Part shown: piece by piece, positions 1 to 64,000 of the stretch
Position numbering within the stretch: position 1 is the first letter of the stretch
Layout of the letters: every line of letters starts with the position of its first letter
Source: Bacteroidota bacterium
Lineage (GTDB): Bacteria; Bacteroidota; Bacteroidia; UKL13-3
Reading direction: 5' to 3'
Assembly: GCA_040388375.1 (NCBI GenBank)
Contig: JAZKBU010000002.1
Coordinates: forward strand, 1-64,000
Length of the DNA: 64,000 nucleotides
Position numbers and translations under genes: made by a program
The notes under the pieces: model-generated
What the model was told of the DNA's origin: nothing
What the model saw: only the letters and a program-made list of their open reading frames with translations
Database searches by the model: none

Positions 1-55
1 AACCCAGGACCCCTACATTAAAAGTGTAATGCTCTACCAGCTGAGCTACGGAATC
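1..55 (-). tRNA. tRNA-Lys(TTT), 3' end outside the window
   Basis: Read on the minus strand the segment starts GATTCCG-TA-GCTC, forms the D arm, and has an anticodon loop CTTTTAA with anticodon TTT. The T-arm runs off the left edge of the window, so only about 55 nt of the gene are visible. Confidence 0.9.
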
Positions 56-202
56 GTTTTGTTTGCCTTAGAGAAACAAGTGTCGGTTTTACCTAACAAT
101 TATTCCTTTTTAGCGGGTGCAAATATAGGTTTATTCTTATTCGATGCAACATATTTCTAAAATATTTTTCTGTTATTTTTTCACACGTAGCCCGTTTTTT
201 TT

Positions 203-2110
203 CTATTCACTTAATTCTAGCCATTTTAACTCTTTTTCATCTATGGCATTATTGACTTCTATCAGTTCTTTGCCCCACTGTGCAATTGAGTCCGATTGAT
301 TGCTTGGCGCACTCAGCTTCGTTTCCAACTCGGTTTTTAACTGGTGCAAGTTTTTCAAATCGGTATCTAATTGTTCAAACTCTTTTTGTTCCTTAAAGCT
401 TAATTTGCGTTTGGCAGGTTCTGTTTTTTGTACAGGCACAGATACTGTTTCTTGTTTGCTATTGGCTCTATTAGCCTCTTGCTTAGCTTCATAAATAGCA
501 GCTTGTTTTTCTTCCTGCTCATTTAAATACTCTTGGTAGTTACCATTAAACGACCTTATTTCTCCATCGCCTTCAAACACAAACAAGCTGTCAACAATGG
601 TATCCATAAAATACCTGTCATGCGTTACCACCATTATACAGCCTCCGTACTCTTCCAAAAACTCTTCTAATACATTTAAGGTTTCTATATCTAAATCATT
701 GGTAGGCTCATCCAACACCAAAAAGTTAGGCTTACTCATTAATATAGTCAATAAATATAACCTGCGTTTTTCACCTCCGCTTAAAGCACTTACATAATTA
801 TGTTGTTTTTTAGGGTCGAATAAAAAGCGTGTTAACAATGTTTTAGCCGTTAACTTCTCGCCTTTGGTCATTTCTACATACTCGGCTATATCGGTTATTA
901 CTTCAATTACACGCTTGTCTTCTTTTAACTGCATGCCTGACTGGCTGTAATAACCAACCTTAACGGTATCGCCTAAACTAATTTTACCACCATCGGGTTT
1001 CTCTGTACCCAATAACATATTTAAAAAAGTAGTTTTCCCAACTCCATTTTTACCAATAATACCAATACGTTCGCCCGGTTTAAAAATATAAGTAAAGTTT
1101 TTGCAAATACACAATGAACCAAAGCTTTTTTCGAGCTGCTGTACTTCTAATATTTTAGAGCCCAAACGCTCCATTTTCATTTTTATTTCTACCTTACTAT
1201 CATCACGCTTAAACGAAGCTTTTTCCGCTATTTCGTGAAAAGCCTCTATCCTGCTTTTTGATTTAGTAGTTCTGGCTTTGGGTTGCTTACGCATCCACTC
1301 CAACTCCTTGCGCATGTGTTTTCTGGCTGCTGCAGCCTCCTTATCTTGGTACTCTTCTCTTTGCGCTTTCTTTTCTAAAAAGTAAGCATAGTTACCTCTG
1401 TGGGTATATAACTTACCTTCAGCTAATTCTATTATTTCATTACATACTTTATCCAAAAAGTACCTGTCATGGCTTACGAGTAATAAAGTAATGTCATTTA
1501 CCGTTAAATGCGTTTCCAGCCATTCTATCATTTGTATATCCAAATGATTGGTAGGTTCATCCAAAATAATAAAATCGGGTTGCTGAACCAATACACGGGC
1601 TATAGCCAAACGTTTTTTCTGACCACCGCTTAAACTATTAATGGTACTGTGTAAGTTATTGTGTAAATTAAGTTGTTGTAAAATGGTTTTAATTTTGGTT
1701 TCAATATCCCAGGCATTTAAATTATCCATGGCCTCCATGGCATATTGCAATTCGTTTTGCAATTGCACATTGGCATGGTCCTTATCCAAGCGTTCCAACA
1801 CATCATCGTAAGTAGCTACGCATTGCAATAATTCATTGTCCGATTTATAAATAGCCGTCCAAACATCGTCCGTATCATAAAACTGTGGCTCCTGCTCTAT
1901 ATAAGCCCAACGTATATTTTTATCAATAATTACTTGTCCTTCGTCAGCGCTATCGCGCCCACTTAATATATTGAGTAAACTGGTTTTACCTGAGCCATTT
2001 TTGGCAATTAATGCAACCCGTTGTCCTTTTGTTACTGTAAGTGTTAAGTTATTGAATAAATGTCTTTCCCCATAATGTTTAGCGAGGTTTTCGGCACGTA
2101 AATAATTCAT
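203..2110 (-). CDS. ABC-F family ATPase, Uup-like
   Basis: A cytoplasmic 635-residue protein with two ABC nucleotide-binding domains in tandem and no membrane segments, which is the ABC-F layout. The first Walker A reads GKNGSGKT (about residue 38) and the second GKNGVGKT (about 355). The signatures are LSGGQKKR and LSGGEKRR, each followed by a Walker B ending in LDEPTN. A charged linker lies between the domains, and the C-terminal 90 residues form a predicted coiled coil like the DNA-binding tail of Uup. ABC-F proteins act on ribosomes (translation factor or antibiotic protection) or, for Uup, on replication and repair intermediates. The C-terminal coiled coil favours the Uup branch. The exact substrate cannot be read from sequence. 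Confidence 0.9.
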   Translation of the reverse strand: MNYLRAENLAKHYGERHLFNNLTLTVTKGQRVALIAKNGSGKTSLLNILSGRDSADEGQVIIDKNIRWAYIEQEPQFYDTDDVWTAIYKSDNELLQCVATYDDVLERLDKDHANVQLQNELQYAMEAMDNLNAWDIETKIKTILQQLNLHNNLHSTINSLSGGQKKRLAIARVLVQQPDFIILDEPTNHLDIQMIEWLETHLTVNDITLLLVSHDRYFLDKVCNEIIELAEGKLYTHRGNYAYFLEKKAQREEYQDKEAAAARKHMRKELEWMRKQPKARTTKSKSRIEAFHEIAEKASFKRDDSKVEIKMKMERLGSKILEVQQLEKSFGSLCICKNFTYIFKPGERIGIIGKNGVGKTTFLNMLLGTEKPDGGKISLGDTVKVGYYSQSGMQLKEDKRVIEVITDIAEYVEMTKGEKLTAKTLLTRFLFDPKKQHNYVSALSGGEKRRLYLLTILMSKPNFLVLDEPTNDLDIETLNVLEEFLEEYGGCIMVVTHDRYFMDTIVDSLFVFEGDGEIRSFNGNYQEYLNEQEEKQAAIYEAKQEANRANSKQETVSVPVQKTEPAKRKLSFKEQKEFEQLDTDLKNLHQLKTELETKLSAPSNQSDSIAQWGKELIEVNNAIDEKELKWLELSE

Positions 2111-2329
2111 GGCGCAAGTTTAAGCTAATTTGCTAAGCTTAAATAACAATAAGTTTAACATTTAAATCAGTAACCTAAACCTGTAAAATTATGACTTAGT
2201 TAACAAGCAGTACTTTATAGCTAACAATCAAACAATTAAAACAATATAGCTATTTAACATTATTTATTATTTACCATATAACCAACCATTTGCCATAATA
2301 ATCGTTATAGCTACTAAGACAAACTGCTT

Positions 2330-4891
2330 ATGAAAAAAACCTCTTTACTAATTAAACTAATTATTGTTTTATTGCTTTCATCTGTTACGGTAGATGTATT
2401 TACCAATGCCACTAATCCACCTGCCGGTACTACCGGAGGTCCTTCGGAAGGAAGTTGTTCCACTTGCCACGGTAGCGGTAATATTACCTTAGGAGCCAAC
2501 TGGTCGGCCATTACTTTAACAGGTATTATTGGTCCGGGATACATTGCAGGGAGTACTTATATTATAACGGTGGCGGGCAATGCTGCGGCTACCACTAAAA
2601 ACGGGTTTGAAGTAACTGTTTTAAACAACTTAAACAATACAGCAGGTACCTTGGCCTCTGGAACGGGTAGTGGATTAATAACCAGTGGAGGAAGAACTTA
2701 TGTACGACAAACGTCAGCATCGCAAAGCTCATGGAGCTTTACATGGACAGCTCCAAACCCTGCAGTAGGTGCTGTTACTTTCTATTTAGCTTATAATGCC
2801 ACCAACAACAACAGCAGTGCCGATATTGGCGATAATGTTTATATAAAAGCATTTACGTTTACCGAAGCCAGCTCAAATTTACCAACGGCTGTTATCACCC
2901 CCTCTGCTACCACCATTTGTTTAGGCGATACTTTATTTTTAAGTGGCAGCGGACAAAATAATCCAACTACTTATAACTGGCAGTTTTTAGGTAATACACC
3001 TAATGCAGCCACCGGTAAAAATGTTTTTGTGGTTTATACCAGTACAGGTATTAAAACAGTACGCCTTACTACCTCCAACAACGATGGAAGCTCCTCGCCT
3101 ACCAACCAGAATATTACGGTGGTGGCAAAACCTACTTCAACTATAACTGCCAGTAATAATGCCATTGTTTGCGATAACGATTCCGTTACCTTAACAGGGC
3201 CAACGGGAAGTGGGTTAACTTATTTATGGACACCCGGCAATTTTACCACTCCAAGCATTAAAGCAGGTAACGCAGGTGTTTACACACTGAAAGTTACCAA
3301 TACAAGCAACAATTGTTTTAGCACCTCCACCAAAACAACTACCAAGCAAGCCAAACCACAAAGCACTTTAATTAATAATAAAGATTCTGTTTGCACTGGC
3401 GATACCATTTTATTTGATTTAACAGGCAGTGGATTTTCAGCCATTTACCATATAAACAACATAGCTCAGCCAAATACGGGTAATGGCTATCTATTAGGAG
3501 GCAATGCAGGTATATATAATGTACAACCCATTATATCGCAAAATGGATGCTCCACCACCATTCCAACAAAAACAGTAAAAATAATAGATCCTTTAACTGC
3601 TGTACAAAATGTTATTTGCACAGCCACACCCAATAAAATTGAGTTTGAATGGCCGGCTATAAATGGAGCAACAGGCTATCAGGTGAGCCTTAACAACGGG
3701 CAAAGCTGGATAAATGCCAATAATGGTTTATCGCATATTATAGATAGTTTAAACCCTAATACAAGTATTGGTTTAAAAATAAGAGGTATAAACGATGGGC
3801 CTTGCGCTGCGGGTATGGAAATAACCAAAACCTGCGTTAATTCACCTTGCCCAACTATTAACTTTAAAGTTTCTTTTGCACATCAGGCTTGTAGAAACAG
3901 CAATCAATTGAACGATTCGTCTATGGTAATAATAAACAATGTTGACATTGCTAATTATTTATTAAAGTGTGTAAGCGGTGCTGATAGTATTGATTACAGA
4001 AAACAAAACAGTTGGAAATTTGCCACCAAACCAGGAAGCAATAAAATAACATTGTATGTAAAAGACTCGGTAAACCCTACTTGCCCGGCCACTGTATTTG
4101 ACAGTACTTTAATGGTTCATGCTAATCCAAGTATACCGGTATTAAACAACAGTGTATTAACTGCCGATGTTTGCGAAACCAATACATTCAATATAAATGT
4201 AGGCAATACCAACGCCAATAAATTTGCTTATTACCAAGTGGGCAATAGCAGTCCATTGTTGTTTTCAAATACTAAATCATTCCCATACCAAGCCAAATCG
4301 CAAGCCGCGACCGAACACTTTTATGTATTGGCTTTCGATTCTGTAACTGGATGTGCTGTACAAACTGACACGTTACATGTAAACACGCTTTTATATCCAA
4401 AAGCTAACTTTACATTTACCATTAATAAAGGAGACGTTCAATTTACCAATCAATCAATAGCTATTCCACCCCCTACTTATTTGTGGCAATTTGATGATGC
4501 AAACCATTCAAGCAGCACCAGTTTGTCTCCATCATTTACTTATACCCAAAACAATACGTATAATGTTAAACTGATAGCCAATAATAACAACTGTATCGAT
4601 TCCATAACCAAACAAGTAACTATTGCTGGTTTAAGTATTCATAACATTACCAAAAACAACATAAGCATATATCCTAATCCGGTAACCGATAACTTGTATA
4701 TTGACTTAAAAGGTTTATTGATAGCTGATAAATTACAAATACATGATTTAGCGGGTAAACTGGTAAAAGAAATAGCCCCTGAACAAAAAGATTTACTGCT
4801 TATTCCAATGGATGATTTAGTAAAAGGTGTTTATATTATAAAATTCAATATAAACGAACAAGCTTACCAACTCAAGGTAATAAAAGGATAA
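2330..4891 (+). CDS. Secreted multidomain protein with choice-of-anchor V-like domain and T9SS sorting signal
   Basis: The protein has 853 residues. A signal peptide (about 1-25) is followed by a choice-of-anchor V/Reeler-like domain that opens with a CxxCH motif (C43, C46, H47), a possible covalent haem site. Ig/PKD-like repeats follow (about 185-700, including a PKD motif with YLWQFDD near 715). The C-terminal 75 residues start ISIYPNPVTDNLYI and end with a GVYIIKF strand, a type A type IX secretion sorting domain. It is therefore expected on the cell surface or outside the cell. It stands alone: a 219-bp AT-rich gap precedes it and a strong terminator follows. The biological role is unknown. 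Confidence 0.85.
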   Translation: MKKTSLLIKLIIVLLLSSVTVDVFTNATNPPAGTTGGPSEGSCSTCHGSGNITLGANWSAITLTGIIGPGYIAGSTYIITVAGNAAATTKNGFEVTVLNNLNNTAGTLASGTGSGLITSGGRTYVRQTSASQSSWSFTWTAPNPAVGAVTFYLAYNATNNNSSADIGDNVYIKAFTFTEASSNLPTAVITPSATTICLGDTLFLSGSGQNNPTTYNWQFLGNTPNAATGKNVFVVYTSTGIKTVRLTTSNNDGSSSPTNQNITVVAKPTSTITASNNAIVCDNDSVTLTGPTGSGLTYLWTPGNFTTPSIKAGNAGVYTLKVTNTSNNCFSTSTKTTTKQAKPQSTLINNKDSVCTGDTILFDLTGSGFSAIYHINNIAQPNTGNGYLLGGNAGIYNVQPIISQNGCSTTIPTKTVKIIDPLTAVQNVICTATPNKIEFEWPAINGATGYQVSLNNGQSWINANNGLSHIIDSLNPNTSIGLKIRGINDGPCAAGMEITKTCVNSPCPTINFKVSFAHQACRNSNQLNDSSMVIINNVDIANYLLKCVSGADSIDYRKQNSWKFATKPGSNKITLYVKDSVNPTCPATVFDSTLMVHANPSIPVLNNSVLTADVCETNTFNINVGNTNANKFAYYQVGNSSPLLFSNTKSFPYQAKSQAATEHFYVLAFDSVTGCAVQTDTLHVNTLLYPKANFTFTINKGDVQFTNQSIAIPPPTYLWQFDDANHSSSTSLSPSFTYTQNNTYNVKLIANNNNCIDSITKQVTIAGLSIHNITKNNISIYPNPVTDNLYIDLKGLLIADKLQIHDLAGKLVKEIAPEQKDLLLIPMDDLVKGVYIIKFNINEQAYQLKVIKG

Positions 4892-4921
4892 CGAAGTAAA
4901 CAGCTTATTGAATACTATAAT

Positions 4922-4955
4922 AAAAAGGCTTACAAATATTTTGTAAGCCTTTTTT
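4922..4955 (+). terminator. Rho-independent terminator
   Basis: A perfect 15-bp stem (AAAAAGGCTTACAAA, 4922-4936, with TTTGTAAGCCTTTTT, 4940-4954) has a 3-nt loop and ends in a T run. It lies 30 bp after the T9SS protein and before the SRPBCC gene. Confidence 0.85.
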
Positions 4956-5011
4956 ATACATGAATAATATGCTCTTTAAAACAACTTTTGTGCTGACTTG
5001 TCTATTCCATT

Positions 5012-5464
5012 ATGAAAGAATATGTTTTATACAAGACCACAGTAATAAACAAACCTTTAATAGAAGTTTTCGAGTTTTTTAGCAAAGCAGAAAACTTAAA
5101 TAAAATAACTCCTAACGAAGTACATTTTAAAATACTCACCCCTTTACCCATACCCATGGCAAAAGGTACACTCATTGATTATCAAATTAAAGTAAACGGT
5201 ATTCCGTTTGTATGGAGAACCGAAATAAGTGAATGGAATCCACCTTTTAAGTTTGCCGACCAACAATTAACAGGCCCTTATAGCAAATGGTACCACGAAC
5301 ACTTTTTTGAAGAGAAAGATGGACAAACCATTATGACTGATAAAGTTACTTACCTCTCCAAAGGGTGGATTATTGCCCCACTACTCCACCGGCTTTTTGT
5401 AAACAAAAAAGTAAAACAAATATTTGAACACCGCGAAATTCAATTACAACAAATTTTTAAGTAA
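5012..5464 (+). CDS. SRPBCC (polyketide cyclase/START-like) family protein
   Basis: A 150-residue cytoplasmic protein. The N-terminal pattern (YKTTVINKPLIEVFEFFSKAENLNKITPNEVHF) is typical of SRPBCC ligand-binding domains of the polyketide cyclase/dehydrase type. A conserved W-RTEISEWNPP region and a long C-terminal helix complete the helix-grip fold. Members bind hydrophobic ligands in a deep pocket. No catalytic function can be assigned. It has its own upstream spacer after a terminator and is followed 31 bp later by a small zinc-ribbon gene. Confidence 0.75.
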   Translation: MKEYVLYKTTVINKPLIEVFEFFSKAENLNKITPNEVHFKILTPLPIPMAKGTLIDYQIKVNGIPFVWRTEISEWNPPFKFADQQLTGPYSKWYHEHFFEEKDGQTIMTDKVTYLSKGWIIAPLLHRLFVNKKVKQIFEHREIQLQQIFK

Positions 5465-5495
5465 ATTAGTAACCAAATAACAGGTTATATTATTA

Positions 5496-5786
5496 ATGGT
5501 TAATGATAAAATAACTAATCAAAAAAAATGTGAACATTGTTCCAACTGGACAGATGGCGACAAAGCCTTTTGTAGCTATTGTGGCGAAATTTTAGACTTA
5601 AACTACCGGAAACAAATTGATGAATTAGCAAAAAACGAATCTGTTTTAATGAACTATTACAAAATAAAAAACTCCGATTCTAATTTCTTGCTTTGGCTTA
5701 TTGAAAAATTGATACAGGGAGGCCAGATTATTGTAATGGCTATTATTGCTTTGGTTACTTTTGTGCTTGTTTTACTACCAACCTAA
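5496..5786 (+). CDS. Small zinc-ribbon membrane protein
   Basis: The protein has 96 residues. The N-terminal zinc ribbon is CEHC...CSYC (residues 13-30), then comes a short helical region, and one transmembrane helix closes the C-terminus (about 74-94). The stop codon overlaps the start of the next gene (TAATG), so the two are translationally coupled. The function is unknown; the layout recalls DUF3667-like and zinc-ribbon membrane proteins of Bacteroidota. Confidence 0.7.
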   Translation: MVNDKITNQKKCEHCSNWTDGDKAFCSYCGEILDLNYRKQIDELAKNESVLMNYYKIKNSDSNFLLWLIEKLIQGGQIIVMAIIALVTFVLVLLPT

Positions 5787-6160
5787 TGACAGACTACATT
5801 AAACATACTTTAGCACTTTTAGTGCTTTTTATTGCTCATATGCTGCTTATTTATGGCAATATACACATTGCCATCATTGACAACTATTTAGACGATATTA
5901 TACTGCTGCCTATAGTATTGGGAACAGCTCTTTTTGTACAACGAAAATGGATAGCCAAGCATAATCAATTTGTTTTTAATAGAATCATTATTATAGCAAC
6001 CTGGTTATACTTTTGCATCATGTTTGAAGCTGTTATTCCTCCATTTAATAAAGGTTTTACTGCCGATTGGCTGGATTGTATAGCTTATGGTTTAGGTGCC
6101 TGCTATTTTTATGTTTTTATGAATAAAACCAGTCCTGTTAAACAACAAGCAACACTTTAA
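5786..6160 (+). CDS. Small integral membrane protein, unknown function
   Basis: The protein has 124 residues with four predicted hydrophobic helices (about 7-27, 36-50, 67-87 and 97-113). It overlaps the preceding zinc-ribbon gene by one base (TAATG) and abuts the convergent rsmG gene with no gap. I recognise no family motif. Pairing with the zinc-ribbon membrane protein suggests the two act together in the inner membrane. Confidence 0.65.
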   Translation: MTDYIKHTLALLVLFIAHMLLIYGNIHIAIIDNYLDDIILLPIVLGTALFVQRKWIAKHNQFVFNRIIIIATWLYFCIMFEAVIPPFNKGFTADWLDCIAYGLGACYFYVFMNKTSPVKQQATL

Positions 6161-6805
6161 TTAATCTTTAAAAAAGTATACCAATTTTTTAGTTTCAAAA
6201 AATTCCCCTTCAAAATAAGTACTTAAATCAGTGGTTTGCACATGTAGTTTGCTACTCAATAACTTCAATGCTTTTATCTCTTCTTTTAAATCTCCACCTT
6301 TTAATAGTAAATACCCATTCAGTTTAGCATTAAAACAATCTTCAGCTATATATTCTCTGGTCCATTTATACAATTGTTCCATAGGTGCTACAGCCCTGCT
6401 TACTATAAAATGAAATTCTTCTTTTAAATTTTCAACCCGTCCTACCACAAAATCAGTATTGGTTAAACCAATGGCAGTGGCTATTTCTTCGCCTACTTTT
6501 ATTTTTTTAGCAATAGAATCGCAAAGTGTAAAAGTAGCTTCGGGAAACAATATAGCCAATGGAATACCCGGAAAACCACCACCTGTACCTATATCCAACA
6601 CCCTAGTATCTTTTTCAAACTGAATAAATTTAGCTATAGCCAAACTATGTAAAATATGTTTTTCATATAATGACTCAATGTCCTTACGGGAAATCACATT
6701 TATTTTACTGTTCCAATCAAAATATAAAGCCTGTAAAGCCTCAAACTGTGTTTTTTGTTGATCTGATAAATTGGGGAAATGTTGTAGTATTAATTCGAAA
6801 CTCAC
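6161..6805 (-). CDS. rsmG: 16S rRNA (guanine527-N7)-methyltransferase RsmG
   Basis: The protein has 214 residues, the normal RsmG length. It carries the family N-terminal region with WNSKINVISRKD and the SAM-binding motif I VLDIGTGGGFPGIPLAI (about 69-85). The SRAVAP segment follows near residue 135. RsmG methylates G527 of 16S rRNA with S-adenosylmethionine, near the streptomycin site. It is convergent with the small membrane gene and is separated from the divergent ABC ATPase by 170 bp of AT-rich DNA that must hold both promoters. Confidence 0.92.
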   Translation of the reverse strand: MSFELILQHFPNLSDQQKTQFEALQALYFDWNSKINVISRKDIESLYEKHILHSLAIAKFIQFEKDTRVLDIGTGGGFPGIPLAILFPEATFTLCDSIAKKIKVGEEIATAIGLTNTDFVVGRVENLKEEFHFIVSRAVAPMEQLYKWTREYIAEDCFNAKLNGYLLLKGGDLKEEIKALKLLSSKLHVQTTDLSTYFEGEFFETKKLVYFFKD

Positions 6806-6975
6806 TTTTTAAACTTTAAATATGTTTTTACTGAATACTGCAAAGTAAAACTATTATTTAGCAATCACAATTTTATTGTAGCTGTATAACGCTTACCATT
6901 TATTTTTCCTCTTAAATAAATTACTTGCTTATTGTAAAGTTTAAAGTTTTTATTTGAAGCCATAAAATAGTTTCT

Positions 6976-7854
6976 ATGTTACTACAAATAGACAATCTGA
7001 ATAAGTCTTACGCCAAACATCAGGCACTTAAAAATGTGTCGATGCAAGTACCCAAACAAAGTATATTTGGTTTGCTTGGACCCAATGGAGCCGGTAAAAC
7101 AAGCTTAATTCGTATTTTAACCCAAATAACCCAAGCTGACAGTGGAACCATTTTGTTTGATGGAGAAGCATTAAAAGAAAAACATATTTATGAAATGGGG
7201 TATTTACCCGAAGAAAGAGGCCTTTATAAAAAAATGCAGATTGGGGAACAACTGCTATATTTTGCTGAACTAAAAGGCTTAAAAAGCAGTGAAGCCAAGC
7301 AACGTGTAAAATATTGGGTTGATAAATTTGAAATTAAAGACTGGCTTGGCAAAAAAGTAGAAGAGTTATCCAAAGGAATGCAGCAAAAAGTACAGTTTAT
7401 AGCTACTGTACTACATCAGCCTAAGTTAATTATTTTAGATGAACCTTTTAGTGGTTTTGATCCTCAAAATGCACAATTGCTAGTAGATGAAATATTAAGA
7501 TTAAGAGACGAAGGCAGCACTATTATTTTTTCAACTCACCGTATGGATACTGTTGAGAAACTATGCGATGATATTGTATTAATACACAAAAGTGAAGTTG
7601 TGCTGAGTGGAACCAAAAACGACATTCGCAAACAATTCAGCCATGACGAATATGCCATTCAATTCAACGGTCAATTACAAAATGGCCAATATTTTAATAT
7701 TATAGAACAAGACCAAAACGAAGCTTTAATAAAACTAACCGGAAGCAAAAAGGAAGCCATTAATGAACTTATTTCAACTATTGATTTAAATTCATTCAGC
7801 CCTAAAATAGCCAGTATGGAAGATATTTTTATTAAAATGGTTAAAAACGACTAG
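6976..7854 (+). CDS. ABC transporter ATP-binding protein (NatA-like, DUF4162 tail)
   Basis: The protein has 292 residues. Walker A is GPNGAGKTS (about 36-44), the signature-like segment is LSKGMQQKVQF (about 133) and Walker B is LIILDEPFSGFDP, with an H-loop at STHRMD. The C-terminal 75 residues match the DUF4162 extension of exporter ATPases such as NatA/YhaQ. Such ATPases normally pair with an ABC-2 permease, but the next gene is convergent and unrelated, so no permease is encoded beside it in this window. Substrate unknown. Confidence 0.85.
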   Translation: MLLQIDNLNKSYAKHQALKNVSMQVPKQSIFGLLGPNGAGKTSLIRILTQITQADSGTILFDGEALKEKHIYEMGYLPEERGLYKKMQIGEQLLYFAELKGLKSSEAKQRVKYWVDKFEIKDWLGKKVEELSKGMQQKVQFIATVLHQPKLIILDEPFSGFDPQNAQLLVDEILRLRDEGSTIIFSTHRMDTVEKLCDDIVLIHKSEVVLSGTKNDIRKQFSHDEYAIQFNGQLQNGQYFNIIEQDQNEALIKLTGSKKEAINELISTIDLNSFSPKIASMEDIFIKMVKND

Positions 7855-7855
7855 T

Positions 7856-9076
7856 CTAAGGCTTGTCTACTTTCTCACAATGGTAAAACAGTTTCTCATT
7901 TTGGGCATTTTGGGTAAAAAATAAATAATCATCCCCACCCTCTTTCAATTTAAATTGCTTATAAATTTCGGCTACTGTGGTTGGAAAATTACGTCTACTG
8001 ATATTTACTTTTGTTAACTGTTTTTGTTTTAAGTAATCTTTAAAAGTTGATTTGGCAAAAGGCATACTATTTACTACCCTGAAACTGCGCCCCATAAAGT
8101 CATTGGGAACATTATCTCCAACAAAAAAATGAGAGTTTTCTGCCAGCATTTTTAAACCGCAATAGTTTGCATACACATTGCTTAATCCTGCTTTTATGAT
8201 GGCTAAATTAGGCTCAAAAAAGTATTCGGTATGGTTACTCGAATTCACATTATTAGTAACAGAATCGTCTTTATAAATAAAGCTTTCAATTGTTTGCTTA
8301 TCTATTAAATTAACCGCAATGGTTGAAGTAACAACACTTTCTTGGAAAGAAATCAATACCAAAACTTCCTTTACTTCATTCTGAACCGCGATTACATAAA
8401 TAGTTTCAATATTGGAAAATTTTGTTTTGATATAACTCAAATCAACCAAAGGCGATAGCTTGAGTAATAATTTTGAACTGTATTGTTTAATAACAGGAAG
8501 CAACGCTATAATATTGGGCGTACAATCTTCTATAATAAATTTCTTGGCATTAGAGTCCGGCCGCCTGTCTGCATCAGCATAAATCAGGTCAAAATGAGTA
8601 GTATTGGCTGCCAAATAATCCTCGGCCGGCAAGCCTAAACGTTTAATATTATCTAAGCCAATTTTTTTAAAATTATGATTTACTATTTGATTTAATTCTT
8701 CATTAATATCAAGCGAAACAACATGGGCAAAAGTACTGGCAAATGCAATATCATCAACGCCTAAGCCTCCACATAAGTCCAATACATTAGTACCCTTTAC
8801 TATACCAGATTTGTAAAAAGCAGTCAATTCACTACTTGCCTGTTCATAACTTTTAGCCGGAAGCCAGCAATAATTCAATGCCAGTGTCGGAACTTTGTGG
8901 CACGCTTTTCGATAATTAACAATTGTTTCAAATAACAAATTATAATTAACTTCCGTTTGATGTTTAGTCTTAATTTTAAGAATCAATTTATCTAAATCAG
9001 CCTTTGTAAACTGATTTATGACTAAATTCTTAAAATCAAATTCTAGTTGTTCGGAAAAAAGGTTATACTTTTGCAA
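7856..9076 (-). CDS. Class I SAM-dependent methyltransferase with THUMP-like C-terminal domain
   Basis: The protein has 406 residues. The N-terminal helical part is followed by a Rossmann SAM domain: motif I VLDLCGGLGVDDIAFA (about 98-113), motif II VSLDIN and motif IV-like LIYADADRR. The C-terminal third (FFVGDNVPNDFMGRSFRV and later KVNISRRNFP) matches the THUMP-like domain found in this Bacteroidota family. A nucleic-acid substrate, probably RNA, is likely but not shown. The gene ends one base from the stop of the convergent ABC ATPase. Confidence 0.8.
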   Translation of the reverse strand: MQKYNLFSEQLEFDFKNLVINQFTKADLDKLILKIKTKHQTEVNYNLLFETIVNYRKACHKVPTLALNYCWLPAKSYEQASSELTAFYKSGIVKGTNVLDLCGGLGVDDIAFASTFAHVVSLDINEELNQIVNHNFKKIGLDNIKRLGLPAEDYLAANTTHFDLIYADADRRPDSNAKKFIIEDCTPNIIALLPVIKQYSSKLLLKLSPLVDLSYIKTKFSNIETIYVIAVQNEVKEVLVLISFQESVVTSTIAVNLIDKQTIESFIYKDDSVTNNVNSSNHTEYFFEPNLAIIKAGLSNVYANYCGLKMLAENSHFFVGDNVPNDFMGRSFRVVNSMPFAKSTFKDYLKQKQLTKVNISRRNFPTTVAEIYKQFKLKEGGDDYLFFTQNAQNEKLFYHCEKVDKP

Positions 9077-9125
9077 AAGGAAATTTCTAGTTAAAAATAG
9101 TTAAACGACAAATAATTAAACAATT

Positions 9126-9209
9126 ATGAAAAAGTTAGCACCAATAGTACTTTTTGCTTTAGTAATCATTTTGATGGTTTCGTGCAAAGGTTCTTGCCCA
9201 AAATTCTAG
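9126..9209 (+). CDS. 27-residue putative lipoprotein
   Basis: A tiny reading frame encodes a lipoprotein signal peptide and almost nothing else. It has a KK n-region, a hydrophobic stretch (PIVLFALVIILMV) and a lipobox-like end LMVSC at residue 20, then seven residues KGSCPKF and a stop. It lies alone between two minus-strand genes, 50 bp upstream of the divergent methyltransferase start. Very short lipoproteins of this form occur in Bacteroidota, but a chance frame cannot be ruled out. Confidence 0.5.
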   Translation: MKKLAPIVLFALVIILMVSCKGSCPKF

Positions 9210-9253
9210 GTTTAAACACTTTTGTTTATCCTACCAATAAATTGTTTATCTAA

Positions 9254-9661
9254 TTAAACAAATTGAAAGTTTATGTCTTGAACTAAGTCAGGATGTAAAC
9301 TTTTAGCTACTGGGCAGTTAAGTCCAATGATTATTATTTTTTCCTTGTCCTCATCCGTTAAATTTCCTTTAGGTATTTTTACATCAATACTAATTTTTGC
9401 AACTCTACGCGGATCGGAAGCCATGTGTTTTTTTACAGTCAATTTCGAATTAATTAAATCAAAGCCCATTAAACGAGTCTGAATTGCAATGGTAGTCATT
9501 ATACAGCTCCCTAACGACATGGCCATCAAATCAGTAGGAGAAAAGGCCTCACCTTTACCAAAATTATCAGTTGGCGCATCTGTTATAATTTTTGAGCCTG
9601 ATTGTAAATGAGTAGCTTCACATCTAAACTCACCTAAATAAATTACTTCTGCAGTATCCAT
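9254..9661 (-). CDS. OsmC family protein
   Basis: The protein has 135 residues. The OsmC/Ohr fold is shown by FSPTDLMAMSLGSCIMTTIA (reactive-type Cys about 53) and by the second conserved cysteine in IGLNCPVAKSLHPDL near 115. Members reduce organic hydroperoxides with a Cys pair and are cytoplasmic. The spacing of the two cysteines fits the general OsmC group (YhfA-like) rather than a certain Ohr. It is divergent from the next gene with almost no gap, so the promoters must overlap. Confidence 0.85.
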   Translation of the reverse strand: MDTAEVIYLGEFRCEATHLQSGSKIITDAPTDNFGKGEAFSPTDLMAMSLGSCIMTTIAIQTRLMGFDLINSKLTVKKHMASDPRRVAKISIDVKIPKGNLTDEDKEKIIIIGLNCPVAKSLHPDLVQDINFQFV

Positions 9662-9703
9662 TTTTTGTTATTTTTGACAGCAATATTAAAAAGTATAATC
9701 GCA

Positions 9704-10450
9704 TTGCAAAAACGTATTTTCATTTTAGCATTTATTTTGTTTGGTTTTATTAACTATAGCCAAGCTCAAAATACGCCTATTACCGATGGGGAAATAATTT
9801 TGTATAAAGATTATAACATTGGCTTTAATTTAAACTCTTTAGGTGGAGGTGGCGCTTATTACCGCCATGGCTGGCATAAAACCGGTAGCATCAAAAATTT
9901 TGTTGAATCAGAATTAGCCTACGTTCGTCACCCAAAAGAAATATGGCGTTACGGATACCAGGACAATCCAAATACATATACCTATGGCCGATTAAACTAT
10001 GTTTTCTTTTGGCGAAATAGTTTTGGGCAAAAAATTGAATTAACAGAACGAAGCTATAAAAATGCATTGGGCTTAAATTTTATTTACAATATTGGTATCA
10101 CACTAGCTCTTTTAAAACCTGCTTATATTGATTATTTTGTTTCAAACCCTAATGGTAGTGCTACTTTGGTTACTGAACGATATGACCCCAATAAACATGT
10201 GGATGAATACCGTATTTATGGCAATGGCCCCATACTAAATGGTTTTGGAGAAATAAGTGCCAAAGCAGGTTTATTTGGTCGCGCAGGCCTTTCTATTGAT
10301 TACGGACAATACCCTGATGAATACAAATCGTTGGAAGCAGGTGTGACTTTAGATGTATTTAACGAGCCACTTCCCATGGTAGCTAAAGCCGAAAACAAAC
10401 AAATATTTCCAGGATTTTATATAGCTTTCAACTTCGGTTGGAAAAATTAA
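9704..10450 (+). CDS. Secreted/outer-membrane-associated protein of unknown function
   Basis: From the proposed TTG start at 9704 the product has 248 residues and begins MQKRIFILAFILFGFINYSQAQ, a clean signal peptide with cleavage after SQAQ. The frame stays open back to another TTG at 9665 but contains no ATG, so the start is uncertain. The mature part is rich in aromatic residues and alternating strands (YRHGWHKTGS, YGRLNYVFFWRNSFGQ) and ends in FYIAFNFGWKN. This suggests a small outer-membrane beta-barrel. It precedes lipA by 31 bp and may be co-transcribed with it. No family was recognised. Confidence 0.65.
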   Translation: MQKRIFILAFILFGFINYSQAQNTPITDGEIILYKDYNIGFNLNSLGGGGAYYRHGWHKTGSIKNFVESELAYVRHPKEIWRYGYQDNPNTYTYGRLNYVFFWRNSFGQKIELTERSYKNALGLNFIYNIGITLALLKPAYIDYFVSNPNGSATLVTERYDPNKHVDEYRIYGNGPILNGFGEISAKAGLFGRAGLSIDYGQYPDEYKSLEAGVTLDVFNEPLPMVAKAENKQIFPGFYIAFNFGWKN

Positions 10451-10481
10451 TTTAACATATCAAACGCTGATATAACATACA

Positions 10482-11348
10482 ATGATTGAATTACCGGTAT
10501 TAAACGAAGCAAGAGTAAAAAAACCAAGTTGGTTAAAAGTAAAATTACCTACAGGCGAAAACTACAGAAAAGTACGCCAATTGGTTGATGAATATAAACT
10601 GCATACGATTTGTGAAAGTGGAAATTGTCCGAATATGGGTGAGTGTTGGGGAGCAGGCACGGCTACCTTCATGATTTTAGGAAACATTTGCACACGTAGC
10701 TGTTCTTTTTGTGCAGTAGCGACAGGCAGAGCCAAAACATATGATTTGGAAGAGCCTATGCGTGTAGCAGAAGCCATTAAATTAATGAATGTAAAACATG
10801 CTGTTTTAACTTCGGTAAACAGAGACGAATTACCTGATAAAGGAGCTAAAGTTTGGGCTGATACCATACGTTTGGTAAAAGAACTAAATCCAACCACTAC
10901 TATTGAAACTTTAATTCCTGACTTTTTACGTAAATGGGATTTATTATACCAGGTAATTGATGAAAAACCGGAAGTAGTAAGCCATAACATGGAAACTGTT
11001 CCGAGATTATACCGCAAAGTACGCCCTCAGGCTAAATACGAACGCAGTTTGGAGCAAATAAAACTAACCAAAGAGCGCGGACGCAGAACCAAAAGTGGTG
11101 TGATGTTGGGATTAGGTGAAACAGAAAATGAGGTTTTTGAAATTATGGACGATTTAGTGGCTCATGGATGTGATGTTTTAACACTTGGCCAGTATTTACA
11201 ACCAACCAAAATGCACTTAGCCGTTGAAGAGTTTATTACACCTGAACAATTTGATTATTACAAACAAGTAGGTTTAGCTAAAGGATTTAACTATGTAGAA
11301 AGTGGTGCTTTGGTTCGCTCAAGCTATCATGCTGAAAAACATATTTAA
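10482..11348 (+). CDS. lipA: Lipoyl synthase
   Basis: A 288-residue radical SAM enzyme that inserts two sulfurs into octanoyl groups on lipoate-dependent proteins. Both iron-sulfur clusters are visible: the auxiliary cluster in [12 protein letters not shown] (about 44-55) and the radical SAM cluster CTRSCSFC (about 71-78). The C-terminal [13 protein letters not shown], with its conserved RSSY, is intact. Length and all cysteines are normal. It is followed after 32 bp by dapD on the same strand. Confidence 0.97.
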
Positions 11349-11380
11349 TCATTTAACCACCCCTTTTTCATATTTACAAA

Positions 11381-12190
11381 ATGCTACAAAACATAATAGA
11401 ACAAGCATGGGAAAACCGTGACTTGATAAAAGAAACTAAAACCCAAAATGCCATTAGAGAAGTAATAGAATTACTTGATAAAGGAAAGTTAAGAACTGCC
11501 GAACCTACTGCTAACGGATGGCAGGTAAATGATTGGGTAAAAAAAGCGGTAATCATGTATTTCCCAATTCAAAAAATGGAAACCATTGAAGTAGGCCCAT
11601 TTGAATTTCATGATAAAATGTTACTTAAACACAATTATGCTGATTTAGGCGTAAGAGTAGTGCCTCATGCAGTAGCTCGTTATGGTTCATTTTTAGCAAA
11701 AGGTGTTATACTCATGCCAAGCTATGTAAACATTGGCGCTTTTGTAGATGAAGGAACCATGGTTGATACCTGGGCTACTGTGGGCAGTTGCGCCCAAATA
11801 GGTAAAAATGTGCATTTAAGTGGTGGTGTTGGTATTGGTGGCGTTTTAGAACCTGTTCAGGCAGCTCCGGTTATTATTGAAGACAATTGCTTTATTGGTT
11901 CACGTTGTATAGTAGTAGAAGGTGTGAAAGTGGAAACTGAAGCCGTATTAGGTGCCGGTGTTACTATTACCATGAGTACAAAAATTATTGATGTAACAGG
12001 ACCGGAACCTATTGAATATAAAGGTGTAGTTCCTGCCCGTTCGGTTGTTATTCCCGGTTCTTATACTAAAAAGTTTCCTGCAGGTGAGTTTCAGGTACCT
12101 TGTGCTATTATTATTGGTAAACGCAAAGAAAGTACCGATAAAAAAACCAGCTTAAACGATGCTTTACGCGATAATAATGTAGCTGTTTAA
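11381..12190 (+). CDS. dapD: 2,3,4,5-tetrahydropyridine-2,6-dicarboxylate N-succinyltransferase
   Basis: The protein has 269 residues, the usual DapD length. It has an N-terminal helical domain, then a left-handed beta-helix built of hexapeptide repeats (VNIGAFVDEGTMVDTWATVGSCAQIGKNVH and onward), and the C-terminal strand with VPARSVVIPGSY. It transfers succinyl from succinyl-CoA to tetrahydrodipicolinate in lysine and meso-diaminopimelate synthesis, and acts as a cytoplasmic trimer. It sits between lipA and a glycosyltransferase on one strand, with short gaps. Confidence 0.96.
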   Translation: MLQNIIEQAWENRDLIKETKTQNAIREVIELLDKGKLRTAEPTANGWQVNDWVKKAVIMYFPIQKMETIEVGPFEFHDKMLLKHNYADLGVRVVPHAVARYGSFLAKGVILMPSYVNIGAFVDEGTMVDTWATVGSCAQIGKNVHLSGGVGIGGVLEPVQAAPVIIEDNCFIGSRCIVVEGVKVETEAVLGAGVTITMSTKIIDVTGPEPIEYKGVVPARSVVIPGSYTKKFPAGEFQVPCAIIIGKRKESTDKKTSLNDALRDNNVAV

Positions 12191-12216
12191 TCGGCTTACA
12201 ATTTAAGTAGTAATAC

Positions 12217-13344
12217 ATGAAAATTGGATTTGATGCTAAACGTGCTTTTAATAACTCAACAGGTTTGGGTAATTATGCACGTTTACTGATTAAATCGTTG
12301 GTTGCAAATTTCCCTGAAAACAAGTACTATCTTTTTACGCCTAAAATAGACGAAAAGTTTGCCAATGAATTTAGTGAATTCAGGCAAGTTGAAATTATAA
12401 AACCTGAAAATTTTATTGATAAACAGTTTTCAGCGGCTTGGCGAAGTTATAGTATTGGCGATATTGTAAATAATCTTGAACTGGATATTTTTCATGGCTT
12501 AAGCAATGAGTTACCAAAAGGCATTAACCAGTTAAAAACGAAGTGTGTAGTAACTATTCACGATTTAATTTTTCTGCGTTATCCCAATTACTACAACAAT
12601 ATTGATGCTTATATTTATAAAAAGAAATTCAGAAATGCGTGTAACTATGCTGACTTAATTTTAGCTACAAGTATTCAAACCCAAAACGATATTATTGATT
12701 TTTTTAAAACTGAAAAGGAAAAGATTCAAGTAACCTACCAGGCTTGTGATGATGCATTTTCGGTCGCATATACCAATGAAACAAAAGATTTAATTCGGGA
12801 AAAATACAATTTACCCAAACAGTTTATATTAAGTGTTGGTACCATTGAAAAGCGTAAAAATCAACTGACCATTTTACAAGCTTTAAATGAGTTGGATAAT
12901 AACTGGGAATTGGTTTTAATTGGCAAAAAAACAAGCTATGCTGATGACATTATAAGCTATGCTAAACAGCACGACTTAACTAACCGCCTGCATATTTTCG
13001 AAAATATTCCATTCAGCGATTTGCCCGTTATATATCAATGTAGTGATTTGTTTGTTTACATTTCGGAGTTTGAAGGCTTTGGAATACCTGTTTTAGAGGC
13101 TATGCAAAGCAATATTCTCGCTGTTACCTCCAATGTATCATCGTTGCCTGAAGTAATAGGAAATGAGTTACTAACTATCAATCCTTTTGAAAGTTCAGCA
13201 TTGGTGCACTTTATTAAAATCAATTTTAGCCAGCCCGATCTTATCAAAGACTATATAACTACCGCAAAACAAAGAGCTCAATTGTTTGATAAGGATTATT
13301 TAGCCAAAGCATTAATGGATAAATACCTTGCTCTTTTAGCATAA
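12217..13344 (+). CDS. Glycosyltransferase family 4-type (GT-B) protein
   Basis: The protein has 375 residues. The N-terminal region starts MKIGFDAKRAFNNSTGLGNYAR, and the GT-B C-terminal domain carries ILSVGTIEKRKNQLTILQAL (about 200) and the donor-binding E-x7-E motif in EFEGFGIPVLEAM (about 286-298). Such enzymes add sugars from nucleotide donors to lipid or glycan acceptors at the cytoplasmic membrane. Acceptor and donor are not predictable here. It ends 3 bp before a bidirectional terminator shared with accA. Confidence 0.88.
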   Translation: MKIGFDAKRAFNNSTGLGNYARLLIKSLVANFPENKYYLFTPKIDEKFANEFSEFRQVEIIKPENFIDKQFSAAWRSYSIGDIVNNLELDIFHGLSNELPKGINQLKTKCVVTIHDLIFLRYPNYYNNIDAYIYKKKFRNACNYADLILATSIQTQNDIIDFFKTEKEKIQVTYQACDDAFSVAYTNETKDLIREKYNLPKQFILSVGTIEKRKNQLTILQALNELDNNWELVLIGKKTSYADDIISYAKQHDLTNRLHIFENIPFSDLPVIYQCSDLFVYISEFEGFGIPVLEAMQSNILAVTSNVSSLPEVIGNELLTINPFESSALVHFIKINFSQPDLIKDYITTAKQRAQLFDKDYLAKALMDKYLALLA

Positions 13345-13347
13345 AAA

Positions 13348-13379
13348 AACACAACATAAACTTACGTTTATATTGTGTT
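13348..13379. terminator. Bidirectional terminator between convergent genes
   Basis: The 14-nt arms 13348-13361 (AACACAACATAAAC) and 13366-13379 (GTTTATATTGTGTT) pair with one mismatch around a 4-nt loop. An A run lies on the left, which is a T run for the minus strand. It lies between the glycosyltransferase and accA, so it can end both transcripts. Confidence 0.7.
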
Positions 13380-13408
13380 CCGTTATTTAATTAAATACTG
13401 TTATTATT

Positions 13409-14359
13409 TTATTCGGTAAAAGCTCCCATTGCACTGAATTTTTCAATACGGGTTCTAATTAACTCATCCGATTTTTGCTTACCTAGTTCCGTCAGCATTT
13501 TATCGATTTCTGTTTTCATTATCTCATAAGTTTCTGTAGGATTTTCATGGGCACCTCCAAGCGGTTCCGCAATAATACCATCAATTAGTTTATTACCTAA
13601 CATATCGTTAGCCGTTAGTTTTAATGCATCGGCTGCTTTTTCCTTATGTTCCCAACTACGCCATAAAATAGATGAACAACTTTCCGGAGAAATTACCGAA
13701 TACCAAGTATTTTCCATCATCATTACTCTATCGCCCACTCCAATACCTAAAGCTCCACCGCTGGCTCCCTCTCCTATTATAATACAAATTACGGGTACTT
13801 TCAGTACGCTCATTTCTAATAAATTTTTAGCAATGGCCTCTCCTTGTCCTCTTTCTTCTGCTTCTAATCCTGGTGATGCACCGGGAGTATCAATAAAAGT
13901 AATAATAGGTTTATTTAGCTTCTCCGCCAGTTTCATTAATCGAAGTGCCTTGCGGTACCCTTCCGGGTTTGGCATACCGAAATTGCGGTATTGGCGTTGT
14001 TTGGTATTGCGTCCTTTTTGATGCCCAACAATCATTACCGTTTTACCATTAATGGAAGCAAAACCACCAATCATCGCTTTATCGTCTTTTACATTTCTAT
14101 CGCCATGCATTTCTACAAAATTTTCAAAGCAATTTTCAATATAATCAAGTGTATAAGGTCTATCAGGGTGACGGCTAATTTGAACGCGTTGCCATCCGTT
14201 TAAGTTTTTGTATAATTCTCTTTTGGTGCTATCAATTTTTTGTTCAAGCTCCTTCATGGAAGCGCTAACATCAATCTTTCCTTTTTCAGAAACTTCTCTA
14301 ACCTTTCTTAATTGGTCTTCTAAGTCTTGTATTGGTTTTTCAAAATCAAAATGTGCCAT
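13409..14359 (-). CDS. accA: Acetyl-CoA carboxylase carboxyltransferase subunit alpha
   Basis: From the ATG at 14359 ([19 protein letters not shown]) the protein has 316 residues. That start is preferred over the in-frame ATG five codons upstream because AccA begins with this conserved DFEKPI segment. The carboxyltransferase crotonase fold is evident in [23 protein letters not shown] and [17 protein letters not shown], which build the oxyanion hole and CoA site. With AccD it forms the alpha2-beta2 enzyme that carboxylates acetyl-CoA to malonyl-CoA for fatty acid synthesis. Confidence 0.96.
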
Positions 14360-14462
14360 GCTGCAATAATACAAAGGCTTCTTTAAGTTTTAATAATAAA
14401 ATTATATTTGGTTGGGTATAAGCTATGTTTTCATAAAATGTAAAATATTTTTAGCATAGTAC

Positions 14463-14492
14463 TTGACAAAACAAATGATAAGCCTATATTTG
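14463..14492 (+). promoter_or_regulatory. Bacteroidota-type promoter of the tRNA-Asp/tRNA-Arg unit
   Basis: TTG at 14463-14465 and an exact TAnnTTTG match (TATATTTG, 14485-14492) are separated by 19 bp. This matches the known Bacteroidota sigma-A consensus (TTG, 17-23 bp, TAnnTTTG). The tRNA-Asp gene begins 48 bp after it. Confidence 0.8.
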
Positions 14493-14539
14493 CACTCCTT
14501 TTAAGAACGAAAATGCTTAAAAGTAAGTTCTAAAATTTT

Positions 14540-14613
14540 GGTGTGGTAGTTCAGTTGGTTAGAATACCTGCCTGTCACGCAGGGGGTCGCGGGTTCGAGT
14601 CCCGTCCGCACCG
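14540..14613 (+). tRNA. tRNA-Asp(GTC)
   Basis: A 74-nt cloverleaf. The acceptor stem GGTGTGG pairs with CCGCACC with one G-U, the anticodon loop CTGTCAC gives GTC, and the T-arm GCGGG/CCCGT closes around TTCGAGT. The discriminator base is G, as expected for tRNA-Asp. CCA is not encoded. Confidence 0.96.
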
Positions 14614-14623
14614 CATTAGAAAT

Positions 14624-14697
14624 GGTTTCGTAGCTCAATTGAATAGAGCATCTCACTACGGATGAGAAGGTTCAAGGTTTGAATCCTTGCGAGACCA
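14624..14697 (+). tRNA. tRNA-Arg(ACG), integration target of the element
   Basis: A 74-nt cloverleaf. The acceptor GGTTTCG pairs with CGAGACC (one wobble), the anticodon stem is TCTCA/TGAGA with loop CTACGGA giving ACG, and the T-arm is CAAGG/CCTTG. The discriminator is A. The 3' part from base 14673 is the left copy of the element's direct repeat, so the gene stays complete after integration. Confidence 0.96.
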
Positions 14698-14700
14698 CAA
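14673..14700 (+). repeat. attL core (28-bp direct repeat)
   Basis: 28 bp identical to 43471-43498, starting CAAGGTTTGAATCC and ending GAGACCACAA. It forms the T-arm and 3' acceptor strand of tRNA-Arg. Identity stops on both sides (T versus G before it, A versus C after it). Confidence 0.92.
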
Positions 14701-14730
14701 ACCAGTATCTTAAGAACATTAGAAATAAAA

Positions 14731-14760
14731 AAAGCCTTGATTTTTCAAGGCTTTTTTTTT
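14731..14760 (+). terminator. Element-borne terminator after tRNA-Arg
   Basis: The hairpin AAAGCCTTGA-TTTT-TCAAGGCTTT (14731-14754) is followed by a T run to 14760. It lies inside the element, 33 bp after the attL core, and is nearly identical to the terminator beyond attR. The element therefore brings its own copy of the tRNA terminator. Confidence 0.85.
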
Positions 14761-14790
14761 GCACTAAAAACACCTCCCCCCACCCACCAA

Positions 14791-14833
14791 GGGACTTTGG
14801 AGGGGACTTTTTTAATATACGAAAAGGGACTTT
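14791..14833 (+). repeat. Three GGGACTTT direct repeats, candidate integrase arm sites
   Basis: GGGACTTT occurs at 14791-14798, 14803-14810 and 14826-14833, between attL and the integrase. Related GGGACT and GGGGCTTTT occur at 43417 and 43429 near the other end. Arm-type integrase sites are expected in such places; this role is inference. Confidence 0.4.
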
Positions 14834-14884
14834 GTGGCATTATAGTTGTTAACAGGTTTTTCACAACCTAAAAACAATTTTACC

Positions 14885-16039
14885 ATGGACTACCACCTCT
14901 ATCTATCGAAAAAGCGCACTAATGCACAAAAATTAACCCCTATTTACATTAAAATAACTATTGATAACAATATATATGAACGTTCAACGGGCGTATTTAT
15001 TGATATTGACCAATGGAATAAGATTTACAAACGAGTAAAGCCATCATATACAGGAGCTGAACAGTTAAACAAAAAACTTAATGATGTTGAAACCAAGCTG
15101 CAAGATTTAAAATCAAACAACGCCAATATTAGCGAGGTAGATAATAAGCTAAAGGAGAAAAAAACAAAGCCAAAGCAACCAGTAATTAAAATAGAAACTG
15201 TTATCAATGATTATTTAACAAGGCAATCGGAATTAATTGGCCTCAAAGCAGGTATTACAAAAAGCACTTACAGGGGCTATAAAGCTAAGGTTGATAACCT
15301 GCGAGAGTTTCTAAAAAACATTAAACGTGTTAATGCATTAATTACCGAACTTGATTATAAATTTGCCGACTTATACCGTACCTGGCTTTATTGCAAAGAG
15401 TTTAGTACCGGGCATGTAAACAAGTGCGTTAAATTTGTTAAAACGCTCGTGCGTTTCGCTCAATTTGAATACTCAATAAAAGCAACAAACATATTTTTAT
15501 TAACACTTAAGGAAGATGCACCTAAACCAATAGTATATTTAACAGGAACAGAATTAAAAGCAATACAAAAACGTGTCTATCACAATCCGCTACATCAAAA
15601 AACAGTTGATTTATTTTTACTTCAATGCTTTACCGGGATGGGCTACAGCGATGTAATAAAACTTAACGTTGAAAAATTTATCAGTTTTGATGGTAGGTGG
15701 TTTATTGGTTACCAAAGAGTAAAAACAAGTGTAAAAGCTTTAATACCTGTGTTACCAAAAGTAATAAGCATTTTAAATTGTTATGGGGGCAAAGCTCCAG
15801 TGCTATCAAATGAAGTTTACAACCGTGTTTTAAAAGAGATTGCAGCCCTTAATAACATAAACAAACGCCTTACCAGCCACGTAGGAAGAAAAACATTTGC
15901 ATGTATGCTTGTAAGCCGAGGCGCAAGCATGGAAACTACAACAAAAATGCTGGCCAAAACTAATGTAAGAGAAACAGAGAGAATTTATGCAGAAGTTCAA
16001 TTTGAAAGGGTTTTAAAAGAATTTCCTAAAATTGGGTAA
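14885..16039 (+). CDS. Tyrosine recombinase (Bacteroidota phage_int_SAM_5-type integrase)
   Basis: From the ATG at 14885 (MDYHLYLSKKRTN) the protein has 384 residues. It has an N-terminal arm-binding domain (1-75), a charged linker, a SAM-like core-binding domain (about 105-205) and a catalytic domain. The beta-strand Lys (RVKTSV), H-x-x-R (SHVGRKTF) and the Tyr nucleophile (ERIYAEV) are present. The usual first Arg in TGLR is absent (TGMGYSDV), as in CTnDOT-type integrases, and the usual LGHT box reads LAKT. It catalyses integration at tRNA-Arg and lies beside attL. It is the only plus-strand gene at this end and converges on the moron genes. Confidence 0.92.
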   Translation: MDYHLYLSKKRTNAQKLTPIYIKITIDNNIYERSTGVFIDIDQWNKIYKRVKPSYTGAEQLNKKLNDVETKLQDLKSNNANISEVDNKLKEKKTKPKQPVIKIETVINDYLTRQSELIGLKAGITKSTYRGYKAKVDNLREFLKNIKRVNALITELDYKFADLYRTWLYCKEFSTGHVNKCVKFVKTLVRFAQFEYSIKATNIFLLTLKEDAPKPIVYLTGTELKAIQKRVYHNPLHQKTVDLFLLQCFTGMGYSDVIKLNVEKFISFDGRWFIGYQRVKTSVKALIPVLPKVISILNCYGGKAPVLSNEVYNRVLKEIAALNNINKRLTSHVGRKTFACMLVSRGASMETTTKMLAKTNVRETERIYAEVQFERVLKEFPKIG

Positions 16040-16046
16040 ACAAAAA

Positions 16047-16070
16047 AGCACCGCCAAAATTGGCGGTGCT
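16047..16070. terminator. Bidirectional terminator, copy 1 of a duplicated hairpin
   Basis: A perfect 11-bp stem AGCACCGCCAA/TTGGCGGTGCT with A-rich DNA on its left. It separates the integrase from the convergent 129-residue gene. The 39 bp from 16041 to 16079 recur at 16482-16520 with one or two changes. Confidence 0.8.
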
Positions 16071-16076
16071 TCAGTA

Positions 16077-16466
16077 TTAATCATTACCAAAAAGAAAAAT
16101 TAACTCTTGTTTCACCTTTTCATTTTCAGGATAAATAAGCCGTTCATTTTCGTTAAAAGGCGGTAAGCCGGTTTTATCTTCTCCCATTTGAAAACTTTCA
16201 TAGTTGAGCCAACTCATAATTACTTTACCGGTGTTTAATGAAATAGCCCTAAATGGTTGCCTTTCTCTATAATCAACCTTATGTAATCCCATCCAAATAT
16301 CAAGCAATGTGCCTGACCACTTTTTATTTTGTGTTAAAGATTCATCAATCAAAAACGTTTGCCCAACTAGGTATATATAATGGCTTGGCATCCGTTCAAG
16401 CAATAACTCAACTCTTAACCTGGTTCCCATCCGGGTATGGCTATATTTCAACTCTAAATCTATCAT
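16077..16466 (-). CDS. Hypothetical protein, moron-like gene
   Basis: From the ATG at 16466 (MIDLELKYSHTRMGTRLRVELLLE) the protein has 129 residues, is soluble and has no recognised domain. Conserved-looking features are an aromatic-rich centre (WSGTLLDIWMGLHKV) and an acidic C-terminus. The gene lies between the two copies of the duplicated terminator hairpin, so it forms its own transcription unit at the edge of the element. That is the usual place and form of cargo (moron) genes. Function unknown. Confidence 0.6.
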   Translation of the reverse strand: MIDLELKYSHTRMGTRLRVELLLERMPSHYIYLVGQTFLIDESLTQNKKWSGTLLDIWMGLHKVDYRERQPFRAISLNTGKVIMSWLNYESFQMGEDKTGLPPFNENERLIYPENEKVKQELIFLFGND

Positions 16467-16487
16467 AATGGCAATAATAAACAAAAA

Positions 16488-16511
16488 AGCACCGCCAAAA
16501 TTGGCGATGCT
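16488..16511. terminator. Terminator, copy 2 of the duplicated hairpin
   Basis: The hairpin matches 16047-16070 with one base changed (GGCGATGCT for GGCGGTGCT). It lies 25 bp after the lipoprotein stop and before the 129-residue gene on the minus strand. Confidence 0.7.
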
Positions 16512-16535
16512 TCAGTATTAGTAAAACTAAGCTTT

Positions 16536-17021
16536 TTATTGAACTTTATTTGCAGTAAAAATAAATACATTAACAACAGAATTAACAGTTGTTTGATAGC
16601 CAAAACTTAACTCTTTTACATCATTTAAATACAGCCCATTATATTTAATACCTCCTAAAGTAGCTGCATTATATCCTGTCATTGTAGAACCGCTTATAAC
16701 TTGCTCCTGAACATCAAAAACAAAGCCGTTGTTTCCGGCAGCTAGCTTACTGCCAACAACAATAACATTTCCACCTTCTTTAGCAGTAAATGTATTGTTA
16801 TCTGTTTTTGTAACTATAAAAGTACCTGAATAATCAGCCTTTCCTGATGGTGTTAGGTTGCCCTGGCCATCAGCAGTGTAATACTTAACTTTAAAATCAA
16901 ATGTTCCAATTACCTGGTCCCGAATGTCGGTTACGGCTTTTGTTGTTTCGTCTTTGCTGCAACTTGTAACGCCAAAAACGGAAGTGCTGGCCAAGGCAAT
17001 AATTAAATAAATTTTTTTCAT
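16536..17021 (-). CDS. Putative lipoprotein, moron-like gene
   Basis: The protein has 161 residues. It starts MKKIYLIIALASTSVFGVTSC, a lipoprotein signal with Cys at about 21. The mature part is predicted beta-rich (VIGTFDFKVKYYTADGQGN, SGTFIVTKTDNNTFTAKEG), of the calycin or lipocalin-like size. A strong minus-strand terminator lies upstream (17091-17120) and another hairpin downstream, so it is isolated from the late operon and is probably expressed in the lysogen. A surface-exposed cargo role, for example exclusion of other phages, is only a possibility. Confidence 0.7.
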   Translation of the reverse strand: MKKIYLIIALASTSVFGVTSCSKDETTKAVTDIRDQVIGTFDFKVKYYTADGQGNLTPSGKADYSGTFIVTKTDNNTFTAKEGGNVIVVGSKLAAGNNGFVFDVQEQVISGSTMTGYNAATLGGIKYNGLYLNDVKELSFGYQTTVNSVVNVFIFTANKVQ

Positions 17022-17090
17022 GGGGGTGTTTTTTTAGGTTGTGCAATAATAAGAATGGTTTTACTTAAAAACCATGCCACGATTAAATAA

Positions 17091-17120
17091 AAAAACCGCA
17101 ATATCACTACTGCGGTTTTT
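17091..17120 (-). terminator. Terminator of the late operon (minus strand)
   Basis: AAAAACCGCA (17091-17100) and TGCGGTTTTT (17111-17120) form a perfect 10-bp stem with a 10-nt loop. On the minus strand it ends in TTTTTTTATTT. It follows the last late gene (17186-17491) and precedes the lipoprotein. Confidence 0.85.
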
Positions 17121-17172
17121 ACCATGAACCAACCTAAGTCGGCCCCTGTTAGGGCTACCACACCTTAACAGG
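17121..17172 (-). other. Unassigned GC-richer intergenic segment with inverted repeat
   Basis: Between the last late gene and its terminator lies a segment richer in G and C than its surroundings, with a CCTGTTA/TAACAGG inverted repeat (17140-17171). It could be an untranslated structured RNA or part of the terminator. I recognise no known RNA family. Confidence 0.3.
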
Positions 17173-17185
17173 CTTCAAATATAGT

Positions 17186-17491
17186 CTATTTACCTAAATA
17201 ACTAATCCTGGTATTATCAGTGCTATTTGTTTTTTGAAGCTGCAAAGCCTCCATAACCGTTAACCGTCTTTCAAAATCAAAATTAATTGTATTTTGCTTT
17301 TCTATATGGCTAGAAACGATTGTTTTTATTTCGATAAGGTTTTTATTTGCTTGCTCCATTTCTTGCCTTATAAGGGCTATATCTTTGCTGTTAACGGTAT
17401 TTTGTTTTTCAACATAAGTTACAGCACTAACAATTAATACAATTACCGTAATAACCGTGTTAAATATGGATAAATAGTTTTTGTTTTGCAT
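17186..17491 (-). CDS. Small membrane-anchored coiled-coil protein
   Basis: The protein has 101 residues. One N-terminal transmembrane helix (about 8-26, FNTVITVIVLIVSAVTYV) is followed by a predicted coiled coil (about 28-85, DIALIRQEMEQANKNLIEIKTIV). It is the last gene of the late block. Possible roles are a virion membrane protein or a lysis accessory; neither is shown. Confidence 0.6.
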   Translation of the reverse strand: MQNKNYLSIFNTVITVIVLIVSAVTYVEKQNTVNSKDIALIRQEMEQANKNLIEIKTIVSSHIEKQNTINFDFERRLTVMEALQLQKTNSTDNTRISYLGK

Positions 17492-17496
17492 AGCTT

Positions 17497-17976
17497 TTAG
17501 TAATCAGCAGTTTCAATATTTTCAAAAAATGGATAAAGCAACCCCTCGAAATCATAAACATTTTGCAGGTTAATTTTCGCCATTTTAGCAAAGTCAATAG
17601 TATCAAAAGTAACACCCACCTCCATATTTAACAATTCATTATGTTCAATGGTAAAATCTTGTGGAGCTTTTGCCGAAATAGTTTTTTTATCTTTTCCCTT
17701 ACCTGTTGTTTGCCAAAAACCCAACAAACGACCATTTACAGTAGCTCCGTGTTTTTTAAGCAATACAGCCTTATCTTCTGAATAATCCTCATAGTGCGCA
17801 AGTAGTTTTTTAGCTATTTTTTGTATGCGAAACATAGTTCCTGATGAAATATTTTCTTTTTCAAGACCATACAACTTACCACCTCCATTTACTACTACTT
17901 GTACGGTTTCCAGATCAAAGCCTTTAAACTGGCGATACACCTCAATTACTTCTGAATATTTTAATTTAACTTCCAT
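17497..17976 (-). CDS. Hypothetical late protein
   Basis: The protein has 159 residues, is soluble and mixed alpha/beta, and has no recognised domain. It starts MEVKLKYSEVIEVYRQFKGFD and has an acidic C-terminus with aromatic residues (YDFEGLLYPFFENIE). It is 5 bp upstream of the coiled-coil membrane gene and 20 bp after the fibre-like gene, so it could be a fibre chaperone or small structural protein. That is inference from position only. Confidence 0.55.
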   Translation of the reverse strand: MEVKLKYSEVIEVYRQFKGFDLETVQVVVNGGGKLYGLEKENISSGTMFRIQKIAKKLLAHYEDYSEDKAVLLKKHGATVNGRLLGFWQTTGKGKDKKTISAKAPQDFTIEHNELLNMEVGVTFDTIDFAKMAKINLQNVYDFEGLLYPFFENIETADY

Positions 17977-17996
17977 TGTGTTTAATTATTTATTTG

Positions 17997-19298
17997 TTAC
18001 CCGGCTTTATAAGCCAATATTTTAATTGCATTCCCGTCTTTATCTAATCCGGGCATGGTACAATTGCTAGTTAGTGCTTCCATCGTTACGTTATCCGCAA
18101 ACTGTATTTTTGCCTGAACGGTACCAAAAGCATCATCAGCAGGTGTTCTAACTTGAACAATTGCGCTGTTAGCTTTCATCATAACCGTTGGTGCTGTTAC
18201 AGAGCCTAGCAGTAAGTTTTTGGCAATATTTACATTTCCACTATTATCAACACGTAACCGGGAAGTAGCGTTTGTCGTTAAGTCAACACCGGAAGCGGTT
18301 AATACTATACCTGCACGTAAAGAACCTGCACCGCTTTGAATTAAGAAAGTATTGTTGGCTGCATTGGTAAATGAGGTATTACCGCCAATCAATGATAATA
18401 TGGTTGCAGAACCGCCCTCTGTTATAGTTAATACTCTGCCATTAACATCAACAGAAACAAAGTTGCTTCCATCTAATTTTTCAGCCCGAAAAGCATCACC
18501 AGCAGCAGAAGCTCTCACATGCAACGCAGCCAATGCAGCTACGTTGGCATTAATAACCAATTTGTCCGTAAATTTATTTTGTCCGCTAAATGTATTAGCT
18601 CCTGTCATGGCATTATTACCAGCAAGCGTTGCATAGGCACTTAATAAGCTGGCATCTGCCTTTAAAGCTAATTGAGTATTTACATAGCTAGTTGTAGCCC
18701 TGGTTGCAATTTGACCATCAACATAAACAATACTTGCTTTGTCGGCCAAAGCACCATCAACATAGGTAGTACTTGCTTTTGTACCTACCAGATTGGTTAA
18801 ATTGGTAACAATATTTTCATCATTATTTATTGCAGCTGCCAACTCTGCAATGCTATCTAATGCACCGGGAGGCGCACCGCCATATATTTCAGCTTTCAAT
18901 GCTGCAAGTGCAGCTGTCATTTGCCCGGTGGTACTATAACTAAGCAATGCAGCTGATATTTGCGAGTTTGTATAAATTTGTGTAGCATAGCCGGTTAAGG
19001 CGTTGCTAATGGATGTATCAACATTATCAATTGTGCTGTATGGCTGCAATGCTAAACCAATGGTATCAACCATTGATGTGTTGGTAACATAATTAACGCT
19101 TAAGTCGTCAGCAATAAAATTATTTAGGTAGCTGGTAAATCCGGTTTCAATTAAATCATTAACATCGTTTAGGTCTAATCCGTCACCGGTTTGTGGGCCA
19201 ACAACCCATTTAGAGCCATCCCAAACCATTACATCACCTACGTTGGCCGTTTTAGCCAGTAACCGTTTTTTATATTTACTTGGCAGTTCTTCGCACAT
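17997..19298 (-). CDS. Fibre/spike-like receptor-binding protein candidate
   Basis: The start is set at the ATG 19298 (MCEELPSKYKKRLLAKT) because an AAAGGAG ribosome binding site lies 6 nt upstream; this gives 433 residues. GDVMVWDGSKWVV near the N-terminus is typical of phage fibre and spike attachment regions. The middle holds short repeats of a YVxxxLAxKA type (about 165-240), as in trimeric fibres. A beta-rich C-terminal half follows, with TGANTFSGQNKFTDKLVI. It overlaps the 3' end of the polyvalent gene by 23 bp. It probably sits at the particle surface and binds the host. Confidence 0.7.
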   Translation of the reverse strand: MCEELPSKYKKRLLAKTANVGDVMVWDGSKWVVGPQTGDGLDLNDVNDLIETGFTSYLNNFIADDLSVNYVTNTSMVDTIGLALQPYSTIDNVDTSISNALTGYATQIYTNSQISAALLSYSTTGQMTAALAALKAEIYGGAPPGALDSIAELAAAINNDENIVTNLTNLVGTKASTTYVDGALADKASIVYVDGQIATRATTSYVNTQLALKADASLLSAYATLAGNNAMTGANTFSGQNKFTDKLVINANVAALAALHVRASAAGDAFRAEKLDGSNFVSVDVNGRVLTITEGGSATILSLIGGNTSFTNAANNTFLIQSGAGSLRAGIVLTASGVDLTTNATSRLRVDNSGNVNIAKNLLLGSVTAPTVMMKANSAIVQVRTPADDAFGTVQAKIQFADNVTMEALTSNCTMPGLDKDGNAIKILAYKAG

Positions 19299-22236
19299 TT
19301 TTAACTCCTTTCTTTTTAGAAACTTTTTTTGCAGTTTTATTTTTTGATCTAGCAACGCCACTTAAAGAGGTGTTTGCCGGTACTTTTTTTCGTTTAGATA
19401 TATTGAATTTGGGGCCGATTGCTCCAAATCTGTTTTTGCTTGAATAAGCATAATTATTTACAAACGTATCATCAACTTTGGCAACGTGTAAGTTAACGTA
19501 ACTATCAAACACAGGCTTATTACCTCCTCTTATCTCACCACTAGTGGTACGCTGAAACAAGCCTAAATATTTTTTTGTGGGATTTGATTTGAAAAGTTTT
19601 GTAAACTGAAACTGGTCATAGTCTTGTAGATTGGTGCAGCTGTCAATTAATGCAAAATCATAATCATTGGCTTCGTCACTTATTTTCTGCATTGTTGTTT
19701 CAGTGCTATCATCAATTGGAATCTTTTTTTGATTTTCCGGACTAATGTATTCAGTCTTTAGATACTCAATAAATGATGAAGTTTTAAGCATTTCCGTGCA
19801 ATAAATCTTAACCCTAAAACCTTTATTTGCCATTGCGTTGGCAATAATCCAGGCTAATTGTGTTTTACCTCCGCCCTGGTCACCATCAAGCGTAATAGCA
19901 CATTCGTGGTTTCCTAGGTCGCCAAGTAAATCACCGATGTCGCCATCCAAACGAAATGTACCACCACTTACGACCTGGTCAAGTGTTTGTACATTATCTG
20001 AAGCAACGCCTTTTTGAGTGTCGCTGGCCATGGTAGAAGCAGGTATTTTATCAATATATGTCTTAGCATTTGTAACTGCTAAATCAAATGTTGCAAACGG
20101 ACTGCCTTTTATTGCCCCAAAGTATTTACCATCTTTATAAATAGACCAACCAAAGGTATTTCTTAGTGTATTATGATGTGCGGTTATCTCATAGCCTTTA
20201 TATGAAACTTGCTTATTTGTTTTGCGTGCTAAAGGAGGCGTGTCCCTTAATTCAGTAACGCTATCATTGGCGTTGCTGCCAGGTTCTAAACCTGAAAGGT
20301 TAGTTTGTTTGTTTAAAATAAAGTCAGCTGCCTTTTGAGCATAATTGGCAGCTTTAAAAAAGTATGTTTTATCATTACCAATGAACTTAACCAATCCATT
20401 AGCCCAGCCTTTAGCATAAGCGGCTGAATGTTGAACGGTTTTGTGTAAGATACCGGCTTCACCACACAAATAACATGCTCCAAGCTCTGCAACCAATTCT
20501 TCCCAGCTGTATTGTTTATCGGCAAAACGCTGACTGTTTTTTCTAAAGCTATCAGTACCGCAACGTTTATCGTTTTTGGTACTATGTACAAGCTCATGAA
20601 AAAAGGTTGAATAATACCGGTCTTTAACCTTAAAGTTTTCTATTTTTGGCATTTTAACAATGTCCTGTGATGGAGAGTAAGAAGCTTCATTGCCACCAAA
20701 TTTAATTTTTGGTTTTTGGGGCATGTTGTTTATTATGGCCTCTGCACTTTCAATACGGTCAACTGGTTTGGCTGGCTTGTTATCAGGTTTATTATATTCT
20801 ATACCGTCCGTATCAGCCACATTGTAAACACCGTATAGTTTTAAAAAACTGATTAGTTTTTCTTCTGTTTCCGGCTCTTTAGATTCTTTACCTGGCTGAA
20901 CATCGGTTGTTATGAATTTACCGTAATACGTAACATAATAAGGCTTTGCACCTTTTATTAAAGTACCGCCTTTTTCCGTTATTTGTTTGCTGGTTAAAAA
21001 ATATGGGATGCTGTGGTTTCTTTCGTCCATTTCAGCTAATAAGCTCCAAAAATTAACACCTCTGTAAGCTCTTTTACTACCGAAATTTTGAGGCATTACG
21101 GCACTACCTTTGTCCATGCTCCAAGGTTGTTCCCAGGGAATAACACCTTTGTTAATTTGCTTTATAATGATTCGATTGATAACATCGTAAGGGTTCTTTG
21201 CTTTGCCCTCTATACCGGCTAAGTTATTACCCGTACTATCAATAATACCTAAAGATTTGGCTTCTGCTAAAGTGTATTGTTCAACACCACATAATAGGCC
21301 ATCTAAGCTAGTTGGTTTATCTTTTTTTTTTACTGTTGGCTTACCTAATTTACCAAGTGTAACTGATTTAACCTTTGGCGCTTTTACAACAGCATTCAGT
21401 TTGTTGAATAACTCTTTGTTTATTTGAAAATTTTTAATTTGAATAGTGTTACTGCCATCAAGCTTGAATATACCCAAACTTAGCTTTGCCTCCATTTCTT
21501 TGAGCAACTGGAAGTGTTGGTTTTTATTACCACGTTTAACCAGGGCGGTTATTTTATTGAGGTAATAATTTAATTGGCTTGTTTTAACAAATTTACCTTG
21601 TAAAGAATGAAGTCCTTTTATCAACGTTAATTCAGGAGTAATAACCGTTTTAATTCTTCCGGCTTTTGACTTTCTGACAACTGTTTTAGTAACGGTTTTA
21701 ACTACTTTTTTGATTTTAGTTTTAGGGCGTAATGCCTTTTTTATACCGGCTTCAAAAGCTTCATTGGCAGCTGCTCTTTCTTGTTCGCTATATTCTTCAG
21801 TATCGCTCATATTGGCGTTGTTTGGTTTTTCTTTGTATGCCTCGTTGTTAAAATCAGTAGCTTCATAATAGTATTCAGTTAATCCATTTGGGTAACCGCT
21901 TACCAAGAAATTAATATCGTCAATGATTTGGCTTTCGTCTTTGTTTTCATAGCCCTGTACATGGCCTTGCACTTCTAAGGCCAACTGGTCAACCTTTGTT
22001 CCGTTGGTTTTTATCCATCTTAAGTTAAAAGCTTGTGAACCTCTTTTGCGTAGGTTACTATCGAAAAACCTGTCAAAGCTTTCAGGGCTAAACTTCACAC
22101 CATCTAAATACAAAGCCAAATGGTCCAGGTTTGTAACCGGTACAAAATTTTTGCGTATTTCTTTGGCTTCTTTTGTTGCAAAACCAATTGTTCCGCCCTT
22201 ACCTAATGCTATATTATGTGGTGCTTTCCGTGTCAT
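19276..22236 (-). CDS. Polyvalent protein: ArdC-type domain, zincin metallopeptidase and RadA-like ATPase
   Basis: The protein has 986 residues. The N-terminal 140 residues resemble the short LPD-type domains of polyvalent proteins. A basic linker follows (165-305). An ArdC N-terminal-like ssDNA-binding domain spans about 345-450 (NPYDVINRIIIKQINKGVIPWEQPW). A zincin has HELVH at 547-551 and Glu-rich helix ELVAELGA at 580-587. A small beta domain covers 675-730. The C-terminal RecA/RadA-fold ATPase (about 765-945) has Walker A GDQGGGKTQ (785-793), Walker B FALIDSC (861-867) and the RadA-type KNRFG box (934-938). A Lys/Arg-rich tail closes it. Such proteins are known to be delivered with mobile DNA and counter host defences. 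The RadA-like part may act in recombination or packaging. The ATPase is not an obvious FtsK/A32 packaging type. Confidence 0.82.
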   Translation of the reverse strand: MTRKAPHNIALGKGGTIGFATKEAKEIRKNFVPVTNLDHLALYLDGVKFSPESFDRFFDSNLRKRGSQAFNLRWIKTNGTKVDQLALEVQGHVQGYENKDESQIIDDINFLVSGYPNGLTEYYYEATDFNNEAYKEKPNNANMSDTEEYSEQERAAANEAFEAGIKKALRPKTKIKKVVKTVTKTVVRKSKAGRIKTVITPELTLIKGLHSLQGKFVKTSQLNYYLNKITALVKRGNKNQHFQLLKEMEAKLSLGIFKLDGSNTIQIKNFQINKELFNKLNAVVKAPKVKSVTLGKLGKPTVKKKDKPTSLDGLLCGVEQYTLAEAKSLGIIDSTGNNLAGIEGKAKNPYDVINRIIIKQINKGVIPWEQPWSMDKGSAVMPQNFGSKRAYRGVNFWSLLAEMDERNHSIPYFLTSKQITEKGGTLIKGAKPYYVTYYGKFITTDVQPGKESKEPETEEKLISFLKLYGVYNVADTDGIEYNKPDNKPAKPVDRIESAEAIINNMPQKPKIKFGGNEASYSPSQDIVKMPKIENFKVKDRYYSTFFHELVHSTKNDKRCGTDSFRKNSQRFADKQYSWEELVAELGACYLCGEAGILHKTVQHSAAYAKGWANGLVKFIGNDKTYFFKAANYAQKAADFILNKQTNLSGLEPGSNANDSVTELRDTPPLARKTNKQVSYKGYEITAHHNTLRNTFGWSIYKDGKYFGAIKGSPFATFDLAVTNAKTYIDKIPASTMASDTQKGVASDNVQTLDQVVSGGTFRLDGDIGDLLGDLGNHECAITLDGDQGGGKTQLAWIIANAMANKGFRVKIYCTEMLKTSSFIEYLKTEYISPENQKKIPIDDSTETTMQKISDEANDYDFALIDSCTNLQDYDQFQFTKLFKSNPTKKYLGLFQRTTSGEIRGGNKPVFDSYVNLHVAKVDDTFVNNYAYSSKNRFGAIGPKFNISKRKKVPANTSLSGVARSKNKTAKKVSKKKGVKNVRRTAK

Positions 22237-22240
22237 TATC

Positions 22241-22516
22241 CTAGTATTTCATATCGTCAAAAATGCCTTTGTTATCTTCCGCAACCGTTGCGGCCTTTTG
22301 ACTATGCTCAACTATTTGCGCTTTCATTGCCTGCCATTGCTCCGGGCTATAAATGCGTTCCAGTTCAGCTTCTAATTTGTTTTTTAACTCGTTTAGAACG
22401 GTAATTTTTGGTGCTTGAATATTAACACCGCCTAAAACACCGCTATACAAGCCAACTAATTGGCTTAAATCTTCATCGTTATTGATGGTTACTTGTATGT
22501 TTATTTGTCCTTTCAT
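22241..22516 (-). CDS. Small hypothetical protein
   Basis: From the ATG at 22516, which overlaps the upstream stop (ATGA), the protein has 91 residues starting MKGQINIQVTINNDEDLSQL. A short beta strand is followed by a helical half (VLNELKNKLEAELERIYSPEQWQAMKAQIVEHSQ), and the C-terminus is acidic. It lies 4 bp upstream of the polyvalent gene. No family recognised. Confidence 0.6.
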   Translation of the reverse strand: MKGQINIQVTINNDEDLSQLVGLYSGVLGGVNIQAPKITVLNELKNKLEAELERIYSPEQWQAMKAQIVEHSQKAATVAEDNKGIFDDMKY

Positions 22517-22731
22517 GAGTATATAGTTGTTAGTTGTTGGAAACATGCATCGCTGCAAGCAATTTTATTTGTGTTAAGCTCTTTTTTGCGCATATGTACT
22601 TTTTCATTACACCAAGCACATTTTCCTTTTATTATAGGGTTGGTTTTTGCCTCTTGAATTTCGTAATGAATAGTTATAGCTAATTGGCTGGCTCTATTGT
22701 ATAATTCATATATGAAAAATATAAATCTCAT
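22513..22731 (-). CDS. Small zinc-binding-like protein
   Basis: From the ATG at 22731 (TAATG overlap with the gene before it) the protein has 72 residues. A hydrophobic N-terminal helix (MRFIFFIYELYNRA) is followed by a probable zinc site CAWC...CSDAC. The compact overlapping arrangement with both neighbours supports translation. Function unknown. Confidence 0.6.
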   Translation of the reverse strand: MRFIFFIYELYNRASQLAITIHYEIQEAKTNPIIKGKCAWCNEKVHMRKKELNTNKIACSDACFQQLTTIYS

Positions 22732-22964
22732 TACATGAACATATAAAAGAACCAAATATTGAACACTACTATGGCTATTATAATTGCCAGGCAGCGTTTC
22801 ATATATGGCAATGTTACTTGTGCGTAAATAGCCTTTTCATTCTCGGTAAGGTGGTAATTTTCTTTAATGAATAAATAGTTGCTTCCAAGATTTGAAAGCC
22901 TCTTAAATGCCAAAAAAAACATTACCGCACTTACTACTAATTCTATTATAAAAATGGTTAGCAT
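22731..22964 (-). CDS. Small membrane protein, two helices
   Basis: The protein has 77 residues with two predicted transmembrane helices (about 2-20 and 53-75) joined by a polar 30-residue segment. It is one of several small membrane proteins grouped in the late block, consistent with a virion membrane or with lysis functions. No family recognised. Confidence 0.6.
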   Translation of the reverse strand: MLTIFIIELVVSAVMFFLAFKRLSNLGSNYLFIKENYHLTENEKAIYAQVTLPYMKRCLAIIIAIVVFNIWFFYMFM

Positions 22965-22968
22965 CTGT

Positions 22969-23115
22969 TTATTTTTTATCGTTTAAAGCTCCATCAATGG
23001 CAGATGCTATTACTACACCAACTAAAATGTTAGCCGCATCGTTTTTAGTGTCTAACATTTTACCGGCATAATAACCAAGTGTTGCACCTACCATAATGGT
23101 TAAAAATCTATCCAT
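22969..23115 (-). CDS. 48-residue small membrane protein
   Basis: A short frame fills the gap between two late genes. It starts MDRFLTIMVGATLGYYAGKM and contains glycine-rich hydrophobic segments (6-17 and 30-42). Its ATG overlaps the stop of the spanin-like gene (ATGA), which supports coupled translation. A glycine-zipper-like pattern (GATLGYYAG) recalls small membrane proteins of tail-less phages, but this is only a resemblance. Confidence 0.55.
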   Translation of the reverse strand: MDRFLTIMVGATLGYYAGKMLDTKNDAANILVGVVIASAIDGALNDKK

Positions 23116-23705
23116 CACTTTATTTTAAAATATATGCTTCCTGATATGCTAGGCTGTGGTAACAGTAAATTGCTACTAATGCCTATAATGTATTTATTCT
23201 TCCGGTTGTACATAATGCCCGGTGCAAATGTTTGTGTACCTATAGCAGCACCTACAAAAAAGGCGTTGCCCGCAGGCTCTTTTAATACTGTAGTTTCTTT
23301 AATAATACTATCAGCTCTTAAAATCTTATACGTTATATGGCGCCCTTTAATTTGATTTTGCTCTATGGTATCAGCTATTAACAAAAACAATTCATTATTT
23401 AGTGTGCTACTGTCAATAGCTATATAACCGGTAAACCACTGTTTAATGATGGCTTGCGTATCAATATAAATTGGAATAATAACCGGGTAACTATCTACCC
23501 TGGTAACCGGGTAAGGTCTGTCAATGTATTTTGGCACTGAATCATATTGCAATTCAATAGATTTGGTGTGGCTAAGAGTATCGCTCGTATTGGCGTTACT
23601 ACTATTGGCCAGTTTATACCCTGCCAAATAACCACCGGCAATACTAAAAAGTAAAAGCAATAAAATAAGTATGCCTGAATGTGTGTTTTTGTTATTTTCC
23701 GCCAT
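23115..23705 (-). CDS. Spanin-like/DUF6808-like membrane protein
   Basis: From the ATG at 23705 (MAENNKNTHSG) the protein has 196 residues. An N-terminal transmembrane helix (about 11-30) is followed by a periplasmic part with a Pro/Tyr/Asp-rich stretch (DSVPKYIDRPYPVTRVDSYPVIIPIYID). That stretch is typical of DUF6808-like proteins found next to lysis genes in Bacteroidota phages. The position directly after holin and muramidase fits an inner-membrane spanin-like role. The gene overlaps the holin end by 14 bp. Confidence 0.6.
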   Translation of the reverse strand: MAENNKNTHSGILILLLLLFSIAGGYLAGYKLANSSNANTSDTLSHTKSIELQYDSVPKYIDRPYPVTRVDSYPVIIPIYIDTQAIIKQWFTGYIAIDSSTLNNELFLLIADTIEQNQIKGRHITYKILRADSIIKETTVLKEPAGNAFFVGAAIGTQTFAPGIMYNRKNKYIIGISSNLLLPQPSISGSIYFKIK

Positions 23706-23910
23706 TGTAGTAGTTATTATCATTATTTTTAGCATCAGCACTTTTAAGAAATCCAATAGCCGTTAAAACACCAACTATTAGCACTATGAATGCACCAGCC
23801 TGTTCAATATTTATTTTTCCTGTTAAAAACATTATCAATGCAGCTACTATGAACAGTAGTATTAAGTAGCCAATAATGTTAGTACGCCAGTTTCTTTTGC
23901 TTTTCATCAT
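23692..23910 (-). CDS. Putative holin
   Basis: The protein has 72 residues with a basic N-terminus, two transmembrane helices (about 12-31 and 37-55) and a polar Asn-rich tail. Size, topology and position, overlapping the muramidase end by 32 bp and the spanin-like start by 14 bp, fit a phage holin that permeabilises the inner membrane. Confidence 0.7.
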   Translation of the reverse strand: MMKSKRNWRTNIIGYLILLFIVAALIMFLTGKINIEQAGAFIVLIVGVLTAIGFLKSADAKNNDNNYYNGGK

Positions 23911-24565
23911 TGTTGGTATTGATTAAATATATTGTAAAAAAAAAAGCAGCAAGACCAACTACGCTTACACCGGTTTTAACTGCTACATCTTTAAAATCTA
24001 GTTTTTTTAACCTGGATAGCCAGCTTGTTAAAAATTGTGCTTGGTTTGCAACTGTAGCAGCTCTTTTTCTGTAATGAGCTTCCCTGGCTGCATTATACAA
24101 ATCGAAAAACTTTTTCGGGTCAACACTATTAAGGTTGTTTAGTGTTACAAGGCCAAAGGTTCCGGTTATTGGCATCTTTGAACCAAACCCAAAATCATTG
24201 GCCAGTATCTTTTGAACAAGCTTGGTTGCATCATTAGTGTCAACACCTAAAGCATGGTCATAAATAGTAGTAGCCACGCTTTCATTTTTAATACTTTCGG
24301 CTTTAACCGGTACATAAAAATTGGCAAAGTAAAAGTCCTTTATTAATACTTCTAAAGCAGCACTTGGTACTTTTTCATTGTTTTTAAGTGGGCGGTTTAC
24401 CTGTTTTTTATAGGCGTCAATGATTGCCCAGCCTTGCCATTTTGGCCACCAAACACGGGAAATACCCCTGTAGGTTTCACCGCCTGTATCTCCCGGAGTA
24501 TTGGCGTAGTTACCCTCATTGCCTTTTGCAAAGGTGGTTATTCGTTCAAAACGTGCCGTGCTCAT
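23879..24565 (-). CDS. GH108-type muramidase with C-terminal membrane anchor
   Basis: The protein has 228 residues. The N-terminal glycoside hydrolase 108 domain has the catalytic Glu17 in EGNYANTPGDTGGETYRGIS, then a helical region like the PG_binding_3 part (DATKLVQKILANDFG, FFDLYNAAREAHYRKRA, to about 180). A single transmembrane helix (about 198-216) and a short charged tail end the protein. The enzyme cleaves peptidoglycan glycan strands. The C-terminal anchor is unusual for a free endolysin and would suit a virion-membrane enzyme for entry, an exit enzyme tethered in the inner membrane, or both. The holin follows with overlap. Confidence 0.85.
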   Translation of the reverse strand: MSTARFERITTFAKGNEGNYANTPGDTGGETYRGISRVWWPKWQGWAIIDAYKKQVNRPLKNNEKVPSAALEVLIKDFYFANFYVPVKAESIKNESVATTIYDHALGVDTNDATKLVQKILANDFGFGSKMPITGTFGLVTLNNLNSVDPKKFFDLYNAAREAHYRKRAATVANQAQFLTSWLSRLKKLDFKDVAVKTGVSVVGLAAFFFTIYLINTNNDEKQKKLAY

Positions 24566-24566
24566 A

Positions 24567-25355
24567 TTATGCTACTCTTACTGTAAATCGTGGCTCGTAT
24601 TTGTCAACCTCCAGCGCTTTTAATGCCGGTATTGAAGATTTTAATATATCAGGTTCACGCACCCAGTATTCAGCTTTATTGCTTAAAAGGGCTATCTTAA
24701 ATAGTTGAACGCTAAATGGCTTGCCTCCATTAATGTAGGTATGCAATACAGAATCTAAGAAAACAACCGGTGCCAGGTTAGCACCTTTTGAAAACCGAAT
24801 ATCATTTTTGCCGGTTCCATAATTAAGGCGGTCTTTAAGGCCAAAAACGTCATTATTGGCGTTGTTGATTTTTATTTGAGTTACACCTTTTACCAATCCT
24901 TTAGGTGCCGCTACTGGTTGCTGCACACTCGTTTTGTTGTTATTTTGTTGGCGGGCTTTAACATTCAGGTTAATTAAAAACTGTTCAAATTGGGATGGAA
25001 ATAAAATGCCCCGTATATCTTCTTCCAAATTGTCGCCTTTATTCAGCAGTGAATAAGCATCAACCACTTTTTTCCAGTCGGTTACTGTTTTGGCTAGTTC
25101 CAATATTTTATCACGTTGAGGAAATCCAAACCACTTGTCACCTATAAGAGCCTTAAACTGGCTTGCAAGTCGTGTGTTATCATCACCCTGAATATTACCG
25201 GCTGCATCTTGGGCGCTTTTTTCTTGTTTATTTTTGGTATAAAAATAATAACTACCGCCTGCTACTGCTATAATAACCGCAAATAACAACGGGCTAAAGC
25301 CTCCGCTTTTGGTATTTGCTCCGGGTGTTTGCAATACAATTGTTTTTGTTTCCAT
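24567..25355 (-). CDS. Membrane-anchored late protein, unknown function
   Basis: The protein has 262 residues. The N-terminus is 20 polar residues, then one transmembrane helix (about 21-39, PLLFAVIIAVAGGSYYFYT). A soluble domain follows with a helical repeat region (KALIGDKWFGFPQRDKILELAKTVTDWKKVVDAYSLL) and a C-terminal beta-rich part ending in RFTVRVA. It precedes the muramidase by 1 bp. Its place in the virion block suggests a structural membrane protein. No named family is claimed. Confidence 0.6.
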   Translation of the reverse strand: METKTIVLQTPGANTKSGGFSPLLFAVIIAVAGGSYYFYTKNKQEKSAQDAAGNIQGDDNTRLASQFKALIGDKWFGFPQRDKILELAKTVTDWKKVVDAYSLLNKGDNLEEDIRGILFPSQFEQFLINLNVKARQQNNNKTSVQQPVAAPKGLVKGVTQIKINNANNDVFGLKDRLNYGTGKNDIRFSKGANLAPVVFLDSVLHTYINGGKPFSVQLFKIALLSNKAEYWVREPDILKSSIPALKALEVDKYEPRFTVRVA

Positions 25356-25357
25356 AA

Positions 25358-25603
25358 TTAAAACCCAATCATCTTTTTTAAACTGAAACCTTCGCCACCG
25401 AATGCACCCTCTATCAGGGCTTTGCTATCCATTACTTTGGCGTTAAAATCTTTTACCTTTTCGGGTGTATCTGCTTTGCTGGCTATGCCTGCAAACAGTT
25501 CTAAAACATTATCATCCATAACGTCTGATATTGTTTGTAATTTCTTTTGCTTTATTTCGGCTAAAACGCCTAAGCTTTTGCCTGTTTCTATTTCAACTTT
25601 CAT
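25358..25603 (-). CDS. Small helical late protein
   Basis: The protein has 81 residues and is predicted mostly helical and soluble (KVEIETGKSLGVLAEIKQKKLQTISDVMD), with a Gly/Phe-rich end GGEGFSLKKMIGF. It is packed between two late genes with 1-2 bp gaps. Function unknown; a small scaffold or accessory protein is possible. Confidence 0.55.
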   Translation of the reverse strand: MKVEIETGKSLGVLAEIKQKKLQTISDVMDDNVLELFAGIASKADTPEKVKDFNAKVMDSKALIEGAFGGEGFSLKKMIGF

Positions 25604-25604
25604 A

Positions 25605-26456
25605 TTATGCCGGTTGTGCTTGTTTGCGTTCTAAATGTTTTTTCATGATGTCAAGTGCAGCTGCTAATGAGCCAGGCACTTTTAAAATTAAAACCAACAA
25701 TTCGTGTATGTTAACAAGTTCACTTTCTGGAAGTGCTGCAAACATTTGATACGCTTCATTTATTGATTGGTTATACTCCGGGTTGGCTAATAATGGGTGT
25801 GTGGCTATTGCTGGTGCGCCAGTGTTATTACCCGGAGCTGCACCACCTAAAAGAGGGCCTATCATTCCTTCAATAGGAACATCAAACTTTTTAGCCAGTG
25901 CAAGGCCAATAAGCATACCTATTTTATCGTTTTTCAGGGCCTTGTCTGCAATTTCTCCGGCTTTGTCAAAAAAGCCATTTAATCCACTTTTTTGAGTAAG
26001 AGAATGTTCTTTTGTCAACATTTCTTTCTCGTACATATGCTTTGTTTCAACGGTTTTATGGTCTATTTGCAATAACCCATAATCTTTGTTTAGTTTGACA
26101 AATTCCAAATCCAACGCATCATACTTTTTTTTGAGTTCGGCTTTATCTGCCTCTAAATCTGCAATTCTCTTATTTAAGTAGGTTAACTCATGTGAATTGG
26201 CCGTTTGTGGATAGCCCCATTGTGGCGTTGGTTGATCTCTATGGTTTGGAATTGTGCCAGGAAACAACGTTGGTTGTGGCGCTACTTCAGTTCCGATACC
26301 GGCCAATGATAATCCTTGCATTTCTGCATAAGCCTGGCATACATCATTAACAAACCTTTTGTTGATGTGCATGATAGAAGCAATTTCATTTTGTGACTTA
26401 TAGCCTTTAAAATGAAGCTCTATAATTTTTTCCTTTTGTTCTTTAGTTAGTGCCAT
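25605..26456 (-). CDS. HTH and coiled-coil late protein
   Basis: The start is set at 26456 (MALTKEQKEKIIELHFKGYK), giving 283 residues, because the upstream alternative would overlap the previous gene far more. Residues 3-42 form a helix-turn-helix of the Sigma-70 region 4/transposase type (SQNEIASIMHINKRFVNDV). A Pro-rich linker follows, then a coiled coil (about 85-155), then hydrophobic helices (DKIGMLIGLALAKKF) and an Ala/Pro-rich stretch. A DNA-binding protein within the virion block could link genome and capsid or scaffold assembly. This is inference. Confidence 0.6.
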   Translation of the reverse strand: MALTKEQKEKIIELHFKGYKSQNEIASIMHINKRFVNDVCQAYAEMQGLSLAGIGTEVAPQPTLFPGTIPNHRDQPTPQWGYPQTANSHELTYLNKRIADLEADKAELKKKYDALDLEFVKLNKDYGLLQIDHKTVETKHMYEKEMLTKEHSLTQKSGLNGFFDKAGEIADKALKNDKIGMLIGLALAKKFDVPIEGMIGPLLGGAAPGNNTGAPAIATHPLLANPEYNQSINEAYQMFAALPESELVNIHELLVLILKVPGSLAAALDIMKKHLERKQAQPA

Positions 26457-26790
26457 TGCAGTTACATTTACATTCCAAATAGTTGGGGTTTGGAACAATG
26501 AGTGTTTTAACAATTCTTAACATCATGGTAGTATCTGATGTCTGTTCATCAAATGTTACGGGTAAAAATTGGTCATCTAAAAAAGGCAAGTCGCAGCCTG
26601 ATGAAATACAACAGTCTTCGTCAGAATCCTTTAGCTTATCAGTATCGCCAATAACAACAGGTGTAGGTGTAAGCAATACCGCATTAATTCGCAGTACATG
26701 CTTAAGCGGTATTTTATCATTTTTGGTAACGACCAAAGTTTCACGCCTTACGCCAATAAATTCACGGGTATTACTATTACAACCACACAT
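26443..26790 (-). CDS. Cysteine-rich small structural-protein candidate, related to its upstream neighbour
   Basis: The protein has 115 residues, is predicted beta-rich and has Cys clusters at both ends (MCGCNS; LECKCNCN) and in the middle (EDCCISSGCDL). The segment LDDQFLPVTFD aligns with LDNRFLPIEFV in the next gene upstream (26792-27169). Both proteins have similar length and a final strand with VK-like pattern, so they look like diverged paralogues. Two small adjacent beta proteins in a virion block could be capsid or vertex proteins. Confidence 0.55.
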   Translation of the reverse strand: MCGCNSNTREFIGVRRETLVVTKNDKIPLKHVLRINAVLLTPTPVVIGDTDKLKDSDEDCCISSGCDLPFLDDQFLPVTFDEQTSDTTMMLRIVKTLIVPNPNYLECKCNCNGTN

Positions 26791-26791
26791 G

Positions 26792-27169
26792 TTATTTTCT
26801 GTATTTAAAAACTACTTGAACTTTTATTGGGTTAGCAGCCACGGCTACGGTTGGTGTTAGGTACACTTTGCTTTTCTTTGTGCCTGGAACAACAAATTCA
26901 ATAGGCAAAAACCTATTGTCTAATGGTGTTTGTTCTGTTGTTGCTAAAAATTTCTTGCTAACACTGTCAATAGTTGATGTGCCTAATTCGGCTTCCAGCT
27001 TAAAATTCCAATGCTTATCGTCTTGATTGGCTGTTTCTACCAAGCCCATAGCAAATACACGTAAGCCGTCTTCCGATTCGTGTTCAAAATCAAAAGAAAT
27101 TGCTACTCCTGAAGGAGCATTAGCAGGGATTGTAAAATCCATTGCTTTCATTAATGGTAATGTTGCCAT
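26792..27169 (-). CDS. Small beta-rich structural-protein candidate
   Basis: The protein has 125 residues. Alternating strands (MDFTIPANAPSGVAISFDFEHES, LRVFAMGLVETANQ) and the end PIKVQVVFKYRK fit a small jelly-roll or Ig-like sandwich. It shares the LD-x-RFLP motif with the following gene and is separated from it by 1 bp. It lies directly after the terminator that follows the candidate major capsid gene. A minor capsid, vertex or decoration role is inferred from context only. Confidence 0.55.
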   Translation of the reverse strand: MATLPLMKAMDFTIPANAPSGVAISFDFEHESEDGLRVFAMGLVETANQDDKHWNFKLEAELGTSTIDSVSKKFLATTEQTPLDNRFLPIEFVVPGTKKSKVYLTPTVAVAANPIKVQVVFKYRK

Positions 27170-27195
27170 CTGTTAATTGATTAAAGGTTTAACAA

Positions 27196-27220
27196 AAAGG
27201 GCTGCACATAGCAGCCCTTT
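27196..27220 (-). terminator. Strong hairpin terminator after the candidate capsid gene
   Basis: AAAGGGCTGC (27196-27205) and GCAGCCCTTT (27211-27220) form a perfect 10-bp stem with a 5-nt loop. On the minus strand TTTTTG follows. It lies 37 bp after the 241-residue gene, inside the late operon, and may raise the level of the upstream transcript. Confidence 0.85.
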
Positions 27221-27257
27221 AAAGTTCTATGTTATTTGTTTACGGATTAATTAGTTA

Positions 27258-27983
27258 TTAGTTATTCTCAATAACCAAAGTGTAACCGATGTAGGTAAAC
27301 TCTGTAGCATAAGCCACAGCATTAGCACCGGCAGCGGTATTAGGAAGCGTAACGCCATTTGGCAAGTAAAGAATAGGTTTTAAAGCCTTTCCTTTTTTTA
27401 CCAATATTAAGCCGTTAGGAACCGGTATTGAATCAGCTGCACTGGCTTCGATGCTGTCTTTACGGTTATTGGACTGGAAGTAGTTTTTATAACCAAAACT
27501 GAATTGACGGTTTTCGTTAATTTTTAACTCGTATTCAGCACTAGTAACTTCACTTGGTGTTACTAAAGTTTGGGCAGCTCCTGGAGCTTGTAACAAATTG
27601 GTATATTCTGCTACTTTTAATTTTGTAGTGCTACGTAAATCAGTTACACCTGGTGTAGTGTTTGGCATTGGGATTACTGCAACTCTTGAACGAGTGGCAA
27701 CCATGACAAAATCATCCGCTAACTTCATACCTTTTTCAAGGTTGGTTACACCGTATTCTTTCTCTACGTTAACATCATACGCTCCGACACCAGTATCGGC
27801 ACCTGTATTGGCCAAATATGCTCTATGATACTTTTCATCATATATAGCGTTTAATTGGCCTGATTTTGCCGCAGCTCTTTGTTCTGAAGTTAAAATTCCA
27901 CTTCCACCGGCTGCTAAACTTTTGTTGTCGGCTGCTATAATTCTAGCTAATACTTCCGACCCTGATAAAATTGCTGTGTTCAT
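27258..27983 (-). CDS. Candidate major capsid protein
   Basis: The protein has 241 residues, is soluble and beta-rich, with many Ala, Gly and Asn. Its features are a helical N-terminus (residues 1-40), YDVNVEKEYGVTNLEKGMKLADD and VMVATRSRVAVIPMP in the centre, and a beta-rich end TEFTYIGYTLVIENN. The size fits major capsid proteins of small tail-less phages (PM2 P2 has about 270 residues). Supporting context: it has the largest spacers around it in the late block (66 bp before, 37 bp plus a terminator after), as expected for the most expressed virion gene. No sequence family is claimed. A structure prediction would decide. Confidence 0.5.
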   Translation of the reverse strand: MNTAILSGSEVLARIIAADNKSLAAGGSGILTSEQRAAAKSGQLNAIYDEKYHRAYLANTGADTGVGAYDVNVEKEYGVTNLEKGMKLADDFVMVATRSRVAVIPMPNTTPGVTDLRSTTKLKVAEYTNLLQAPGAAQTLVTPSEVTSAEYELKINENRQFSFGYKNYFQSNNRKDSIEASAADSIPVPNGLILVKKGKALKPILYLPNGVTLPNTAAGANAVAYATEFTYIGYTLVIENN

Positions 27984-28049
27984 TTTTATTTATTGATTAA
28001 ATTTTTGACTTTTTGAATTGGGTTTTTATAAAGCTTCTACCAAAAAAAA

Positions 28050-28631
28050 TTAAGCTACTTTTACATTATCGGAGTAACCGGCTACGGTTACACGCTCATT
28101 TTCCAGTTGTCCATAAGAACCATAATCACCTACTCCAACGGTTTCGTATGTTTGTTCGATTGCAGCGCCTAAATCAGCGTTATGGTCGTAAACATCCATA
28201 CCGTTCATATTCCATGCTATTGGTTCAGGTTCGCCCATATCGCCCAGGTTAGGGAAAATGTTACGCAATACTTTTTGCGCTCCCTCTGGCAACTGAAATG
28301 CTGCCAAGCCACTGGTTCCAATTACAGGCACTTGTGAGAAAAGAGAATTGGCCAATTTGTTAATGCCATATACAGCGCTACCGATTGACAAATTTTTAAC
28401 GTGTTCGTTTTGTACTTTCACAAAAGTGATGGCACTGATTAAAATAAGTGCAAGGCTGGCCATTGCTCCTTTTAACCCGGTTGTCCAATCTTTTGGAGCT
28501 ACTCTTGTGAATACTTGATGTCCGGCTACAAAGCCGGTTGTTGCTTCTAAGGCTAAAAGCCCTACTTTTTTAAGGGAGGCAGCATTGATGCCGCTCATCA
28601 TCCCTTTTGTGTTTGCTACTGCTGTTGTCAT
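28050..28631 (-). CDS. Membrane protein of the virion block
   Basis: The protein has 193 residues. Hydrophobic segments lie at about 23-40 (KVGLLALEATTGFVAGH) and 54-70 (GAMASLALILISAITFV), with a further amphipathic stretch near 85-110. The C-terminal 70 residues are acidic and polar. It is positioned directly upstream of the candidate capsid gene. An internal membrane protein of the virion is plausible. No family recognised. Confidence 0.55.
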   Translation of the reverse strand: MTTAVANTKGMMSGINAASLKKVGLLALEATTGFVAGHQVFTRVAPKDWTTGLKGAMASLALILISAITFVKVQNEHVKNLSIGSAVYGINKLANSLFSQVPVIGTSGLAAFQLPEGAQKVLRNIFPNLGDMGEPEPIAWNMNGMDVYDHNADLGAAIEQTYETVGVGDYGSYGQLENERVTVAGYSDNVKVA

Positions 28632-28651
28632 GATGTTTGATTTATTGATTT

Positions 28652-30919
28652 TTAAATTTCGAATTTTGCTATTGTTTTGCCTTTTGATGGCTTGTTTAGG
28701 CCCTGTAAATTGGCTGGCTTTTGCGGCTTATTGCCGGAGCTTGCAATTGCCAATCCACCTAAAACTAATACAGCTACAGCTGCAACCACTATCATTGTGG
28801 TGTTGTTCTCTTTGGAGTAGCTTACCGTTGGAACTGGCGTTGCTGGGTTATTATTTGGCGCTGGTGTAACTGTACCCGGTGGGTAAGTTGTTCCAGGGCC
28901 AACTTGTGGCGTGTTGTTAGATGGTGGTAAAAATGGTGCAGTTATTTTTTTTACATCATCAACTCCATCGCTTACCTTTTTAACCGTGTCGGTTACTTTA
29001 GTAATGGCATCGGTTACTTTTACAATTATTGGTGTAGCAGTGGCTAGTAATGTAGCAGCTGTAATAGCTTCACCCAAACTACCCATAGACATAACCGCTG
29101 ATTTTGTAATACTTGGAATTGCCTGTTTTACTGTTGTTGGCCCAGCATTTACAGCCGGTTTCATTTGGGTTTGTTTTGTTCCGGTAGGTTCTTCGCCAAC
29201 GATTTTTTTAACCGTTACTTTAGCACCTCCGGCAGGATTAACAACTGTCTTAACAATAACTTCTTTCATTACCCACGCTGGCATTAACTCCAGTTTTGGC
29301 GTTGGGTTGTGGTCTTTGTTATATTGGGTTGCATCTGCATTGTACTTGTTAACCCTTGCAGCTGCATTTTCTTGGCTTACCACTTTTAATAAAGCTTCTG
29401 TTGGTTTAACCGGTGGCGGTGGTGGTGCAGATATGGTTTCAACTGCTGGCGAAGCCGGTGCATCAGTGGTGGTTACTTTATTTCTGCCACTACCGGTGTT
29501 GATGGATGCAAGCAGGTCGCCCCAATCGCCACCAACAAAAGTACCTGTCCAAACATCTTTAATTTTATTGTCTTCGCCACGGTCACGCATTCCCTGCATG
29601 TCAGATGCCCAACCACGGAAATTAATGGCTACAAGGCCACGAAAAGCACTACGGGCTGCAATCATTATGGGGTTATACTTTTGCAGCATGCCTACTGTCC
29701 ATACAGCTGCATTTTTCAAGCCTTCGCCAATAGCACGGCCAGCATCGCCAATTACGCTGATGCTTTTATCAACAGCATCAACGGTGAAACCGTAAGCATT
29801 TTTGGCTATATCACCAACGCTTTTAGCCAAATCACCAGCTGTATCACCTAACCAATCGGTAAAATCAGAACCAAACCAACCTAAACTTCCTAACCTAACA
29901 CTGTTGTTAGTAGGCCAGCTTTGAGTAATATCAACGTAACCGGAAATGCCACTTAAAGCCGCATTTCTCGCACGTACATTCATAGCTTGTGTATTTTCAA
30001 TTTTACCTTTGTACTTAGCTAAAACCGCTTTAAACGATACAGGATTATTCCAACCGGCAAGCAATTCTTTTATAAAGTTTTTATACGTTTCTACATTGTA
30101 AATGCTGGCAATAGTTTCAGGTTGCGTTTCTGCTACCTTTAAGTTTTCAACTAGCATTAAACGTATTGGCTCAATAACCACCCTGGTCATTGCGTTTAAT
30201 TCAGCTGCGTTATACGGGCGTATTTGCTTTTTAGGCTTACCTCCGGTTTGTGGGCTTAATTTAACAGGTGGGCTGTCAACCTTGCGAACTGGTGGAGCGC
30301 AGTTTGTGCAAGGTTGGTTTATGACAGCCGATTTTGTTACTATGGGAGGAACAAATGTTGTGGATGGTTGGTTTGATACTGGTTGTGTATCAACTTTAGT
30401 TAAATAGTTTGAGGGAACAAATACGGTTCCTATAGGTTTTTTTACCAATATACCTGAAACTACTTTTCCCTTGTCAGTTGTGCTTTCAATACGGCCCGTT
30501 ATAATTTCACCGTTCTTTACAACAGCTTTACCAGTGGTTTTATCGCCTAAATCAAGCCCGGTATATTTGTATGTTAACACAGGTTGAATTGTTGTAACCG
30601 GTTGGTTAACCGGTTTAGCTACTGGTGTAACCACTACAGCCGATTTTGTAACCGCTGGCATAACCACCGCTGTAGTTGTTTTAGCCGGTACTATCATTGG
30701 AAGTACAGGAGCTTGACCAACTAACTTTTTAGCAGCATTGGTAATAACATTATTTAACACCGTTTGAGCTGGCATTACTGGTTGGCCTTTTTGTATCTGT
30801 ACACTAACATTGTTAACAGCTGCCAATACTTCGCCTAATAATCCATCAAGTGGAATATGCATACTATTGTTTGCGGTTAAAGGCTCAATGCCATTTAAAT
30901 ATATTGTATTTCCGGCCAT
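28652..30919 (-). CDS. Large multidomain late protein with C-terminal transmembrane helix
   Basis: The protein has 755 residues. An N-terminal segment (1-60) leads into Pro/Val/Thr-rich low-complexity linkers in which the pentamer TKSAV recurs (near 90, 195 and 605). A beta domain covers about 115-180, a helical domain about 240-340, and Gly/Ala-rich amphipathic helices about 360-450. C-terminal linkers and one transmembrane helix (about 711-732, TTMIVVAAVAVLVLGGLAI) are followed by a basic tail. It is probably a large structural or membrane-associated protein for DNA delivery or virion organisation. The role is not known. Confidence 0.6.
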   Translation of the reverse strand: MAGNTIYLNGIEPLTANNSMHIPLDGLLGEVLAAVNNVSVQIQKGQPVMPAQTVLNNVITNAAKKLVGQAPVLPMIVPAKTTTAVVMPAVTKSAVVVTPVAKPVNQPVTTIQPVLTYKYTGLDLGDKTTGKAVVKNGEIITGRIESTTDKGKVVSGILVKKPIGTVFVPSNYLTKVDTQPVSNQPSTTFVPPIVTKSAVINQPCTNCAPPVRKVDSPPVKLSPQTGGKPKKQIRPYNAAELNAMTRVVIEPIRLMLVENLKVAETQPETIASIYNVETYKNFIKELLAGWNNPVSFKAVLAKYKGKIENTQAMNVRARNAALSGISGYVDITQSWPTNNSVRLGSLGWFGSDFTDWLGDTAGDLAKSVGDIAKNAYGFTVDAVDKSISVIGDAGRAIGEGLKNAAVWTVGMLQKYNPIMIAARSAFRGLVAINFRGWASDMQGMRDRGEDNKIKDVWTGTFVGGDWGDLLASINTGSGRNKVTTTDAPASPAVETISAPPPPPVKPTEALLKVVSQENAAARVNKYNADATQYNKDHNPTPKLELMPAWVMKEVIVKTVVNPAGGAKVTVKKIVGEEPTGTKQTQMKPAVNAGPTTVKQAIPSITKSAVMSMGSLGEAITAATLLATATPIIVKVTDAITKVTDTVKKVSDGVDDVKKITAPFLPPSNNTPQVGPGTTYPPGTVTPAPNNNPATPVPTVSYSKENNTTMIVVAAVAVLVLGGLAIASSGNKPQKPANLQGLNKPSKGKTIAKFEI

Positions 30920-30920
30920 G

Positions 30921-32039
30921 TTATGGAATTTGTTTAATTAATTGATTGGTTAGACTAAAAGGCTCTGTATTGTATTGGTGTAAACAGGCATCAATAACCA
31001 GGTAGCCTTTACGGTCTGATTTAGATGGTACGATTACGTAAATATGGCAAAGGGCTTTATCAGGGCGGTTACTTACCAGTTTGATAGCACAAGGAATGCC
31101 CATATTTTTAAGGATGGAAACGACAAACTTGCTAAAGCAATCGCAGTCTATACCCTCTTTTCTTTTGTCCCAGCTCGAAGCCGGAGAGTTCAATATTTCA
31201 TCACGCAAAGCCAATGGCTTCATGTGGTCATCATAATTGTATTGTATATGGTCATGTAAGAACCTATACACATTGTAAACGCTTTGTTCAACTGTTGGAG
31301 CTTTCCAGCGTTCGGCAATTTTTTTTGTTTGATATAATTCGCCTGGTACCTGTGAAACTATTATATCAGCTGTTTTGGTTGGCTCTGTACCTATTGCTAC
31401 CATTTGACTGGTACCTGATGGCTTTGGGAAATACTGGTCAAACTCTTTACCGTCTTTAATTTGGCGGTGGTGTGCAGAAAGGCTGTCAATACCTAAATCG
31501 CCAACCTTGCCCAAAATTGTCTGAAGCAACGCCTTTAATGGCGCAAACATGCTTTTTGCATTAATCAGGAACTCTTGTTGAGGTATTTCAATCCCGGCAG
31601 CTTCAAAACGTACTATAGCTTTTAAATTGCTATCAAGCGCACCGGTAAATAATTGGTAAACGGTATAGGCGGTTAAGTAACTTGCTGTTAACGGTACACT
31701 GTTTATATTGGTTATTGTGTTTTTTAAGATGGTTACACTGGTAACCGGCTTAACCATGTAAAACATATCATTCCAAACCGGACTTGTAACCGAAGCTGAA
31801 TTGTATTGCAGTGTTACATAAATATTGCCAATTCTTATATCAAAGGTGCTTTGATTTATAATTTGAACAGGAAAGTTTACATTGATACCATTTTGTAAAT
31901 TGAAGTCATTGGGAATACCTGGAACGACTTTGAATTTACCTAGTAAATTTTGTGCTTTGGAGGCTGTGGAAGCTAAAAGAAAGGCAGCTGTGGCAATGCC
32001 TCCTATAATTAAATAATTTCTTCCTGAATTTTGGCTCAT
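30921..32039 (-). CDS. Membrane-anchored transglutaminase-like (papain-fold) protein
   Basis: The protein has 372 residues. A transmembrane helix at 9-27 (YLIIGGIATAAFLLAST) is followed by a beta domain (about 40-160) of adhesin-like type. The C-terminal transglutaminase-like domain (about 235-365) has a complete triad: Cys in EGIDCDC (299/301), His332 in CHIYV and Asp350 in VIDAC. Such domains are proteases or crosslinking enzymes. It is the first gene of the late block. Its start codon sits at the foot of a nested hairpin, and an array of phased repeats lies upstream. A role in processing virion proteins or the cell wall is possible. Confidence 0.75.
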   Translation of the reverse strand: MSQNSGRNYLIIGGIATAAFLLASTASKAQNLLGKFKVVPGIPNDFNLQNGINVNFPVQIINQSTFDIRIGNIYVTLQYNSASVTSPVWNDMFYMVKPVTSVTILKNTITNINSVPLTASYLTAYTVYQLFTGALDSNLKAIVRFEAAGIEIPQQEFLINAKSMFAPLKALLQTILGKVGDLGIDSLSAHHRQIKDGKEFDQYFPKPSGTSQMVAIGTEPTKTADIIVSQVPGELYQTKKIAERWKAPTVEQSVYNVYRFLHDHIQYNYDDHMKPLALRDEILNSPASSWDKRKEGIDCDCFSKFVVSILKNMGIPCAIKLVSNRPDKALCHIYVIVPSKSDRKGYLVIDACLHQYNTEPFSLTNQLIKQIP

Positions 32040-32088
32040 TTGCTAAACTTTTAAACTGTAACCGCTGTGGTTACTTTCGTTTAGCAAA
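32039..32088 (-). promoter_or_regulatory. Nested hairpin covering the start codon of the first late gene
   Basis: The arms TTTGCTAAAC (32039-32048) and GTTTAGCAAA (32079-32088) pair perfectly. Inside, GTAACC (32058-32063) pairs with GGTTAC (32069-32074). In the minus-strand mRNA the 3' end of the outer stem is the first base of the AUG at 32039, so folding would restrict initiation. Confidence 0.6.
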
Positions 32089-32130
32089 GTTTAATCAAGT
32101 GATAGATGGTTGGTACTGGTACCGATTAGA

Positions 32131-32177
32131 ATGATATCAAATGATATAATTTGATATATAATGATATCATTTGATAA
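32131..32177. promoter_or_regulatory. Array of five 10-bp-phased TGATA repeats, late operator candidate
   Basis: The motif (A/T)TGATA starts at 32131, 32141, 32151, 32161 and 32171, exactly 10 bp apart; the first four units continue as TGATAT. The array adjoins the stop codon of the 66-residue HTH-like gene and lies upstream of the first late gene. Helical phasing suggests cooperative protein binding on one face of the DNA. Confidence 0.6.
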
Positions 32178-32179
32178 GG

Positions 32180-32380
32180 CTAATTTTTAGCATTTAGGGC
32201 AGAAATTGCATCATTTATACTTATACCGGTAGCTTTACAATAGGCCGATAATGATAAATATTGCCCTTTTTCTATCTTAAGTTGGGTTTTTAACCGGCTT
32301 AATTCACGTTGTGAGGCAGGGTAACTTTTGCCTGTTATTTTAGCTATATCCTTTATGTAAACAACTGCTTTGGTACTCAT
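32180..32380 (-). CDS. Small HTH-like DNA-binding protein, candidate late regulator
   Basis: The protein has 66 residues. VVYIKDIAKITGKSYPASQRELSRLK (residues 6-31) matches the winged-helix/HTH proteins common in Bacteroidota phages, with a second helical part LSLSAYCKATGISINDAISAL. It is the last gene before the control region at 32.04-32.18 kb, and its stop codon touches the phased repeat array. A role as the binder of that array and regulator of late transcription is inferred. It overlaps the preceding gene by 4 bp. Confidence 0.65.
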   Translation of the reverse strand: MSTKAVVYIKDIAKITGKSYPASQRELSRLKTQLKIEKGQYLSLSAYCKATGISINDAISALNAKN

Positions 32381-32724
32381 TTTTTTGCAAGTTTTGTTGT
32401 ATAATCGTTCAATATAACCACCTGGTTATTTTCAATTTTTAAGTGAATCCAAAATTTAATCATAGTAAGCTCTTCACCGACATTACTGCAAAACATAGTA
32501 AGTCCGACAGTTTCCAATAAAATATAATCATCTAAAATATTTTTAAAATTAAAACGGACTTTATAATAACCGGCTTCATGAAACAATACACTAACATTGG
32601 TTAAAATATCTTGCCCGGTTATTGGATTAAAATCATACTGGTTAAATTGAATAGCGTGTATTTGAGCCGTTTTTTCGTTAAGCCAATCTGTTAATATTTG
32701 AGGGTATTCAATAACTGTTTTCAT
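32377..32724 (-). CDS. Hypothetical early protein
   Basis: The protein has 115 residues, is soluble and beta-rich (AGYYKVRFNFKNILDDYILLETVGLTMF), with no recognised domain. It overlaps the 66-residue regulator by four bases, so both are probably translated from one message. Confidence 0.55.
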   Translation of the reverse strand: MKTVIEYPQILTDWLNEKTAQIHAIQFNQYDFNPITGQDILTNVSVLFHEAGYYKVRFNFKNILDDYILLETVGLTMFCSNVGEELTMIKFWIHLKIENNQVVILNDYTTKLAKK

Positions 32725-32730
32725 ATAGAA

Positions 32731-32826
32731 TTAGCTTTTAAAATAGGCCACTAATAAAGCAATGCAAGCTATTGCTATGCCTAGCAATAATTGATTTATA
32801 AAGTATGGCCTTTTGCGTTTTAGCAT
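32731..32826 (-). CDS. 31-residue single-helix membrane protein
   Basis: The frame encodes a basic N-terminus (MLKRKRPYFINQ), one hydrophobic helix (LLLGIAIACIALLVAYF) and a Lys-Ser end. It is packed between two genes with gaps of 4-6 bp, which argues for expression. Function unknown. Confidence 0.5.
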   Translation of the reverse strand: MLKRKRPYFINQLLLGIAIACIALLVAYFKS

Positions 32827-32830
32827 GGTG

Positions 32831-32992
32831 TTATTTTGTGTAACCGGTTAATTCTTTAATATCGTTTGCTGTCATGGCTAACTTAGCTGCTTGCTTACCT
32901 TTACATTCAGGGTCAGACTTTAAAGCCTCCATTGTTTGATAGAAATCAATCAATATTTTTTCTATTCCGTAATTTTTTTCAGGTTCTTGCAT
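32831..32992 (-). CDS. 53-residue hypothetical protein
   Basis: A short soluble, mostly helical protein starting MQEPEKNYGIEKILIDFYQTMEAL and ending LTGYTK. It is in line with the neighbouring early genes (4 bp from the next one). No family recognised. Confidence 0.5.
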   Translation of the reverse strand: MQEPEKNYGIEKILIDFYQTMEALKSDPECKGKQAAKLAMTANDIKELTGYTK

Positions 32993-33040
32993 GGTGTAAA
33001 TTTAGTTGTTGATTATTATAATTTTATCCGATTTTATTAA

Positions 33041-33081
33041 CACCGGTTACTATAGCGGTTATTTATTCTTAGTAACCGGTG
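33041..33081. repeat. 12-bp perfect inverted repeat around a gene end
   Basis: CACCGGTTACTA (33041-33052) and TAGTAACCGGTG (33070-33081) are exact inverted copies with a 17-bp spacer that contains the stop codon of the 157-residue gene. No T run follows on the minus strand, so it is not a standard terminator. The core AACCGGTTA-like word recurs in the early region. Confidence 0.6.
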
Positions 33082-33532
33082 GTAAGAAAAACTTCCTAAA
33101 TTTTACCATCGCTCTTTTATCAATAGTAAATGTAGTTTGACCCATTGGTATAACTCTAACAAACTCCGGAGCATAGAACCTAGTATAGCCCGTTGTTGTT
33201 TTTGTAATTTTATCCTTCATTGAGTAAACAGCTTCCGTGAATATTTCAGAATCGGTGCTACCATAAAGCAGATAGACATTTGCATCATCTATTTTATGAG
33301 GTAATTCAAAGGCAAACATTTTTTCTTTTTTTTCAAATTGACATTCTATAGAACCAACATATTTTACAGGATATAAAAATTGGTCAGTTCTAATTGTACC
33401 ATTCTCTTTTCCGTTACCAATTTGATTTACAAACTCACCAACTTTTAACCCAAAAAAATCATCATTTCCAAAAAGTAAATTTTTTCCGGATAAACCAAGA
33501 TGCTTATCAACTATTATAATTCTTTCTTTCAT
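33059..33532 (-). CDS. Hypothetical early protein
   Basis: The protein has 157 residues, is soluble and probably beta-rich. Its segment YPVKYVGSIECQFEKKEKMFAFELP resembles VLTHKYIGSIEHELVFSLV within the zinc-knuckle/methyltransferase fusion of the same element (35299-37938), so the two may share a small domain. The gene ends inside an inverted repeat. Function unknown. Confidence 0.55.
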   Translation of the reverse strand: MKERIIIVDKHLGLSGKNLLFGNDDFFGLKVGEFVNQIGNGKENGTIRTDQFLYPVKYVGSIECQFEKKEKMFAFELPHKIDDANVYLLYGSTDSEIFTEAVYSMKDKITKTTTGYTRFYAPEFVRVIPMGQTTFTIDKRAMVKFRKFFLPPVTKNK

Positions 33533-33541
33533 ATATTTTTG

Positions 33542-33961
33542 TTAGTATCTAAATGGTGTCCAGTGATGGCAATTGAGGCTTTTAATTATTTTGAATGGTA
33601 CTTTTAAATTGCCTTGTTTTTTTCTATGTTCTTTTATCCAGTAATAAATAAAAGCTGAAAGTGAAACAAAGCCATCATTAATACAAAACTCCGTAATTTT
33701 TTCGGGTGTGAGTTTTTTACCATCAACACATATTTTTATGGCGTTTCCTGTATCATGAAACACACATATTTTTATCCATACTTTTTGCGTTCCATCTAGT
33801 TTTTTTTTGTTGGTAATAAGCTTACAATCGGGTGTTTTCAATCCTCTATACATATGTAACCTTTCACCATCCTTAGGCTTACGCTTGTGCTTGCGTAAGG
33901 TGTGTATTTTGGTTCCCCTTAGTATTGGGTTTTCAAATTGTTTGTTAAATCCTAGTAGCAT
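33542..33961 (-). CDS. ASCH-domain (PUA-like) protein
   Basis: The protein has 139 residues. The N-terminal LGFNKQFENPILRGTKIHTLRKHKR matches phage-type ASCH domains (K-x-HT-x-R motif), followed by the expected LHMYRGLKT and KVWIKI strands and a helix-rich end. ASCH proteins bind nucleic acids or modified nucleosides; some are amidohydrolases for N4-acetylcytidine. It lies near a PP-loop enzyme and an adenine methyltransferase, so nucleic-acid modification is a reasonable setting. Confidence 0.75.
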   Translation of the reverse strand: MLLGFNKQFENPILRGTKIHTLRKHKRKPKDGERLHMYRGLKTPDCKLITNKKKLDGTQKVWIKICVFHDTGNAIKICVDGKKLTPEKITEFCINDGFVSLSAFIYYWIKEHRKKQGNLKVPFKIIKSLNCHHWTPFRY

Positions 33962-33997
33962 AGTTTATTCATTAATTTCTATTTTATTATTTACTGG

Positions 33998-34345
33998 TTA
34001 CCATAACCGGTTACGTTTTTGTTTTTTTTTGTTAATTTCTAAAAGGTCACCAACTGCCTTTTCTGTTGTGGGTTCAAGCATTACTTTTAAATCATTTCTT
34101 ATATAAAAAATTGTGTATAGCTCCACAGGAGTTAGCTTGAAATTAAAACCGTTATAACATGGCCTTGCGCTTAACATTACCGCTCTATTGTGCAAATTGA
34201 AAACCACAGCTTGCAAAGCTTTATCCTGGTTGGTTGGTTCTTCAAAATTTATTTCTTCAAAAAAGGTATTGAAAGCACTTTGTAGAATTAACAAATCTGA
34301 TAGAGAAAGCCTTTTTTTTGTTGGTTTCTTATGGTGCTTTTTCAT
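33998..34345 (-). CDS. Small basic hypothetical protein
   Basis: The protein has 115 residues with Lys/Arg-rich ends (MKKHHKKPTKKR; NKKKQKRNRLW) and a helical centre (LSDLLILQSAFNTFFEEINFEE, LTPVELYTIFYIRNDLKVML). The charge pattern suggests nucleic-acid binding. It lies 15 bp after the PP-loop gene. No family recognised. Confidence 0.55.
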   Translation of the reverse strand: MKKHHKKPTKKRLSLSDLLILQSAFNTFFEEINFEEPTNQDKALQAVVFNLHNRAVMLSARPCYNGFNFKLTPVELYTIFYIRNDLKVMLEPTTEKAVGDLLEINKKKQKRNRLW

Positions 34346-34360
34346 ATTTTTGATTTTATA

Positions 34361-35290
34361 TTAATCATGGCAACCGCCACTTTCACAACTTTTTAAACCT
34401 TGATTTATCATTTCAGGAATCCAATATTTAGAATTGGCAATGATTTCAGCGTAAGTAATACGACTATCCAACCAAGTACCTTTACCTAATGTTTCCTTTA
34501 AAGAAAACCAGTTCATCTTTGCAGGAGCAACTTGGCTCATAATGCTTAGCGTTTCGGGCTTCTTATGAAAACAGCCAATACAATTACTAATTGGTGGAAA
34601 ATATATTTGATGGCTATTTTGGTTAAATAAATTAGGTGTTAAATATCCATTGTTAGCCCAATAGTCTTTGACTATTTTTTCTGTAATTCCATTTTTTACT
34701 AATGGAAATTGACAAAATCTCCAATTAAAATCACTATGTTTTTGTTGTCTTTTACCTTGTAAACTGCATGAAGTTGCTATTTTAAAATTACTTGGGTCTG
34801 AATTATTAAAAAAGCGTTCCATTCTATCAAACTCATCAAATCTAAAACCTATACGCATATTTACTTTTTCGCCTACGTTGTTAAACCACCACTTAAATAT
34901 TGGAACTAACTTCATTTCATCAGTGCAATACCTCCTTGCCCAACTTGGCAAGCGATTAGGAGTGCCGCCATGAGTATTACTACTGGTTAGTATATTATCA
35001 AAGCTCTTACCTCTTACCCAAATTATTTCACGGCCTAAGAGTTGCTCCAAATCCATCATTGCTAAAAGTGTTTCGTCTAATTCGGCAGTGGCTATAAAAT
35101 CGCCATATTCGGGTATATACTTAGCAAGCTTTTTGTTTGCATAATCTATTAGAGCCTTGTCCGTTGGCGCACATGTTTTATCGTCAATACATACTACACT
35201 AAATACTTCGTAGTCGGCTGGATAATGAACTGCTATGTAAGCGCTAGTTTTTCCACCACTTATACTGTTTACTGTTTTCACTTTGCTCAT
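34361..35290 (-). CDS. PP-loop ATP pyrophosphatase, PAPS-reductase-like
   Basis: The protein has 309 residues. The PP-loop motif SGGKTSAY is at 11-18, the pattern of PAPS reductase/DndC/ThiI-like adenylating enzymes. A Cys pair CIGCF lies near 240 and the protein ends in CESGGCHD, possible metal or sulfur-relay cysteines. Phage members of this family are annotated as PAPS reductases, but their substrate is unknown and may be a nucleobase. It stands between a methyltransferase fusion and an ASCH gene. No dndB, D or E gene lies near it, so a full phosphorothioation system is not supported. Confidence 0.8.
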   Translation of the reverse strand: MSKVKTVNSISGGKTSAYIAVHYPADYEVFSVVCIDDKTCAPTDKALIDYANKKLAKYIPEYGDFIATAELDETLLAMMDLEQLLGREIIWVRGKSFDNILTSSNTHGGTPNRLPSWARRYCTDEMKLVPIFKWWFNNVGEKVNMRIGFRFDEFDRMERFFNNSDPSNFKIATSCSLQGKRQQKHSDFNWRFCQFPLVKNGITEKIVKDYWANNGYLTPNLFNQNSHQIYFPPISNCIGCFHKKPETLSIMSQVAPAKMNWFSLKETLGKGTWLDSRITYAEIIANSKYWIPEMINQGLKSCESGGCHD

Positions 35291-35298
35291 AGCTTACT

Positions 35299-37938
35299 TT
35301 AAAAGTTGTTTAAAATTGAATCAATAACCATATTTCGCCTAAGCTCCGGCATGTCTTTTAATTGGGCAATGGTGCGGTCAATTAATTTTTTGTTGTTCCA
35401 TCGCTCCCGGTAATCAGCACCATAAAATTTATAATCGTGCAGCTTGGTAGGTACTGGATAATTTATGTACATCATACATTCTTTTCTGCCAGCTCTTGTT
35501 TGGTCGTTAAATGGATGCTTAGTAAAACCGTTGTTTAAAAGTATGTTATCGTACAGCTCACATTCATAGTGAGTAATCATGGTGTAAACCGGTAACTTTC
35601 TAACTTTATTAAGTAGCCTTTCGTGTTGCTCCAAAGTTTTAAATTCGTGCGGGTATAGGTCAATAGTGCTTTGCCTGGTTTCTTCTAAATAGGGAGGGTC
35701 TAAAAACAAAAATGTTTTACCAAATTCAACCGGGTTTATCCAATGTAAATTTTCAAGAAAGTTGCCATTAACCAGGTGCATTTTTGTTTCTTGTTTATTC
35801 CACTTATCAATAACGGTTTTATCCATATCTATACCAACCATTCGTTTAGCCGGTTTGATGTGTTTAGATAAAGCGCAATGCCCTAAAAAACCGCTTACAA
35901 TAGTTTCAACCGGTGGTACATGGTTTATAAGAAATTGAAATACACCGGAGGCAAAAATGCCTCCGGTGTAAGTATCATTGATACTTGGCTCTTTGGCTTG
36001 TTTTGGTATCTCCTTTTTGGGCGTTGTTGCAGTGGGTTGTTTCATTGCATTGATACGCTCTATTTGTGCATCAATTTTACTTTCATTTTTAACCGGCTGC
36101 GCTATACCTGGCAGCATGTCCATTTTAGGCGTTGTTACCGGAGTCTTTACAATTTTGGTTTGTGGTATGTTATCAGCCAATATTTCATTTAAGATTCTTA
36201 ATACATCACCTGGCTTTAATTCAAAATCTCCTTTATTGGGTGTATTTTTTTTACTTGCCCAAGAGCTAACGTTAGTGAAATATTTCACTTTTAACCCTTT
36301 TAACTCAACAAATCCATTTCTTACAGATGAACCGCCACCATCTCCAAAATCAATTACTTCTTTTAGTTCAGCAATTGTTTTGAAGCCATTAGTGACAAAG
36401 TTATTAAGTTCATATCGGCTCCCTCTAACTAAACTAAAAACCAATTCATGCTCAATTGAACCAATATATTTATGTGTTAAAACAATTGGCTTTTTATAGC
36501 CTTGTAGCATATCTACATAACTAATTGTATTTGCATAATAAAATTCACTTTGGCAGCAGTATATTTTTAATTCATTGGGGCTTTTAAAAACAAAATATGC
36601 AGTATCATAACTTCCATTTCCTGTGAATTTTTCACCACATCCATCACAGCAAAATGGCATTTTGTTAACGGGGAAATTTGTAAAACAATGAAAAGGATAA
36701 AACAAATGGTGTTCAGTATTAGTAAATAATTCTTTATGGTCAACCCATTCTTCAGCTGTAGCCTTGTTAACTATGTTTATTTTTTCAGCGAATGAAACTG
36801 GTAAAGCTTGTTCATTTTCAATAACCGGTTCAACCTTGGTCAGCACTTCCATTTTTGGCGTTGCTGAAGCCTGATATGTAAATGTGCTGTGTTTGGTTTT
36901 ATCTAAATAAAACTGTTCGTTGCCAACACCAATAGGCATTTCAGAATAGGTATGCTTACCATCTGCATTTGATAACTCTTGCTTATACCTGTAGAATTTA
37001 TCAGCGCAGTTGGTGCCTACAAAAACTAAATAGTCGGCATCAAAAAAACCATTATAGTTATTGTTTTTAGGCAATAACTTTTTGTTGCACACACAACATA
37101 CTATCTGACCAACCAACGATTCATTTGGCGTTGCTTCAGTTTCGTGAGCTTGTAAAATATCTTTTTGGGTTTCTTCTTCAATGCTGTTTGGTAGCAAATA
37201 CCCTGCTAACATTAAACCTTTTTCAAACTGCTGTAAATTTTCTTCCACATCTGCCAACGGTTCAACTGGCGTTGCTTCAGCTACTAAGCTAAAAGTGGTT
37301 ATATAAATAGTATTGCCATCACTATCATATTTATAAAATTCTACTCCGCTAGAAGTTCTACTAAAAAAATAAATTTTATTAACCTCCTTGTAACCGGGTA
37401 TTTTCTTTTTATCAATAAAGCTTTGCAGTTTGGCTTGAAAATCATCTAGGTTATCAAGATGTAAAAGCGTTTCAGCTTTTAACATTATATTTTTTATTAA
37501 GGCGGTTTTAGGAGTTGTTATTTTGCTGTATTCAATTTTTGGCGTTGCTGGATCACTTTCGGTATCATTTTGCACGCTTTTACCCTTTTTTTGTACGTTT
37601 CCGTTAACTTCCGGTACACCTTTAGCGTTTATTAGCTTAAAATTTGTAGGGTCAATTGTTTTAGCTCCTTTATTTATTTTAGATATAATAAGCCACGCGT
37701 TAAATGGCGGTACAATTTTTTCGTTGAACAGATTGGCAAAAACAGATTTATTCTTTTTTTCATAATGTGCTTTATAACAATATTCATTAGCACTTTTGTA
37801 GTGTACAAATACACGTACATCATTATCAAAAAAGCCGTTTAATAAATTGCCGTTGGCTTCTAATTTGGCTTGTTCGCCACACTCGTTACACCAAATTCCA
37901 AAATCGGTATTAACTGCTTTATTTGTGTTCTTTGTCAT
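35299..37938 (-). CDS. Zinc-knuckle repeats fused to a D12-class N6-adenine DNA methyltransferase
   Basis: The protein has 879 residues. Three related modules carry a CxxC pair followed by a GFFD-x-D-x-VFV or similar strand: near residue 14 (WCNECGEQ), near 285 (CCVCNKK) and near 425 (CCDGCGEKF). Short linkers contain a recurring TPK-(M/K/I)-(E/D) peptide. The C-terminal 200 residues form a Dam-like methyltransferase with motif I-like VSGFLGHCALSKH and the catalytic DPPY at 747-750. It would methylate adenine in DNA, and the modules may read DNA or RNA. Motif I departs from the usual FxGxG, so activity is likely but not certain. Confidence 0.78.
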   Translation of the reverse strand: MTKNTNKAVNTDFGIWCNECGEQAKLEANGNLLNGFFDNDVRVFVHYKSANEYCYKAHYEKKNKSVFANLFNEKIVPPFNAWLIISKINKGAKTIDPTNFKLINAKGVPEVNGNVQKKGKSVQNDTESDPATPKIEYSKITTPKTALIKNIMLKAETLLHLDNLDDFQAKLQSFIDKKKIPGYKEVNKIYFFSRTSSGVEFYKYDSDGNTIYITTFSLVAEATPVEPLADVEENLQQFEKGLMLAGYLLPNSIEEETQKDILQAHETEATPNESLVGQIVCCVCNKKLLPKNNNYNGFFDADYLVFVGTNCADKFYRYKQELSNADGKHTYSEMPIGVGNEQFYLDKTKHSTFTYQASATPKMEVLTKVEPVIENEQALPVSFAEKINIVNKATAEEWVDHKELFTNTEHHLFYPFHCFTNFPVNKMPFCCDGCGEKFTGNGSYDTAYFVFKSPNELKIYCCQSEFYYANTISYVDMLQGYKKPIVLTHKYIGSIEHELVFSLVRGSRYELNNFVTNGFKTIAELKEVIDFGDGGGSSVRNGFVELKGLKVKYFTNVSSWASKKNTPNKGDFELKPGDVLRILNEILADNIPQTKIVKTPVTTPKMDMLPGIAQPVKNESKIDAQIERINAMKQPTATTPKKEIPKQAKEPSINDTYTGGIFASGVFQFLINHVPPVETIVSGFLGHCALSKHIKPAKRMVGIDMDKTVIDKWNKQETKMHLVNGNFLENLHWINPVEFGKTFLFLDPPYLEETRQSTIDLYPHEFKTLEQHERLLNKVRKLPVYTMITHYECELYDNILLNNGFTKHPFNDQTRAGRKECMMYINYPVPTKLHDYKFYGADYRERWNNKKLIDRTIAQLKDMPELRRNMVIDSILNNF

Positions 37939-37940
37939 GG

Positions 37941-38414
37941 CTAGTAATCGTTTAAAAAATCGTTAATGGTTGTTGATGGGTTTATGTAACCGGTTATTTC
38001 TAAATTGGGTATTACCGGTTTAAATGTTGCGTTACGGTCAATTAAATCGTAATGCTTAAGTACAGTTACACAATGCTCCAGTATCACTTCTTTAACCGTT
38101 GCGTTAAATTCAAGGTTATTGGTTGGAAGTATGGAACTAAGTAATAAAAAACAGTCAGTAGGATTGAAAGTATATTGGCACGTATAAAACTTCTGTTTAA
38201 GTTTGTTTTCAGCATTGTTATACATCATATCCAAACTGAAATATTTTAAGTACGCTTCGCTTATTAGGCTTAAATATTTGGTGTTTTGGTACGCTTCAAT
38301 ACTGTATAGTTTACGGTAGTATTCTTTGGCTTCAAACAAAATATTTTTGTAAGCTTCTAGCTGCTTTTTTTCAATGGTTAACAGCCGACAATTTTTTACA
38401 GGGTGGTTATTCAT
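37941..38414 (-). CDS. Hypothetical early protein
   Basis: The protein has 157 residues and is predicted nearly all helical (ITKKQLEAYKNILFEAKEYYRKL-like N-terminal half; YLKYFSLDMMYNNAENKL). It ends with an acidic TINDFLNDY. It stands 2 bp before the methyltransferase fusion. No family recognised. Confidence 0.55.
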   Translation of the reverse strand: MNNHPVKNCRLLTIEKKQLEAYKNILFEAKEYYRKLYSIEAYQNTKYLSLISEAYLKYFSLDMMYNNAENKLKQKFYTCQYTFNPTDCFLLLSSILPTNNLEFNATVKEVILEHCVTVLKHYDLIDRNATFKPVIPNLEITGYINPSTTINDFLNDY

Positions 38415-38425
38415 GGTAGTAGTGG

Positions 38426-38845
38426 TTAAAGGATTTGTCTACTGAAATGATTTGGCTTTTCTTTTATTGCTTTGAAATCAATTAATGGGTAGTTATTGTG
38501 TATAGATAAAATGGCCTTTTTATAGCGGTTATAGTTTGTTTCAGAAACTACCTTATAACCCTCAATTGAAGTGTTTTTTGTCCTTTCTTTAATAAACTCT
38601 TTTTCTGATTTAGCATGGTGACCGAAACATGTATCAGTAAATTTTTCCCACTCAAAATCGCAACTATGGCTTTTGGTAGTGTCTTTATGGGCAAATAATT
38701 TAATGCGCTCGATAAGCATTAATTCATCTTGTTTATCACCTTTATAATTAGTGTAATTGGGGTTTATTGTCCAAGCTTCAATTTCAGTTTCGTTGAAGAT
38801 TCGCTTTACTCCGGTTTGGTTTTTAGCAATAAATATTATTCTCAT
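38426..38845 (-). CDS. Hypothetical early protein
   Basis: The protein has 139 residues, soluble and mixed, starting MRIIFIAKNQTGVKRIFNETE. It has His/Cys residues in the centre (KSHSCDFEWEKFTDTCFGHH), a possible metal site. It is arranged head to tail with the neighbouring early genes. No family recognised. Confidence 0.52.
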   Translation of the reverse strand: MRIIFIAKNQTGVKRIFNETEIEAWTINPNYTNYKGDKQDELMLIERIKLFAHKDTTKSHSCDFEWEKFTDTCFGHHAKSEKEFIKERTKNTSIEGYKVVSETNYNRYKKAILSIHNNYPLIDFKAIKEKPNHFSRQIL

Positions 38846-38853
38846 AATCGTAG

Positions 38854-39111
38854 TTAGTTAAATGATTTTTCGAACTGTTTATCTTGTTGCATTCCAAAGC
38901 GTTCAACGGCTCCAGTTTGTTCGTATGCAAAACCTTTTTTTATGGTTTGGTTTACTTCGTTGGCGGTTGGGAACTCGTCAAACTCTTTAAACTTTGCGCT
39001 CCAATGTTTAGGGCGTGAAATGAAAGCAACTGATACTTTAAACTGCTTTAAATCTTCTGTTGCATCAATAATAATTCTGATGGGAATTTTGTAAAATGAT
39101 GGTTGGTTCAT
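38854..39111 (-). CDS. Hypothetical early protein
   Basis: The protein has 85 residues and a short alpha/beta pattern (YKIPIRIIIDATEDLKQFKVSVAFISRP) with a polar C-terminus. It lies 8 bp before the 139-residue gene. Function unknown. Confidence 0.5.
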   Translation of the reverse strand: MNQPSFYKIPIRIIIDATEDLKQFKVSVAFISRPKHWSAKFKEFDEFPTANEVNQTIKKGFAYEQTGAVERFGMQQDKQFEKSFN

Positions 39112-39164
39112 GGTTTTGGTTTTATTTGTTAATGGTTAATTTTTTGTGTGAGCTGATAACTGCT

Positions 39165-39614
39165 TTATTGGTGGTGTGGGGTGTTTGGTCTAAATCCAAC
39201 ATTTATATTGTTGACAGCCTTAAACAATACGTTGTTATAGTCTTTATGTATGGTAGTTTCAATGCCATTGAACACTAATACTTTTGTTACCTGGCCGTAA
39301 ACGGTATTGTCGTACACCTCCATTTTTAAAGTAGTGGCTACATTCTCATTAAACTTGGTTACAATGGCAGCTAGAACGGTTGGCGGTTTCTTACCAGCAC
39401 GCAGCAATGTTTCAAATAGCTGCATACCTTTAAGCACATAAGTTGGTTTGCCATTGGTGCTGTTGAGCCACCATAATTTGATGCAATACCGGTCCATTTC
39501 TTTTTCTTCAGCATTCCTATTTACGTTTAGTATTAGCTCATAATCGTATGGCTTAGTAGCTGTAATGCTTGTAGGTGTTGGTTTCCGTGCTTTTCGTGCA
39601 GTCATTTCGGTCAT
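39165..39614 (-). CDS. Hypothetical early protein
   Basis: The protein has 149 residues. A basic Ser/Thr/Pro-rich N-terminus (MTEMTARKARKPTPTSITATK) precedes an alpha/beta domain (YDYELILNVNRNAEEKEMD, LKMEVYDNTVYGQVTKVLVF). It is followed by a 53-bp gap and preceded by the 150-bp non-coding segment with an 18-bp palindrome. It may bind nucleic acid. No family recognised. Confidence 0.52.
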   Translation of the reverse strand: MTEMTARKARKPTPTSITATKPYDYELILNVNRNAEEKEMDRYCIKLWWLNSTNGKPTYVLKGMQLFETLLRAGKKPPTVLAAIVTKFNENVATTLKMEVYDNTVYGQVTKVLVFNGIETTIHKDYNNVLFKAVNNINVGFRPNTPHHQ

Positions 39615-39652
39615 GGATAGTTTTAGTTTTTTCGGTTTTTTAGTGGCTTATT

Positions 39653-39670
39653 TTCATGAATATTCATGAA
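39653..39670. promoter_or_regulatory. 18-bp perfect palindrome, operator or origin candidate
   Basis: TTCATGAATATTCATGAA is its own reverse complement. It lies in a 149-bp AT-rich non-coding gap between the 149-residue gene and the initiator-like gene, with further ATGAATAT-like half sites to its right (about 39700). A dimeric regulator or initiator could bind it. Confidence 0.55.
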
Positions 39671-39763
39671 GAATGTATGATTACAGGGATATAAGATTAT
39701 ATGAATATTTTTCATTAACTTGATATGCCAAATAGGTAATACACAATTTTTAAAATTAGGGGT

Positions 39764-40663
39764 TTAGCCCACGTGCGCCAAGGGTTTCAGCGCATCTGGT
39801 AAGTACCAAATTGGCTTGTTAATAACTTTATCATAACCGTTATAATAGTATTCAGAATTTGGTCTACATTTGCCATTAGAGGCAAATACTTGGTTCGAAA
39901 TACTACACAATTCGGGCAATGAAATTTTGCGTTTTAAGTAGGCTATACGCTCGAAAGTTGCCCGGATATGTTTACCGTTCTTTCGTGTGTTAATCATTGC
40001 TTTAACGCTTCGGTATGGGCAGCTTTGCACACTGTGAAGCAACTTGTAATCAACCGCTGACAAATCAGCATTAATAAAACTATTCTTTTGCCACTCAAAC
40101 AAAGCATCAACAGGATGTTGGCTTGGTTCAATTTTTGGCAAAAGCATCTTTACTAACTCCTTATTTTGGTTGATGGCTCTAATTGCTCCGGCACGTGTGA
40201 AGTGCTGCTGTTCCGTTTCTTCTGCAAGCTCTATGAGGTATTGGCAGGGTACAGGGGTTTTATTTTCAAATTCATAATTGACAAATTTTATTTCTTCTTT
40301 TTTAAGTGGTATATCCAATATTTTCATACATTCAACCCAGCTGCATAACTGAATTGATTTAGCTTTCCAGTCAACCTTAAGCAAGCCAAAACGCTCACAT
40401 TTCCGTAATCTTTCCAATACTGATGAATAACTATTAAGGCCGGTTACAGCGTAAATTTGCTGCATTTGTTTTGGGTAATCGAATATTGTACCACTGGTTG
40501 TGATGGCCTTGCAAGCAAAGAAAAAACCAAAGGTGCGTGTAGCCTGGTTAGTAGCATAAGCTTTGCCGGTAGTAACATAATTACCACGTTTGCGAAGCTT
40601 AGAAACAAGCAAGCTGCTTGCACGTAAAGGAATTTTGATGTTTATTTTGGCCAGTAACTCCAT
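39764..40663 (-). CDS. Winged-helix replication-initiator-like protein
   Basis: The protein has 299 residues, is basic and helical. Features are LLVSKLRKRGNYVTTGKAYATNQATRTFGFFFA, then IYAVTGLNSYSSVLERLRKCERFGLLKVDW (about 90-120), which fits a winged helix with its recognition helix and wing, and a C-terminal basic region (LKRKISLPELCSISNQVFASN). It borders a palindromic AT-rich gap. It is the best candidate for replication initiation or early control in the element. No polymerase, primase or helicase was found. This assignment is inference. Confidence 0.5.
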   Translation of the reverse strand: MELLAKINIKIPLRASSLLVSKLRKRGNYVTTGKAYATNQATRTFGFFFACKAITTSGTIFDYPKQMQQIYAVTGLNSYSSVLERLRKCERFGLLKVDWKAKSIQLCSWVECMKILDIPLKKEEIKFVNYEFENKTPVPCQYLIELAEETEQQHFTRAGAIRAINQNKELVKMLLPKIEPSQHPVDALFEWQKNSFINADLSAVDYKLLHSVQSCPYRSVKAMINTRKNGKHIRATFERIAYLKRKISLPELCSISNQVFASNGKCRPNSEYYYNGYDKVINKPIWYLPDALKPLAHVG

Positions 40664-40981
40664 TTATGCCGTTGCTTGTTTTGTAACCGGTGTAGCGTGA
40701 AGTATTATTTGGCTTTGTATTTCGGATTGCAGCTCGCACAATTGCTTTAATTGGGCTTCCATTGATTGTTTTACAACAGGGTCAAAATTTGTATTGTTTG
40801 CATTATCTGCAAGCCATTTAGATAAGCCTTGAATACCGGCTCCAAACTCTTTAACAAGTGTTATAACTTCTTTGTCAACCAACAACAAAAAAGTTGTTTT
40901 TTTACCAGCAGCTATAGCGTTTAACGTATCCATGTAATTTTGAATAAATGGAACTCCCTCTTTTTCTTTTTGCTCTGCCAT
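40664..40981 (-). CDS. Small helical early protein
   Basis: The protein has 105 residues and is soluble, with two long helices predicted (YMDTLNAIAAGKKTTFLLLVDKEV; VKQSMEAQLKQLCELQSEIQSQIIL). The stop directly adjoins the start of the initiator-like gene. Function unknown. Confidence 0.52.
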   Translation of the reverse strand: MAEQKEKEGVPFIQNYMDTLNAIAAGKKTTFLLLVDKEVITLVKEFGAGIQGLSKWLADNANNTNFDPVVKQSMEAQLKQLCELQSEIQSQIILHATPVTKQATA

Positions 40982-40982
40982 A

Positions 40983-41177
40983 CTAGGATTGCTTATAAAT
41001 TATTTGATTAATTTTGTTAGGGTTTCTATTGACAATGGGCTTTTCATCATCAAACGAAACGTTGTAATTAATACCGTTACACTTAGGGCATACTTCTGAA
41101 AAACCAAACACGCTTTCAGCTGCTTCTAACTGTTTTGGCTCACCTACGTAGCCACATTCAAAACATTCTATACTCAT
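40983..41177 (-). CDS. Zinc-ribbon protein
   Basis: The protein has 64 residues with a zinc ribbon of two Cys pairs (CFECG at 5-9 and CPKCN at 35-39) separated by a short loop, and a polar Asn/Lys tail. Such small zinc ribbons are common in phage early regions and bind nucleic acid or protein. Gaps to its neighbours are 1 bp. Confidence 0.65.
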   Translation of the reverse strand: MSIECFECGYVGEPKQLEAAESVFGFSEVCPKCNGINYNVSFDDEKPIVNRNPNKINQIIYKQS

Positions 41178-41178
41178 A

Positions 41179-41376
41179 CTATTTTTCGTTATAAGAGTTG
41201 GCTAGTTTGATGGCTACGCTATCGGTTAATTTGTTTATCTCTTGCCATGATGGATGAAACTTGCGTTTGCAGTCTGCAAAACCTTTTGCATGGCCTTTAC
41301 CGTGTCCAAATAAGTAAGCTATTGGTATCAATGCTATAAGCAATGAAATAACCAGGTATAAAAAATTATCGCTCAT
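41179..41376 (-). CDS. Small single-helix membrane protein
   Basis: The protein has 65 residues. An N-terminal transmembrane helix (about 4-22, FLYLVISLLIALIPIAYLF) precedes a His/Gly/Lys-rich turn and a soluble helix. Its start overlaps the end of the 124-residue gene by 11 bp. Function unknown. Confidence 0.55.
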   Translation of the reverse strand: MSDNFLYLVISLLIALIPIAYLFGHGKGHAKGFADCKRKFHPSWQEINKLTDSVAIKLANSYNEK

Positions 41377-41740
41377 GGCTTTTAGGAGTTATGTTTAATA
41401 CTACTTTTAACGAATTACAATCTGTTGACAATTGGGCTATTTTACTTTCTTTAAAGTATTGATTGGCGTTGCTGAAATCTTGCTTTTCCAACAATTTTTG
41501 AAAGGTTCTTTCACAGGTAAAAAGTTTTTTATCCAATTCAGATAACATGGCTTGTAGCTTTTCTTCTGTGTAACCGGATTCTATTAACAATGCGTAACCA
41601 AACAGGTTATTGCATTCGTATTCAACAGCTGCAACGGGAATTTTCATTTCTTTACAGAAAGAAATTTTTTCATTGGCTAAAGCCCGAATATTTGCTACTG
41701 ATAGCATGTTGTTTATTGTTGTGGTGGTGGTTTGGTTCAT
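41366..41740 (-). CDS. Helical hypothetical early protein
   Basis: From the ATG at 41740 (MNQTTTTTINNMLSVANIRALANEK) the protein has 124 residues and is nearly all helical with heptad-like spacing (LQAMLSELDKKLFTCERTFQKLLEKQ). It could be a small coiled-coil protein. Function unknown. Confidence 0.52.
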   Translation of the reverse strand: MNQTTTTTINNMLSVANIRALANEKISFCKEMKIPVAAVEYECNNLFGYALLIESGYTEEKLQAMLSELDKKLFTCERTFQKLLEKQDFSNANQYFKESKIAQLSTDCNSLKVVLNITPKSHER

Positions 41741-41797
41741 GGTATTTAGTTTTATGTACAAGCGGCTACACTTTTTGTAACCGCCTGTACAGGGTGG

Positions 41798-42766
41798 TTA
41801 CATTAAGATATAGCCTCCGTTATCATCGGAAACGACTTTTACGTGTGGCACAAACACCATGTTGTCGGTGGTCTGCGAAAATGTTCCAAAAAGGTTTTTT
41901 ATGTGTTGAGCGTCCTTATCCTGAATATCGAAAAAATGCAGGTATGATTCAACCTTGCTAGTATCAATTAGCGTTTTGGTAATTGTTGATTTTACAAGCG
42001 CACCGGAAGCGGTATTCATTGCACTAGTTACAGTTTCAAGTCCGTTTGCGTGGTCAATGGTGTGGCTTAAGGTTAAGAATAAATCAGGGGTGCCGGCCAC
42101 AGTAATAATACCTTTAGGACGTTCTTTTGAAGCTTCGGTTTCGTTTTCCAATGTTGCTGCGGTTTCATCCTTTGCCGGTGTGTCCGTGTCATTTCCCACT
42201 GTTGCAGCTGTGGTTTCTGTTTTGTCTACTCCTGGTGTAGTGGTTGCCGGTGTCGGTGTTTCGCCTCCTGGCGTTGCTGAAGCTGTTGTTGTTTCATTTG
42301 CTCCAGTGTTTTCTTTGTTCTTTGTTGCTTTTGACATATTATTATTTTGATTAAGGGTGTCTTGGTATAGGTTTAAAGCTTCTAATTGTTGCTTTAAAGT
42401 ATTTATAACCCCTTGTGCTTGTGCAGGGGTAATGCCAACGGGTGTAAATCCACTGCTGTTATCAGGTAGCACATGGATGTAGCCTTGAAGAATTTTATTA
42501 AATAAAACGGTACCTGGTTCCGTAACCGGCCTTTTTATTGAAAGTGCTTTTGTGTTTTTTACTCCATCAAGAGGGCGCCATTTGTTTAAGGTTTGGCAAA
42601 TTGTTTTTGCTACTTGTGTGGCTTTTGTTTTTGAAAGGCTTTCAACTGGCCCGAATAATGTAGTTGATACTTCATAGTCAGGGGCGGTGCGGTTGAAAAA
42701 GTTGCGCTGGTAAACAACAACTGATTTTTCGTGTATATGATAGTAATACAGGTTTAATTTTGGCAT
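41798..42766 (-). CDS. First early gene: two-domain protein with Thr/Glu/Ala-rich linker
   Basis: The protein has 322 residues. The N-terminal domain (1-140) is rich in aromatic and basic residues (LNLYYYHIHEKSVVVYQRNFFNR). A low-complexity linker (about 150-215) is rich in Thr, Ala, Pro and Glu, and the C-terminal domain (216-322) is alpha/beta. An internal ATG (about residue 144, MSKATKNKENTG) could give a shorter product. It is the first gene left of the repressor control region, so it should be among the first expressed after induction. Function unknown. Confidence 0.55.
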   Translation of the reverse strand: MPKLNLYYYHIHEKSVVVYQRNFFNRTAPDYEVSTTLFGPVESLSKTKATQVAKTICQTLNKWRPLDGVKNTKALSIKRPVTEPGTVLFNKILQGYIHVLPDNSSGFTPVGITPAQAQGVINTLKQQLEALNLYQDTLNQNNNMSKATKNKENTGANETTTASATPGGETPTPATTTPGVDKTETTAATVGNDTDTPAKDETAATLENETEASKERPKGIITVAGTPDLFLTLSHTIDHANGLETVTSAMNTASGALVKSTITKTLIDTSKVESYLHFFDIQDKDAQHIKNLFGTFSQTTDNMVFVPHVKVVSDDNGGYILM

Positions 42767-42822
42767 GGTAAACGGGGTGGTTACACCAGCGAAATAATAA
42801 ATTTAAAACAAAAGTGCCAAAT

Positions 42823-42920
42823 AAAATACACTAAAATGCGTTTTATAAATATATAAAATTGATTTACAACGAATTAATTTAATACTATATATATCTAAAA
42901 TACATTTTAATGCGTTTTTA
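42823..42920. promoter_or_regulatory. Operator region of the repressor with two related repeats
   Basis: Two direct repeats of the form AAAATACA-N3/4-AAATGCGTTTT-like lie at 42823-42845 and 42897-42920 (TAATGCGTTTTTA in the second), 74 bp apart. They fill the AT-rich gap between the divergent repressor and the first early gene, so they are probable repressor operators. Confidence 0.55.
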
Positions 42921-42975
42921 TTTGCTTTATTTGTTTTTAAAAAGCATTTTTGTTGCAAATAATCTATCAAAAACT

Positions 42976-43446
42976 ATGGATGCGAAACAAAAACGTTTAA
43001 ATCTGGTAATTTTGATGCTTAATTTAAGCAGGAATGAAATTGCCGAAAAAACTAACTACACAGCCAGTCAGATTTCACGAATTACAACAGGTCAGGAGCC
43101 AACAAATAAATTTATTAATGTGTTTTGTTTAGCATTTCCTAAAGCTAATAAAAAATACATCTTAGATAATGATGGAGAGCCTTTAATTGGTGTGGATTGT
43201 TCTGATATTGGCTTTAAAAGTATTGGCAAGGAAAAACAAGAAATTAGTTTTTTAAAGCAACAAATAGCCAAAATGGACACTCAAATAACATATTTACAAA
43301 ATATGTTAGAAAAAGCTTTGAGCCTACAACCGGATTTAGCGGGAAAGCTTAATTACCCAATTGCAAAGTATGGTAAACAGGACAGTAATTACACACTGAA
43401 CCTATTTACACAATTAGGGACTACACAAGGGGCTTTTAAAAATTAA
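42976..43446 (+). CDS. XRE-like repressor of the element
   Basis: The start is set at 42976 (MDAKQKRLNLVILMLN), giving 156 residues, because the in-frame ATG at 42910 lies inside the operator repeat. A helix-turn-helix covers about 15-40 (LSRNEIAEKTNYTASQISRITTGQ), followed by a coiled coil (about 90-115, EKQEISFLKQQIAKMDTQITYLQNML) for oligomerisation. It is divergent from the early genes and lies beside attR, the usual place for a lysogeny repressor. No RecA-type autocleavage Ala-Gly/Ser-Lys pattern is visible. Confidence 0.8.
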   Translation: MDAKQKRLNLVILMLNLSRNEIAEKTNYTASQISRITTGQEPTNKFINVFCLAFPKANKKYILDNDGEPLIGVDCSDIGFKSIGKEKQEISFLKQQIAKMDTQITYLQNMLEKALSLQPDLAGKLNYPIAKYGKQDSNYTLNLFTQLGTTQGAFKN

Positions 43447-43470
43447 AGCCTCAAGATACTGGAAAAATGG

Positions 43471-43498
43471 GCAAGGTTTGAATCCTTGCGAGACCACA
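43471..43498 (+). repeat. attR core (28-bp direct repeat)
   Basis: 28 bp identical to 14673-14700, the T-arm and 3' acceptor strand of tRNA-Arg. Upstream of it is element DNA (the end of the repressor gene), so it is a tRNA fragment and not a gene. Confidence 0.92.
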
Positions 43499-43513
43499 AC
43501 AGCTAAAAAAGAT

Positions 43514-43541
43514 TAAAGCCTTGATTCGTCAAGGCTTTTTT
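43514..43541 (+). terminator. Original host terminator of tRNA-Arg, now beyond attR
   Basis: The hairpin AAAGCCTTGATTCGTCAAGGCTTT (reported as arms AAAGCCTTGA/TCAAGGCTTT) is followed by T residues. It matches the element-borne copy at 14731 except in the loop and lies 15 bp after attR. Confidence 0.82.
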
Positions 43542-43623
43542 TGTTTATAGCTACTCCATAATTACTTAACTCGTCCGGCCTAAATTTAATTTTTAACTTT
43601 ATAATTTATCCTATTATTGTTTC

Positions 43624-44973
43624 ATGAATAAACTTGTTCGGGGACTTAGTTTAACACAGGCTACTTCCCTTAATATGATTGATATGGTTGGTATTGGTCC
43701 TTTTGTAACCATTCCCTTTATCATTCAAATAATGGGCGGTCCGCAATGTATTTTAGCCTGGTTACTGGGTGCCTTATTATCGTTTATGGATGCTTTTGTT
43801 TGGGCCGAATTAGGTGCCAAATGGCCACAAGCCGGTGGTTCGTATGTATTCTTACAAAAATTATATGGCAAAAAATATGGTCGTTTGCTTTCCTTTTTAT
43901 TTGTATGGCAAACCAGTATTCAAGCCCCATTGGTAGTTGCTTCAGGCGCTATTGGTTTTGCTCAGTATTTATCGTTTCTATTGCCTTTAAGTGATGTAGC
44001 TCAAAAAATGGTTTCGGGCTCATTGGTATTGTTATTGGTTTGGTTGCTATACCGCAATATTCAAAGTATAGGCAAGTTATCGGTTATTATGTGGGCAGTA
44101 GTTGGCTCAACTATTCTTTGGCTTATATTTTCTGCATTTACTCATTTTGATGCCAATCTGGCTTTTACTTTTCCTGCAGATGCTTTTGATTTAAAACCCA
44201 TGTTTTTTGTAGCTTTAGGACAGGCCTCTGTTAAAAGTATTTACTCTTACCTCGGTTATTATAATGTTTGCCATTTAGGTGCTGAAATTATTCAACCACA
44301 GAAAAATATTCCTAAAAGCATTTTTATTTCTATTACAGGAATAGCTATTTTATACATCAGTATGCAAATTGGTATTTTAGGTGTTATTCCATGGCAGGAA
44401 GCACAAAACTCTACTTTTATTGTCAGCACCTTTTTTGAAAAGCTTTATGGACACTTAGCGGCACAAATAGCTACTAGTTTAATTTTATTTATAGCCGTGT
44501 CTTCCCTATTTGCCGTAATGCTCGGTTATTCGCGCGTACCTTATGCAGCCGCTAAAGATGGAAACTTTTTTAAAGTATTTGCCAAGCTCCATCCTACCAA
44601 ACATTTTCCTCATATTTCGTTATTGGTATTAGGTGGATTGGCTTTTTGCTTTAGTTTATTGTTTAAATTAAAAGATGTGATAACGGCAATTATTATCATG
44701 CGCATACTCATTCAGTTTATAAGCCAATCAGCCGGGTTAATTGCTTTACATTACAGAAGTAAAAAATTGCGCTTACCTTATAAAATGCCTTTTTTCCCTA
44801 TTCCTGCCATAGCCGGTATTGCTGTTTGGCTGTTTGTTTTTTTAAGCAGCGATAGTGTTTATATTATAGGTGCATTGGGTATTATTGTTTCTGGTTGTTT
44901 GTTATACTATGTAAAGGAATACTTTGGCAATAAAGAAATTTCTTTAAAACAATTTAACGAGAGCTCAATTTAA
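43624..44973 (+). CDS. APC-family amino acid permease
   Basis: The protein has 449 residues with about 12 hydrophobic helices. The first helices carry the APC motif MIDMVGIGPFVTIPFII, and the family segment LGAEIIQPQKNIPKSI lies near residue 218. It transports amino acids or related amines across the inner membrane. The substrate is not predictable. It is the first chromosomal gene right of the element and has a 125-bp upstream gap with the tRNA terminator. Confidence 0.88.
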   Translation: MNKLVRGLSLTQATSLNMIDMVGIGPFVTIPFIIQIMGGPQCILAWLLGALLSFMDAFVWAELGAKWPQAGGSYVFLQKLYGKKYGRLLSFLFVWQTSIQAPLVVASGAIGFAQYLSFLLPLSDVAQKMVSGSLVLLLVWLLYRNIQSIGKLSVIMWAVVGSTILWLIFSAFTHFDANLAFTFPADAFDLKPMFFVALGQASVKSIYSYLGYYNVCHLGAEIIQPQKNIPKSIFISITGIAILYISMQIGILGVIPWQEAQNSTFIVSTFFEKLYGHLAAQIATSLILFIAVSSLFAVMLGYSRVPYAAAKDGNFFKVFAKLHPTKHFPHISLLVLGGLAFCFSLLFKLKDVITAIIIMRILIQFISQSAGLIALHYRSKKLRLPYKMPFFPIPAIAGIAVWLFVFLSSDSVYIIGALGIIVSGCLLYYVKEYFGNKEISLKQFNESSI

Positions 44974-45009
44974 GTTACGTGTATTTTAGTTGTGGTATTT
45001 AAATACCTA

Positions 45010-45194
45010 TTTTTCATCTTTCTTTTTCCTTAGATGAAAAAGAAACAAAAAATCAAGGCAAAAAAATGCTTCTCCGCGCAGGGCATGATGCGCGGCCCGC
45101 TTTTTTGCCGGGCTTACGCACACCTGCTATTTGGATTACATAGTAATTTGTATGCTTCAATGACTCTTAAGCCTGCACAGTCTCGAGTTACTTA
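45010..45194. repeat. Repeat-like intergenic element with hairpins
   Basis: TTTTTCATCT (45010-45019) and AGATGAAAAA (45032-45041) form a perfect inverted repeat. GCGC-N10-GCGC and a GC-rich block (about 45075-45115) follow, unlike the AT-rich surroundings. A 54-codon frame (45034-45198) runs through it, but its Lys/Cys-rich product looks like translated repeat DNA. I recall similar dispersed repeats in Bacteroidota genomes; copy number was not tested. Confidence 0.45.
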
Positions 45195-46493
45195 TTAATA
45201 TTTTACCACTTTGGTCTGGTAGTTTCCGTGTTTTATAAAATAGATATCTGTTTTTAAATCTGCCAGATTGATAGTGATATTTTTGTCGCTACCTATAACA
45301 TTTCTTGTCATTACCAACTGGCCTATATGGTTAAATATTTGAATGGGTTCGGTTGATTCTGTAGCGGATAAATCAAGTGTAATTTCATCGGTAAATGGAT
45401 TGGGATAAACTGACATACTTGATGTGGTAATATCAGCAATTGACGTGTTGTTGGCACACATCACTTCATTCAATTTATTCCATATCATGGTGTCTATTTG
45501 AATAGGTACATCATTTTCATTGTTATTGCCATCTTCACCCATACGTATTACCACTAAGTTTTTGGAAGGCACTACGTATATTTTTTGATCGTTTTTACCC
45601 AAAGCGGCAATCATATCCGAAGGTGCGGTAGGTATTATACCGCCTGCAAAAACAAAACTGGTTCCGGGTAACATAAAACTTTGCTTGCCATTGAGCCACC
45701 ACAAATACCCGTACGATTGATTCAGGTTTTGCGAAGTATTGGTCATGCTGGTAAAGTAGCTCCTGTCTTTTAACAAGGTATCGGTTCCCCATATACCTTT
45801 GTTTAAAATTAACAAGCCAAAGCGGGCCATATTCCTGGGTTTTGATACAAATGTTTCGTTTACCCATAAGCCATACATACCTGTTCTGGCACTTACGTTT
45901 TGATTGGTAAATTGCTGAAAAGTAATGCCACTTGCATTGGCTACTACTGTTTGTAATAGTTTATACGGTGCGTTGTGATAATACCATCTTGTTCCTGCAT
46001 CGGATTTATAATTTAAACAAGAGGGTGTGGTACAATCTAAATCGGGCACTTTTTCATCCAGGCCGGTTGTCATGGTTAGCTGGTGCTTAATTTTAATCAA
46101 TCCTTCCTTTTCAGGAGGACATGAAGTAAAACCCTGTCCTAAATATTTTGAGCTGGAATCTTCAATACTTAACAATCCTTTTTCCTGTGCTTGACCTACC
46201 ATAAAACCCACCAGCGATTTACCAGCCGAAGCCCAATACCACGATGAATCAATGGTAAAAGTACCGAAGTATTTTTCCATGACTATTTTACCGTCTTTTA
46301 ATACAATAAAGGCTTTTGTCTTTTTCTCTTCCAACATATTGTATAAATCTGGTATTTTATTGGTACACCAACCCAAGCTTTGCGGGCTTATAGTATCCCA
46401 AGTAGAAGCATTATTAATGGGCGGAAAGTACATTTGCGCTTTACCTACAAATGCTGAAAGTAAAAATAATAAGGATAGTATTTTTTTCATCAT
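45195..46493 (-). CDS. Secreted serine hydrolase (beta-lactamase class C fold) with T9SS sorting domain
   Basis: The protein has 432 residues. A signal peptide (1-19) precedes a class C beta-lactamase/DD-peptidase fold with S-x-x-K in WASAGKSLVG (about 90), the Tyr motif in RWYYHNAPYKL and a late GG motif (FVFAGG). The C-terminal 75 residues (SMSVYPNPFTDEITLDLS... to IYFIKHGNYQTKVVKY) are a type IX secretion sorting domain. It is likely a surface or secreted esterase, peptidase or amidase; the substrate is unknown. It is a single-gene unit. Confidence 0.88.
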   Translation of the reverse strand: MMKKILSLLFLLSAFVGKAQMYFPPINNASTWDTISPQSLGWCTNKIPDLYNMLEEKKTKAFIVLKDGKIVMEKYFGTFTIDSSWYWASAGKSLVGFMVGQAQEKGLLSIEDSSSKYLGQGFTSCPPEKEGLIKIKHQLTMTTGLDEKVPDLDCTTPSCLNYKSDAGTRWYYHNAPYKLLQTVVANASGITFQQFTNQNVSARTGMYGLWVNETFVSKPRNMARFGLLILNKGIWGTDTLLKDRSYFTSMTNTSQNLNQSYGYLWWLNGKQSFMLPGTSFVFAGGIIPTAPSDMIAALGKNDQKIYVVPSKNLVVIRMGEDGNNNENDVPIQIDTMIWNKLNEVMCANNTSIADITTSSMSVYPNPFTDEITLDLSATESTEPIQIFNHIGQLVMTRNVIGSDKNITINLADLKTDIYFIKHGNYQTKVVKY

Positions 46494-46536
46494 GCCTTTA
46501 TGATTATACCAAAGGTAAATAGTTTAACCGCTTGTT

Positions 46537-47028
46537 TTATTTAAATTTTTCCTTCAAGCCATCAACCACTTTAGCCACTGCAGGGCATACAGTTGTATTT
46601 AAATGAGTAATTTTTAGCTTTTGCAACACATTGCGTTGCTGGGTATGTGGAAACTCCCTGCAGGCATTTGGCCTGTCACTATAAACACTGCAATATTTAT
46701 CGCTGCCTAAAAATGGGCAGGGCATTTGTTTGAAAACATAATCCTTGTCTTCATCTATACGTAAATAATTTTCGGTAAAAACACTTGGTTTTAGTCGTAG
46801 GTTTTTAGCCAGCCTGTCTATGTCTTTATTTAAAAGTAAAGGGCCAGTAGTTGCACAACAATTGGCGCATTGCAAACAATCAATTGTTTCAAAAGCTTCA
46901 TCGTGTAATTGGTTGGTGATTACATCTAAGTTTTTAGGTGCTTGTTTTTTTAACTTGTCTAAAAACTTTTTGTTCTCGGCCTTTTGCAGTTTTGCCTTCT
47001 CAATAATTTTTATGTATTCGGCAATCAT
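46537..47028 (-). CDS. YkgJ-family cysteine-cluster protein
   Basis: The protein has 163 residues with the YkgJ/FliB-type cysteine pattern: CLQCANCCATTGP (about 51-63), then PCPFLGSDKYCSVYSDRPNACREFP (about 103-128). This probably binds an iron-sulfur cluster or zinc. An N-terminal helical region precedes it. It is the last gene of a tight operon (8-bp gap) with a glycosyltransferase and a deacetylase. Function unknown. Confidence 0.85.
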   Translation of the reverse strand: MIAEYIKIIEKAKLQKAENKKFLDKLKKQAPKNLDVITNQLHDEAFETIDCLQCANCCATTGPLLLNKDIDRLAKNLRLKPSVFTENYLRIDEDKDYVFKQMPCPFLGSDKYCSVYSDRPNACREFPHTQQRNVLQKLKITHLNTTVCPAVAKVVDGLKEKFK

Positions 47029-47036
47029 GGCTTATA

Positions 47037-47873
47037 TCAGGGTTGAATTTGAGCCAATACTACTTTATTCTTCCGCCTTCTGTCGGCATCAATAAACCAA
47101 CCCCATTTACCAAAATAATAAAAAGCAGATTGTATATGGTAGCTTAATAATTTTGTGCTTTTATAAGAGCCTTTTTCGTAATTGTGAATAATGCTAATGC
47201 TGGGATAATAAATAGCTTGAAACTGACTGCTTATTCTGCGACTTAAATCGGTATCTTCTAAATACATAAAAAAATGCTCATCGAAAGCTCCTGTTTTTTG
47301 CAATGCTTCGTGGCTCATTAACATAAAACAACCTGACAGATTATTTAAAACCATGGGTTTGTTATAGTCTTTACTCTCCAATTCGTAACGGCCTAAACTT
47401 GCTTTAAAAAGAGGACTTAAAAATGCAGGCACAAATCGCCTGAACATTAAATCAAAAGGAGTTGGCAATAACTTACACAAGCGTTGTATTTCTCCATCTG
47501 GATACAATACTTTGGGCATTAACAATCCAACATTTTTGTTTGCATTTAAATAAGCCAACCCATCTTCAATACAGTTTTTATTAATGACTACATCGGGATT
47601 AACTACCAAATGATAGGGTGCTAAAAGCTTACCATAATTGATAGCCACATTATGTGCTTTTCCGTAACCTAAATTGGCATTGTTAAAAATATATTCTGCG
47701 TCATAACTTTCAAACAGTTCTTTTAACAGTGGCTCGGTAGAATTATCGCTGACAATTAATTTTATGGGTACTGTTATTTGCTTTATACTATTTAATAAAG
47801 GCAATAATACGGCAGGCTTACTGTTGTAAACCACCAGCGATATGCTTAATTGATATGGAAATGAATTACTCAA
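47037..47873 (-). CDS. Glycosyltransferase family 2 protein
   Basis: The protein has 278 residues with a GT-A fold: ISLVVYNSKPAVLLPLLNSI at the start, nucleotide-binding LIVSDNST, VVNPDV as the DxD-type site (about 105) and the acceptor-side FDEHFFMYLEDTDLSRR (ED motif about 212). It resembles rhamnosyl- and O-antigen type GT2 enzymes (WbbL-like). It is translated 8 bp from its neighbours in the bshB1-GT2-YkgJ operon. Donor and acceptor are not determined. Confidence 0.87.
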   Translation of the reverse strand: MSNSFPYQLSISLVVYNSKPAVLLPLLNSIKQITVPIKLIVSDNSTEPLLKELFESYDAEYIFNNANLGYGKAHNVAINYGKLLAPYHLVVNPDVVINKNCIEDGLAYLNANKNVGLLMPKVLYPDGEIQRLCKLLPTPFDLMFRRFVPAFLSPLFKASLGRYELESKDYNKPMVLNNLSGCFMLMSHEALQKTGAFDEHFFMYLEDTDLSRRISSQFQAIYYPSISIIHNYEKGSYKSTKLLSYHIQSAFYYFGKWGWFIDADRRRKNKVVLAQIQP

Positions 47874-47881
47874 CTGAAAGT

Positions 47882-48601
47882 TTATAGTTGGGCTAATAAA
47901 TTATTGGAACCTACAGGGCGTTTAACGGTAAAACCTTCTCCATACGTAGTATTGATTAAGCGACCAAACTCACGGGCTCTGCCCTCTATATAATGCATAA
48001 AGTCGAGCGATGAAATAGGTGTTTGTGGCTCTTTGCTGTTGGGGTCGTAAAACTGACTGCTAAAAGCTTGTATCGCTGCTATCTTATCATCGTAATAGGG
48101 TGTTATGTCAACTATTATATCTGGCTTTGTTAACCTGTCTTGTATGTAATGGTATATTTGTTTTGGTCGCCAAGGTTTTTGAATGCTACCATTAACAGTT
48201 GTTTCTATTTTAACCAATCCGCTTAAAAAAGCCGCTTCATGTACCAGGTCGGCCGCTTTTCCATGGTCTATATGCCTGTCACTTTCTGCATTACACAAAA
48301 TAATATCGGGCTGGTATTGGCGTATTTTCTCTATAATTAATAACAGCGATTCTTTATTTTTCTGGAAAAAGCCATCTGCTAACTTTAAATTTTCGCGTAC
48401 GCTCACGCCTAGTATTTTGCTGGCGTTGGCTGCTTCTATTTTTCTTAATTCGGCTGAACCTCTTGTGCCTAGTTCGCCTTGCGTAATATCAATAATACCA
48501 ACTGTATAGCCTTGTTTTATATGACTCAATACTGTTCCGCTACATGCCAATTCTACATCATCAGGATGTGCAGCAAAACAAAGTATATCTAGCTTTTCCA
48601 T
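47882..48601 (-). CDS. bshB1: Bacillithiol biosynthesis deacetylase BshB1-like
   Basis: From the ATG at 48601 (MEKLDILCFAAHPDDVELACSGT) the protein has 239 residues. The LmbE/PIG-L metal site HPDD and the later IDHGKAADLVHEAAF (His pair) are present, as are the ITQGELGTRGSAELR loop and PWRPKQIYHYIQDR, typical of BshB1. It removes acetyl from GlcNAc-malate in bacillithiol synthesis, and many Bacteroidota use this thiol. It is the first gene of a three-gene operon. A related GlcNAc deacetylase remains the alternative. Confidence 0.85.
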   Translation of the reverse strand: MEKLDILCFAAHPDDVELACSGTVLSHIKQGYTVGIIDITQGELGTRGSAELRKIEAANASKILGVSVRENLKLADGFFQKNKESLLLIIEKIRQYQPDIILCNAESDRHIDHGKAADLVHEAAFLSGLVKIETTVNGSIQKPWRPKQIYHYIQDRLTKPDIIVDITPYYDDKIAAIQAFSSQFYDPNSKEPQTPISSLDFMHYIEGRAREFGRLINTTYGEGFTVKRPVGSNNLLAQL

Positions 48602-48790
48602 GGGGGCGAAAATACTCATATTTTTTAATTTGGGGATTCTAAAATGCGTAACTCAATATATTTAGGTTTAAAACGGACTGTTTAAAAGTCAATTGCCTAT
48701 AAATAAAGCAATTTTGCATTTGTGTATTTCCTGTTAGTTTCTTGTATCGGGCACTTACTATTTTGCCTTTTTATTTTAAACTCAAAAAGC

Positions 48791-51436
48791 ATGCTTACAT
48801 CCTTAACTATACTTAACTCAAAAGTATATGGCAAAGCCGAAATCCGTTTTAACGACTGTGATAGTTTACAGTTGGTAGGACCTAATAATATTGGTAAATC
48901 AACTTTAATATATGCCCTTAATTTTTTGTTCATTATTGATGGCAATAAAATGACTTTTAGTGGAAACAGACGTGGTGATAAAGACACTATTCACCATTAT
49001 TTTCCTAACCCCAACCAAAGTTATATTGTGTTTGAGGTTTTTAAAAAATCGTATTACTGTATTTTATTAAAACGCGATAGTGAAGGCAATTTGGAATACT
49101 ACAAGTATGCCAGCAATTACATGGAGCAGCACTATGTAGATAAAGACAAACGCTTAATGAAGTTTGACGAAGTGCAAGCACAATTAGCCTCTGAAGGTAT
49201 AGAGCTGGAAGCCTTTAAGGACAAACGTGAGGTGTTTAACTTTGTGTACCAGCGTGGCCGTAGAAACAACGGTGTAGTTTGGTTGGACGACAATGTAAAA
49301 AGTGATGGCTTAAGTAATAACTTTTCTAAAATATACCGATACTTAATCAACACTAAATTAATTACTAATAAAAATTTGAAAGAGGCTTTAATTATAGCTG
49401 ATAACAGGGAAAATGAGGTTTTAAATTTTAGTCAGAAAAACAAAAAGGATATTCACGATTTACGTAAAATAAACAACGAAATCAGGAACCTGAGATCAGT
49501 TAAAAATGAGTTTGACGAGTTTAGGGAAGTGGTAAGTCAGTACAGTGCCAAGGCTAAAATTATAAGTCAATTGTACTCTGCCTTTACACAAAACTACGAA
49601 CACACTTTGCCAAGCTTACAAGCTTTATTGGTGGAGAAAACACAAAACAGGGCCAAAATCCATACAGAAATAAACGAAGATTTAAATCCGAAGAAATCGG
49701 ATTTGGATAGAAAAATTGGTGGTAAGGATGCGGAAATACAAAACGAAGCGCAAAAACTGAACGAAAAAGAAGTAGAGTTAAAAACCATTAACAGTTTTGA
49801 ACCGGAGAAAATATTAAACGAAAGCTTACTCAATCTTGATAAAAAAAGAAAAGAATTGGAAAGCCGTTTAACCATGGTTGAAATTCAAAAACTAAGCTCT
49901 AAACAAATTGAATTCCGAGTAGCAGGTTTAGAAGACCAGGTAAGCCGTTACGAAAACCAGATAAAAAATTACAGCAATTTATTAATTAATAAAATAAGCG
50001 GTAATAAGGATAACAGAAAACTGTTGAATGCTTTGTTAAGCGAGCAGGTAAAAGCATTACCGGGCGAGCAGGTAAAAAAGGCTATTCATAAAATAAGTGA
50101 TACTTTAAAAATATTTGATGGGGAAATAGATATTTCGAAAAACATTACGCAAAAGGACTTTGAAAGTGTTGAAGAAATAAAAGAAAAGTTAAGTGCTGTA
50201 AAAGCTGATTTAAAAAGCCAGCAACAATTACTGGAAACGGTTAAAGATTTAGAAAAATCGCAAACGGAACTACAACAAATATTAAGCGATATTGATAGCA
50301 TTAAACAAAAGCTTCAAAAAATAAAAACCAAACCTGCTTTAACCAAAGCCATTGAAAAACTAAAGGCTGAAATAACGGAGTTAAATACACAAAAGGAAAA
50401 ATTTGAAAGCGAGCAAAAAGCCATCAGCAAACAAATTGCCAAGCGTAGTAACGAGCTAAACGATATCAATGAAGATATTAAAAAACGGGAAGAGCGTATT
50501 GGACAAATTCAGGATTTTAAACGGGAACTGGAAACTTATGGGTTTGTAGCGGAGGAGCATGAAAGCAGCGAAGATTTAGACTTGTTGTACAATAAAATTA
50601 AACTGAACCAAGCAGACAGAAATACCTTAAAAATAAACAAGGATAATTTATTTGAAAAACTACGCGACAAGTTACAATCAACCTTTGCCGATGAGCAAGA
50701 TTTTATACGCTATGTAGAAGAAGAAATTGCGTTGATTGATGACAAGGAACGTTCTATTTCGTCATTATTAGAAAGTATAAGCACGCAGTTTGCCAACCCT
50801 GCTTATACCCTATTGAAACGTTATGATGAATTTAAAGAATTTATAAACAATAAGTTTAACCACAAACTATCGCAAAGCCGTATTTCAGATATTGAAAGCT
50901 TAACCATAGAGTTGGTTGACAATAAAAAACTGGTAGAAGAGGTTAAAAAAATCAGCCAGATTCAACAGGTAAAAGGACAACTAATGTTTGAGTTTGACCA
51001 CTCGGAAAACTTAAAAGTATTAGATGCTTACTTAGACTCAGGTAAAAAAATAGAGTTTGATGATTTGTTTGATATTACCTTACACTTAACACGTAAAGGA
51101 ACGACCAAACCTGTTGATTTGAACGAGCAAATTGAAAGTGACGGAACGGATAAAATGATCCGTTTAATGATTGTAATGAACATCATTAATCGTTTAGCCA
51201 TTGCCGATGATGAAAACCGTATTGTATTGTTTATTGATGAGGTAGCTACTATTGATAAACAAAACAGACCTGAGTTAGTACGTTTCTGTCGCGAGCATTA
51301 TTTCATTCCAATATTTGCCGCGCCTGATGCCGTAGCCGGTTTTGGTAAATACTATTTCATTTACCCAAATGCAGGTAAAATTAATATCAACGAAAAAATT
51401 AATGCCATGTATGGCGAAAGCAATGCAGCTATGTAA
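48791..51436 (+). CDS. SMC-like condensin ATPase (MksB/JetC type)
   Basis: From the ATG at 48791 (MLTSLTILNSKVYGKAEIRF) the protein has 881 residues. A GTG-initiated extension to 48722 is unlikely. The N-terminal head has Walker A GPNNIGKST (30-38). Long coiled-coil arms (about 215-420 and 500-640) surround a less regular centre that may be a hinge. The C-terminal head has a signature-like ESDGTDKMIRLM (about 775) and Walker B IVLFIDEVATI. It is far shorter than canonical SMC (about 1,200). It begins a three-gene operon with kleisin- and KITE-like partners, so it should act in DNA loop extrusion, chromosome organisation or plasmid defence. Confidence 0.78.
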   Translation: MLTSLTILNSKVYGKAEIRFNDCDSLQLVGPNNIGKSTLIYALNFLFIIDGNKMTFSGNRRGDKDTIHHYFPNPNQSYIVFEVFKKSYYCILLKRDSEGNLEYYKYASNYMEQHYVDKDKRLMKFDEVQAQLASEGIELEAFKDKREVFNFVYQRGRRNNGVVWLDDNVKSDGLSNNFSKIYRYLINTKLITNKNLKEALIIADNRENEVLNFSQKNKKDIHDLRKINNEIRNLRSVKNEFDEFREVVSQYSAKAKIISQLYSAFTQNYEHTLPSLQALLVEKTQNRAKIHTEINEDLNPKKSDLDRKIGGKDAEIQNEAQKLNEKEVELKTINSFEPEKILNESLLNLDKKRKELESRLTMVEIQKLSSKQIEFRVAGLEDQVSRYENQIKNYSNLLINKISGNKDNRKLLNALLSEQVKALPGEQVKKAIHKISDTLKIFDGEIDISKNITQKDFESVEEIKEKLSAVKADLKSQQQLLETVKDLEKSQTELQQILSDIDSIKQKLQKIKTKPALTKAIEKLKAEITELNTQKEKFESEQKAISKQIAKRSNELNDINEDIKKREERIGQIQDFKRELETYGFVAEEHESSEDLDLLYNKIKLNQADRNTLKINKDNLFEKLRDKLQSTFADEQDFIRYVEEEIALIDDKERSISSLLESISTQFANPAYTLLKRYDEFKEFINNKFNHKLSQSRISDIESLTIELVDNKKLVEEVKKISQIQQVKGQLMFEFDHSENLKVLDAYLDSGKKIEFDDLFDITLHLTRKGTTKPVDLNEQIESDGTDKMIRLMIVMNIINRLAIADDENRIVLFIDEVATIDKQNRPELVRFCREHYFIPIFAAPDAVAGFGKYYFIYPNAGKININEKINAMYGESNAAM

Positions 51437-51489
51437 TGCCTATAAAGCATTACACACTGTAAAAAGTTAACAGCCAAAATAACACAAGC

Positions 51490-52689
51490 ATGATTAAAGC
51501 AGAACCAAAAACAATACTCAATTTTTTAGCCAATCATTTTGATAGCTTAAAAGATTTGTTTGATGCCCAAGTAGAAAATGGCATCATTCACCAGGAGGTA
51601 TTGGCTCAAATAATGACCGAGCGCGATGACCAAATTCAATCGCAGCTCATTGAATACAAAATATTGCGTAAGCTGGGCGATGATTTTGAGTTCAGAGATA
51701 CATATTTTAAACTATTTGAATTTATTTTAAATGAGTTCAGACCGCTATTGCCCGAAACCATTCAAAAGTATGAGCAATCAATAGGTGCACTATTCAAAAA
51801 AATACGCGAAGGCATAAATGGCGATACATTGATTCTGAAAAACAGGATTGATGATTTGAACAATGAAATAAAAGAGTTTAGCGAAGCAGTAGAAAAAAAT
51901 ACCATTCGTTTATTAGCCGAAACTCGCGAGCTGAAATCAAACGTTGATAAGCTGGATTACAAAGAAAAAGTACGCAAGGCCAGCTTCTGGATTGATTATT
52001 ATATATTGCCATTGAACAATATTTTAGATATAAACCATGGCGATAGTATTACCAATAAGCTGTTTGATATATCGGAATACGTAAACGTACGCAGGCTTAA
52101 TTTCAGTGATGAAAATATACGTTTGCAGTTTGAAAAAGTATATACCTTTTTAATTCAGACCAACGATGATTTATTGCGCCAGTCAAAACTATTAACCAAT
52201 GAGTTATTGCCATTGATTGAACGCATCAGAACGGAATCAATTATATTAACGGGTTGGATGGAGTTTTTAAAACAACCTTATAAATCGCCCGTACCAAAAG
52301 TATTTAAAGGCGAGCGCAACTATCCGTACAATAACGATATGTATTTAAATGCCAAAGAATACATTGAACAGTTTGCGGCTGATGAAACCATTATTTTAGA
52401 AGAGCCTATTGCCAACAGCGATAAATGGGTATTTAACAAAGACCTTTATAAAGGTAAAATGATGAGCCAGTTGCCGCTTGACAGCTTTTTTGACTGGTGT
52501 GGTTTAACACTAAGAGGCGAATACAAAGAGATAGAAACAGATAAATTTTTTGCCTTAACGGGTTTATTGTTTGAAGACGGCATTGTGCTGGAATTAGACG
52601 AATCGTCAAAGGACAGAAAATTAATCAAGACCAACCAAATGACATTGAGAGTACCAAAAATTAAAGTAATAAAACATGGAATTTCCTAG
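51490..52689 (+). CDS. Kleisin-like subunit (MksF/JetA type)
   Basis: The protein has 399 residues. An N-terminal winged-helix-like region (about 5-85, ILNFLANHFDSLKDLFDAQVENGIIHQEVLAQIM) is followed by long helices (about 90-165) and a helical middle, and the C-terminal part carries a second small domain (RGEYKEIETDKFFALTGLLFEDGIVL). This matches the layout of MukF/MksF and of JetA, which bridge the SMC heads. It overlaps the next gene by 14 bp and follows the SMC gene after 53 bp. The assignment rests on order, size and fold pattern, not on a strong motif. Confidence 0.65.
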   Translation: MIKAEPKTILNFLANHFDSLKDLFDAQVENGIIHQEVLAQIMTERDDQIQSQLIEYKILRKLGDDFEFRDTYFKLFEFILNEFRPLLPETIQKYEQSIGALFKKIREGINGDTLILKNRIDDLNNEIKEFSEAVEKNTIRLLAETRELKSNVDKLDYKEKVRKASFWIDYYILPLNNILDINHGDSITNKLFDISEYVNVRRLNFSDENIRLQFEKVYTFLIQTNDDLLRQSKLLTNELLPLIERIRTESIILTGWMEFLKQPYKSPVPKVFKGERNYPYNNDMYLNAKEYIEQFAADETIILEEPIANSDKWVFNKDLYKGKMMSQLPLDSFFDWCGLTLRGEYKEIETDKFFALTGLLFEDGIVLELDESSKDRKLIKTNQMTLRVPKIKVIKHGIS

Positions 52690-53209
52690 ATACCACAAAG
52701 ACATAGTAAGTGATTTAATGGCCGGTAAATTTATATTGGCCAGCGATCCTAAATTTATATCGCTTAAAGAAAGCGAAGATTTTTATACCAAATTTTTTAA
52801 AGAAAGTTTTGCTTATGAGCTGGAAATGAAAACCGATTTTGGTTTTATACTTTCGTACGAAACAGGCGAGCAACTAAGCAGGGATATTTGTTTGTTTTTT
52901 GCGGTACTTAGTTTTGAGCTGGATAAAGACGGCAAAAACTTTTTGGAAGAAATACAGTATGCCGAATTTGAAACCGAAAAACTGGATGAATATTTTGATA
53001 ACTCATCGTATGCGGAACTGATTAATAATAACAACCAGTTAAAGGATAGCTTTAGCCGCAAACAGTTTTTAGCTACTTTAAACAGGCGTAATATTATAGA
53101 GAAAACAAGCGAAAATAAATTTACGTTTACCCAAGCATACAAAGTATTTATTGACTTTGCCATTGATTTTGCCAAAGGTAAATTGAACGCTGCCAATAAT
53201 GAGGCTTAG
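52676..53209 (+). CDS. KITE-like subunit (MksE/JetB, DUF4194-like)
   Basis: The protein has 177 residues. It starts MEFPRYHKDIVSDLMAGKFILASDPKF; the segments FYTKFFKESFAYELEMKTDFGFIL and RKQFLATLNRRNIIEKTSENKFTFTQAY fit the tandem winged-helix MukE/MksE/JetB family, where the RR-I-xE element lies in the second wing. It overlaps the kleisin-like gene (14 bp) and the next gene (11 bp), so the complex is translationally coupled. It would stabilise the kleisin and contact DNA. Confidence 0.65.
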   Translation: MEFPRYHKDIVSDLMAGKFILASDPKFISLKESEDFYTKFFKESFAYELEMKTDFGFILSYETGEQLSRDICLFFAVLSFELDKDGKNFLEEIQYAEFETEKLDEYFDNSSYAELINNNNQLKDSFSRKQFLATLNRRNIIEKTSENKFTFTQAYKVFIDFAIDFAKGKLNAANNEA

Positions 53210-53876
53210 AAAATTTCTATTTAATAGAATGAGAGTATTAATAAAAAAGAACGACCTATATCATAAGGTAGCTTGGATTAAAAGGCATTCGGATGGTTCT
53301 ATATTAGGATGGAATTCGAGTCCTCATTATTACATCAAAAACTTCCCTAAGAACATAGATTTTTTTGATATACACTACTTTTACCCTAAAAAAGGACAAT
53401 TTCATTTTTCATATAAATACTCTATCGACAAGTTGACATATCATGTAAGAGCTTATCCGAAAGAGTTAAGTATTAAAATACTTGGTGGTATTGAAAATAT
53501 TAGGACAAAGAATATTTTGCTACCAAAAATTGAGAAATTCAATGAGTTTATATTCTTGGACAACTCAGCAAATATCGACTATAATGACCCTAAGTTATTC
53601 AGATCACTAATGGCAACAAGCTTTAATATATGGACAGACAATATTCTCCAAGATGTTAAAAAGTTTGGAAAGAAAATCACTCCAAAAGAAACCGATATTG
53701 TCTTAGACATAGACGAATTAGGAAAGTCTTCTATAACTTATTATCCAATTATTTATAATAACACACCCAGAGTAAATCTTGATTACTTTAACTCCCCTGG
53801 TTTCATTCGTTTAGCCGACAAAACTCAAAATCCAATTATAGAGTTAATTGTAAACGTTAGTAGAAAAGAACAGTAA
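53199..53876 (+). CDS. Unknown protein coupled to the condensin-like operon
   Basis: The protein has 225 residues, or 215 from the alternative ATG at 53229 (MRVLIKKNDLYHKVAW). It overlaps the KITE-like gene by 11 bp if the first start is used. It is basic, aromatic-rich and soluble (SSPHYYIKNFPKNIDFFDIHYFYPKKGQFHFSYKYS). No Toprim, DUF2220 or nuclease motif is visible, so it is not a JetD homologue by sequence. Base composition seems more AT-rich than the operon before it. It may be a fourth component or an unrelated neighbour. Confidence 0.55.
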   Translation: MRLRKFLFNRMRVLIKKNDLYHKVAWIKRHSDGSILGWNSSPHYYIKNFPKNIDFFDIHYFYPKKGQFHFSYKYSIDKLTYHVRAYPKELSIKILGGIENIRTKNILLPKIEKFNEFIFLDNSANIDYNDPKLFRSLMATSFNIWTDNILQDVKKFGKKITPKETDIVLDIDELGKSSITYYPIIYNNTPRVNLDYFNSPGFIRLADKTQNPIIELIVNVSRKEQ

Positions 53877-53975
53877 ATTTAAGTCTATAATAGCTCATTT
53901 AGGCTGTATTGGTTAACTCTGTTACTTAGTACTTTTTCGCCCTTGTCGGTGTTCTTCACCAACAATACCAAAATT

Positions 53976-54311
53976 GCTTTTATACTCCTTTAGTTTCTAA
54001 CATGCCATAAATAAAGTGCTTTTATACTCCTTCCGTTTTGAACATGGCATTAATTAAATGCTTTTATGCATGTTCAATTCTCAACATGCCATAAATGAAG
54101 TGCTTTTATGCTCCTTCAGTTTTCAACATGCCATTAATTAAATGCTTTTATATATGTTCAATTTTGAACATGTCATCATTGAATTACTTTTATACTCCTT
54201 CAATTTCTAACATGCCATAAATGAAATGCTTTTATACATGTTCAATTTCTAACATGTCATCAATGAAGTGCTTTTATATAGGTGCAGTTTCTAAGGAGTA
54301 CTAAAAGCCTA
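53976..54311. repeat. Eight 42-bp tandem repeat units
   Basis: Units begin at 53976, 54018, 54060, 54102, 54144, 54186, 54228 and 54270, each with GCTTTTAT or a one-base variant, with no indel. Each contains an ACATGNCAT core. Two variants alternate in the later units (ACTCCTT versus CATGTTCA after the start), giving a partial 84-bp order. The block lies within the 653-bp gene-free stretch 53877-54529, which also holds the flanking duplications. No gene was found there. Confidence 0.9.
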
Positions 54312-54349
54312 TTTATATTTTCGCCCTTGTTGGTGCGCTTCACCAACAA
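54258..54349. repeat. 92-bp direct repeat, left copy
   Basis: This segment, from CATCAATGAAGTGC to CACCAACAA, recurs at 55377-55468 without indels and with few changes. It includes the last tandem unit and a TGTTGGTG/CACCAACA hairpin. A shorter third relative (TTTTCGCCCTTGT...CACCAACAATACC) lies at 53933-53973. Confidence 0.85.
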
Positions 54350-54401
54350 ACACATTAACAAAAACGCTTTATTAACATCATTTCCATGCGCTTGCTCCTC
54401 C

Positions 54402-54450
54402 ATTTCCAATTGCATTAATTGTGCTTATTATTGCAGGCCAATTTTTTACG
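54402..54450. repeat. Duplicated tyrS leader segment, left copy
   Basis: ATTTCCAATTGCATTAATTG and the following GTGCTTAT (54402-54428) are identical to 56489-56515 just before tyrS, and CTTATTATTGCAGGC (54424-54438) matches 56533-56547. The tyrS copy has about 20 bp extra in the middle. Confidence 0.8.
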
Positions 54451-54529
54451 CAATAAAATATTGTTTTCACCGCTGACACCTTAAAATCAGCACTATTTTT
54501 AGTTATTAATTTTTTATCTGCAAAACAAA

Positions 54530-55342
54530 ATGAATAGAATCAGTTACACAATAATTGTAGGACTTTTCTTCCTTACATCATGCAAAAATGAATGCAGAGT
54601 TGTTCAAGAGTATTATGATAACTCAAAAGAAAAAAAAGTTTTCATTTATCCCGACTGCAACGACAAAACATACTACAAACAGCTTAACTTTTACGATAAT
54701 GGACAAGAGTCAAGTGAAGGTTATGAAAAGAATGGTGAAATGGTTGGTAAATTTAAGAGTTGGGCTGAGAATGGGAACCAAACTGCTGAATGGGAAATTC
54801 TTGACGGAGAAGAGCATGGATTTATTCAATGTTGGTATGACAATGGAATAAAAAAAAGAGAAACAACTTTAGACAGAGGTATAAAAAATGGAAAGTTTAA
54901 AGAATGGTATGAAAACGGAAAACCAATATGCGAAGGAGATTATATAAAGGAAAAAAAGGTTGGAACTTGGAAATATTGGGACAAAAATGGATCATGGAAA
55001 ATAAGAAATTATAAGAATGATATACTGCAGGGACCTACTCTGGAACATGTAATTGATTCCATATCAATAAAACTGGTAAGTGGTCAATATCTTAACGGAA
55101 AAGAAGCTGGACTATGGAAATGGTTTGATAAAGACAGCGTTTTGTCTCAAACCGCAATAATGACTGACGGAAAATACGCAGGAGAATTTGTCAGATATTA
55201 CAAAGACGGGAAAGTAAAAGAAAAAGGAAATCTAGTTGACGGATACTATGAAGGTGATTTAACACATTATGACGAGAAAGGAAACATTACCAAAACAGAA
55301 CACTATAAAAATGGAATGTTACAACACAACAGAAAAAAGTAA
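54530..55342 (+). CDS. YwqK-like MORN-repeat lipoprotein
   Basis: The protein has 270 residues. A lipoprotein signal (MNRISYTIIVGLFFLTSC, Cys 18) is followed by about eight MORN-variant repeats of the YYDNGQ(K/E)xxEGxYxNGxxxGxWKxW type. This is the pattern of the family annotated as toxin-antitoxin YwqK antitoxin. Despite that name these are probably surface scaffold or polymorphic-toxin immunity-like proteins; no toxin gene is visible beside it. It is flanked by 92-bp direct repeats, which suggests acquisition or duplication as a cassette. Confidence 0.78.
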   Translation: MNRISYTIIVGLFFLTSCKNECRVVQEYYDNSKEKKVFIYPDCNDKTYYKQLNFYDNGQESSEGYEKNGEMVGKFKSWAENGNQTAEWEILDGEEHGFIQCWYDNGIKKRETTLDRGIKNGKFKEWYENGKPICEGDYIKEKKVGTWKYWDKNGSWKIRNYKNDILQGPTLEHVIDSISIKLVSGQYLNGKEAGLWKWFDKDSVLSQTAIMTDGKYAGEFVRYYKDGKVKEKGNLVDGYYEGDLTHYDEKGNITKTEHYKNGMLQHNRKK

Positions 55343-55376
55343 ATTAGTAATTGTATTACTTTAGTTTTGAGCATGG

Positions 55377-55468
55377 CATCAATGAAGTGCTTTTATATAG
55401 CTGCAGTTTCCAAGGAGTACTAAAAGCCTATTTATATTTTCGCCCTTGTTGTTGCTCTTCACCAACAA
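55377..55468. repeat. 92-bp direct repeat, right copy
   Basis: Second copy of 54258-54349, starting 35 bp after the YwqK-like gene. The gene-free stretch 55343-55655 holds this repeat and then AT-rich DNA in which I see no gene or clear terminator. Confidence 0.85.
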
Positions 55469-55655
55469 TACCAAAAGAGTTTTCATACTAAAAATGTTGT
55501 TTCTCCGCTTGCATTTATTTAATATATAATGGAGTATTGTAAGAGGTAAAGCAGATTGAACGGTTTATATTAACCGTTTACAAAGATTTTTATAAATAAA
55601 AGGCTATAAGTATCGGCTAAAAACATTTGCCATTTTACAAAATAAAAGCAACCTT

Positions 55656-56426
55656 ATGACAATTAAACAATTCATAATTATTATTTTACAATTATTTATA
55701 GTTGGTTCGAGTACCTTATTTGGACAGATTCGTGACATTGAAGATGCCCCCTTTAATTATTCTTTTTATTCTAAAAGAAATGCCGACAGCTTGATTAATT
55801 TGGGAATCTACTATCAATTTGGAAGAGGTAATGAGGATTTTCGAACACTGATATGTTTAGACTCACTTTCAAAAAAATACAACTTCAAATTTATGGCATC
55901 TTATGCAGGTGGTTGTTTAATGGAGTTTTGGACAAGGAGCATTGATTCAATGCCATGGTTTGACGAATATATGGGAGAACATCTTACAAAAATAAACGGT
56001 CCCGATTGGAAGAACAAATTTGAGAATGAAGTTAAAGAATGTGCTAACACAATCTGTGGAACTAAATCTCAAATTGACTCTTTCTATTATAATTCTCAAT
56101 TTGGTGGAGGTATAATGTTTGAAATAAACGACTCTAAGTTAAACGATATTTCAAAATGTATACTTGATTTTCAGTTGTTACAAATCTTAAAAAAATATCC
56201 TAGTTTGAAATTCGAAATTGGTGGCTACATGACAGTTGATGAGAATAATACATCTGTGTCGTTACAAAGAGCCATTAATATTCAAAAGTATTTCATTTCC
56301 AAGGGTATTTCGAAAAATAGATTGACTGTAAAAAACTACAAATTTGGTACTAATTACAAACCATCTGTTAAAATGGATTGTATAAGACAAAACAGAATTG
56401 TGAAATTCCGTGTTATAGGTACATAA
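55656..56426 (+). CDS. Secreted OmpA-like C-terminal domain protein
   Basis: The protein has 256 residues. A signal peptide (1-24, ending STLFGQ) is followed by about 120 unassigned residues, then an OmpA-like peptidoglycan-associated region (about 165-255). That region has FEIGGYMTVDENN, SLQRAINIQKYFISKGISKNRLTV and NRIVKFRVIGT. The usual D and R residues that grip diaminopimelate are only partly kept, so peptidoglycan binding is uncertain. It lies in the repeat-rich island before tyrS. Confidence 0.7.
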   Translation: MTIKQFIIIILQLFIVGSSTLFGQIRDIEDAPFNYSFYSKRNADSLINLGIYYQFGRGNEDFRTLICLDSLSKKYNFKFMASYAGGCLMEFWTRSIDSMPWFDEYMGEHLTKINGPDWKNKFENEVKECANTICGTKSQIDSFYYNSQFGGGIMFEINDSKLNDISKCILDFQLLQILKKYPSLKFEIGGYMTVDENNTSVSLQRAINIQKYFISKGISKNRLTVKNYKFGTNYKPSVKMDCIRQNRIVKFRVIGT

Positions 56427-56488
56427 TGCAGTTACTAGCGCACGCTAAAAATCAATTTAAATCCTATTTTTCATGCTCGTGCTCCCCT

Positions 56489-56562
56489 ATTTCCAATTGC
56501 ATTAATTGTGCTTATCTTATCGTGCATAAATCCTTATTATTGCAGGCGAATTTTTTAACACA
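56489..56562 (+). promoter_or_regulatory. tyrS upstream region, right copy of the duplicated segment
   Basis: It matches 54402-54450 in two blocks (27 bp and 15 bp exact). TATTATTG (56536-56543) resembles a TAnnTTTG -7 element, so the duplicated block may be the tyrS promoter. The promoter role is inference. Confidence 0.5.
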
Positions 56563-57846
56563 ATGAATTTTATAGCAGAATTAAAATGGCGTGGCATGTT
56601 GCAGGATGTAATGCCGGGCACAGAGGAGTTACTAAGCAAACAGGTAACCCGCGGATATATTGGTTTTGACCCAACGGCTGATAGTTTACACGTTGGGCAT
56701 TTAACCCAAATAATGACTTTGATTCATTTTCAAAGAGCAGGCCATCAACCGGTGGCTTTGGTGGGTGGCGCAACAGGTATGGTAGGCGATCCTTCCGGTA
56801 AAAGCGATGAACGCAACTTACTTTCGGAAGAAGTATTGCGCCACAACGAAGACTGTTTGAAAAAACAATTGAGTCATTTCCTTGACTTTAATGCAGGCGA
56901 AAACGGAGCTATTTTAGTAAACAATTACGATTGGTTTAAAGGTATTTCGTTCCTTGATTTTATACGCGATATTGGTAAACATATTACCGTGAATTATATG
57001 ATGGCCAAAGACTCGGTAAAAAAACGTTTGGAAGGCGATACAGGCATGAGTTTTACGGAGTTTACTTACCAATTGGTACAGGGCTACGATTTTTACTACT
57101 TATGGAAAAACCTGAACTGCCAGGTACAAATGGGCGGTAGCGACCAATGGGGAAATATAGTAACAGGTACAGAGCTGATACGCAGAAAAGATGCGGGCGA
57201 AGCTTTTGCCATGACTACGCAACTGATAAAAAAAGCCGATGGTACTAAATTTGGTAAAACAGAAAGTGGTGCTGTTTGGTTGGATAGAAAACGTACATCA
57301 CCTTACAAATTTTACCAGTTTTGGTTAAATGCCAGCGATAGCGATGCGGCCAACTGGATTTATATTTTTACCCTGTTAAGCCAAAGCGAAATAGAAGCAC
57401 TAAGAGCGGAACATGAAAAAGCACCGCACCTGCGTGTATTGCAAAAAGCATTGGCCAAAGAAATAACCATTCGTACGCACAGCGAAACTGATTATAATGC
57501 AGCTGTTGAAGCCTCGAATATATTATTTGGAAACGCCACAGCCGAGGCTTTTGCCCAACTGGACGAAGCTACTTTTTTAGATATTTTTGAAGGTGTACCG
57601 CAGTTTAGCATTGCAAAAACAGAACTGGAAAATACGATTAATATAGTAGATTTATTGGCAGAGAAAACGAGTGTATTTCCATCGAAAGGGGAAGCCCGTA
57701 AAATGATAGCAGGTGGTGGCGTAAGTATGAATAAAGCCAAAATAGAAAACGATACGGTAAGTATTGGCACAAACGACTTAATAAACAACAAATTTTTAAT
57801 TGCTCAAAAAGGCAGGAAAAACTATTTTTTAATTACTGTGAACTAA
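56563..57846 (+). CDS. tyrS: Tyrosine--tRNA ligase
   Basis: A 427-residue class I aminoacyl-tRNA synthetase of normal bacterial length. [14 protein letters not shown] carries the HIGH-type motif (about 36-49), the tyrosine-binding [25 protein letters not shown] region is intact, and [12 protein letters not shown] carries the KMSKS-type loop (about 227). A C-terminal S4-like domain (about 360-427, [16 protein letters not shown]) completes it. It charges tRNA-Tyr in the cytoplasm. Confidence 0.97.
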
Positions 57847-57867
57847 GTTTGGGGTAGTTTAGTGTAG

Positions 57868-57990
57868 TTTGAGCGTAGTCGAAAACTATCGGAAGAGAAC
57901 CCAAAATAATGTTTCGACTCCGCTCAACATCCACGACTCCGCTCGACAGCCGCGACTCTGCTCGACAGCCGCGACTCCACTCGACATCCG
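57868..57990. repeat. REP-like element with four 19-bp tandem units
   Basis: Units of the type CGACTCCGCTCAACATCCA start at 57915, 57934, 57953 and 57972. TTTGAGCGTAGTCGAAA (about 57868-57886) upstream is an imperfect inverted copy of TTTCGACTCCGCTCAAC, so a long hairpin can form. GC content exceeds the surroundings. Repeats of the form TCGAGCG-AGTCGAAA are widespread in Bacteroidota genomes. Confidence 0.75.
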
Positions 57991-58024
57991 TAAGAGCAAC
58001 AACGTAAAAATATTTAAGCAAATA

Positions 58025-58915
58025 ATGAAAACCATTACACCTAAAGACTTACCATTGGCTGAATTTCACAATGCATTGTTAACCGCTATTGCACCACGAC
58101 CTATTTGTTTTGCAAGCACCGTTGATAAAGATGGAAATCCAAACCTAAGTCCTTTTAGTTTCTTTAATATATTTGGTTCAAACCCCACTACACTTATATT
58201 CTCTCCTGCCCGCAGGGTTAGGGACAATACCATTAAGCATACCTTAGAAAATGTAATGGCTACCAAAGAAGTTGTTATCAATGTAGTTAACTACAATATG
58301 GTGCAGCAAATGAGCTTAGCCAGTTGCGAGTACCCGAAAGGCGTAAACGAATTTACCAAATCGGGCTTCACTCCTATTGCTTCAGAAAAAGTAAAACCTT
58401 TCCGCGTAAAGGAAAGCCCCGTACAGTTTGAATGTAAAGTACGCGATATTATTGAAACTGGTAACGAAGGTGGTGCAGGTAATTTGGTAATAGCTGAAAT
58501 TATACTGATGCATATTGATAACTCGGTTATGACATTGGATGGTAAAATAGATCAGCACAAAATGGATTTAGTAGGCCGTTTGGGAAGCGACTGGTATGTA
58601 AGAGCCAATGGCGATGCTTTATTTGAAGTACCTAAACCCAACAGGAACCTTGGTATGGGTGTAGACAGTTTACCGGAGGCTATACGTTTAAGTACCATTT
58701 TAACGGGTAATGATTTGGGCTTATTAGCCAATGAACAAAACATACCTGATGCTGACAGTGTGGCTATTTATAAACACATGAACAAAGACTTATTAGGCAT
58801 ACACCAACGCTTTAATGACGATGCGGAGAAACTACAATCGGAATTACACCGCTTAGCGCATTATTTGTTAAGTCAGGGTAAAGCAAGCGATGCTTGGAAA
58901 ACATTGTTAAGTTAA
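58025..58915 (+). CDS. Flavin reductase-like (FMN-binding split barrel) protein
   Basis: The start is set at 58025 (MKTITPKDLPLAEFHNALLTAIAPRPICFAST), giving 296 residues; the frame remains open upstream only through the REP-like repeat. The flavin reductase-like domain (1-205) has IAPRPICFASTVDKDGNPNLSPFSFFN and FNIFGSNPTTLIFSPARR, typical of the FMN-binding split barrel. The C-terminal 90 residues are helical. It probably binds FMN and transfers electrons; the substrate is unknown. Confidence 0.87.
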   Translation: MKTITPKDLPLAEFHNALLTAIAPRPICFASTVDKDGNPNLSPFSFFNIFGSNPTTLIFSPARRVRDNTIKHTLENVMATKEVVINVVNYNMVQQMSLASCEYPKGVNEFTKSGFTPIASEKVKPFRVKESPVQFECKVRDIIETGNEGGAGNLVIAEIILMHIDNSVMTLDGKIDQHKMDLVGRLGSDWYVRANGDALFEVPKPNRNLGMGVDSLPEAIRLSTILTGNDLGLLANEQNIPDADSVAIYKHMNKDLLGIHQRFNDDAEKLQSELHRLAHYLLSQGKASDAWKTLLS

Positions 58916-58934
58916 ACCAACAAAACATATAAAT

Positions 58935-59303
58935 ATGGAAATAGCATCAAAAATAATTATCGCATTCATAGCACTCGAACATTTCTATATTTTATGGTTA
59001 GAAATGTTTGCTTGGGAAACCCAGGGCAAGAAAACCTTTAAAGGCTCTTTAAAAGATGAAATGTTTGCACCTACTAAAAAGCTGGCCGCTAACCAGGGTT
59101 TATACAATGGCTTTTTAGCTGCAGGTTTAATCTGGTCGTTGTTAATAAGCGATACTGTATGGCAAACCAATGTAGCCTTTTTCTTTTTAGGTTGCGTTAC
59201 GGTTGCCGGTATTTATGGTGCTTTAACAGCTGCCAGAAAAATATTTTTTGTACAGGCTTTACCTGCTTTAATTGGTTTATTGGTTTTATACTTTGCTCAA
59301 TAA
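58935..59303 (+). CDS. DUF1304 membrane protein
   Basis: The protein has 122 residues with four transmembrane helices. The N-terminal FIALEHFYILWLEMFAW and central LAANQGLYNGFLAAGLIW are characteristic of DUF1304 (YqjF-like small membrane proteins). Its stop codon (59301-59303) is immediately followed by the ATG of the acetyltransferase gene. Function unknown. Confidence 0.85.
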   Translation: MEIASKIIIAFIALEHFYILWLEMFAWETQGKKTFKGSLKDEMFAPTKKLAANQGLYNGFLAAGLIWSLLISDTVWQTNVAFFFLGCVTVAGIYGALTAARKIFFVQALPALIGLLVLYFAQ

Positions 59304-59810
59304 ATGATGGGTATTGTTTTTGAAACGGAAAGACTAAACATACGTCCATTTACTTTACAGGATACTGCCTTTATTATTGAATTAGTTAATAGCGAAGGTT
59401 GGTTAAAATATATTGGCGATAGAAATATAAAAACCACCACGGATGCAGAAGCTTATTTAAGCAACGGCCCTATAAAAAGTTATACGCAACACAGCTTTGG
59501 CTTGTGGATGGTTGAACTTAAAAACAACACACCTATTGGTATGTGTGGTTTAATTAAGCGCGATACTTTGGCAAACCCAGATATTGGTTTTGCTTTTTTA
59601 CCTGCATTTGAAAACCAAGGTTATGCTTTTGAAGCTGCACAGGCAACCATGCAATACGCAACCAATATATTAAAGCTGGCTAATGTTTTAGCCATTACTT
59701 TACCTGAAAATAATTCATCCATAAAACTACTGAATAAAATAGGTTTACAGTTTGTAGAACATATCACCATGCCCGGTGATGATGAAAAACTAATGTTGTT
59801 TAGTAATTAA
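59304..59810 (+). CDS. GNAT-family N-acetyltransferase
   Basis: The protein has 168 residues. TERLNIRPFTLQDTAFIIELVNSEGWLKYIGDR starts the RimJ/RimL-like GNAT fold. PDIGFAFLPAFENQGYAFEAAQATMQYA holds the acetyl-CoA pyrophosphate-binding region, and LPENNSSIKLLNKIGLQFV is the C-terminal signature. It transfers acetyl from acetyl-CoA to an amine, possibly a protein N-terminus or small molecule. It is coupled to the DUF1304 gene. Confidence 0.88.
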   Translation: MMGIVFETERLNIRPFTLQDTAFIIELVNSEGWLKYIGDRNIKTTTDAEAYLSNGPIKSYTQHSFGLWMVELKNNTPIGMCGLIKRDTLANPDIGFAFLPAFENQGYAFEAAQATMQYATNILKLANVLAITLPENNSSIKLLNKIGLQFVEHITMPGDDEKLMLFSN

Positions 59811-59813
59811 AGT

Positions 59814-60299
59814 TTAAGCCTTTTGTATTTTACGTGTTACTAAATCTTTAAAGTAGCACATTTCCGATTCGTCTTTAAATGTACGCTTAGGAATTATCAT
59901 AGCCATATTGGTATCCATAAATAAATAAAAAGCAGTTTTACCTTCTTCTATACTTTTAATTGCATCCCATCCGGTGCTTGCTTCTGAATTACGCGTTTTG
60001 TAAAAATACCTCTCCTCGGTAAATTCTACTTCTTTTTTCCCAAGTATATAACCATTTTCAAGGGGTATTCTTTTTATTACAACATAACTTCTGTAAAGAA
60101 TAAAAATATATACAACAATACCGAAGAGTGATGAAACAGTAGTTCTCATCAAATCGAATCCATCACTATTCAAAAAATATTGTACAATTAGGAGCGTACA
60201 TACAATCGCAATAATTGATTGCTTCAACCTAGTTTTCATAAAATGAAACTTATTGAAGTCAGCGTAGTCTTCCCTGGTAATATCTATATTTAATTTCAT
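59814..60299 (-). CDS. YcxB-like membrane protein
   Basis: The protein has 161 residues. An N-terminal strand region (MKLNIDITREDYADFNKFHF) is followed by two transmembrane helices (about 28-46 and 56-74), then the YcxB-like C-terminal domain (GKKEVEFTEERYFYKTRNSEASTGWDAIKSIEEGKTAFYLFM, PKRTF). Function unknown. It is convergent with the acetyltransferase gene at a 3-bp gap. Confidence 0.8.
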   Translation of the reverse strand: MKLNIDITREDYADFNKFHFMKTRLKQSIIAIVCTLLIVQYFLNSDGFDLMRTTVSSLFGIVVYIFILYRSYVVIKRIPLENGYILGKKEVEFTEERYFYKTRNSEASTGWDAIKSIEEGKTAFYLFMDTNMAMIIPKRTFKDESEMCYFKDLVTRKIQKA

Positions 60300-60312
60300 A
60301 GGCTAATACGGT

Positions 60313-62679
60313 TTACTCCACTACAAACATTTTAGCTTGCTGGCTGCTGTTGTTTTCTATTTTAAAGTAATAAACGCCTTTAGCCAAATTATCTATATTA
60401 ATGGTTTGGGTAGTTTTAGACAATTGTACTTTGGCAAACTGCTTACCGTTTACATCATAAATAACGGCATCACTATTCAATAGCCTTTCATTTATTTCAA
60501 TATTTATCTGGTGCTTGGTTGGATTGGGATACAATAAAAAACCACTTTCCTTTTCCTGTATATTTTTAACTCCTGATTTAAAATCGTACATGCCAATGGC
60601 ATACATTCCTTTTTCAATTTTATTGGTAGTAAACCTTCCGGTTTTATCAAGCTTGCTACCTCCTGAAATGCGTATATTATCAGTATGTAAAACCCATTCG
60701 TTGGTTCCTTGTGGTTTAAACAATAAAACCAAACTGTCTTCGTTGGTAAATGGCAAAGTATAATCTAACCAACCGCCACTTGTACTGGCAGGTGTTGTAC
60801 CATCAAAGTTAAAATATACTTGTGCTTTAAATTTACCAGCGTCAAAATTACCATCTATATTCCAAAACCTGTATTGGCTTATTCTTATGCCTTTTGGTGT
60901 TACTTCGTTTTGTTTAGCGCCTACCCAATAGTGTTCAGCTAATATGGTAGCTGAATCGGTATTTTGTTGCACGTTGAGAGTAATTAATGCATTGGCATCT
61001 GTTTTTATGCCTGTACCTTTTATGGTTTGTAATGAATAGGTTTTAGCCAAAGGCAATTCATTGTTTTCGTTAATTAAAACAAAAGCCGGCATAAAAGTAT
61101 AAGGAACACGAACCATAATTTGTTTCTCACTTCCGTTCAGTGAATCCTGTTCTACATATTTATTACCTAAGGTATCAAACAAAGTAATTTTAAATGGTAT
61201 ATAAGAATAAGAAATGTTATTTCCCCTGCTATATTGTTTAACATTTAGTTCCACAAAATTGGCAGCATTACCCACCATCACTTTATAACTACTTAAAACC
61301 ACTGCTGCACTTCCGGCTGTAAAAACCCAATCGTTAAAAAACTGGGTAAGGTTTACAGATGTAAACTTCTGAAACTCGTCTCTTAACTTTAGTGAACTAC
61401 TTGTTTGAAATTTGTATTTGGTTAAATAACTATTGCATGCTTTAAAAAAAGCGGTATCGCCCATATAATATCTGAGTGCCGCTACTGTTAATGCGCCTTT
61501 TTTGTACACGTGGGTTCCGTATGTTACCTCATGCGGAATTTGGTTCAATACTAAAAAGCTTTTGTCGGCAACATGTGCAAAACGCATTACTTCCAATAAC
61601 TTTTCATTCATATCTGTATAATAAGTATTCTTATCATACATCAATTCCAAAAACATAGCTTCGCAAAAACTGGCCCAACCCTCGTTTAACCACATTTCAC
61701 TGGCACTTTCGCAAGTTACCATATCGCCCCACCACATATGGCTTAACTCATGTGCCATCAGAGTTTCATAAGTTAAAGTTCCATCTACACCAAATAATGG
61801 ATAAGTAATACAAGTAGCATGTTCCATAGCTCCACCGTTAAAAGGAACCATTACATAACCGGCTCGCTCAAACGGATAAGGTGCAAATTTATCTTCAAAA
61901 AACTGCAGTGCTTTTGTTAAGTTAACCATGCTCAACTTTACTTTGGCTGTATCTTGTGCTTGTGCTGCCAGTATAATTTCATAAGCTTTTTCTTTACCTT
62001 GGTAAACATATTTTACGGGTGTATAGGTACTCACCGCCACACAAGCTAAATAGGTAGGAATAGGGTTGCTTAAAACCCAATTCCAGGTAATAGTTTGGTC
62101 GTTATGCACATTTGATGCTTGCGGAATTCCATTACAAACTGCCATGTATCCGCTGTCAGTGGTAATATGAAAATCATAAGTGCTTCTCTCTTCAAAGTTA
62201 TCCACACAAGGGAACCAGGCACGACCAAAATTATGCGGATTTACCGTAAAACCGACTCCCATATTGAAAGCATACTTACCACTAAAATAAAAGCCTCCCC
62301 ACTTGGAATCCTGAATTGGAACACCTCCATAAAAACAGTTTAAATCAACCGTATCACCTGTGTTAAAATCCTGACTTACAGATATAAATAACTGAGAGTC
62401 ATTTTTTGTAAAACTTTGTTTTATACCTTGTATTAGTATAGAATCAACCCCTAATTTGGCTAAATCAAGCACAATTAATTTTACACTGCTTTTTATCAGT
62501 TTTACTTTTAGAACAGCATTCCCATTTATGGATTTGCTTCCCAAATTTACGATATTTAACCGAATTGAATAATTGAGTACATCGAACTCACTAGTTCTTG
62601 AATCACTGGCATTTACACTTAAAAAAAATGTGGACAAGCCTAGCAGGCAAAATAATTTTATTCTATTTAACATATTCAT
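60313..62679 (-). CDS. Secreted M1-family aminopeptidase with T9SS sorting domain
   Basis: The protein has 788 residues. A signal peptide (1-24) is followed by the N-terminal beta domain and the gluzincin domain: substrate motif GGAMEHA (about 270) and zinc motif HELSHMWWGDMVTCESASEMWLNEGWASF (HExxH-x18-E, about 301-327). C-terminal beta domains follow and a type IX sorting domain (FLLYPNPTKHQINIEI to GVYYFKI). It should be released or surface-anchored and cleave N-terminal residues from peptides. It starts in an AT-rich gap shared with the divergent secreted gene. Confidence 0.92.
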   Translation of the reverse strand: MNMLNRIKLFCLLGLSTFFLSVNASDSRTSEFDVLNYSIRLNIVNLGSKSINGNAVLKVKLIKSSVKLIVLDLAKLGVDSILIQGIKQSFTKNDSQLFISVSQDFNTGDTVDLNCFYGGVPIQDSKWGGFYFSGKYAFNMGVGFTVNPHNFGRAWFPCVDNFEERSTYDFHITTDSGYMAVCNGIPQASNVHNDQTITWNWVLSNPIPTYLACVAVSTYTPVKYVYQGKEKAYEIILAAQAQDTAKVKLSMVNLTKALQFFEDKFAPYPFERAGYVMVPFNGGAMEHATCITYPLFGVDGTLTYETLMAHELSHMWWGDMVTCESASEMWLNEGWASFCEAMFLELMYDKNTYYTDMNEKLLEVMRFAHVADKSFLVLNQIPHEVTYGTHVYKKGALTVAALRYYMGDTAFFKACNSYLTKYKFQTSSSLKLRDEFQKFTSVNLTQFFNDWVFTAGSAAVVLSSYKVMVGNAANFVELNVKQYSRGNNISYSYIPFKITLFDTLGNKYVEQDSLNGSEKQIMVRVPYTFMPAFVLINENNELPLAKTYSLQTIKGTGIKTDANALITLNVQQNTDSATILAEHYWVGAKQNEVTPKGIRISQYRFWNIDGNFDAGKFKAQVYFNFDGTTPASTSGGWLDYTLPFTNEDSLVLLFKPQGTNEWVLHTDNIRISGGSKLDKTGRFTTNKIEKGMYAIGMYDFKSGVKNIQEKESGFLLYPNPTKHQINIEINERLLNSDAVIYDVNGKQFAKVQLSKTTQTINIDNLAKGVYYFKIENNSSQQAKMFVVE

Positions 62680-62808
62680 TTTTTCTTTTTTACAAACAAC
62701 TTACAAGTTTTTTACACCAATTTAAACCCAAAAACAAGCCCAATTTAAAAATAAATATACACATATTGTCAATAAACTATAAATTGCCGTCTAATTAATT
62801 AAAATCCT

Positions 62809-64000
62809 ATGTTAAAGAAAATACTTGCAACGTTATTTACTTTATTAATTTTAGACCTTAGTGCTCAGGTTAGTATTAGTAATTATTTACTAACGACAGG
62901 CAATAATGCTTCGTTGTTACAAACCAATGGTAGTGCTTTTGACGATATTGACATGTCGATAGGTACTACTATTTTATTAGGTGGTAGTAATACTAACACG
63001 CAATCAAGCACATTATCACCTATTGGTTTCGATTTTTTTATAAACGGAACCAGACAAACTACTTTTAACGTTACCACCAATGGTTTTATTGGAATAGGTA
63101 ATTTTGCTACTCCGGGTGTGGGTTGGCTAGTTGGTAGTGGTGTAAAACTAGCCCCGTTTTTAACTTCGGGAACCACCAGTATGGGAACCGGTCTTACCGG
63201 ACGTATCCATTACAAAGTAATAGGTTCTTACCCAACTAGGGTTTGTGTAATTGAGTTTTTAAACATGGTGGTAACATCGGCATTAACGCAGGATACTACT
63301 ACTTTTCAAGCTCGCTTGTACGAAGAAAATGGCTCGATAGAGTACGTATATGGCGCTATGCGAGTAGGAGCAAATGCACCTGTTAATTACAATATAGGTT
63401 TTCAGTTTACCAACCTTATTTATCAAAATATAAATACAACTACTAATACTACTTCTACCACTTCGTCAGCGGCTAACACTGCTTCTACGGTAGCAGTAAT
63501 TTCTCAATTAAACAGTTTTGCCAATGGTTCAAGAAAATATTACAGGTATGTTCCCACACCACCTAACGAACCGACTAATTTAACATTTTCAAACATTACT
63601 TCATCAGGTATGACTTTAAACTGGACCGATGCAAGTAACGAAACAGGTTATGCACTTTACCGTTCATTAGATGATATTACTTACACGTGGGTGGCTAATT
63701 TTGGTGCCAATTCAATAGGAACAACCCAAACAGGATTACCTGCAGGTACTGATATTTACTGGAAGTTATTTTCATTCAGAGAATCAATTGCCAGTCCTCT
63801 TGTTGGGGTAGCAACTACTTTACCCCCTCCAAGAATTACACCTGTTAGTGATGGTAATTGGAATAATCCGCTTATCTGGTCATCAGGAACAGTTCCATTA
63901 AGTTCTGATACCGTTGAAATTTCAACCGGAAGAACAGTAACTATTTCGGCAACGGGTGCAGTTTGCGCTTCATTAGAGGTAAAAGGAAACCTTGTATATG
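62809..64000 (+). CDS. Large secreted protein, 3' part outside the window
   Basis: 397 residues are visible and the frame is still open at the edge. A signal peptide (MLKKILATLFTLLILDLSAQ) is followed by a beta-rich domain with TTNGFIGIGNFATPG. A fibronectin type III domain lies at about 245-325 (PTNLTFSNITSSGMTLNWTDASNETGYALYRS), and a G8-like segment begins near 345 (DGNWNNPLIWSSGTVPLSSD). This architecture is common in Bacteroidota adhesin or enzyme proteins that end in a T9SS sorting domain, which here would lie beyond the window. Confidence 0.8.
   Translation, partial: MLKKILATLFTLLILDLSAQVSISNYLLTTGNNASLLQTNGSAFDDIDMSIGTTILLGGSNTNTQSSTLSPIGFDFFINGTRQTTFNVTTNGFIGIGNFATPGVGWLVGSGVKLAPFLTSGTTSMGTGLTGRIHYKVIGSYPTRVCVIEFLNMVVTSALTQDTTTFQARLYEENGSIEYVYGAMRVGANAPVNYNIGFQFTNLIYQNINTTTNTTSTTSSAANTASTVAVISQLNSFANGSRKYYRYVPTPPNEPTNLTFSNITSSGMTLNWTDASNETGYALYRSLDDITYTWVANFGANSIGTTQTGLPAGTDIYWKLFSFRESIASPLVGVATTLPPPRITPVSDGNWNNPLIWSSGTVPLSSDTVEISTGRTVTISATGAVCASLEVKGNLVY

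Follow-up and report, generated by a model that had tools for sequence, protein, structure and literature searches.

An intact provirus in a Bacteroidota chromosome, contained in the 64,000-nt window analysed here, encodes a single protein in which a full ArdC (ArdC-N plus an HELVH zincin) is joined to a RadA-type RecA-fold ATPase. We consider it probable that in this fusion an anti-restriction cargo is attached to the virion/packaging ATPase of an SSIP-1-type temperate tailless phage. A wider proposal is offered more tentatively: that SSIP-1-like temperate viruses of Bacteroidota are widespread and largely unrecognised, and combine a RadA-type packaging motor with interchangeable anti-restriction enzymes loaded into the virion by one device, which would be either fusion to the motor or LIK (ArdC) or a short amphipathic C-terminal tag, matching basic (KAKAIKLKL) or acidic (EAEALALELEL) within each virus.

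Domains of the fusion protein

The fusion gene and its parts are as follows.

19276..22236 (-), ArdC-zincin-RadA-like ATPase fusion gene; ATG start, 986-aa product
21883..22146 (-), NT115 domain, residues 31-118; also in relative G032, in a different order in G047
21418..21633 (-), LIK domain, residues 202-273 (iterated HMM)
20293..21198 (-), ArdC module, residues 347-648; ArdC-N (ssDNA-binding type) plus zincin HELVH..E (Pfam, PDB)
19390..19950 (-), RadA-like RecA-fold ATPase domain, residues 763-949 (motifs, AlphaFold2 model)
19279..19365 (-), basic C-terminal tail following LSGVA; K or R at 12 of the final 30 residues

The initial annotation had read this gene as one polypeptide with an ArdC-type domain, an HELVH metallopeptidase and a RecA/RadA ATPase with Walker A, Walker B and KNRFG, and the Pfam matches, PDB match, motifs and structure model all bear it out. 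ArdcN (PF08401) was found at residues 349-471 (E = 5.9e-24, 85.1 bits, cut-off 22.6) and MPTase-PolyVal (PF18818) at residues 497-631 (E = 1.9e-29, far over the cut-off), and residues 351-648 matched the PDB ArdC chains 6sna and 6i89 at approximately 1e-33. The zincin motif consists of HELVH (547-551) followed by ELVAE (580-584). With several unrelated enzymatic and DNA-binding domains, MPTase included, in one mobile-element protein, the fusion fits the definition of a polyvalent protein. The same ArdC-ATPase fusion is present in G032/L078, G226, G326 and L109, and is therefore not an assembly artefact.

The ATPase motifs are GDQGGGKT (Walker A, 785-792), FALIDS (Walker B, 861-866) and KNRFG (934-938); the K, N and R of the last were invariant in all 10 ATPase relatives, mostly followed by F/Y-G. 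The Pfam search gave no family over the cut-off in the C-terminal region. The AlphaFold2 model of this region (pLDDT 82) had RadA as its best PDB match in two aligners (Z 19.1 and 18.9), with a lead over RecA, FlaH and DnaB of only approximately 1 Z. As regards a PRD1-type P9/A32 packaging ATPase, with its FtsK/HerA-type fold and A32 motif, Pox_A32 matched weakly in two of the 10 relatives; the best folds of the fusion's own ATPase were RadA, RecA and KaiC. The cysteine cluster of the N-terminal C4 zinc ribbon of RadA/Sms is absent from residues 690-785, and the C-terminal Lon-protease-like domain is absent as well, just 37 residues following the ATPase domain.

The provirus and its relation to SSIP-1

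The provirus (14673-43499, 28.8 kb) lies between two copies of a 28-bp repeat that covers the end of tRNA-Arg, and carries the following features.

14624-14698, tRNA-Arg (ARAGORN)
14673..14700 (+), attL, 28-bp direct repeat over the tRNA-Arg 3' end, exact copy of 43472-43499
14846..16039 (+), tyrosine integrase (Pfam Phage_integrase 1.9e-11, Arm-DNA-bind_5 3e-9)
17997..19361 (-), spike/fibre-like protein, next gene downstream of the ArdC-ATPase fusion (match to a PHROG tail protein, 2.7e-7 across 41 residues)
23879..24565 (-), GH108 lysozyme with a C-terminal TM segment (Pfam 1.7e-12; TM scan), homologous to SSIP-1 gp31
24567..25355 (-), TM262, conserved protein of the lineage
27258..27983 (-), candidate major capsid protein, identity inferred; its position is conserved throughout the lineage (iterated HMM, 31 members)
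28652..30919 (-), membrane protein P755; relatives have it fused to the TG protein
30921..32039 (-), transglutaminase-fold (TG) protein, a homologue of the structural protein gp34 of SSIP-1
34361..35290 (-), PAPS reductase-like gene (PHROG 1e-20; SSIP-1 gp25 annotated alike)
42910..43446 (+), repressor-like protein at the far provirus end, conserved in G032 and named by inspection
43472..43499 (+), attR, second copy of the 28-bp repeat

The fusion gene had been placed in a late operon just upstream of a fibre gene. This position holds, the adjoining gene (17997-19361) having tail-protein PHROG matches, and in the proviruses examined the gene is surrounded by genes for lysozyme, TM proteins, the capsid candidate and the spike. 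Translation of the spike/fibre-like gene probably begins at an internal ATG near 19298. Read by eye, the genes that occupy this place in G032 and G047 start with a short stretch resembling this protein. The TM scan called several TM proteins in the late region, which would agree with an internal membrane; TM262 has an N-terminal hydrophobic stretch seen by eye, which the scan did not call.

On sequence grounds the provirus groups with SSIP-1 (Salisaeta icosahedral phage 1), a tailless membrane phage already described. Profiles from the lineage matched SSIP-1 gp34 (TG profile A7, 6.6e-18), gp43 (DarB, 1.9e-17), gp31 (GH108 lysozyme, 3e-13) and gp40 (ATPase, 1.9e-9). In the SSIP-1 record (NC_017983), gp34, gp40 (a RadA-like ATPase) and gp43 (a giant DNA methyltransferase) are annotated as structural proteins, and gp40 has been cited as a predicted packaging ATPase (PMC4124505). 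The gp40 score with the ATPase profile (57.6 bits) was no higher than that of host RadA (52-60 bits), and in the ATPase tree gp40 lies on a long branch with housekeeping RadA, outside the provirus ATPase family; we therefore do not treat gp40 as a proven orthologue. The virus is best read as temperate and tailless, and as probably membrane-containing. A tailed phage (Caudoviricetes) was rejected, with terminase and portal absent from the Pfam/PHROG matches of the large ORFs and a single Walker A protein in the element.

The product of 27258..27983 is a putative capsid protein by position and conservation. Its structure model (A4) reached a pLDDT of only 37 and the fold was not recovered. Its profile gave nothing in the PDB except a fibre match at 0.69, a probability of 0.5% with the FLiP MCP, no match among the PHROGs and none among the SSIP-1 proteins (best 0.07-0.6).

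The exchangeable slot beside the ATPase

A homologue of gp34 was found in 47 of the 395 genomes of the host's class. The family ATPase lay 9-22 kb downstream of the TG gene, on the same strand, in 41 of 64 TG loci across Bacteroidota, and on the other side of it in none of the 64. With gp34 homologues at this frequency and the ATPase downstream at most loci, Bacteroidota may commonly carry tailless proviruses like SSIP-1. A few proviruses (G276a, G120, G327 and G139e) have the TG gene, and mostly also the capsid-candidate gene, without a recognisable ATPase within 20 kb. Pattern scans of viral contigs with the window's fusion, capsid and TG proteins gave no matches; the ATPase set A3 found one contig (L113) and the capsid candidate of G160 another (L165).

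The LIK domain was found by iterated HMM in 41 of the compared loci; most relatives have it either fused to the ATPase or next to it. The slot beside this LIK-ATPase pair varies, being filled by ArdC, a DarB-like helicase/methyltransferase, an SNF2 helicase or Dam/Dcm methyltransferases; RadC and MutS-I payloads also neighbour the ATPase. Wherever ArdC was found it was joined to LIK or to the ATPase, and the ArdC-ATPase fusion requires four changes on the ATPase tree. The separate ATPase of G047 belongs to a different subclade, so that a simple split of the fusion was dropped in favour of replacement or independent pairing. Such exchange of DNA-protecting enzymes in one slot suggests that the viruses deliver a shield along with their DNA.

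Most non-ArdC slot enzymes end in a common C-terminal tag, basic or acidic depending on the virus, and the tags are common to unrelated payload families. An HMM built from basic tails missed the acidic ones; these were noticed by eye in further loci before a second HMM tested them, so the acidic version is partly post hoc. If payloads are loaded by fusion or by a tail tag, the viral choice of proteins that travel with the DNA becomes testable by tag swaps.

Proposed role and known systems

The RadA-like domain has the only Walker A of the provirus, which is what a role as packaging NTPase would predict, and it is likewise the only one in G139a and G139d; the scan took in every provirus ORF of at least 60 aa and, among P-loop families, those of the VIA list. 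Together with the grouping with SSIP-1, whose gp40 and gp43 are annotated as structural, this supports by analogy the earlier suggestion that the fusion is either carried inside the particle or involved in packaging. We infer virion presence, packaging activity, delivery and protection as follows. The core, the C-terminal RadA-like ATPase with LIK, would be a low-copy NTPase associated with the virion, its most likely task being to power genome packaging, and the ArdC module would be a swappable payload inserted between the two. ArdC would be assembled into the particle together with the motor and the DNA, and at entry would bind single-stranded or partly single-stranded viral DNA and block host restriction. 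The zincin may serve to release the payload by cleavage or to cleave a host protein. ArdC of R388 binds ssDNA and protects against HsdRMS; it does so once it is expressed in the recipient, and it does not need its protease (PMC7213743). A packaging role would make the ATPase a motor of the RadA/RecA type, distinct from the FtsK/HerA and terminase classes. We know of no work that establishes RadA-type ATPases as a class of packaging motor.

The ATPase might instead be part of the injected payload, a RadA-like branch-migration enzyme acting beside ArdC on the incoming genome (circularisation, integration, repair), as Iyer et al. (2017) proposed for SMS/RadA domains in polyvalent proteins. The nearest fold and the KNRFG motif are those of RadA, a DNA branch-migration helicase, and the ArdC fusion and neighbouring RadC/MutS-I payloads fit DNA handling after entry. 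We regard this as unlikely: the viruses would then have no P-loop enzyme for packaging, the ATPase is far more constant than the payloads around it, and the predicted SSIP-1 packaging ATPase comes from the same superfamily.

An early, non-virion anti-restriction and recombination protein (Sak4-like or a replication helicase), in the late region by chance, is less probable still. At least weak matches to AAA_24 (PF13479), a family that includes phage Sak4-type proteins, were found in eight of the 10 ATPase relatives (E up to 1, best 7e-8), and AAA_24 was not among the Pfam matches of the fusion's own ATPase domain; against an early protein stand the run of late genes around it and the structural annotation of the SSIP-1 counterparts. 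That the fusion is a polyvalent protein from a plasmid or conjugative element, following the assignment of Iyer et al., can be given hardly any credence. ArdC-N is commonest in conjugative elements (PMC5512222), yet this 28.8-kb element has one Walker A protein and therefore lacks VirB4 and VirD4, which, like relaxase, were absent from the Pfam matches; its lysozyme and spike, its many TM proteins and its homologues of SSIP-1 structural proteins also oppose this reading, and a conjugative element was rejected.

The favoured reading, cargo tethered to a virion/packaging ATPase, can be set against known systems. The fusion ATPase shares the RecA core, KNRFG and best fold match with RadA/Sms; without the zinc ribbon and the Lon-like domain it is not a RadA orthologue. 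The fusion matches the whole ArdC of the IncW plasmids R388/pSa, with the HExxH and glutamate motif alike; plasmid ArdC is a free protein of approximately 300 aa, whereas the ArdC here is built into a larger viral late protein. DarA, DarB and DdrB of P1 are large virion anti-restriction proteins (PMC5512222 and general background), and DarB-like helicase/methyltransferases fill the same slot in the provirus relatives; P1, however, is a tailed phage, and its defence proteins are not fused to a RadA-like ATPase.

SSIP-1, described in 2019 as having hardly any sequence in common with GenBank (PMC6356626), shares the TG-fold structural protein, RadA-like ATPase, GH108-type endolysin and PAPS reductase, and its structural-annotated giant methyltransferase is matched by the DarB-like enzymes of the relatives. 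It differs in gene order, in having ATPase and payload as separate genes, in lacking ArdC, in the absence of a C-terminal tag from gp43 and in capsid proteins not recognisably related to the capsid candidate of the lineage. Iyer et al. (PMC5512222) listed ArdC-N, MPTase and the SMS/RadA ATPase among polyvalent domains, with SMS/RadA in Bacteroidetes proteins of the same multidomain kind as the fusion. Those proteins were assigned mainly to conjugative elements and plasmids with a post-entry role, whereas the fusion family belongs to SSIP-1-type proviruses that keep the ATPase as a constant core and exchange its partner domain. The occurrence of SMS/RadA domains in polyvalent proteins of Bacteroidetes was already known; the virus lineage, the swappable slot and the tag appear to be new.

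Domain structure of the fusion protein

The open reading frame at 19276-22236 (minus strand) encodes 986 aa from an ATG. The initial annotation had placed an ArdC-type domain, an HELVH metallopeptidase, and a RecA/RadA ATPase in this one polypeptide, and Pfam, ArdC structures, motifs, and fold comparison all bear this out. ArdcN (residues 349-471) and MPTase-PolyVal (residues 497-631) were well above the Pfam cut-off, residues 351-648 matched solved ArdC structures (approximately 1e-33), and HELVH, then ELVAE, Walker A, Walker B, and KNRFG were found. The C-terminal domain matched no Pfam family above the cut-off. Its AlphaFold2 model, built from an alignment with 30 relatives, had a pLDDT of 82. 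Because RadA was the first PDB match of the model by both Foldseek and VIA-align (Z 19.1 and 18.9), with RecA, FlaH, KaiC, and DnaB approximately 1 Z below, the domain is a RadA-like ATPase. A RadA orthologue was rejected: RadA has a zinc ribbon and a Lon-like domain, whereas this domain has neither. L[SD]G[LV] sites lie between LIK (a small companion domain of the ATPase), ArdC, ATPase, and tail (20284-20298, 21292-21306, and 19351-19365).

The provirus carrying the gene

The gene lies within an intact provirus, whose features include:

14673-14700, left exact 28-bp repeat of the tRNA-Arg end
35299-37938, early-block protein of 879 aa whose C-terminal part is a D12 adenine methylase (Pfam, 5.6e-5)
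43472-43499, right exact 28-bp repeat of the tRNA-Arg end

A tyrosine integrase lies just within the left end and a repressor-like gene just within the right end. Nearly all genes between them are on the minus strand, in an early block and then a late block. The late block encodes a protein with a transglutaminase fold (TG), membrane proteins, a candidate capsid protein, a lysozyme of the GH108 family, the fusion protein, and a spike-like protein, in agreement with the late placement beside a fiber gene proposed initially. When all six-frame ORFs of 60 aa or longer in the provirus were scanned, a Walker A motif was found in the fusion protein only. This leaves no VirB4 or VirD4, and family searches with the large ORFs gave no terminase match (a terminase with a divergent Walker A would evade the motif scan); therefore, both a conjugative element and a tailed phage were rejected.

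In the D12 protein, cysteine-rich N-terminal regions precede the methylase, and matches in genomes G032 and G047 were short only. TG and the membrane protein P755 are separate genes in the window (28652-32039) but form a single polyprotein of 829-925 aa in both G047 and G032, where LSGLGG/LNGLG-like sequence lies close to the junction. L[SN]G[LIV] was enriched in late proteins, those of relatives included (48 occurrences against 13 in shuffled sequences, compared with 58 against 34 for other proteins; redundant loci included in both), and is possibly the cleavage site of a maturation protease, either the TG fold or the zincin.

Relatives, payload slot, and C-terminal tags

Of 395 genomes from the class of the host, 47 were positive with the TG profile. 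Among 64 TG loci drawn from this survey list (E < ~1e-20), 41 had a family ATPase on the same strand, 9-22 kb downstream, and none had one on the other side; many loci without a paired ATPase end at contig edges. Four fetched TG loci with room (G276a, G120, G327, and G139e) had no recognizable ATPase. G032 (contig DITN01000023, locus L078) carries the same element type with an ArdC-ATPase fusion, and such fusions were additionally found in genomes G226 and G326 and in Nonlabens (L109). In G047, LIK is on the ArdC protein and the ATPase is a separate gene. The ATPase tree requires four changes to account for the fusion, and the ATPase is present without ArdC in Aquimarina, Fulvivirga, Marivirga, Nafulsella, and others.

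The host genome contains a second provirus of the lineage (L144, G000:C1 ~373000-389000) with TG, the conserved proteins TM193 and TM262, a capsid candidate, GH108, a LIK-ATPase (837 aa) of the other subclade, and an integrase. Two loci in MAGs labeled Rickettsiales (L082) and Thalassovita (L102) hold the Bacteroidota element in its Fulvivirga form (L079, L104/L105) and are probably contamination. In G047 (C51:83992-92221, plus strand), approximately 10 genes, including by inspection a kinase-like and a phosphatase-like protein, are inserted between late and early blocks, possibly as a defense cassette. A related ATPase clade has a cysteine-rich, zinc-ribbon-like region fused at its N-terminus (G068:C65:17342-18631, G163:C25:4216-5541, G360:C128:5312-6751, and G077:C19:122220-123686). 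Without neighboring virus genes, and with serine-recombinase-like genes nearby in G068 and G360, it is another kind of mobile element.

LIK (window residues 202-273) is fused or adjacent to the ATPase in nearly all virus-lineage relatives. An anti-restriction-type enzyme usually adjoins the pair, and its family differs between viruses: ArdC; a Strawberry-notch helicase with methyltransferase (DarB-like); SNF2 helicase; or C5 methylase with or without D12 methylase. In G106, the slot holds DarB-like plus RadC, N4/N6 methylase, and MutS-I. ArdC was in one polypeptide with LIK or ATPase wherever seen (the window, G032, G226, G326, L109, G047, and, to the contig end, G142), and none of the ArdC modules seen was tagged. 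The lineage therefore shows two ways of keeping a payload on one core: fusion, as with ArdC, and a C-terminal tag shared by most of the other payloads.

A 13-position tag HMM, trained on D12/C5 methylase tails only, was applied to the C-terminal 40 residues of every collected protein of at least 150 aa. All matches from the top to E 0.25 were payload-slot proteins, including the untrained DarB-like, SNF2, and C5-only families; the first non-payload protein appeared at E 0.95, and the best N-terminal control at 0.55. Later-fetched proviruses have an acidic tail, EAEALALELEL, at the same position with the same hydrophobic pattern. Like tails occur on different payloads of one virus, both acidic (G421, 127 and 1223 aa; G276b, 352 and 1538 aa) and basic (L113, 177 and 1195 aa; G172, 159 and 1543 aa). 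Because many loci are closely related, tag counts are not independent; what carries weight is that unrelated families share the tag and that tails match within one virus. Such a tail is missing from some truncated or early methylases and from gp43 of Salisaeta icosahedral phage 1 (SSIP-1). Between viruses the charge can be reversed (EAEALALELEL vs. KAKALKVKLKM; e.g., L146 2888-9280, L100 4210-9147), as if the charge of a docking partner had changed too.

Relation to SSIP-1 and proposed role of the ATPase

The TG protein of genome G160 led to SSIP-1, cited as an icosahedral phage that contains a membrane and has capsid proteins of two types (PMC6356626). When profiles were compared with the SSIP-1 proteins examined, that of TG matched gp34 (6.6e-18), that of DarB gp43 (1.9e-17), that of GH108 gp31 (3e-13), which is the endolysin, and that of the ATPase gp40 (1.9e-9). 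The literature lists gp40 as a packaging ATPase by prediction (PMC4124505), and the SSIP-1 record annotates gp34, gp40, and gp43 as structural. No match of the capsid candidate to SSIP-1 or to a known fold was obtained. Because gp40 did not score above housekeeping RadA with a deepened profile, and grouped with RadA on a long branch in the tree, the ATPase link is one of superfamily and role; those of gp34 and gp43 are firmer.

The reading with the best support is that the RadA-like domain is a virion ATPase, probably the packaging ATPase, and that ArdC would accompany the ATPase and the DNA to the next host and shield DNA there from restriction. The analysis shows the anatomy of the protein, the provirus borders, the relatives, the payload exchange, and the tags; presence in the virion, packaging, delivery, and protection are inferred from these. 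In the main rival reading, the ATPase is an enzyme of recombination that acts after entry, the role that Iyer et al. suggested for polyvalent proteins with SMS/RadA domains. Such domains were already known from polyvalent proteins of Bacteroidetes, which were assigned for the most part to conjugative elements or plasmids (PMC5512222). Relative to open PubMed Central papers, what appears to be new is the placing of these proteins in an SSIP-1-like provirus lineage found across Bacteroidota, with the ATPase as its constant element, a slot whose payload is exchanged, and C-terminal tags that payloads share.

R388 ArdC binds single-stranded and partly single-stranded DNA and counters HsdRMS; its protease is dispensable for anti-restriction, and it is active when made in the recipient (PMC7213743). 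Virion delivery would bring the provirus ArdC to that destination by a different route.
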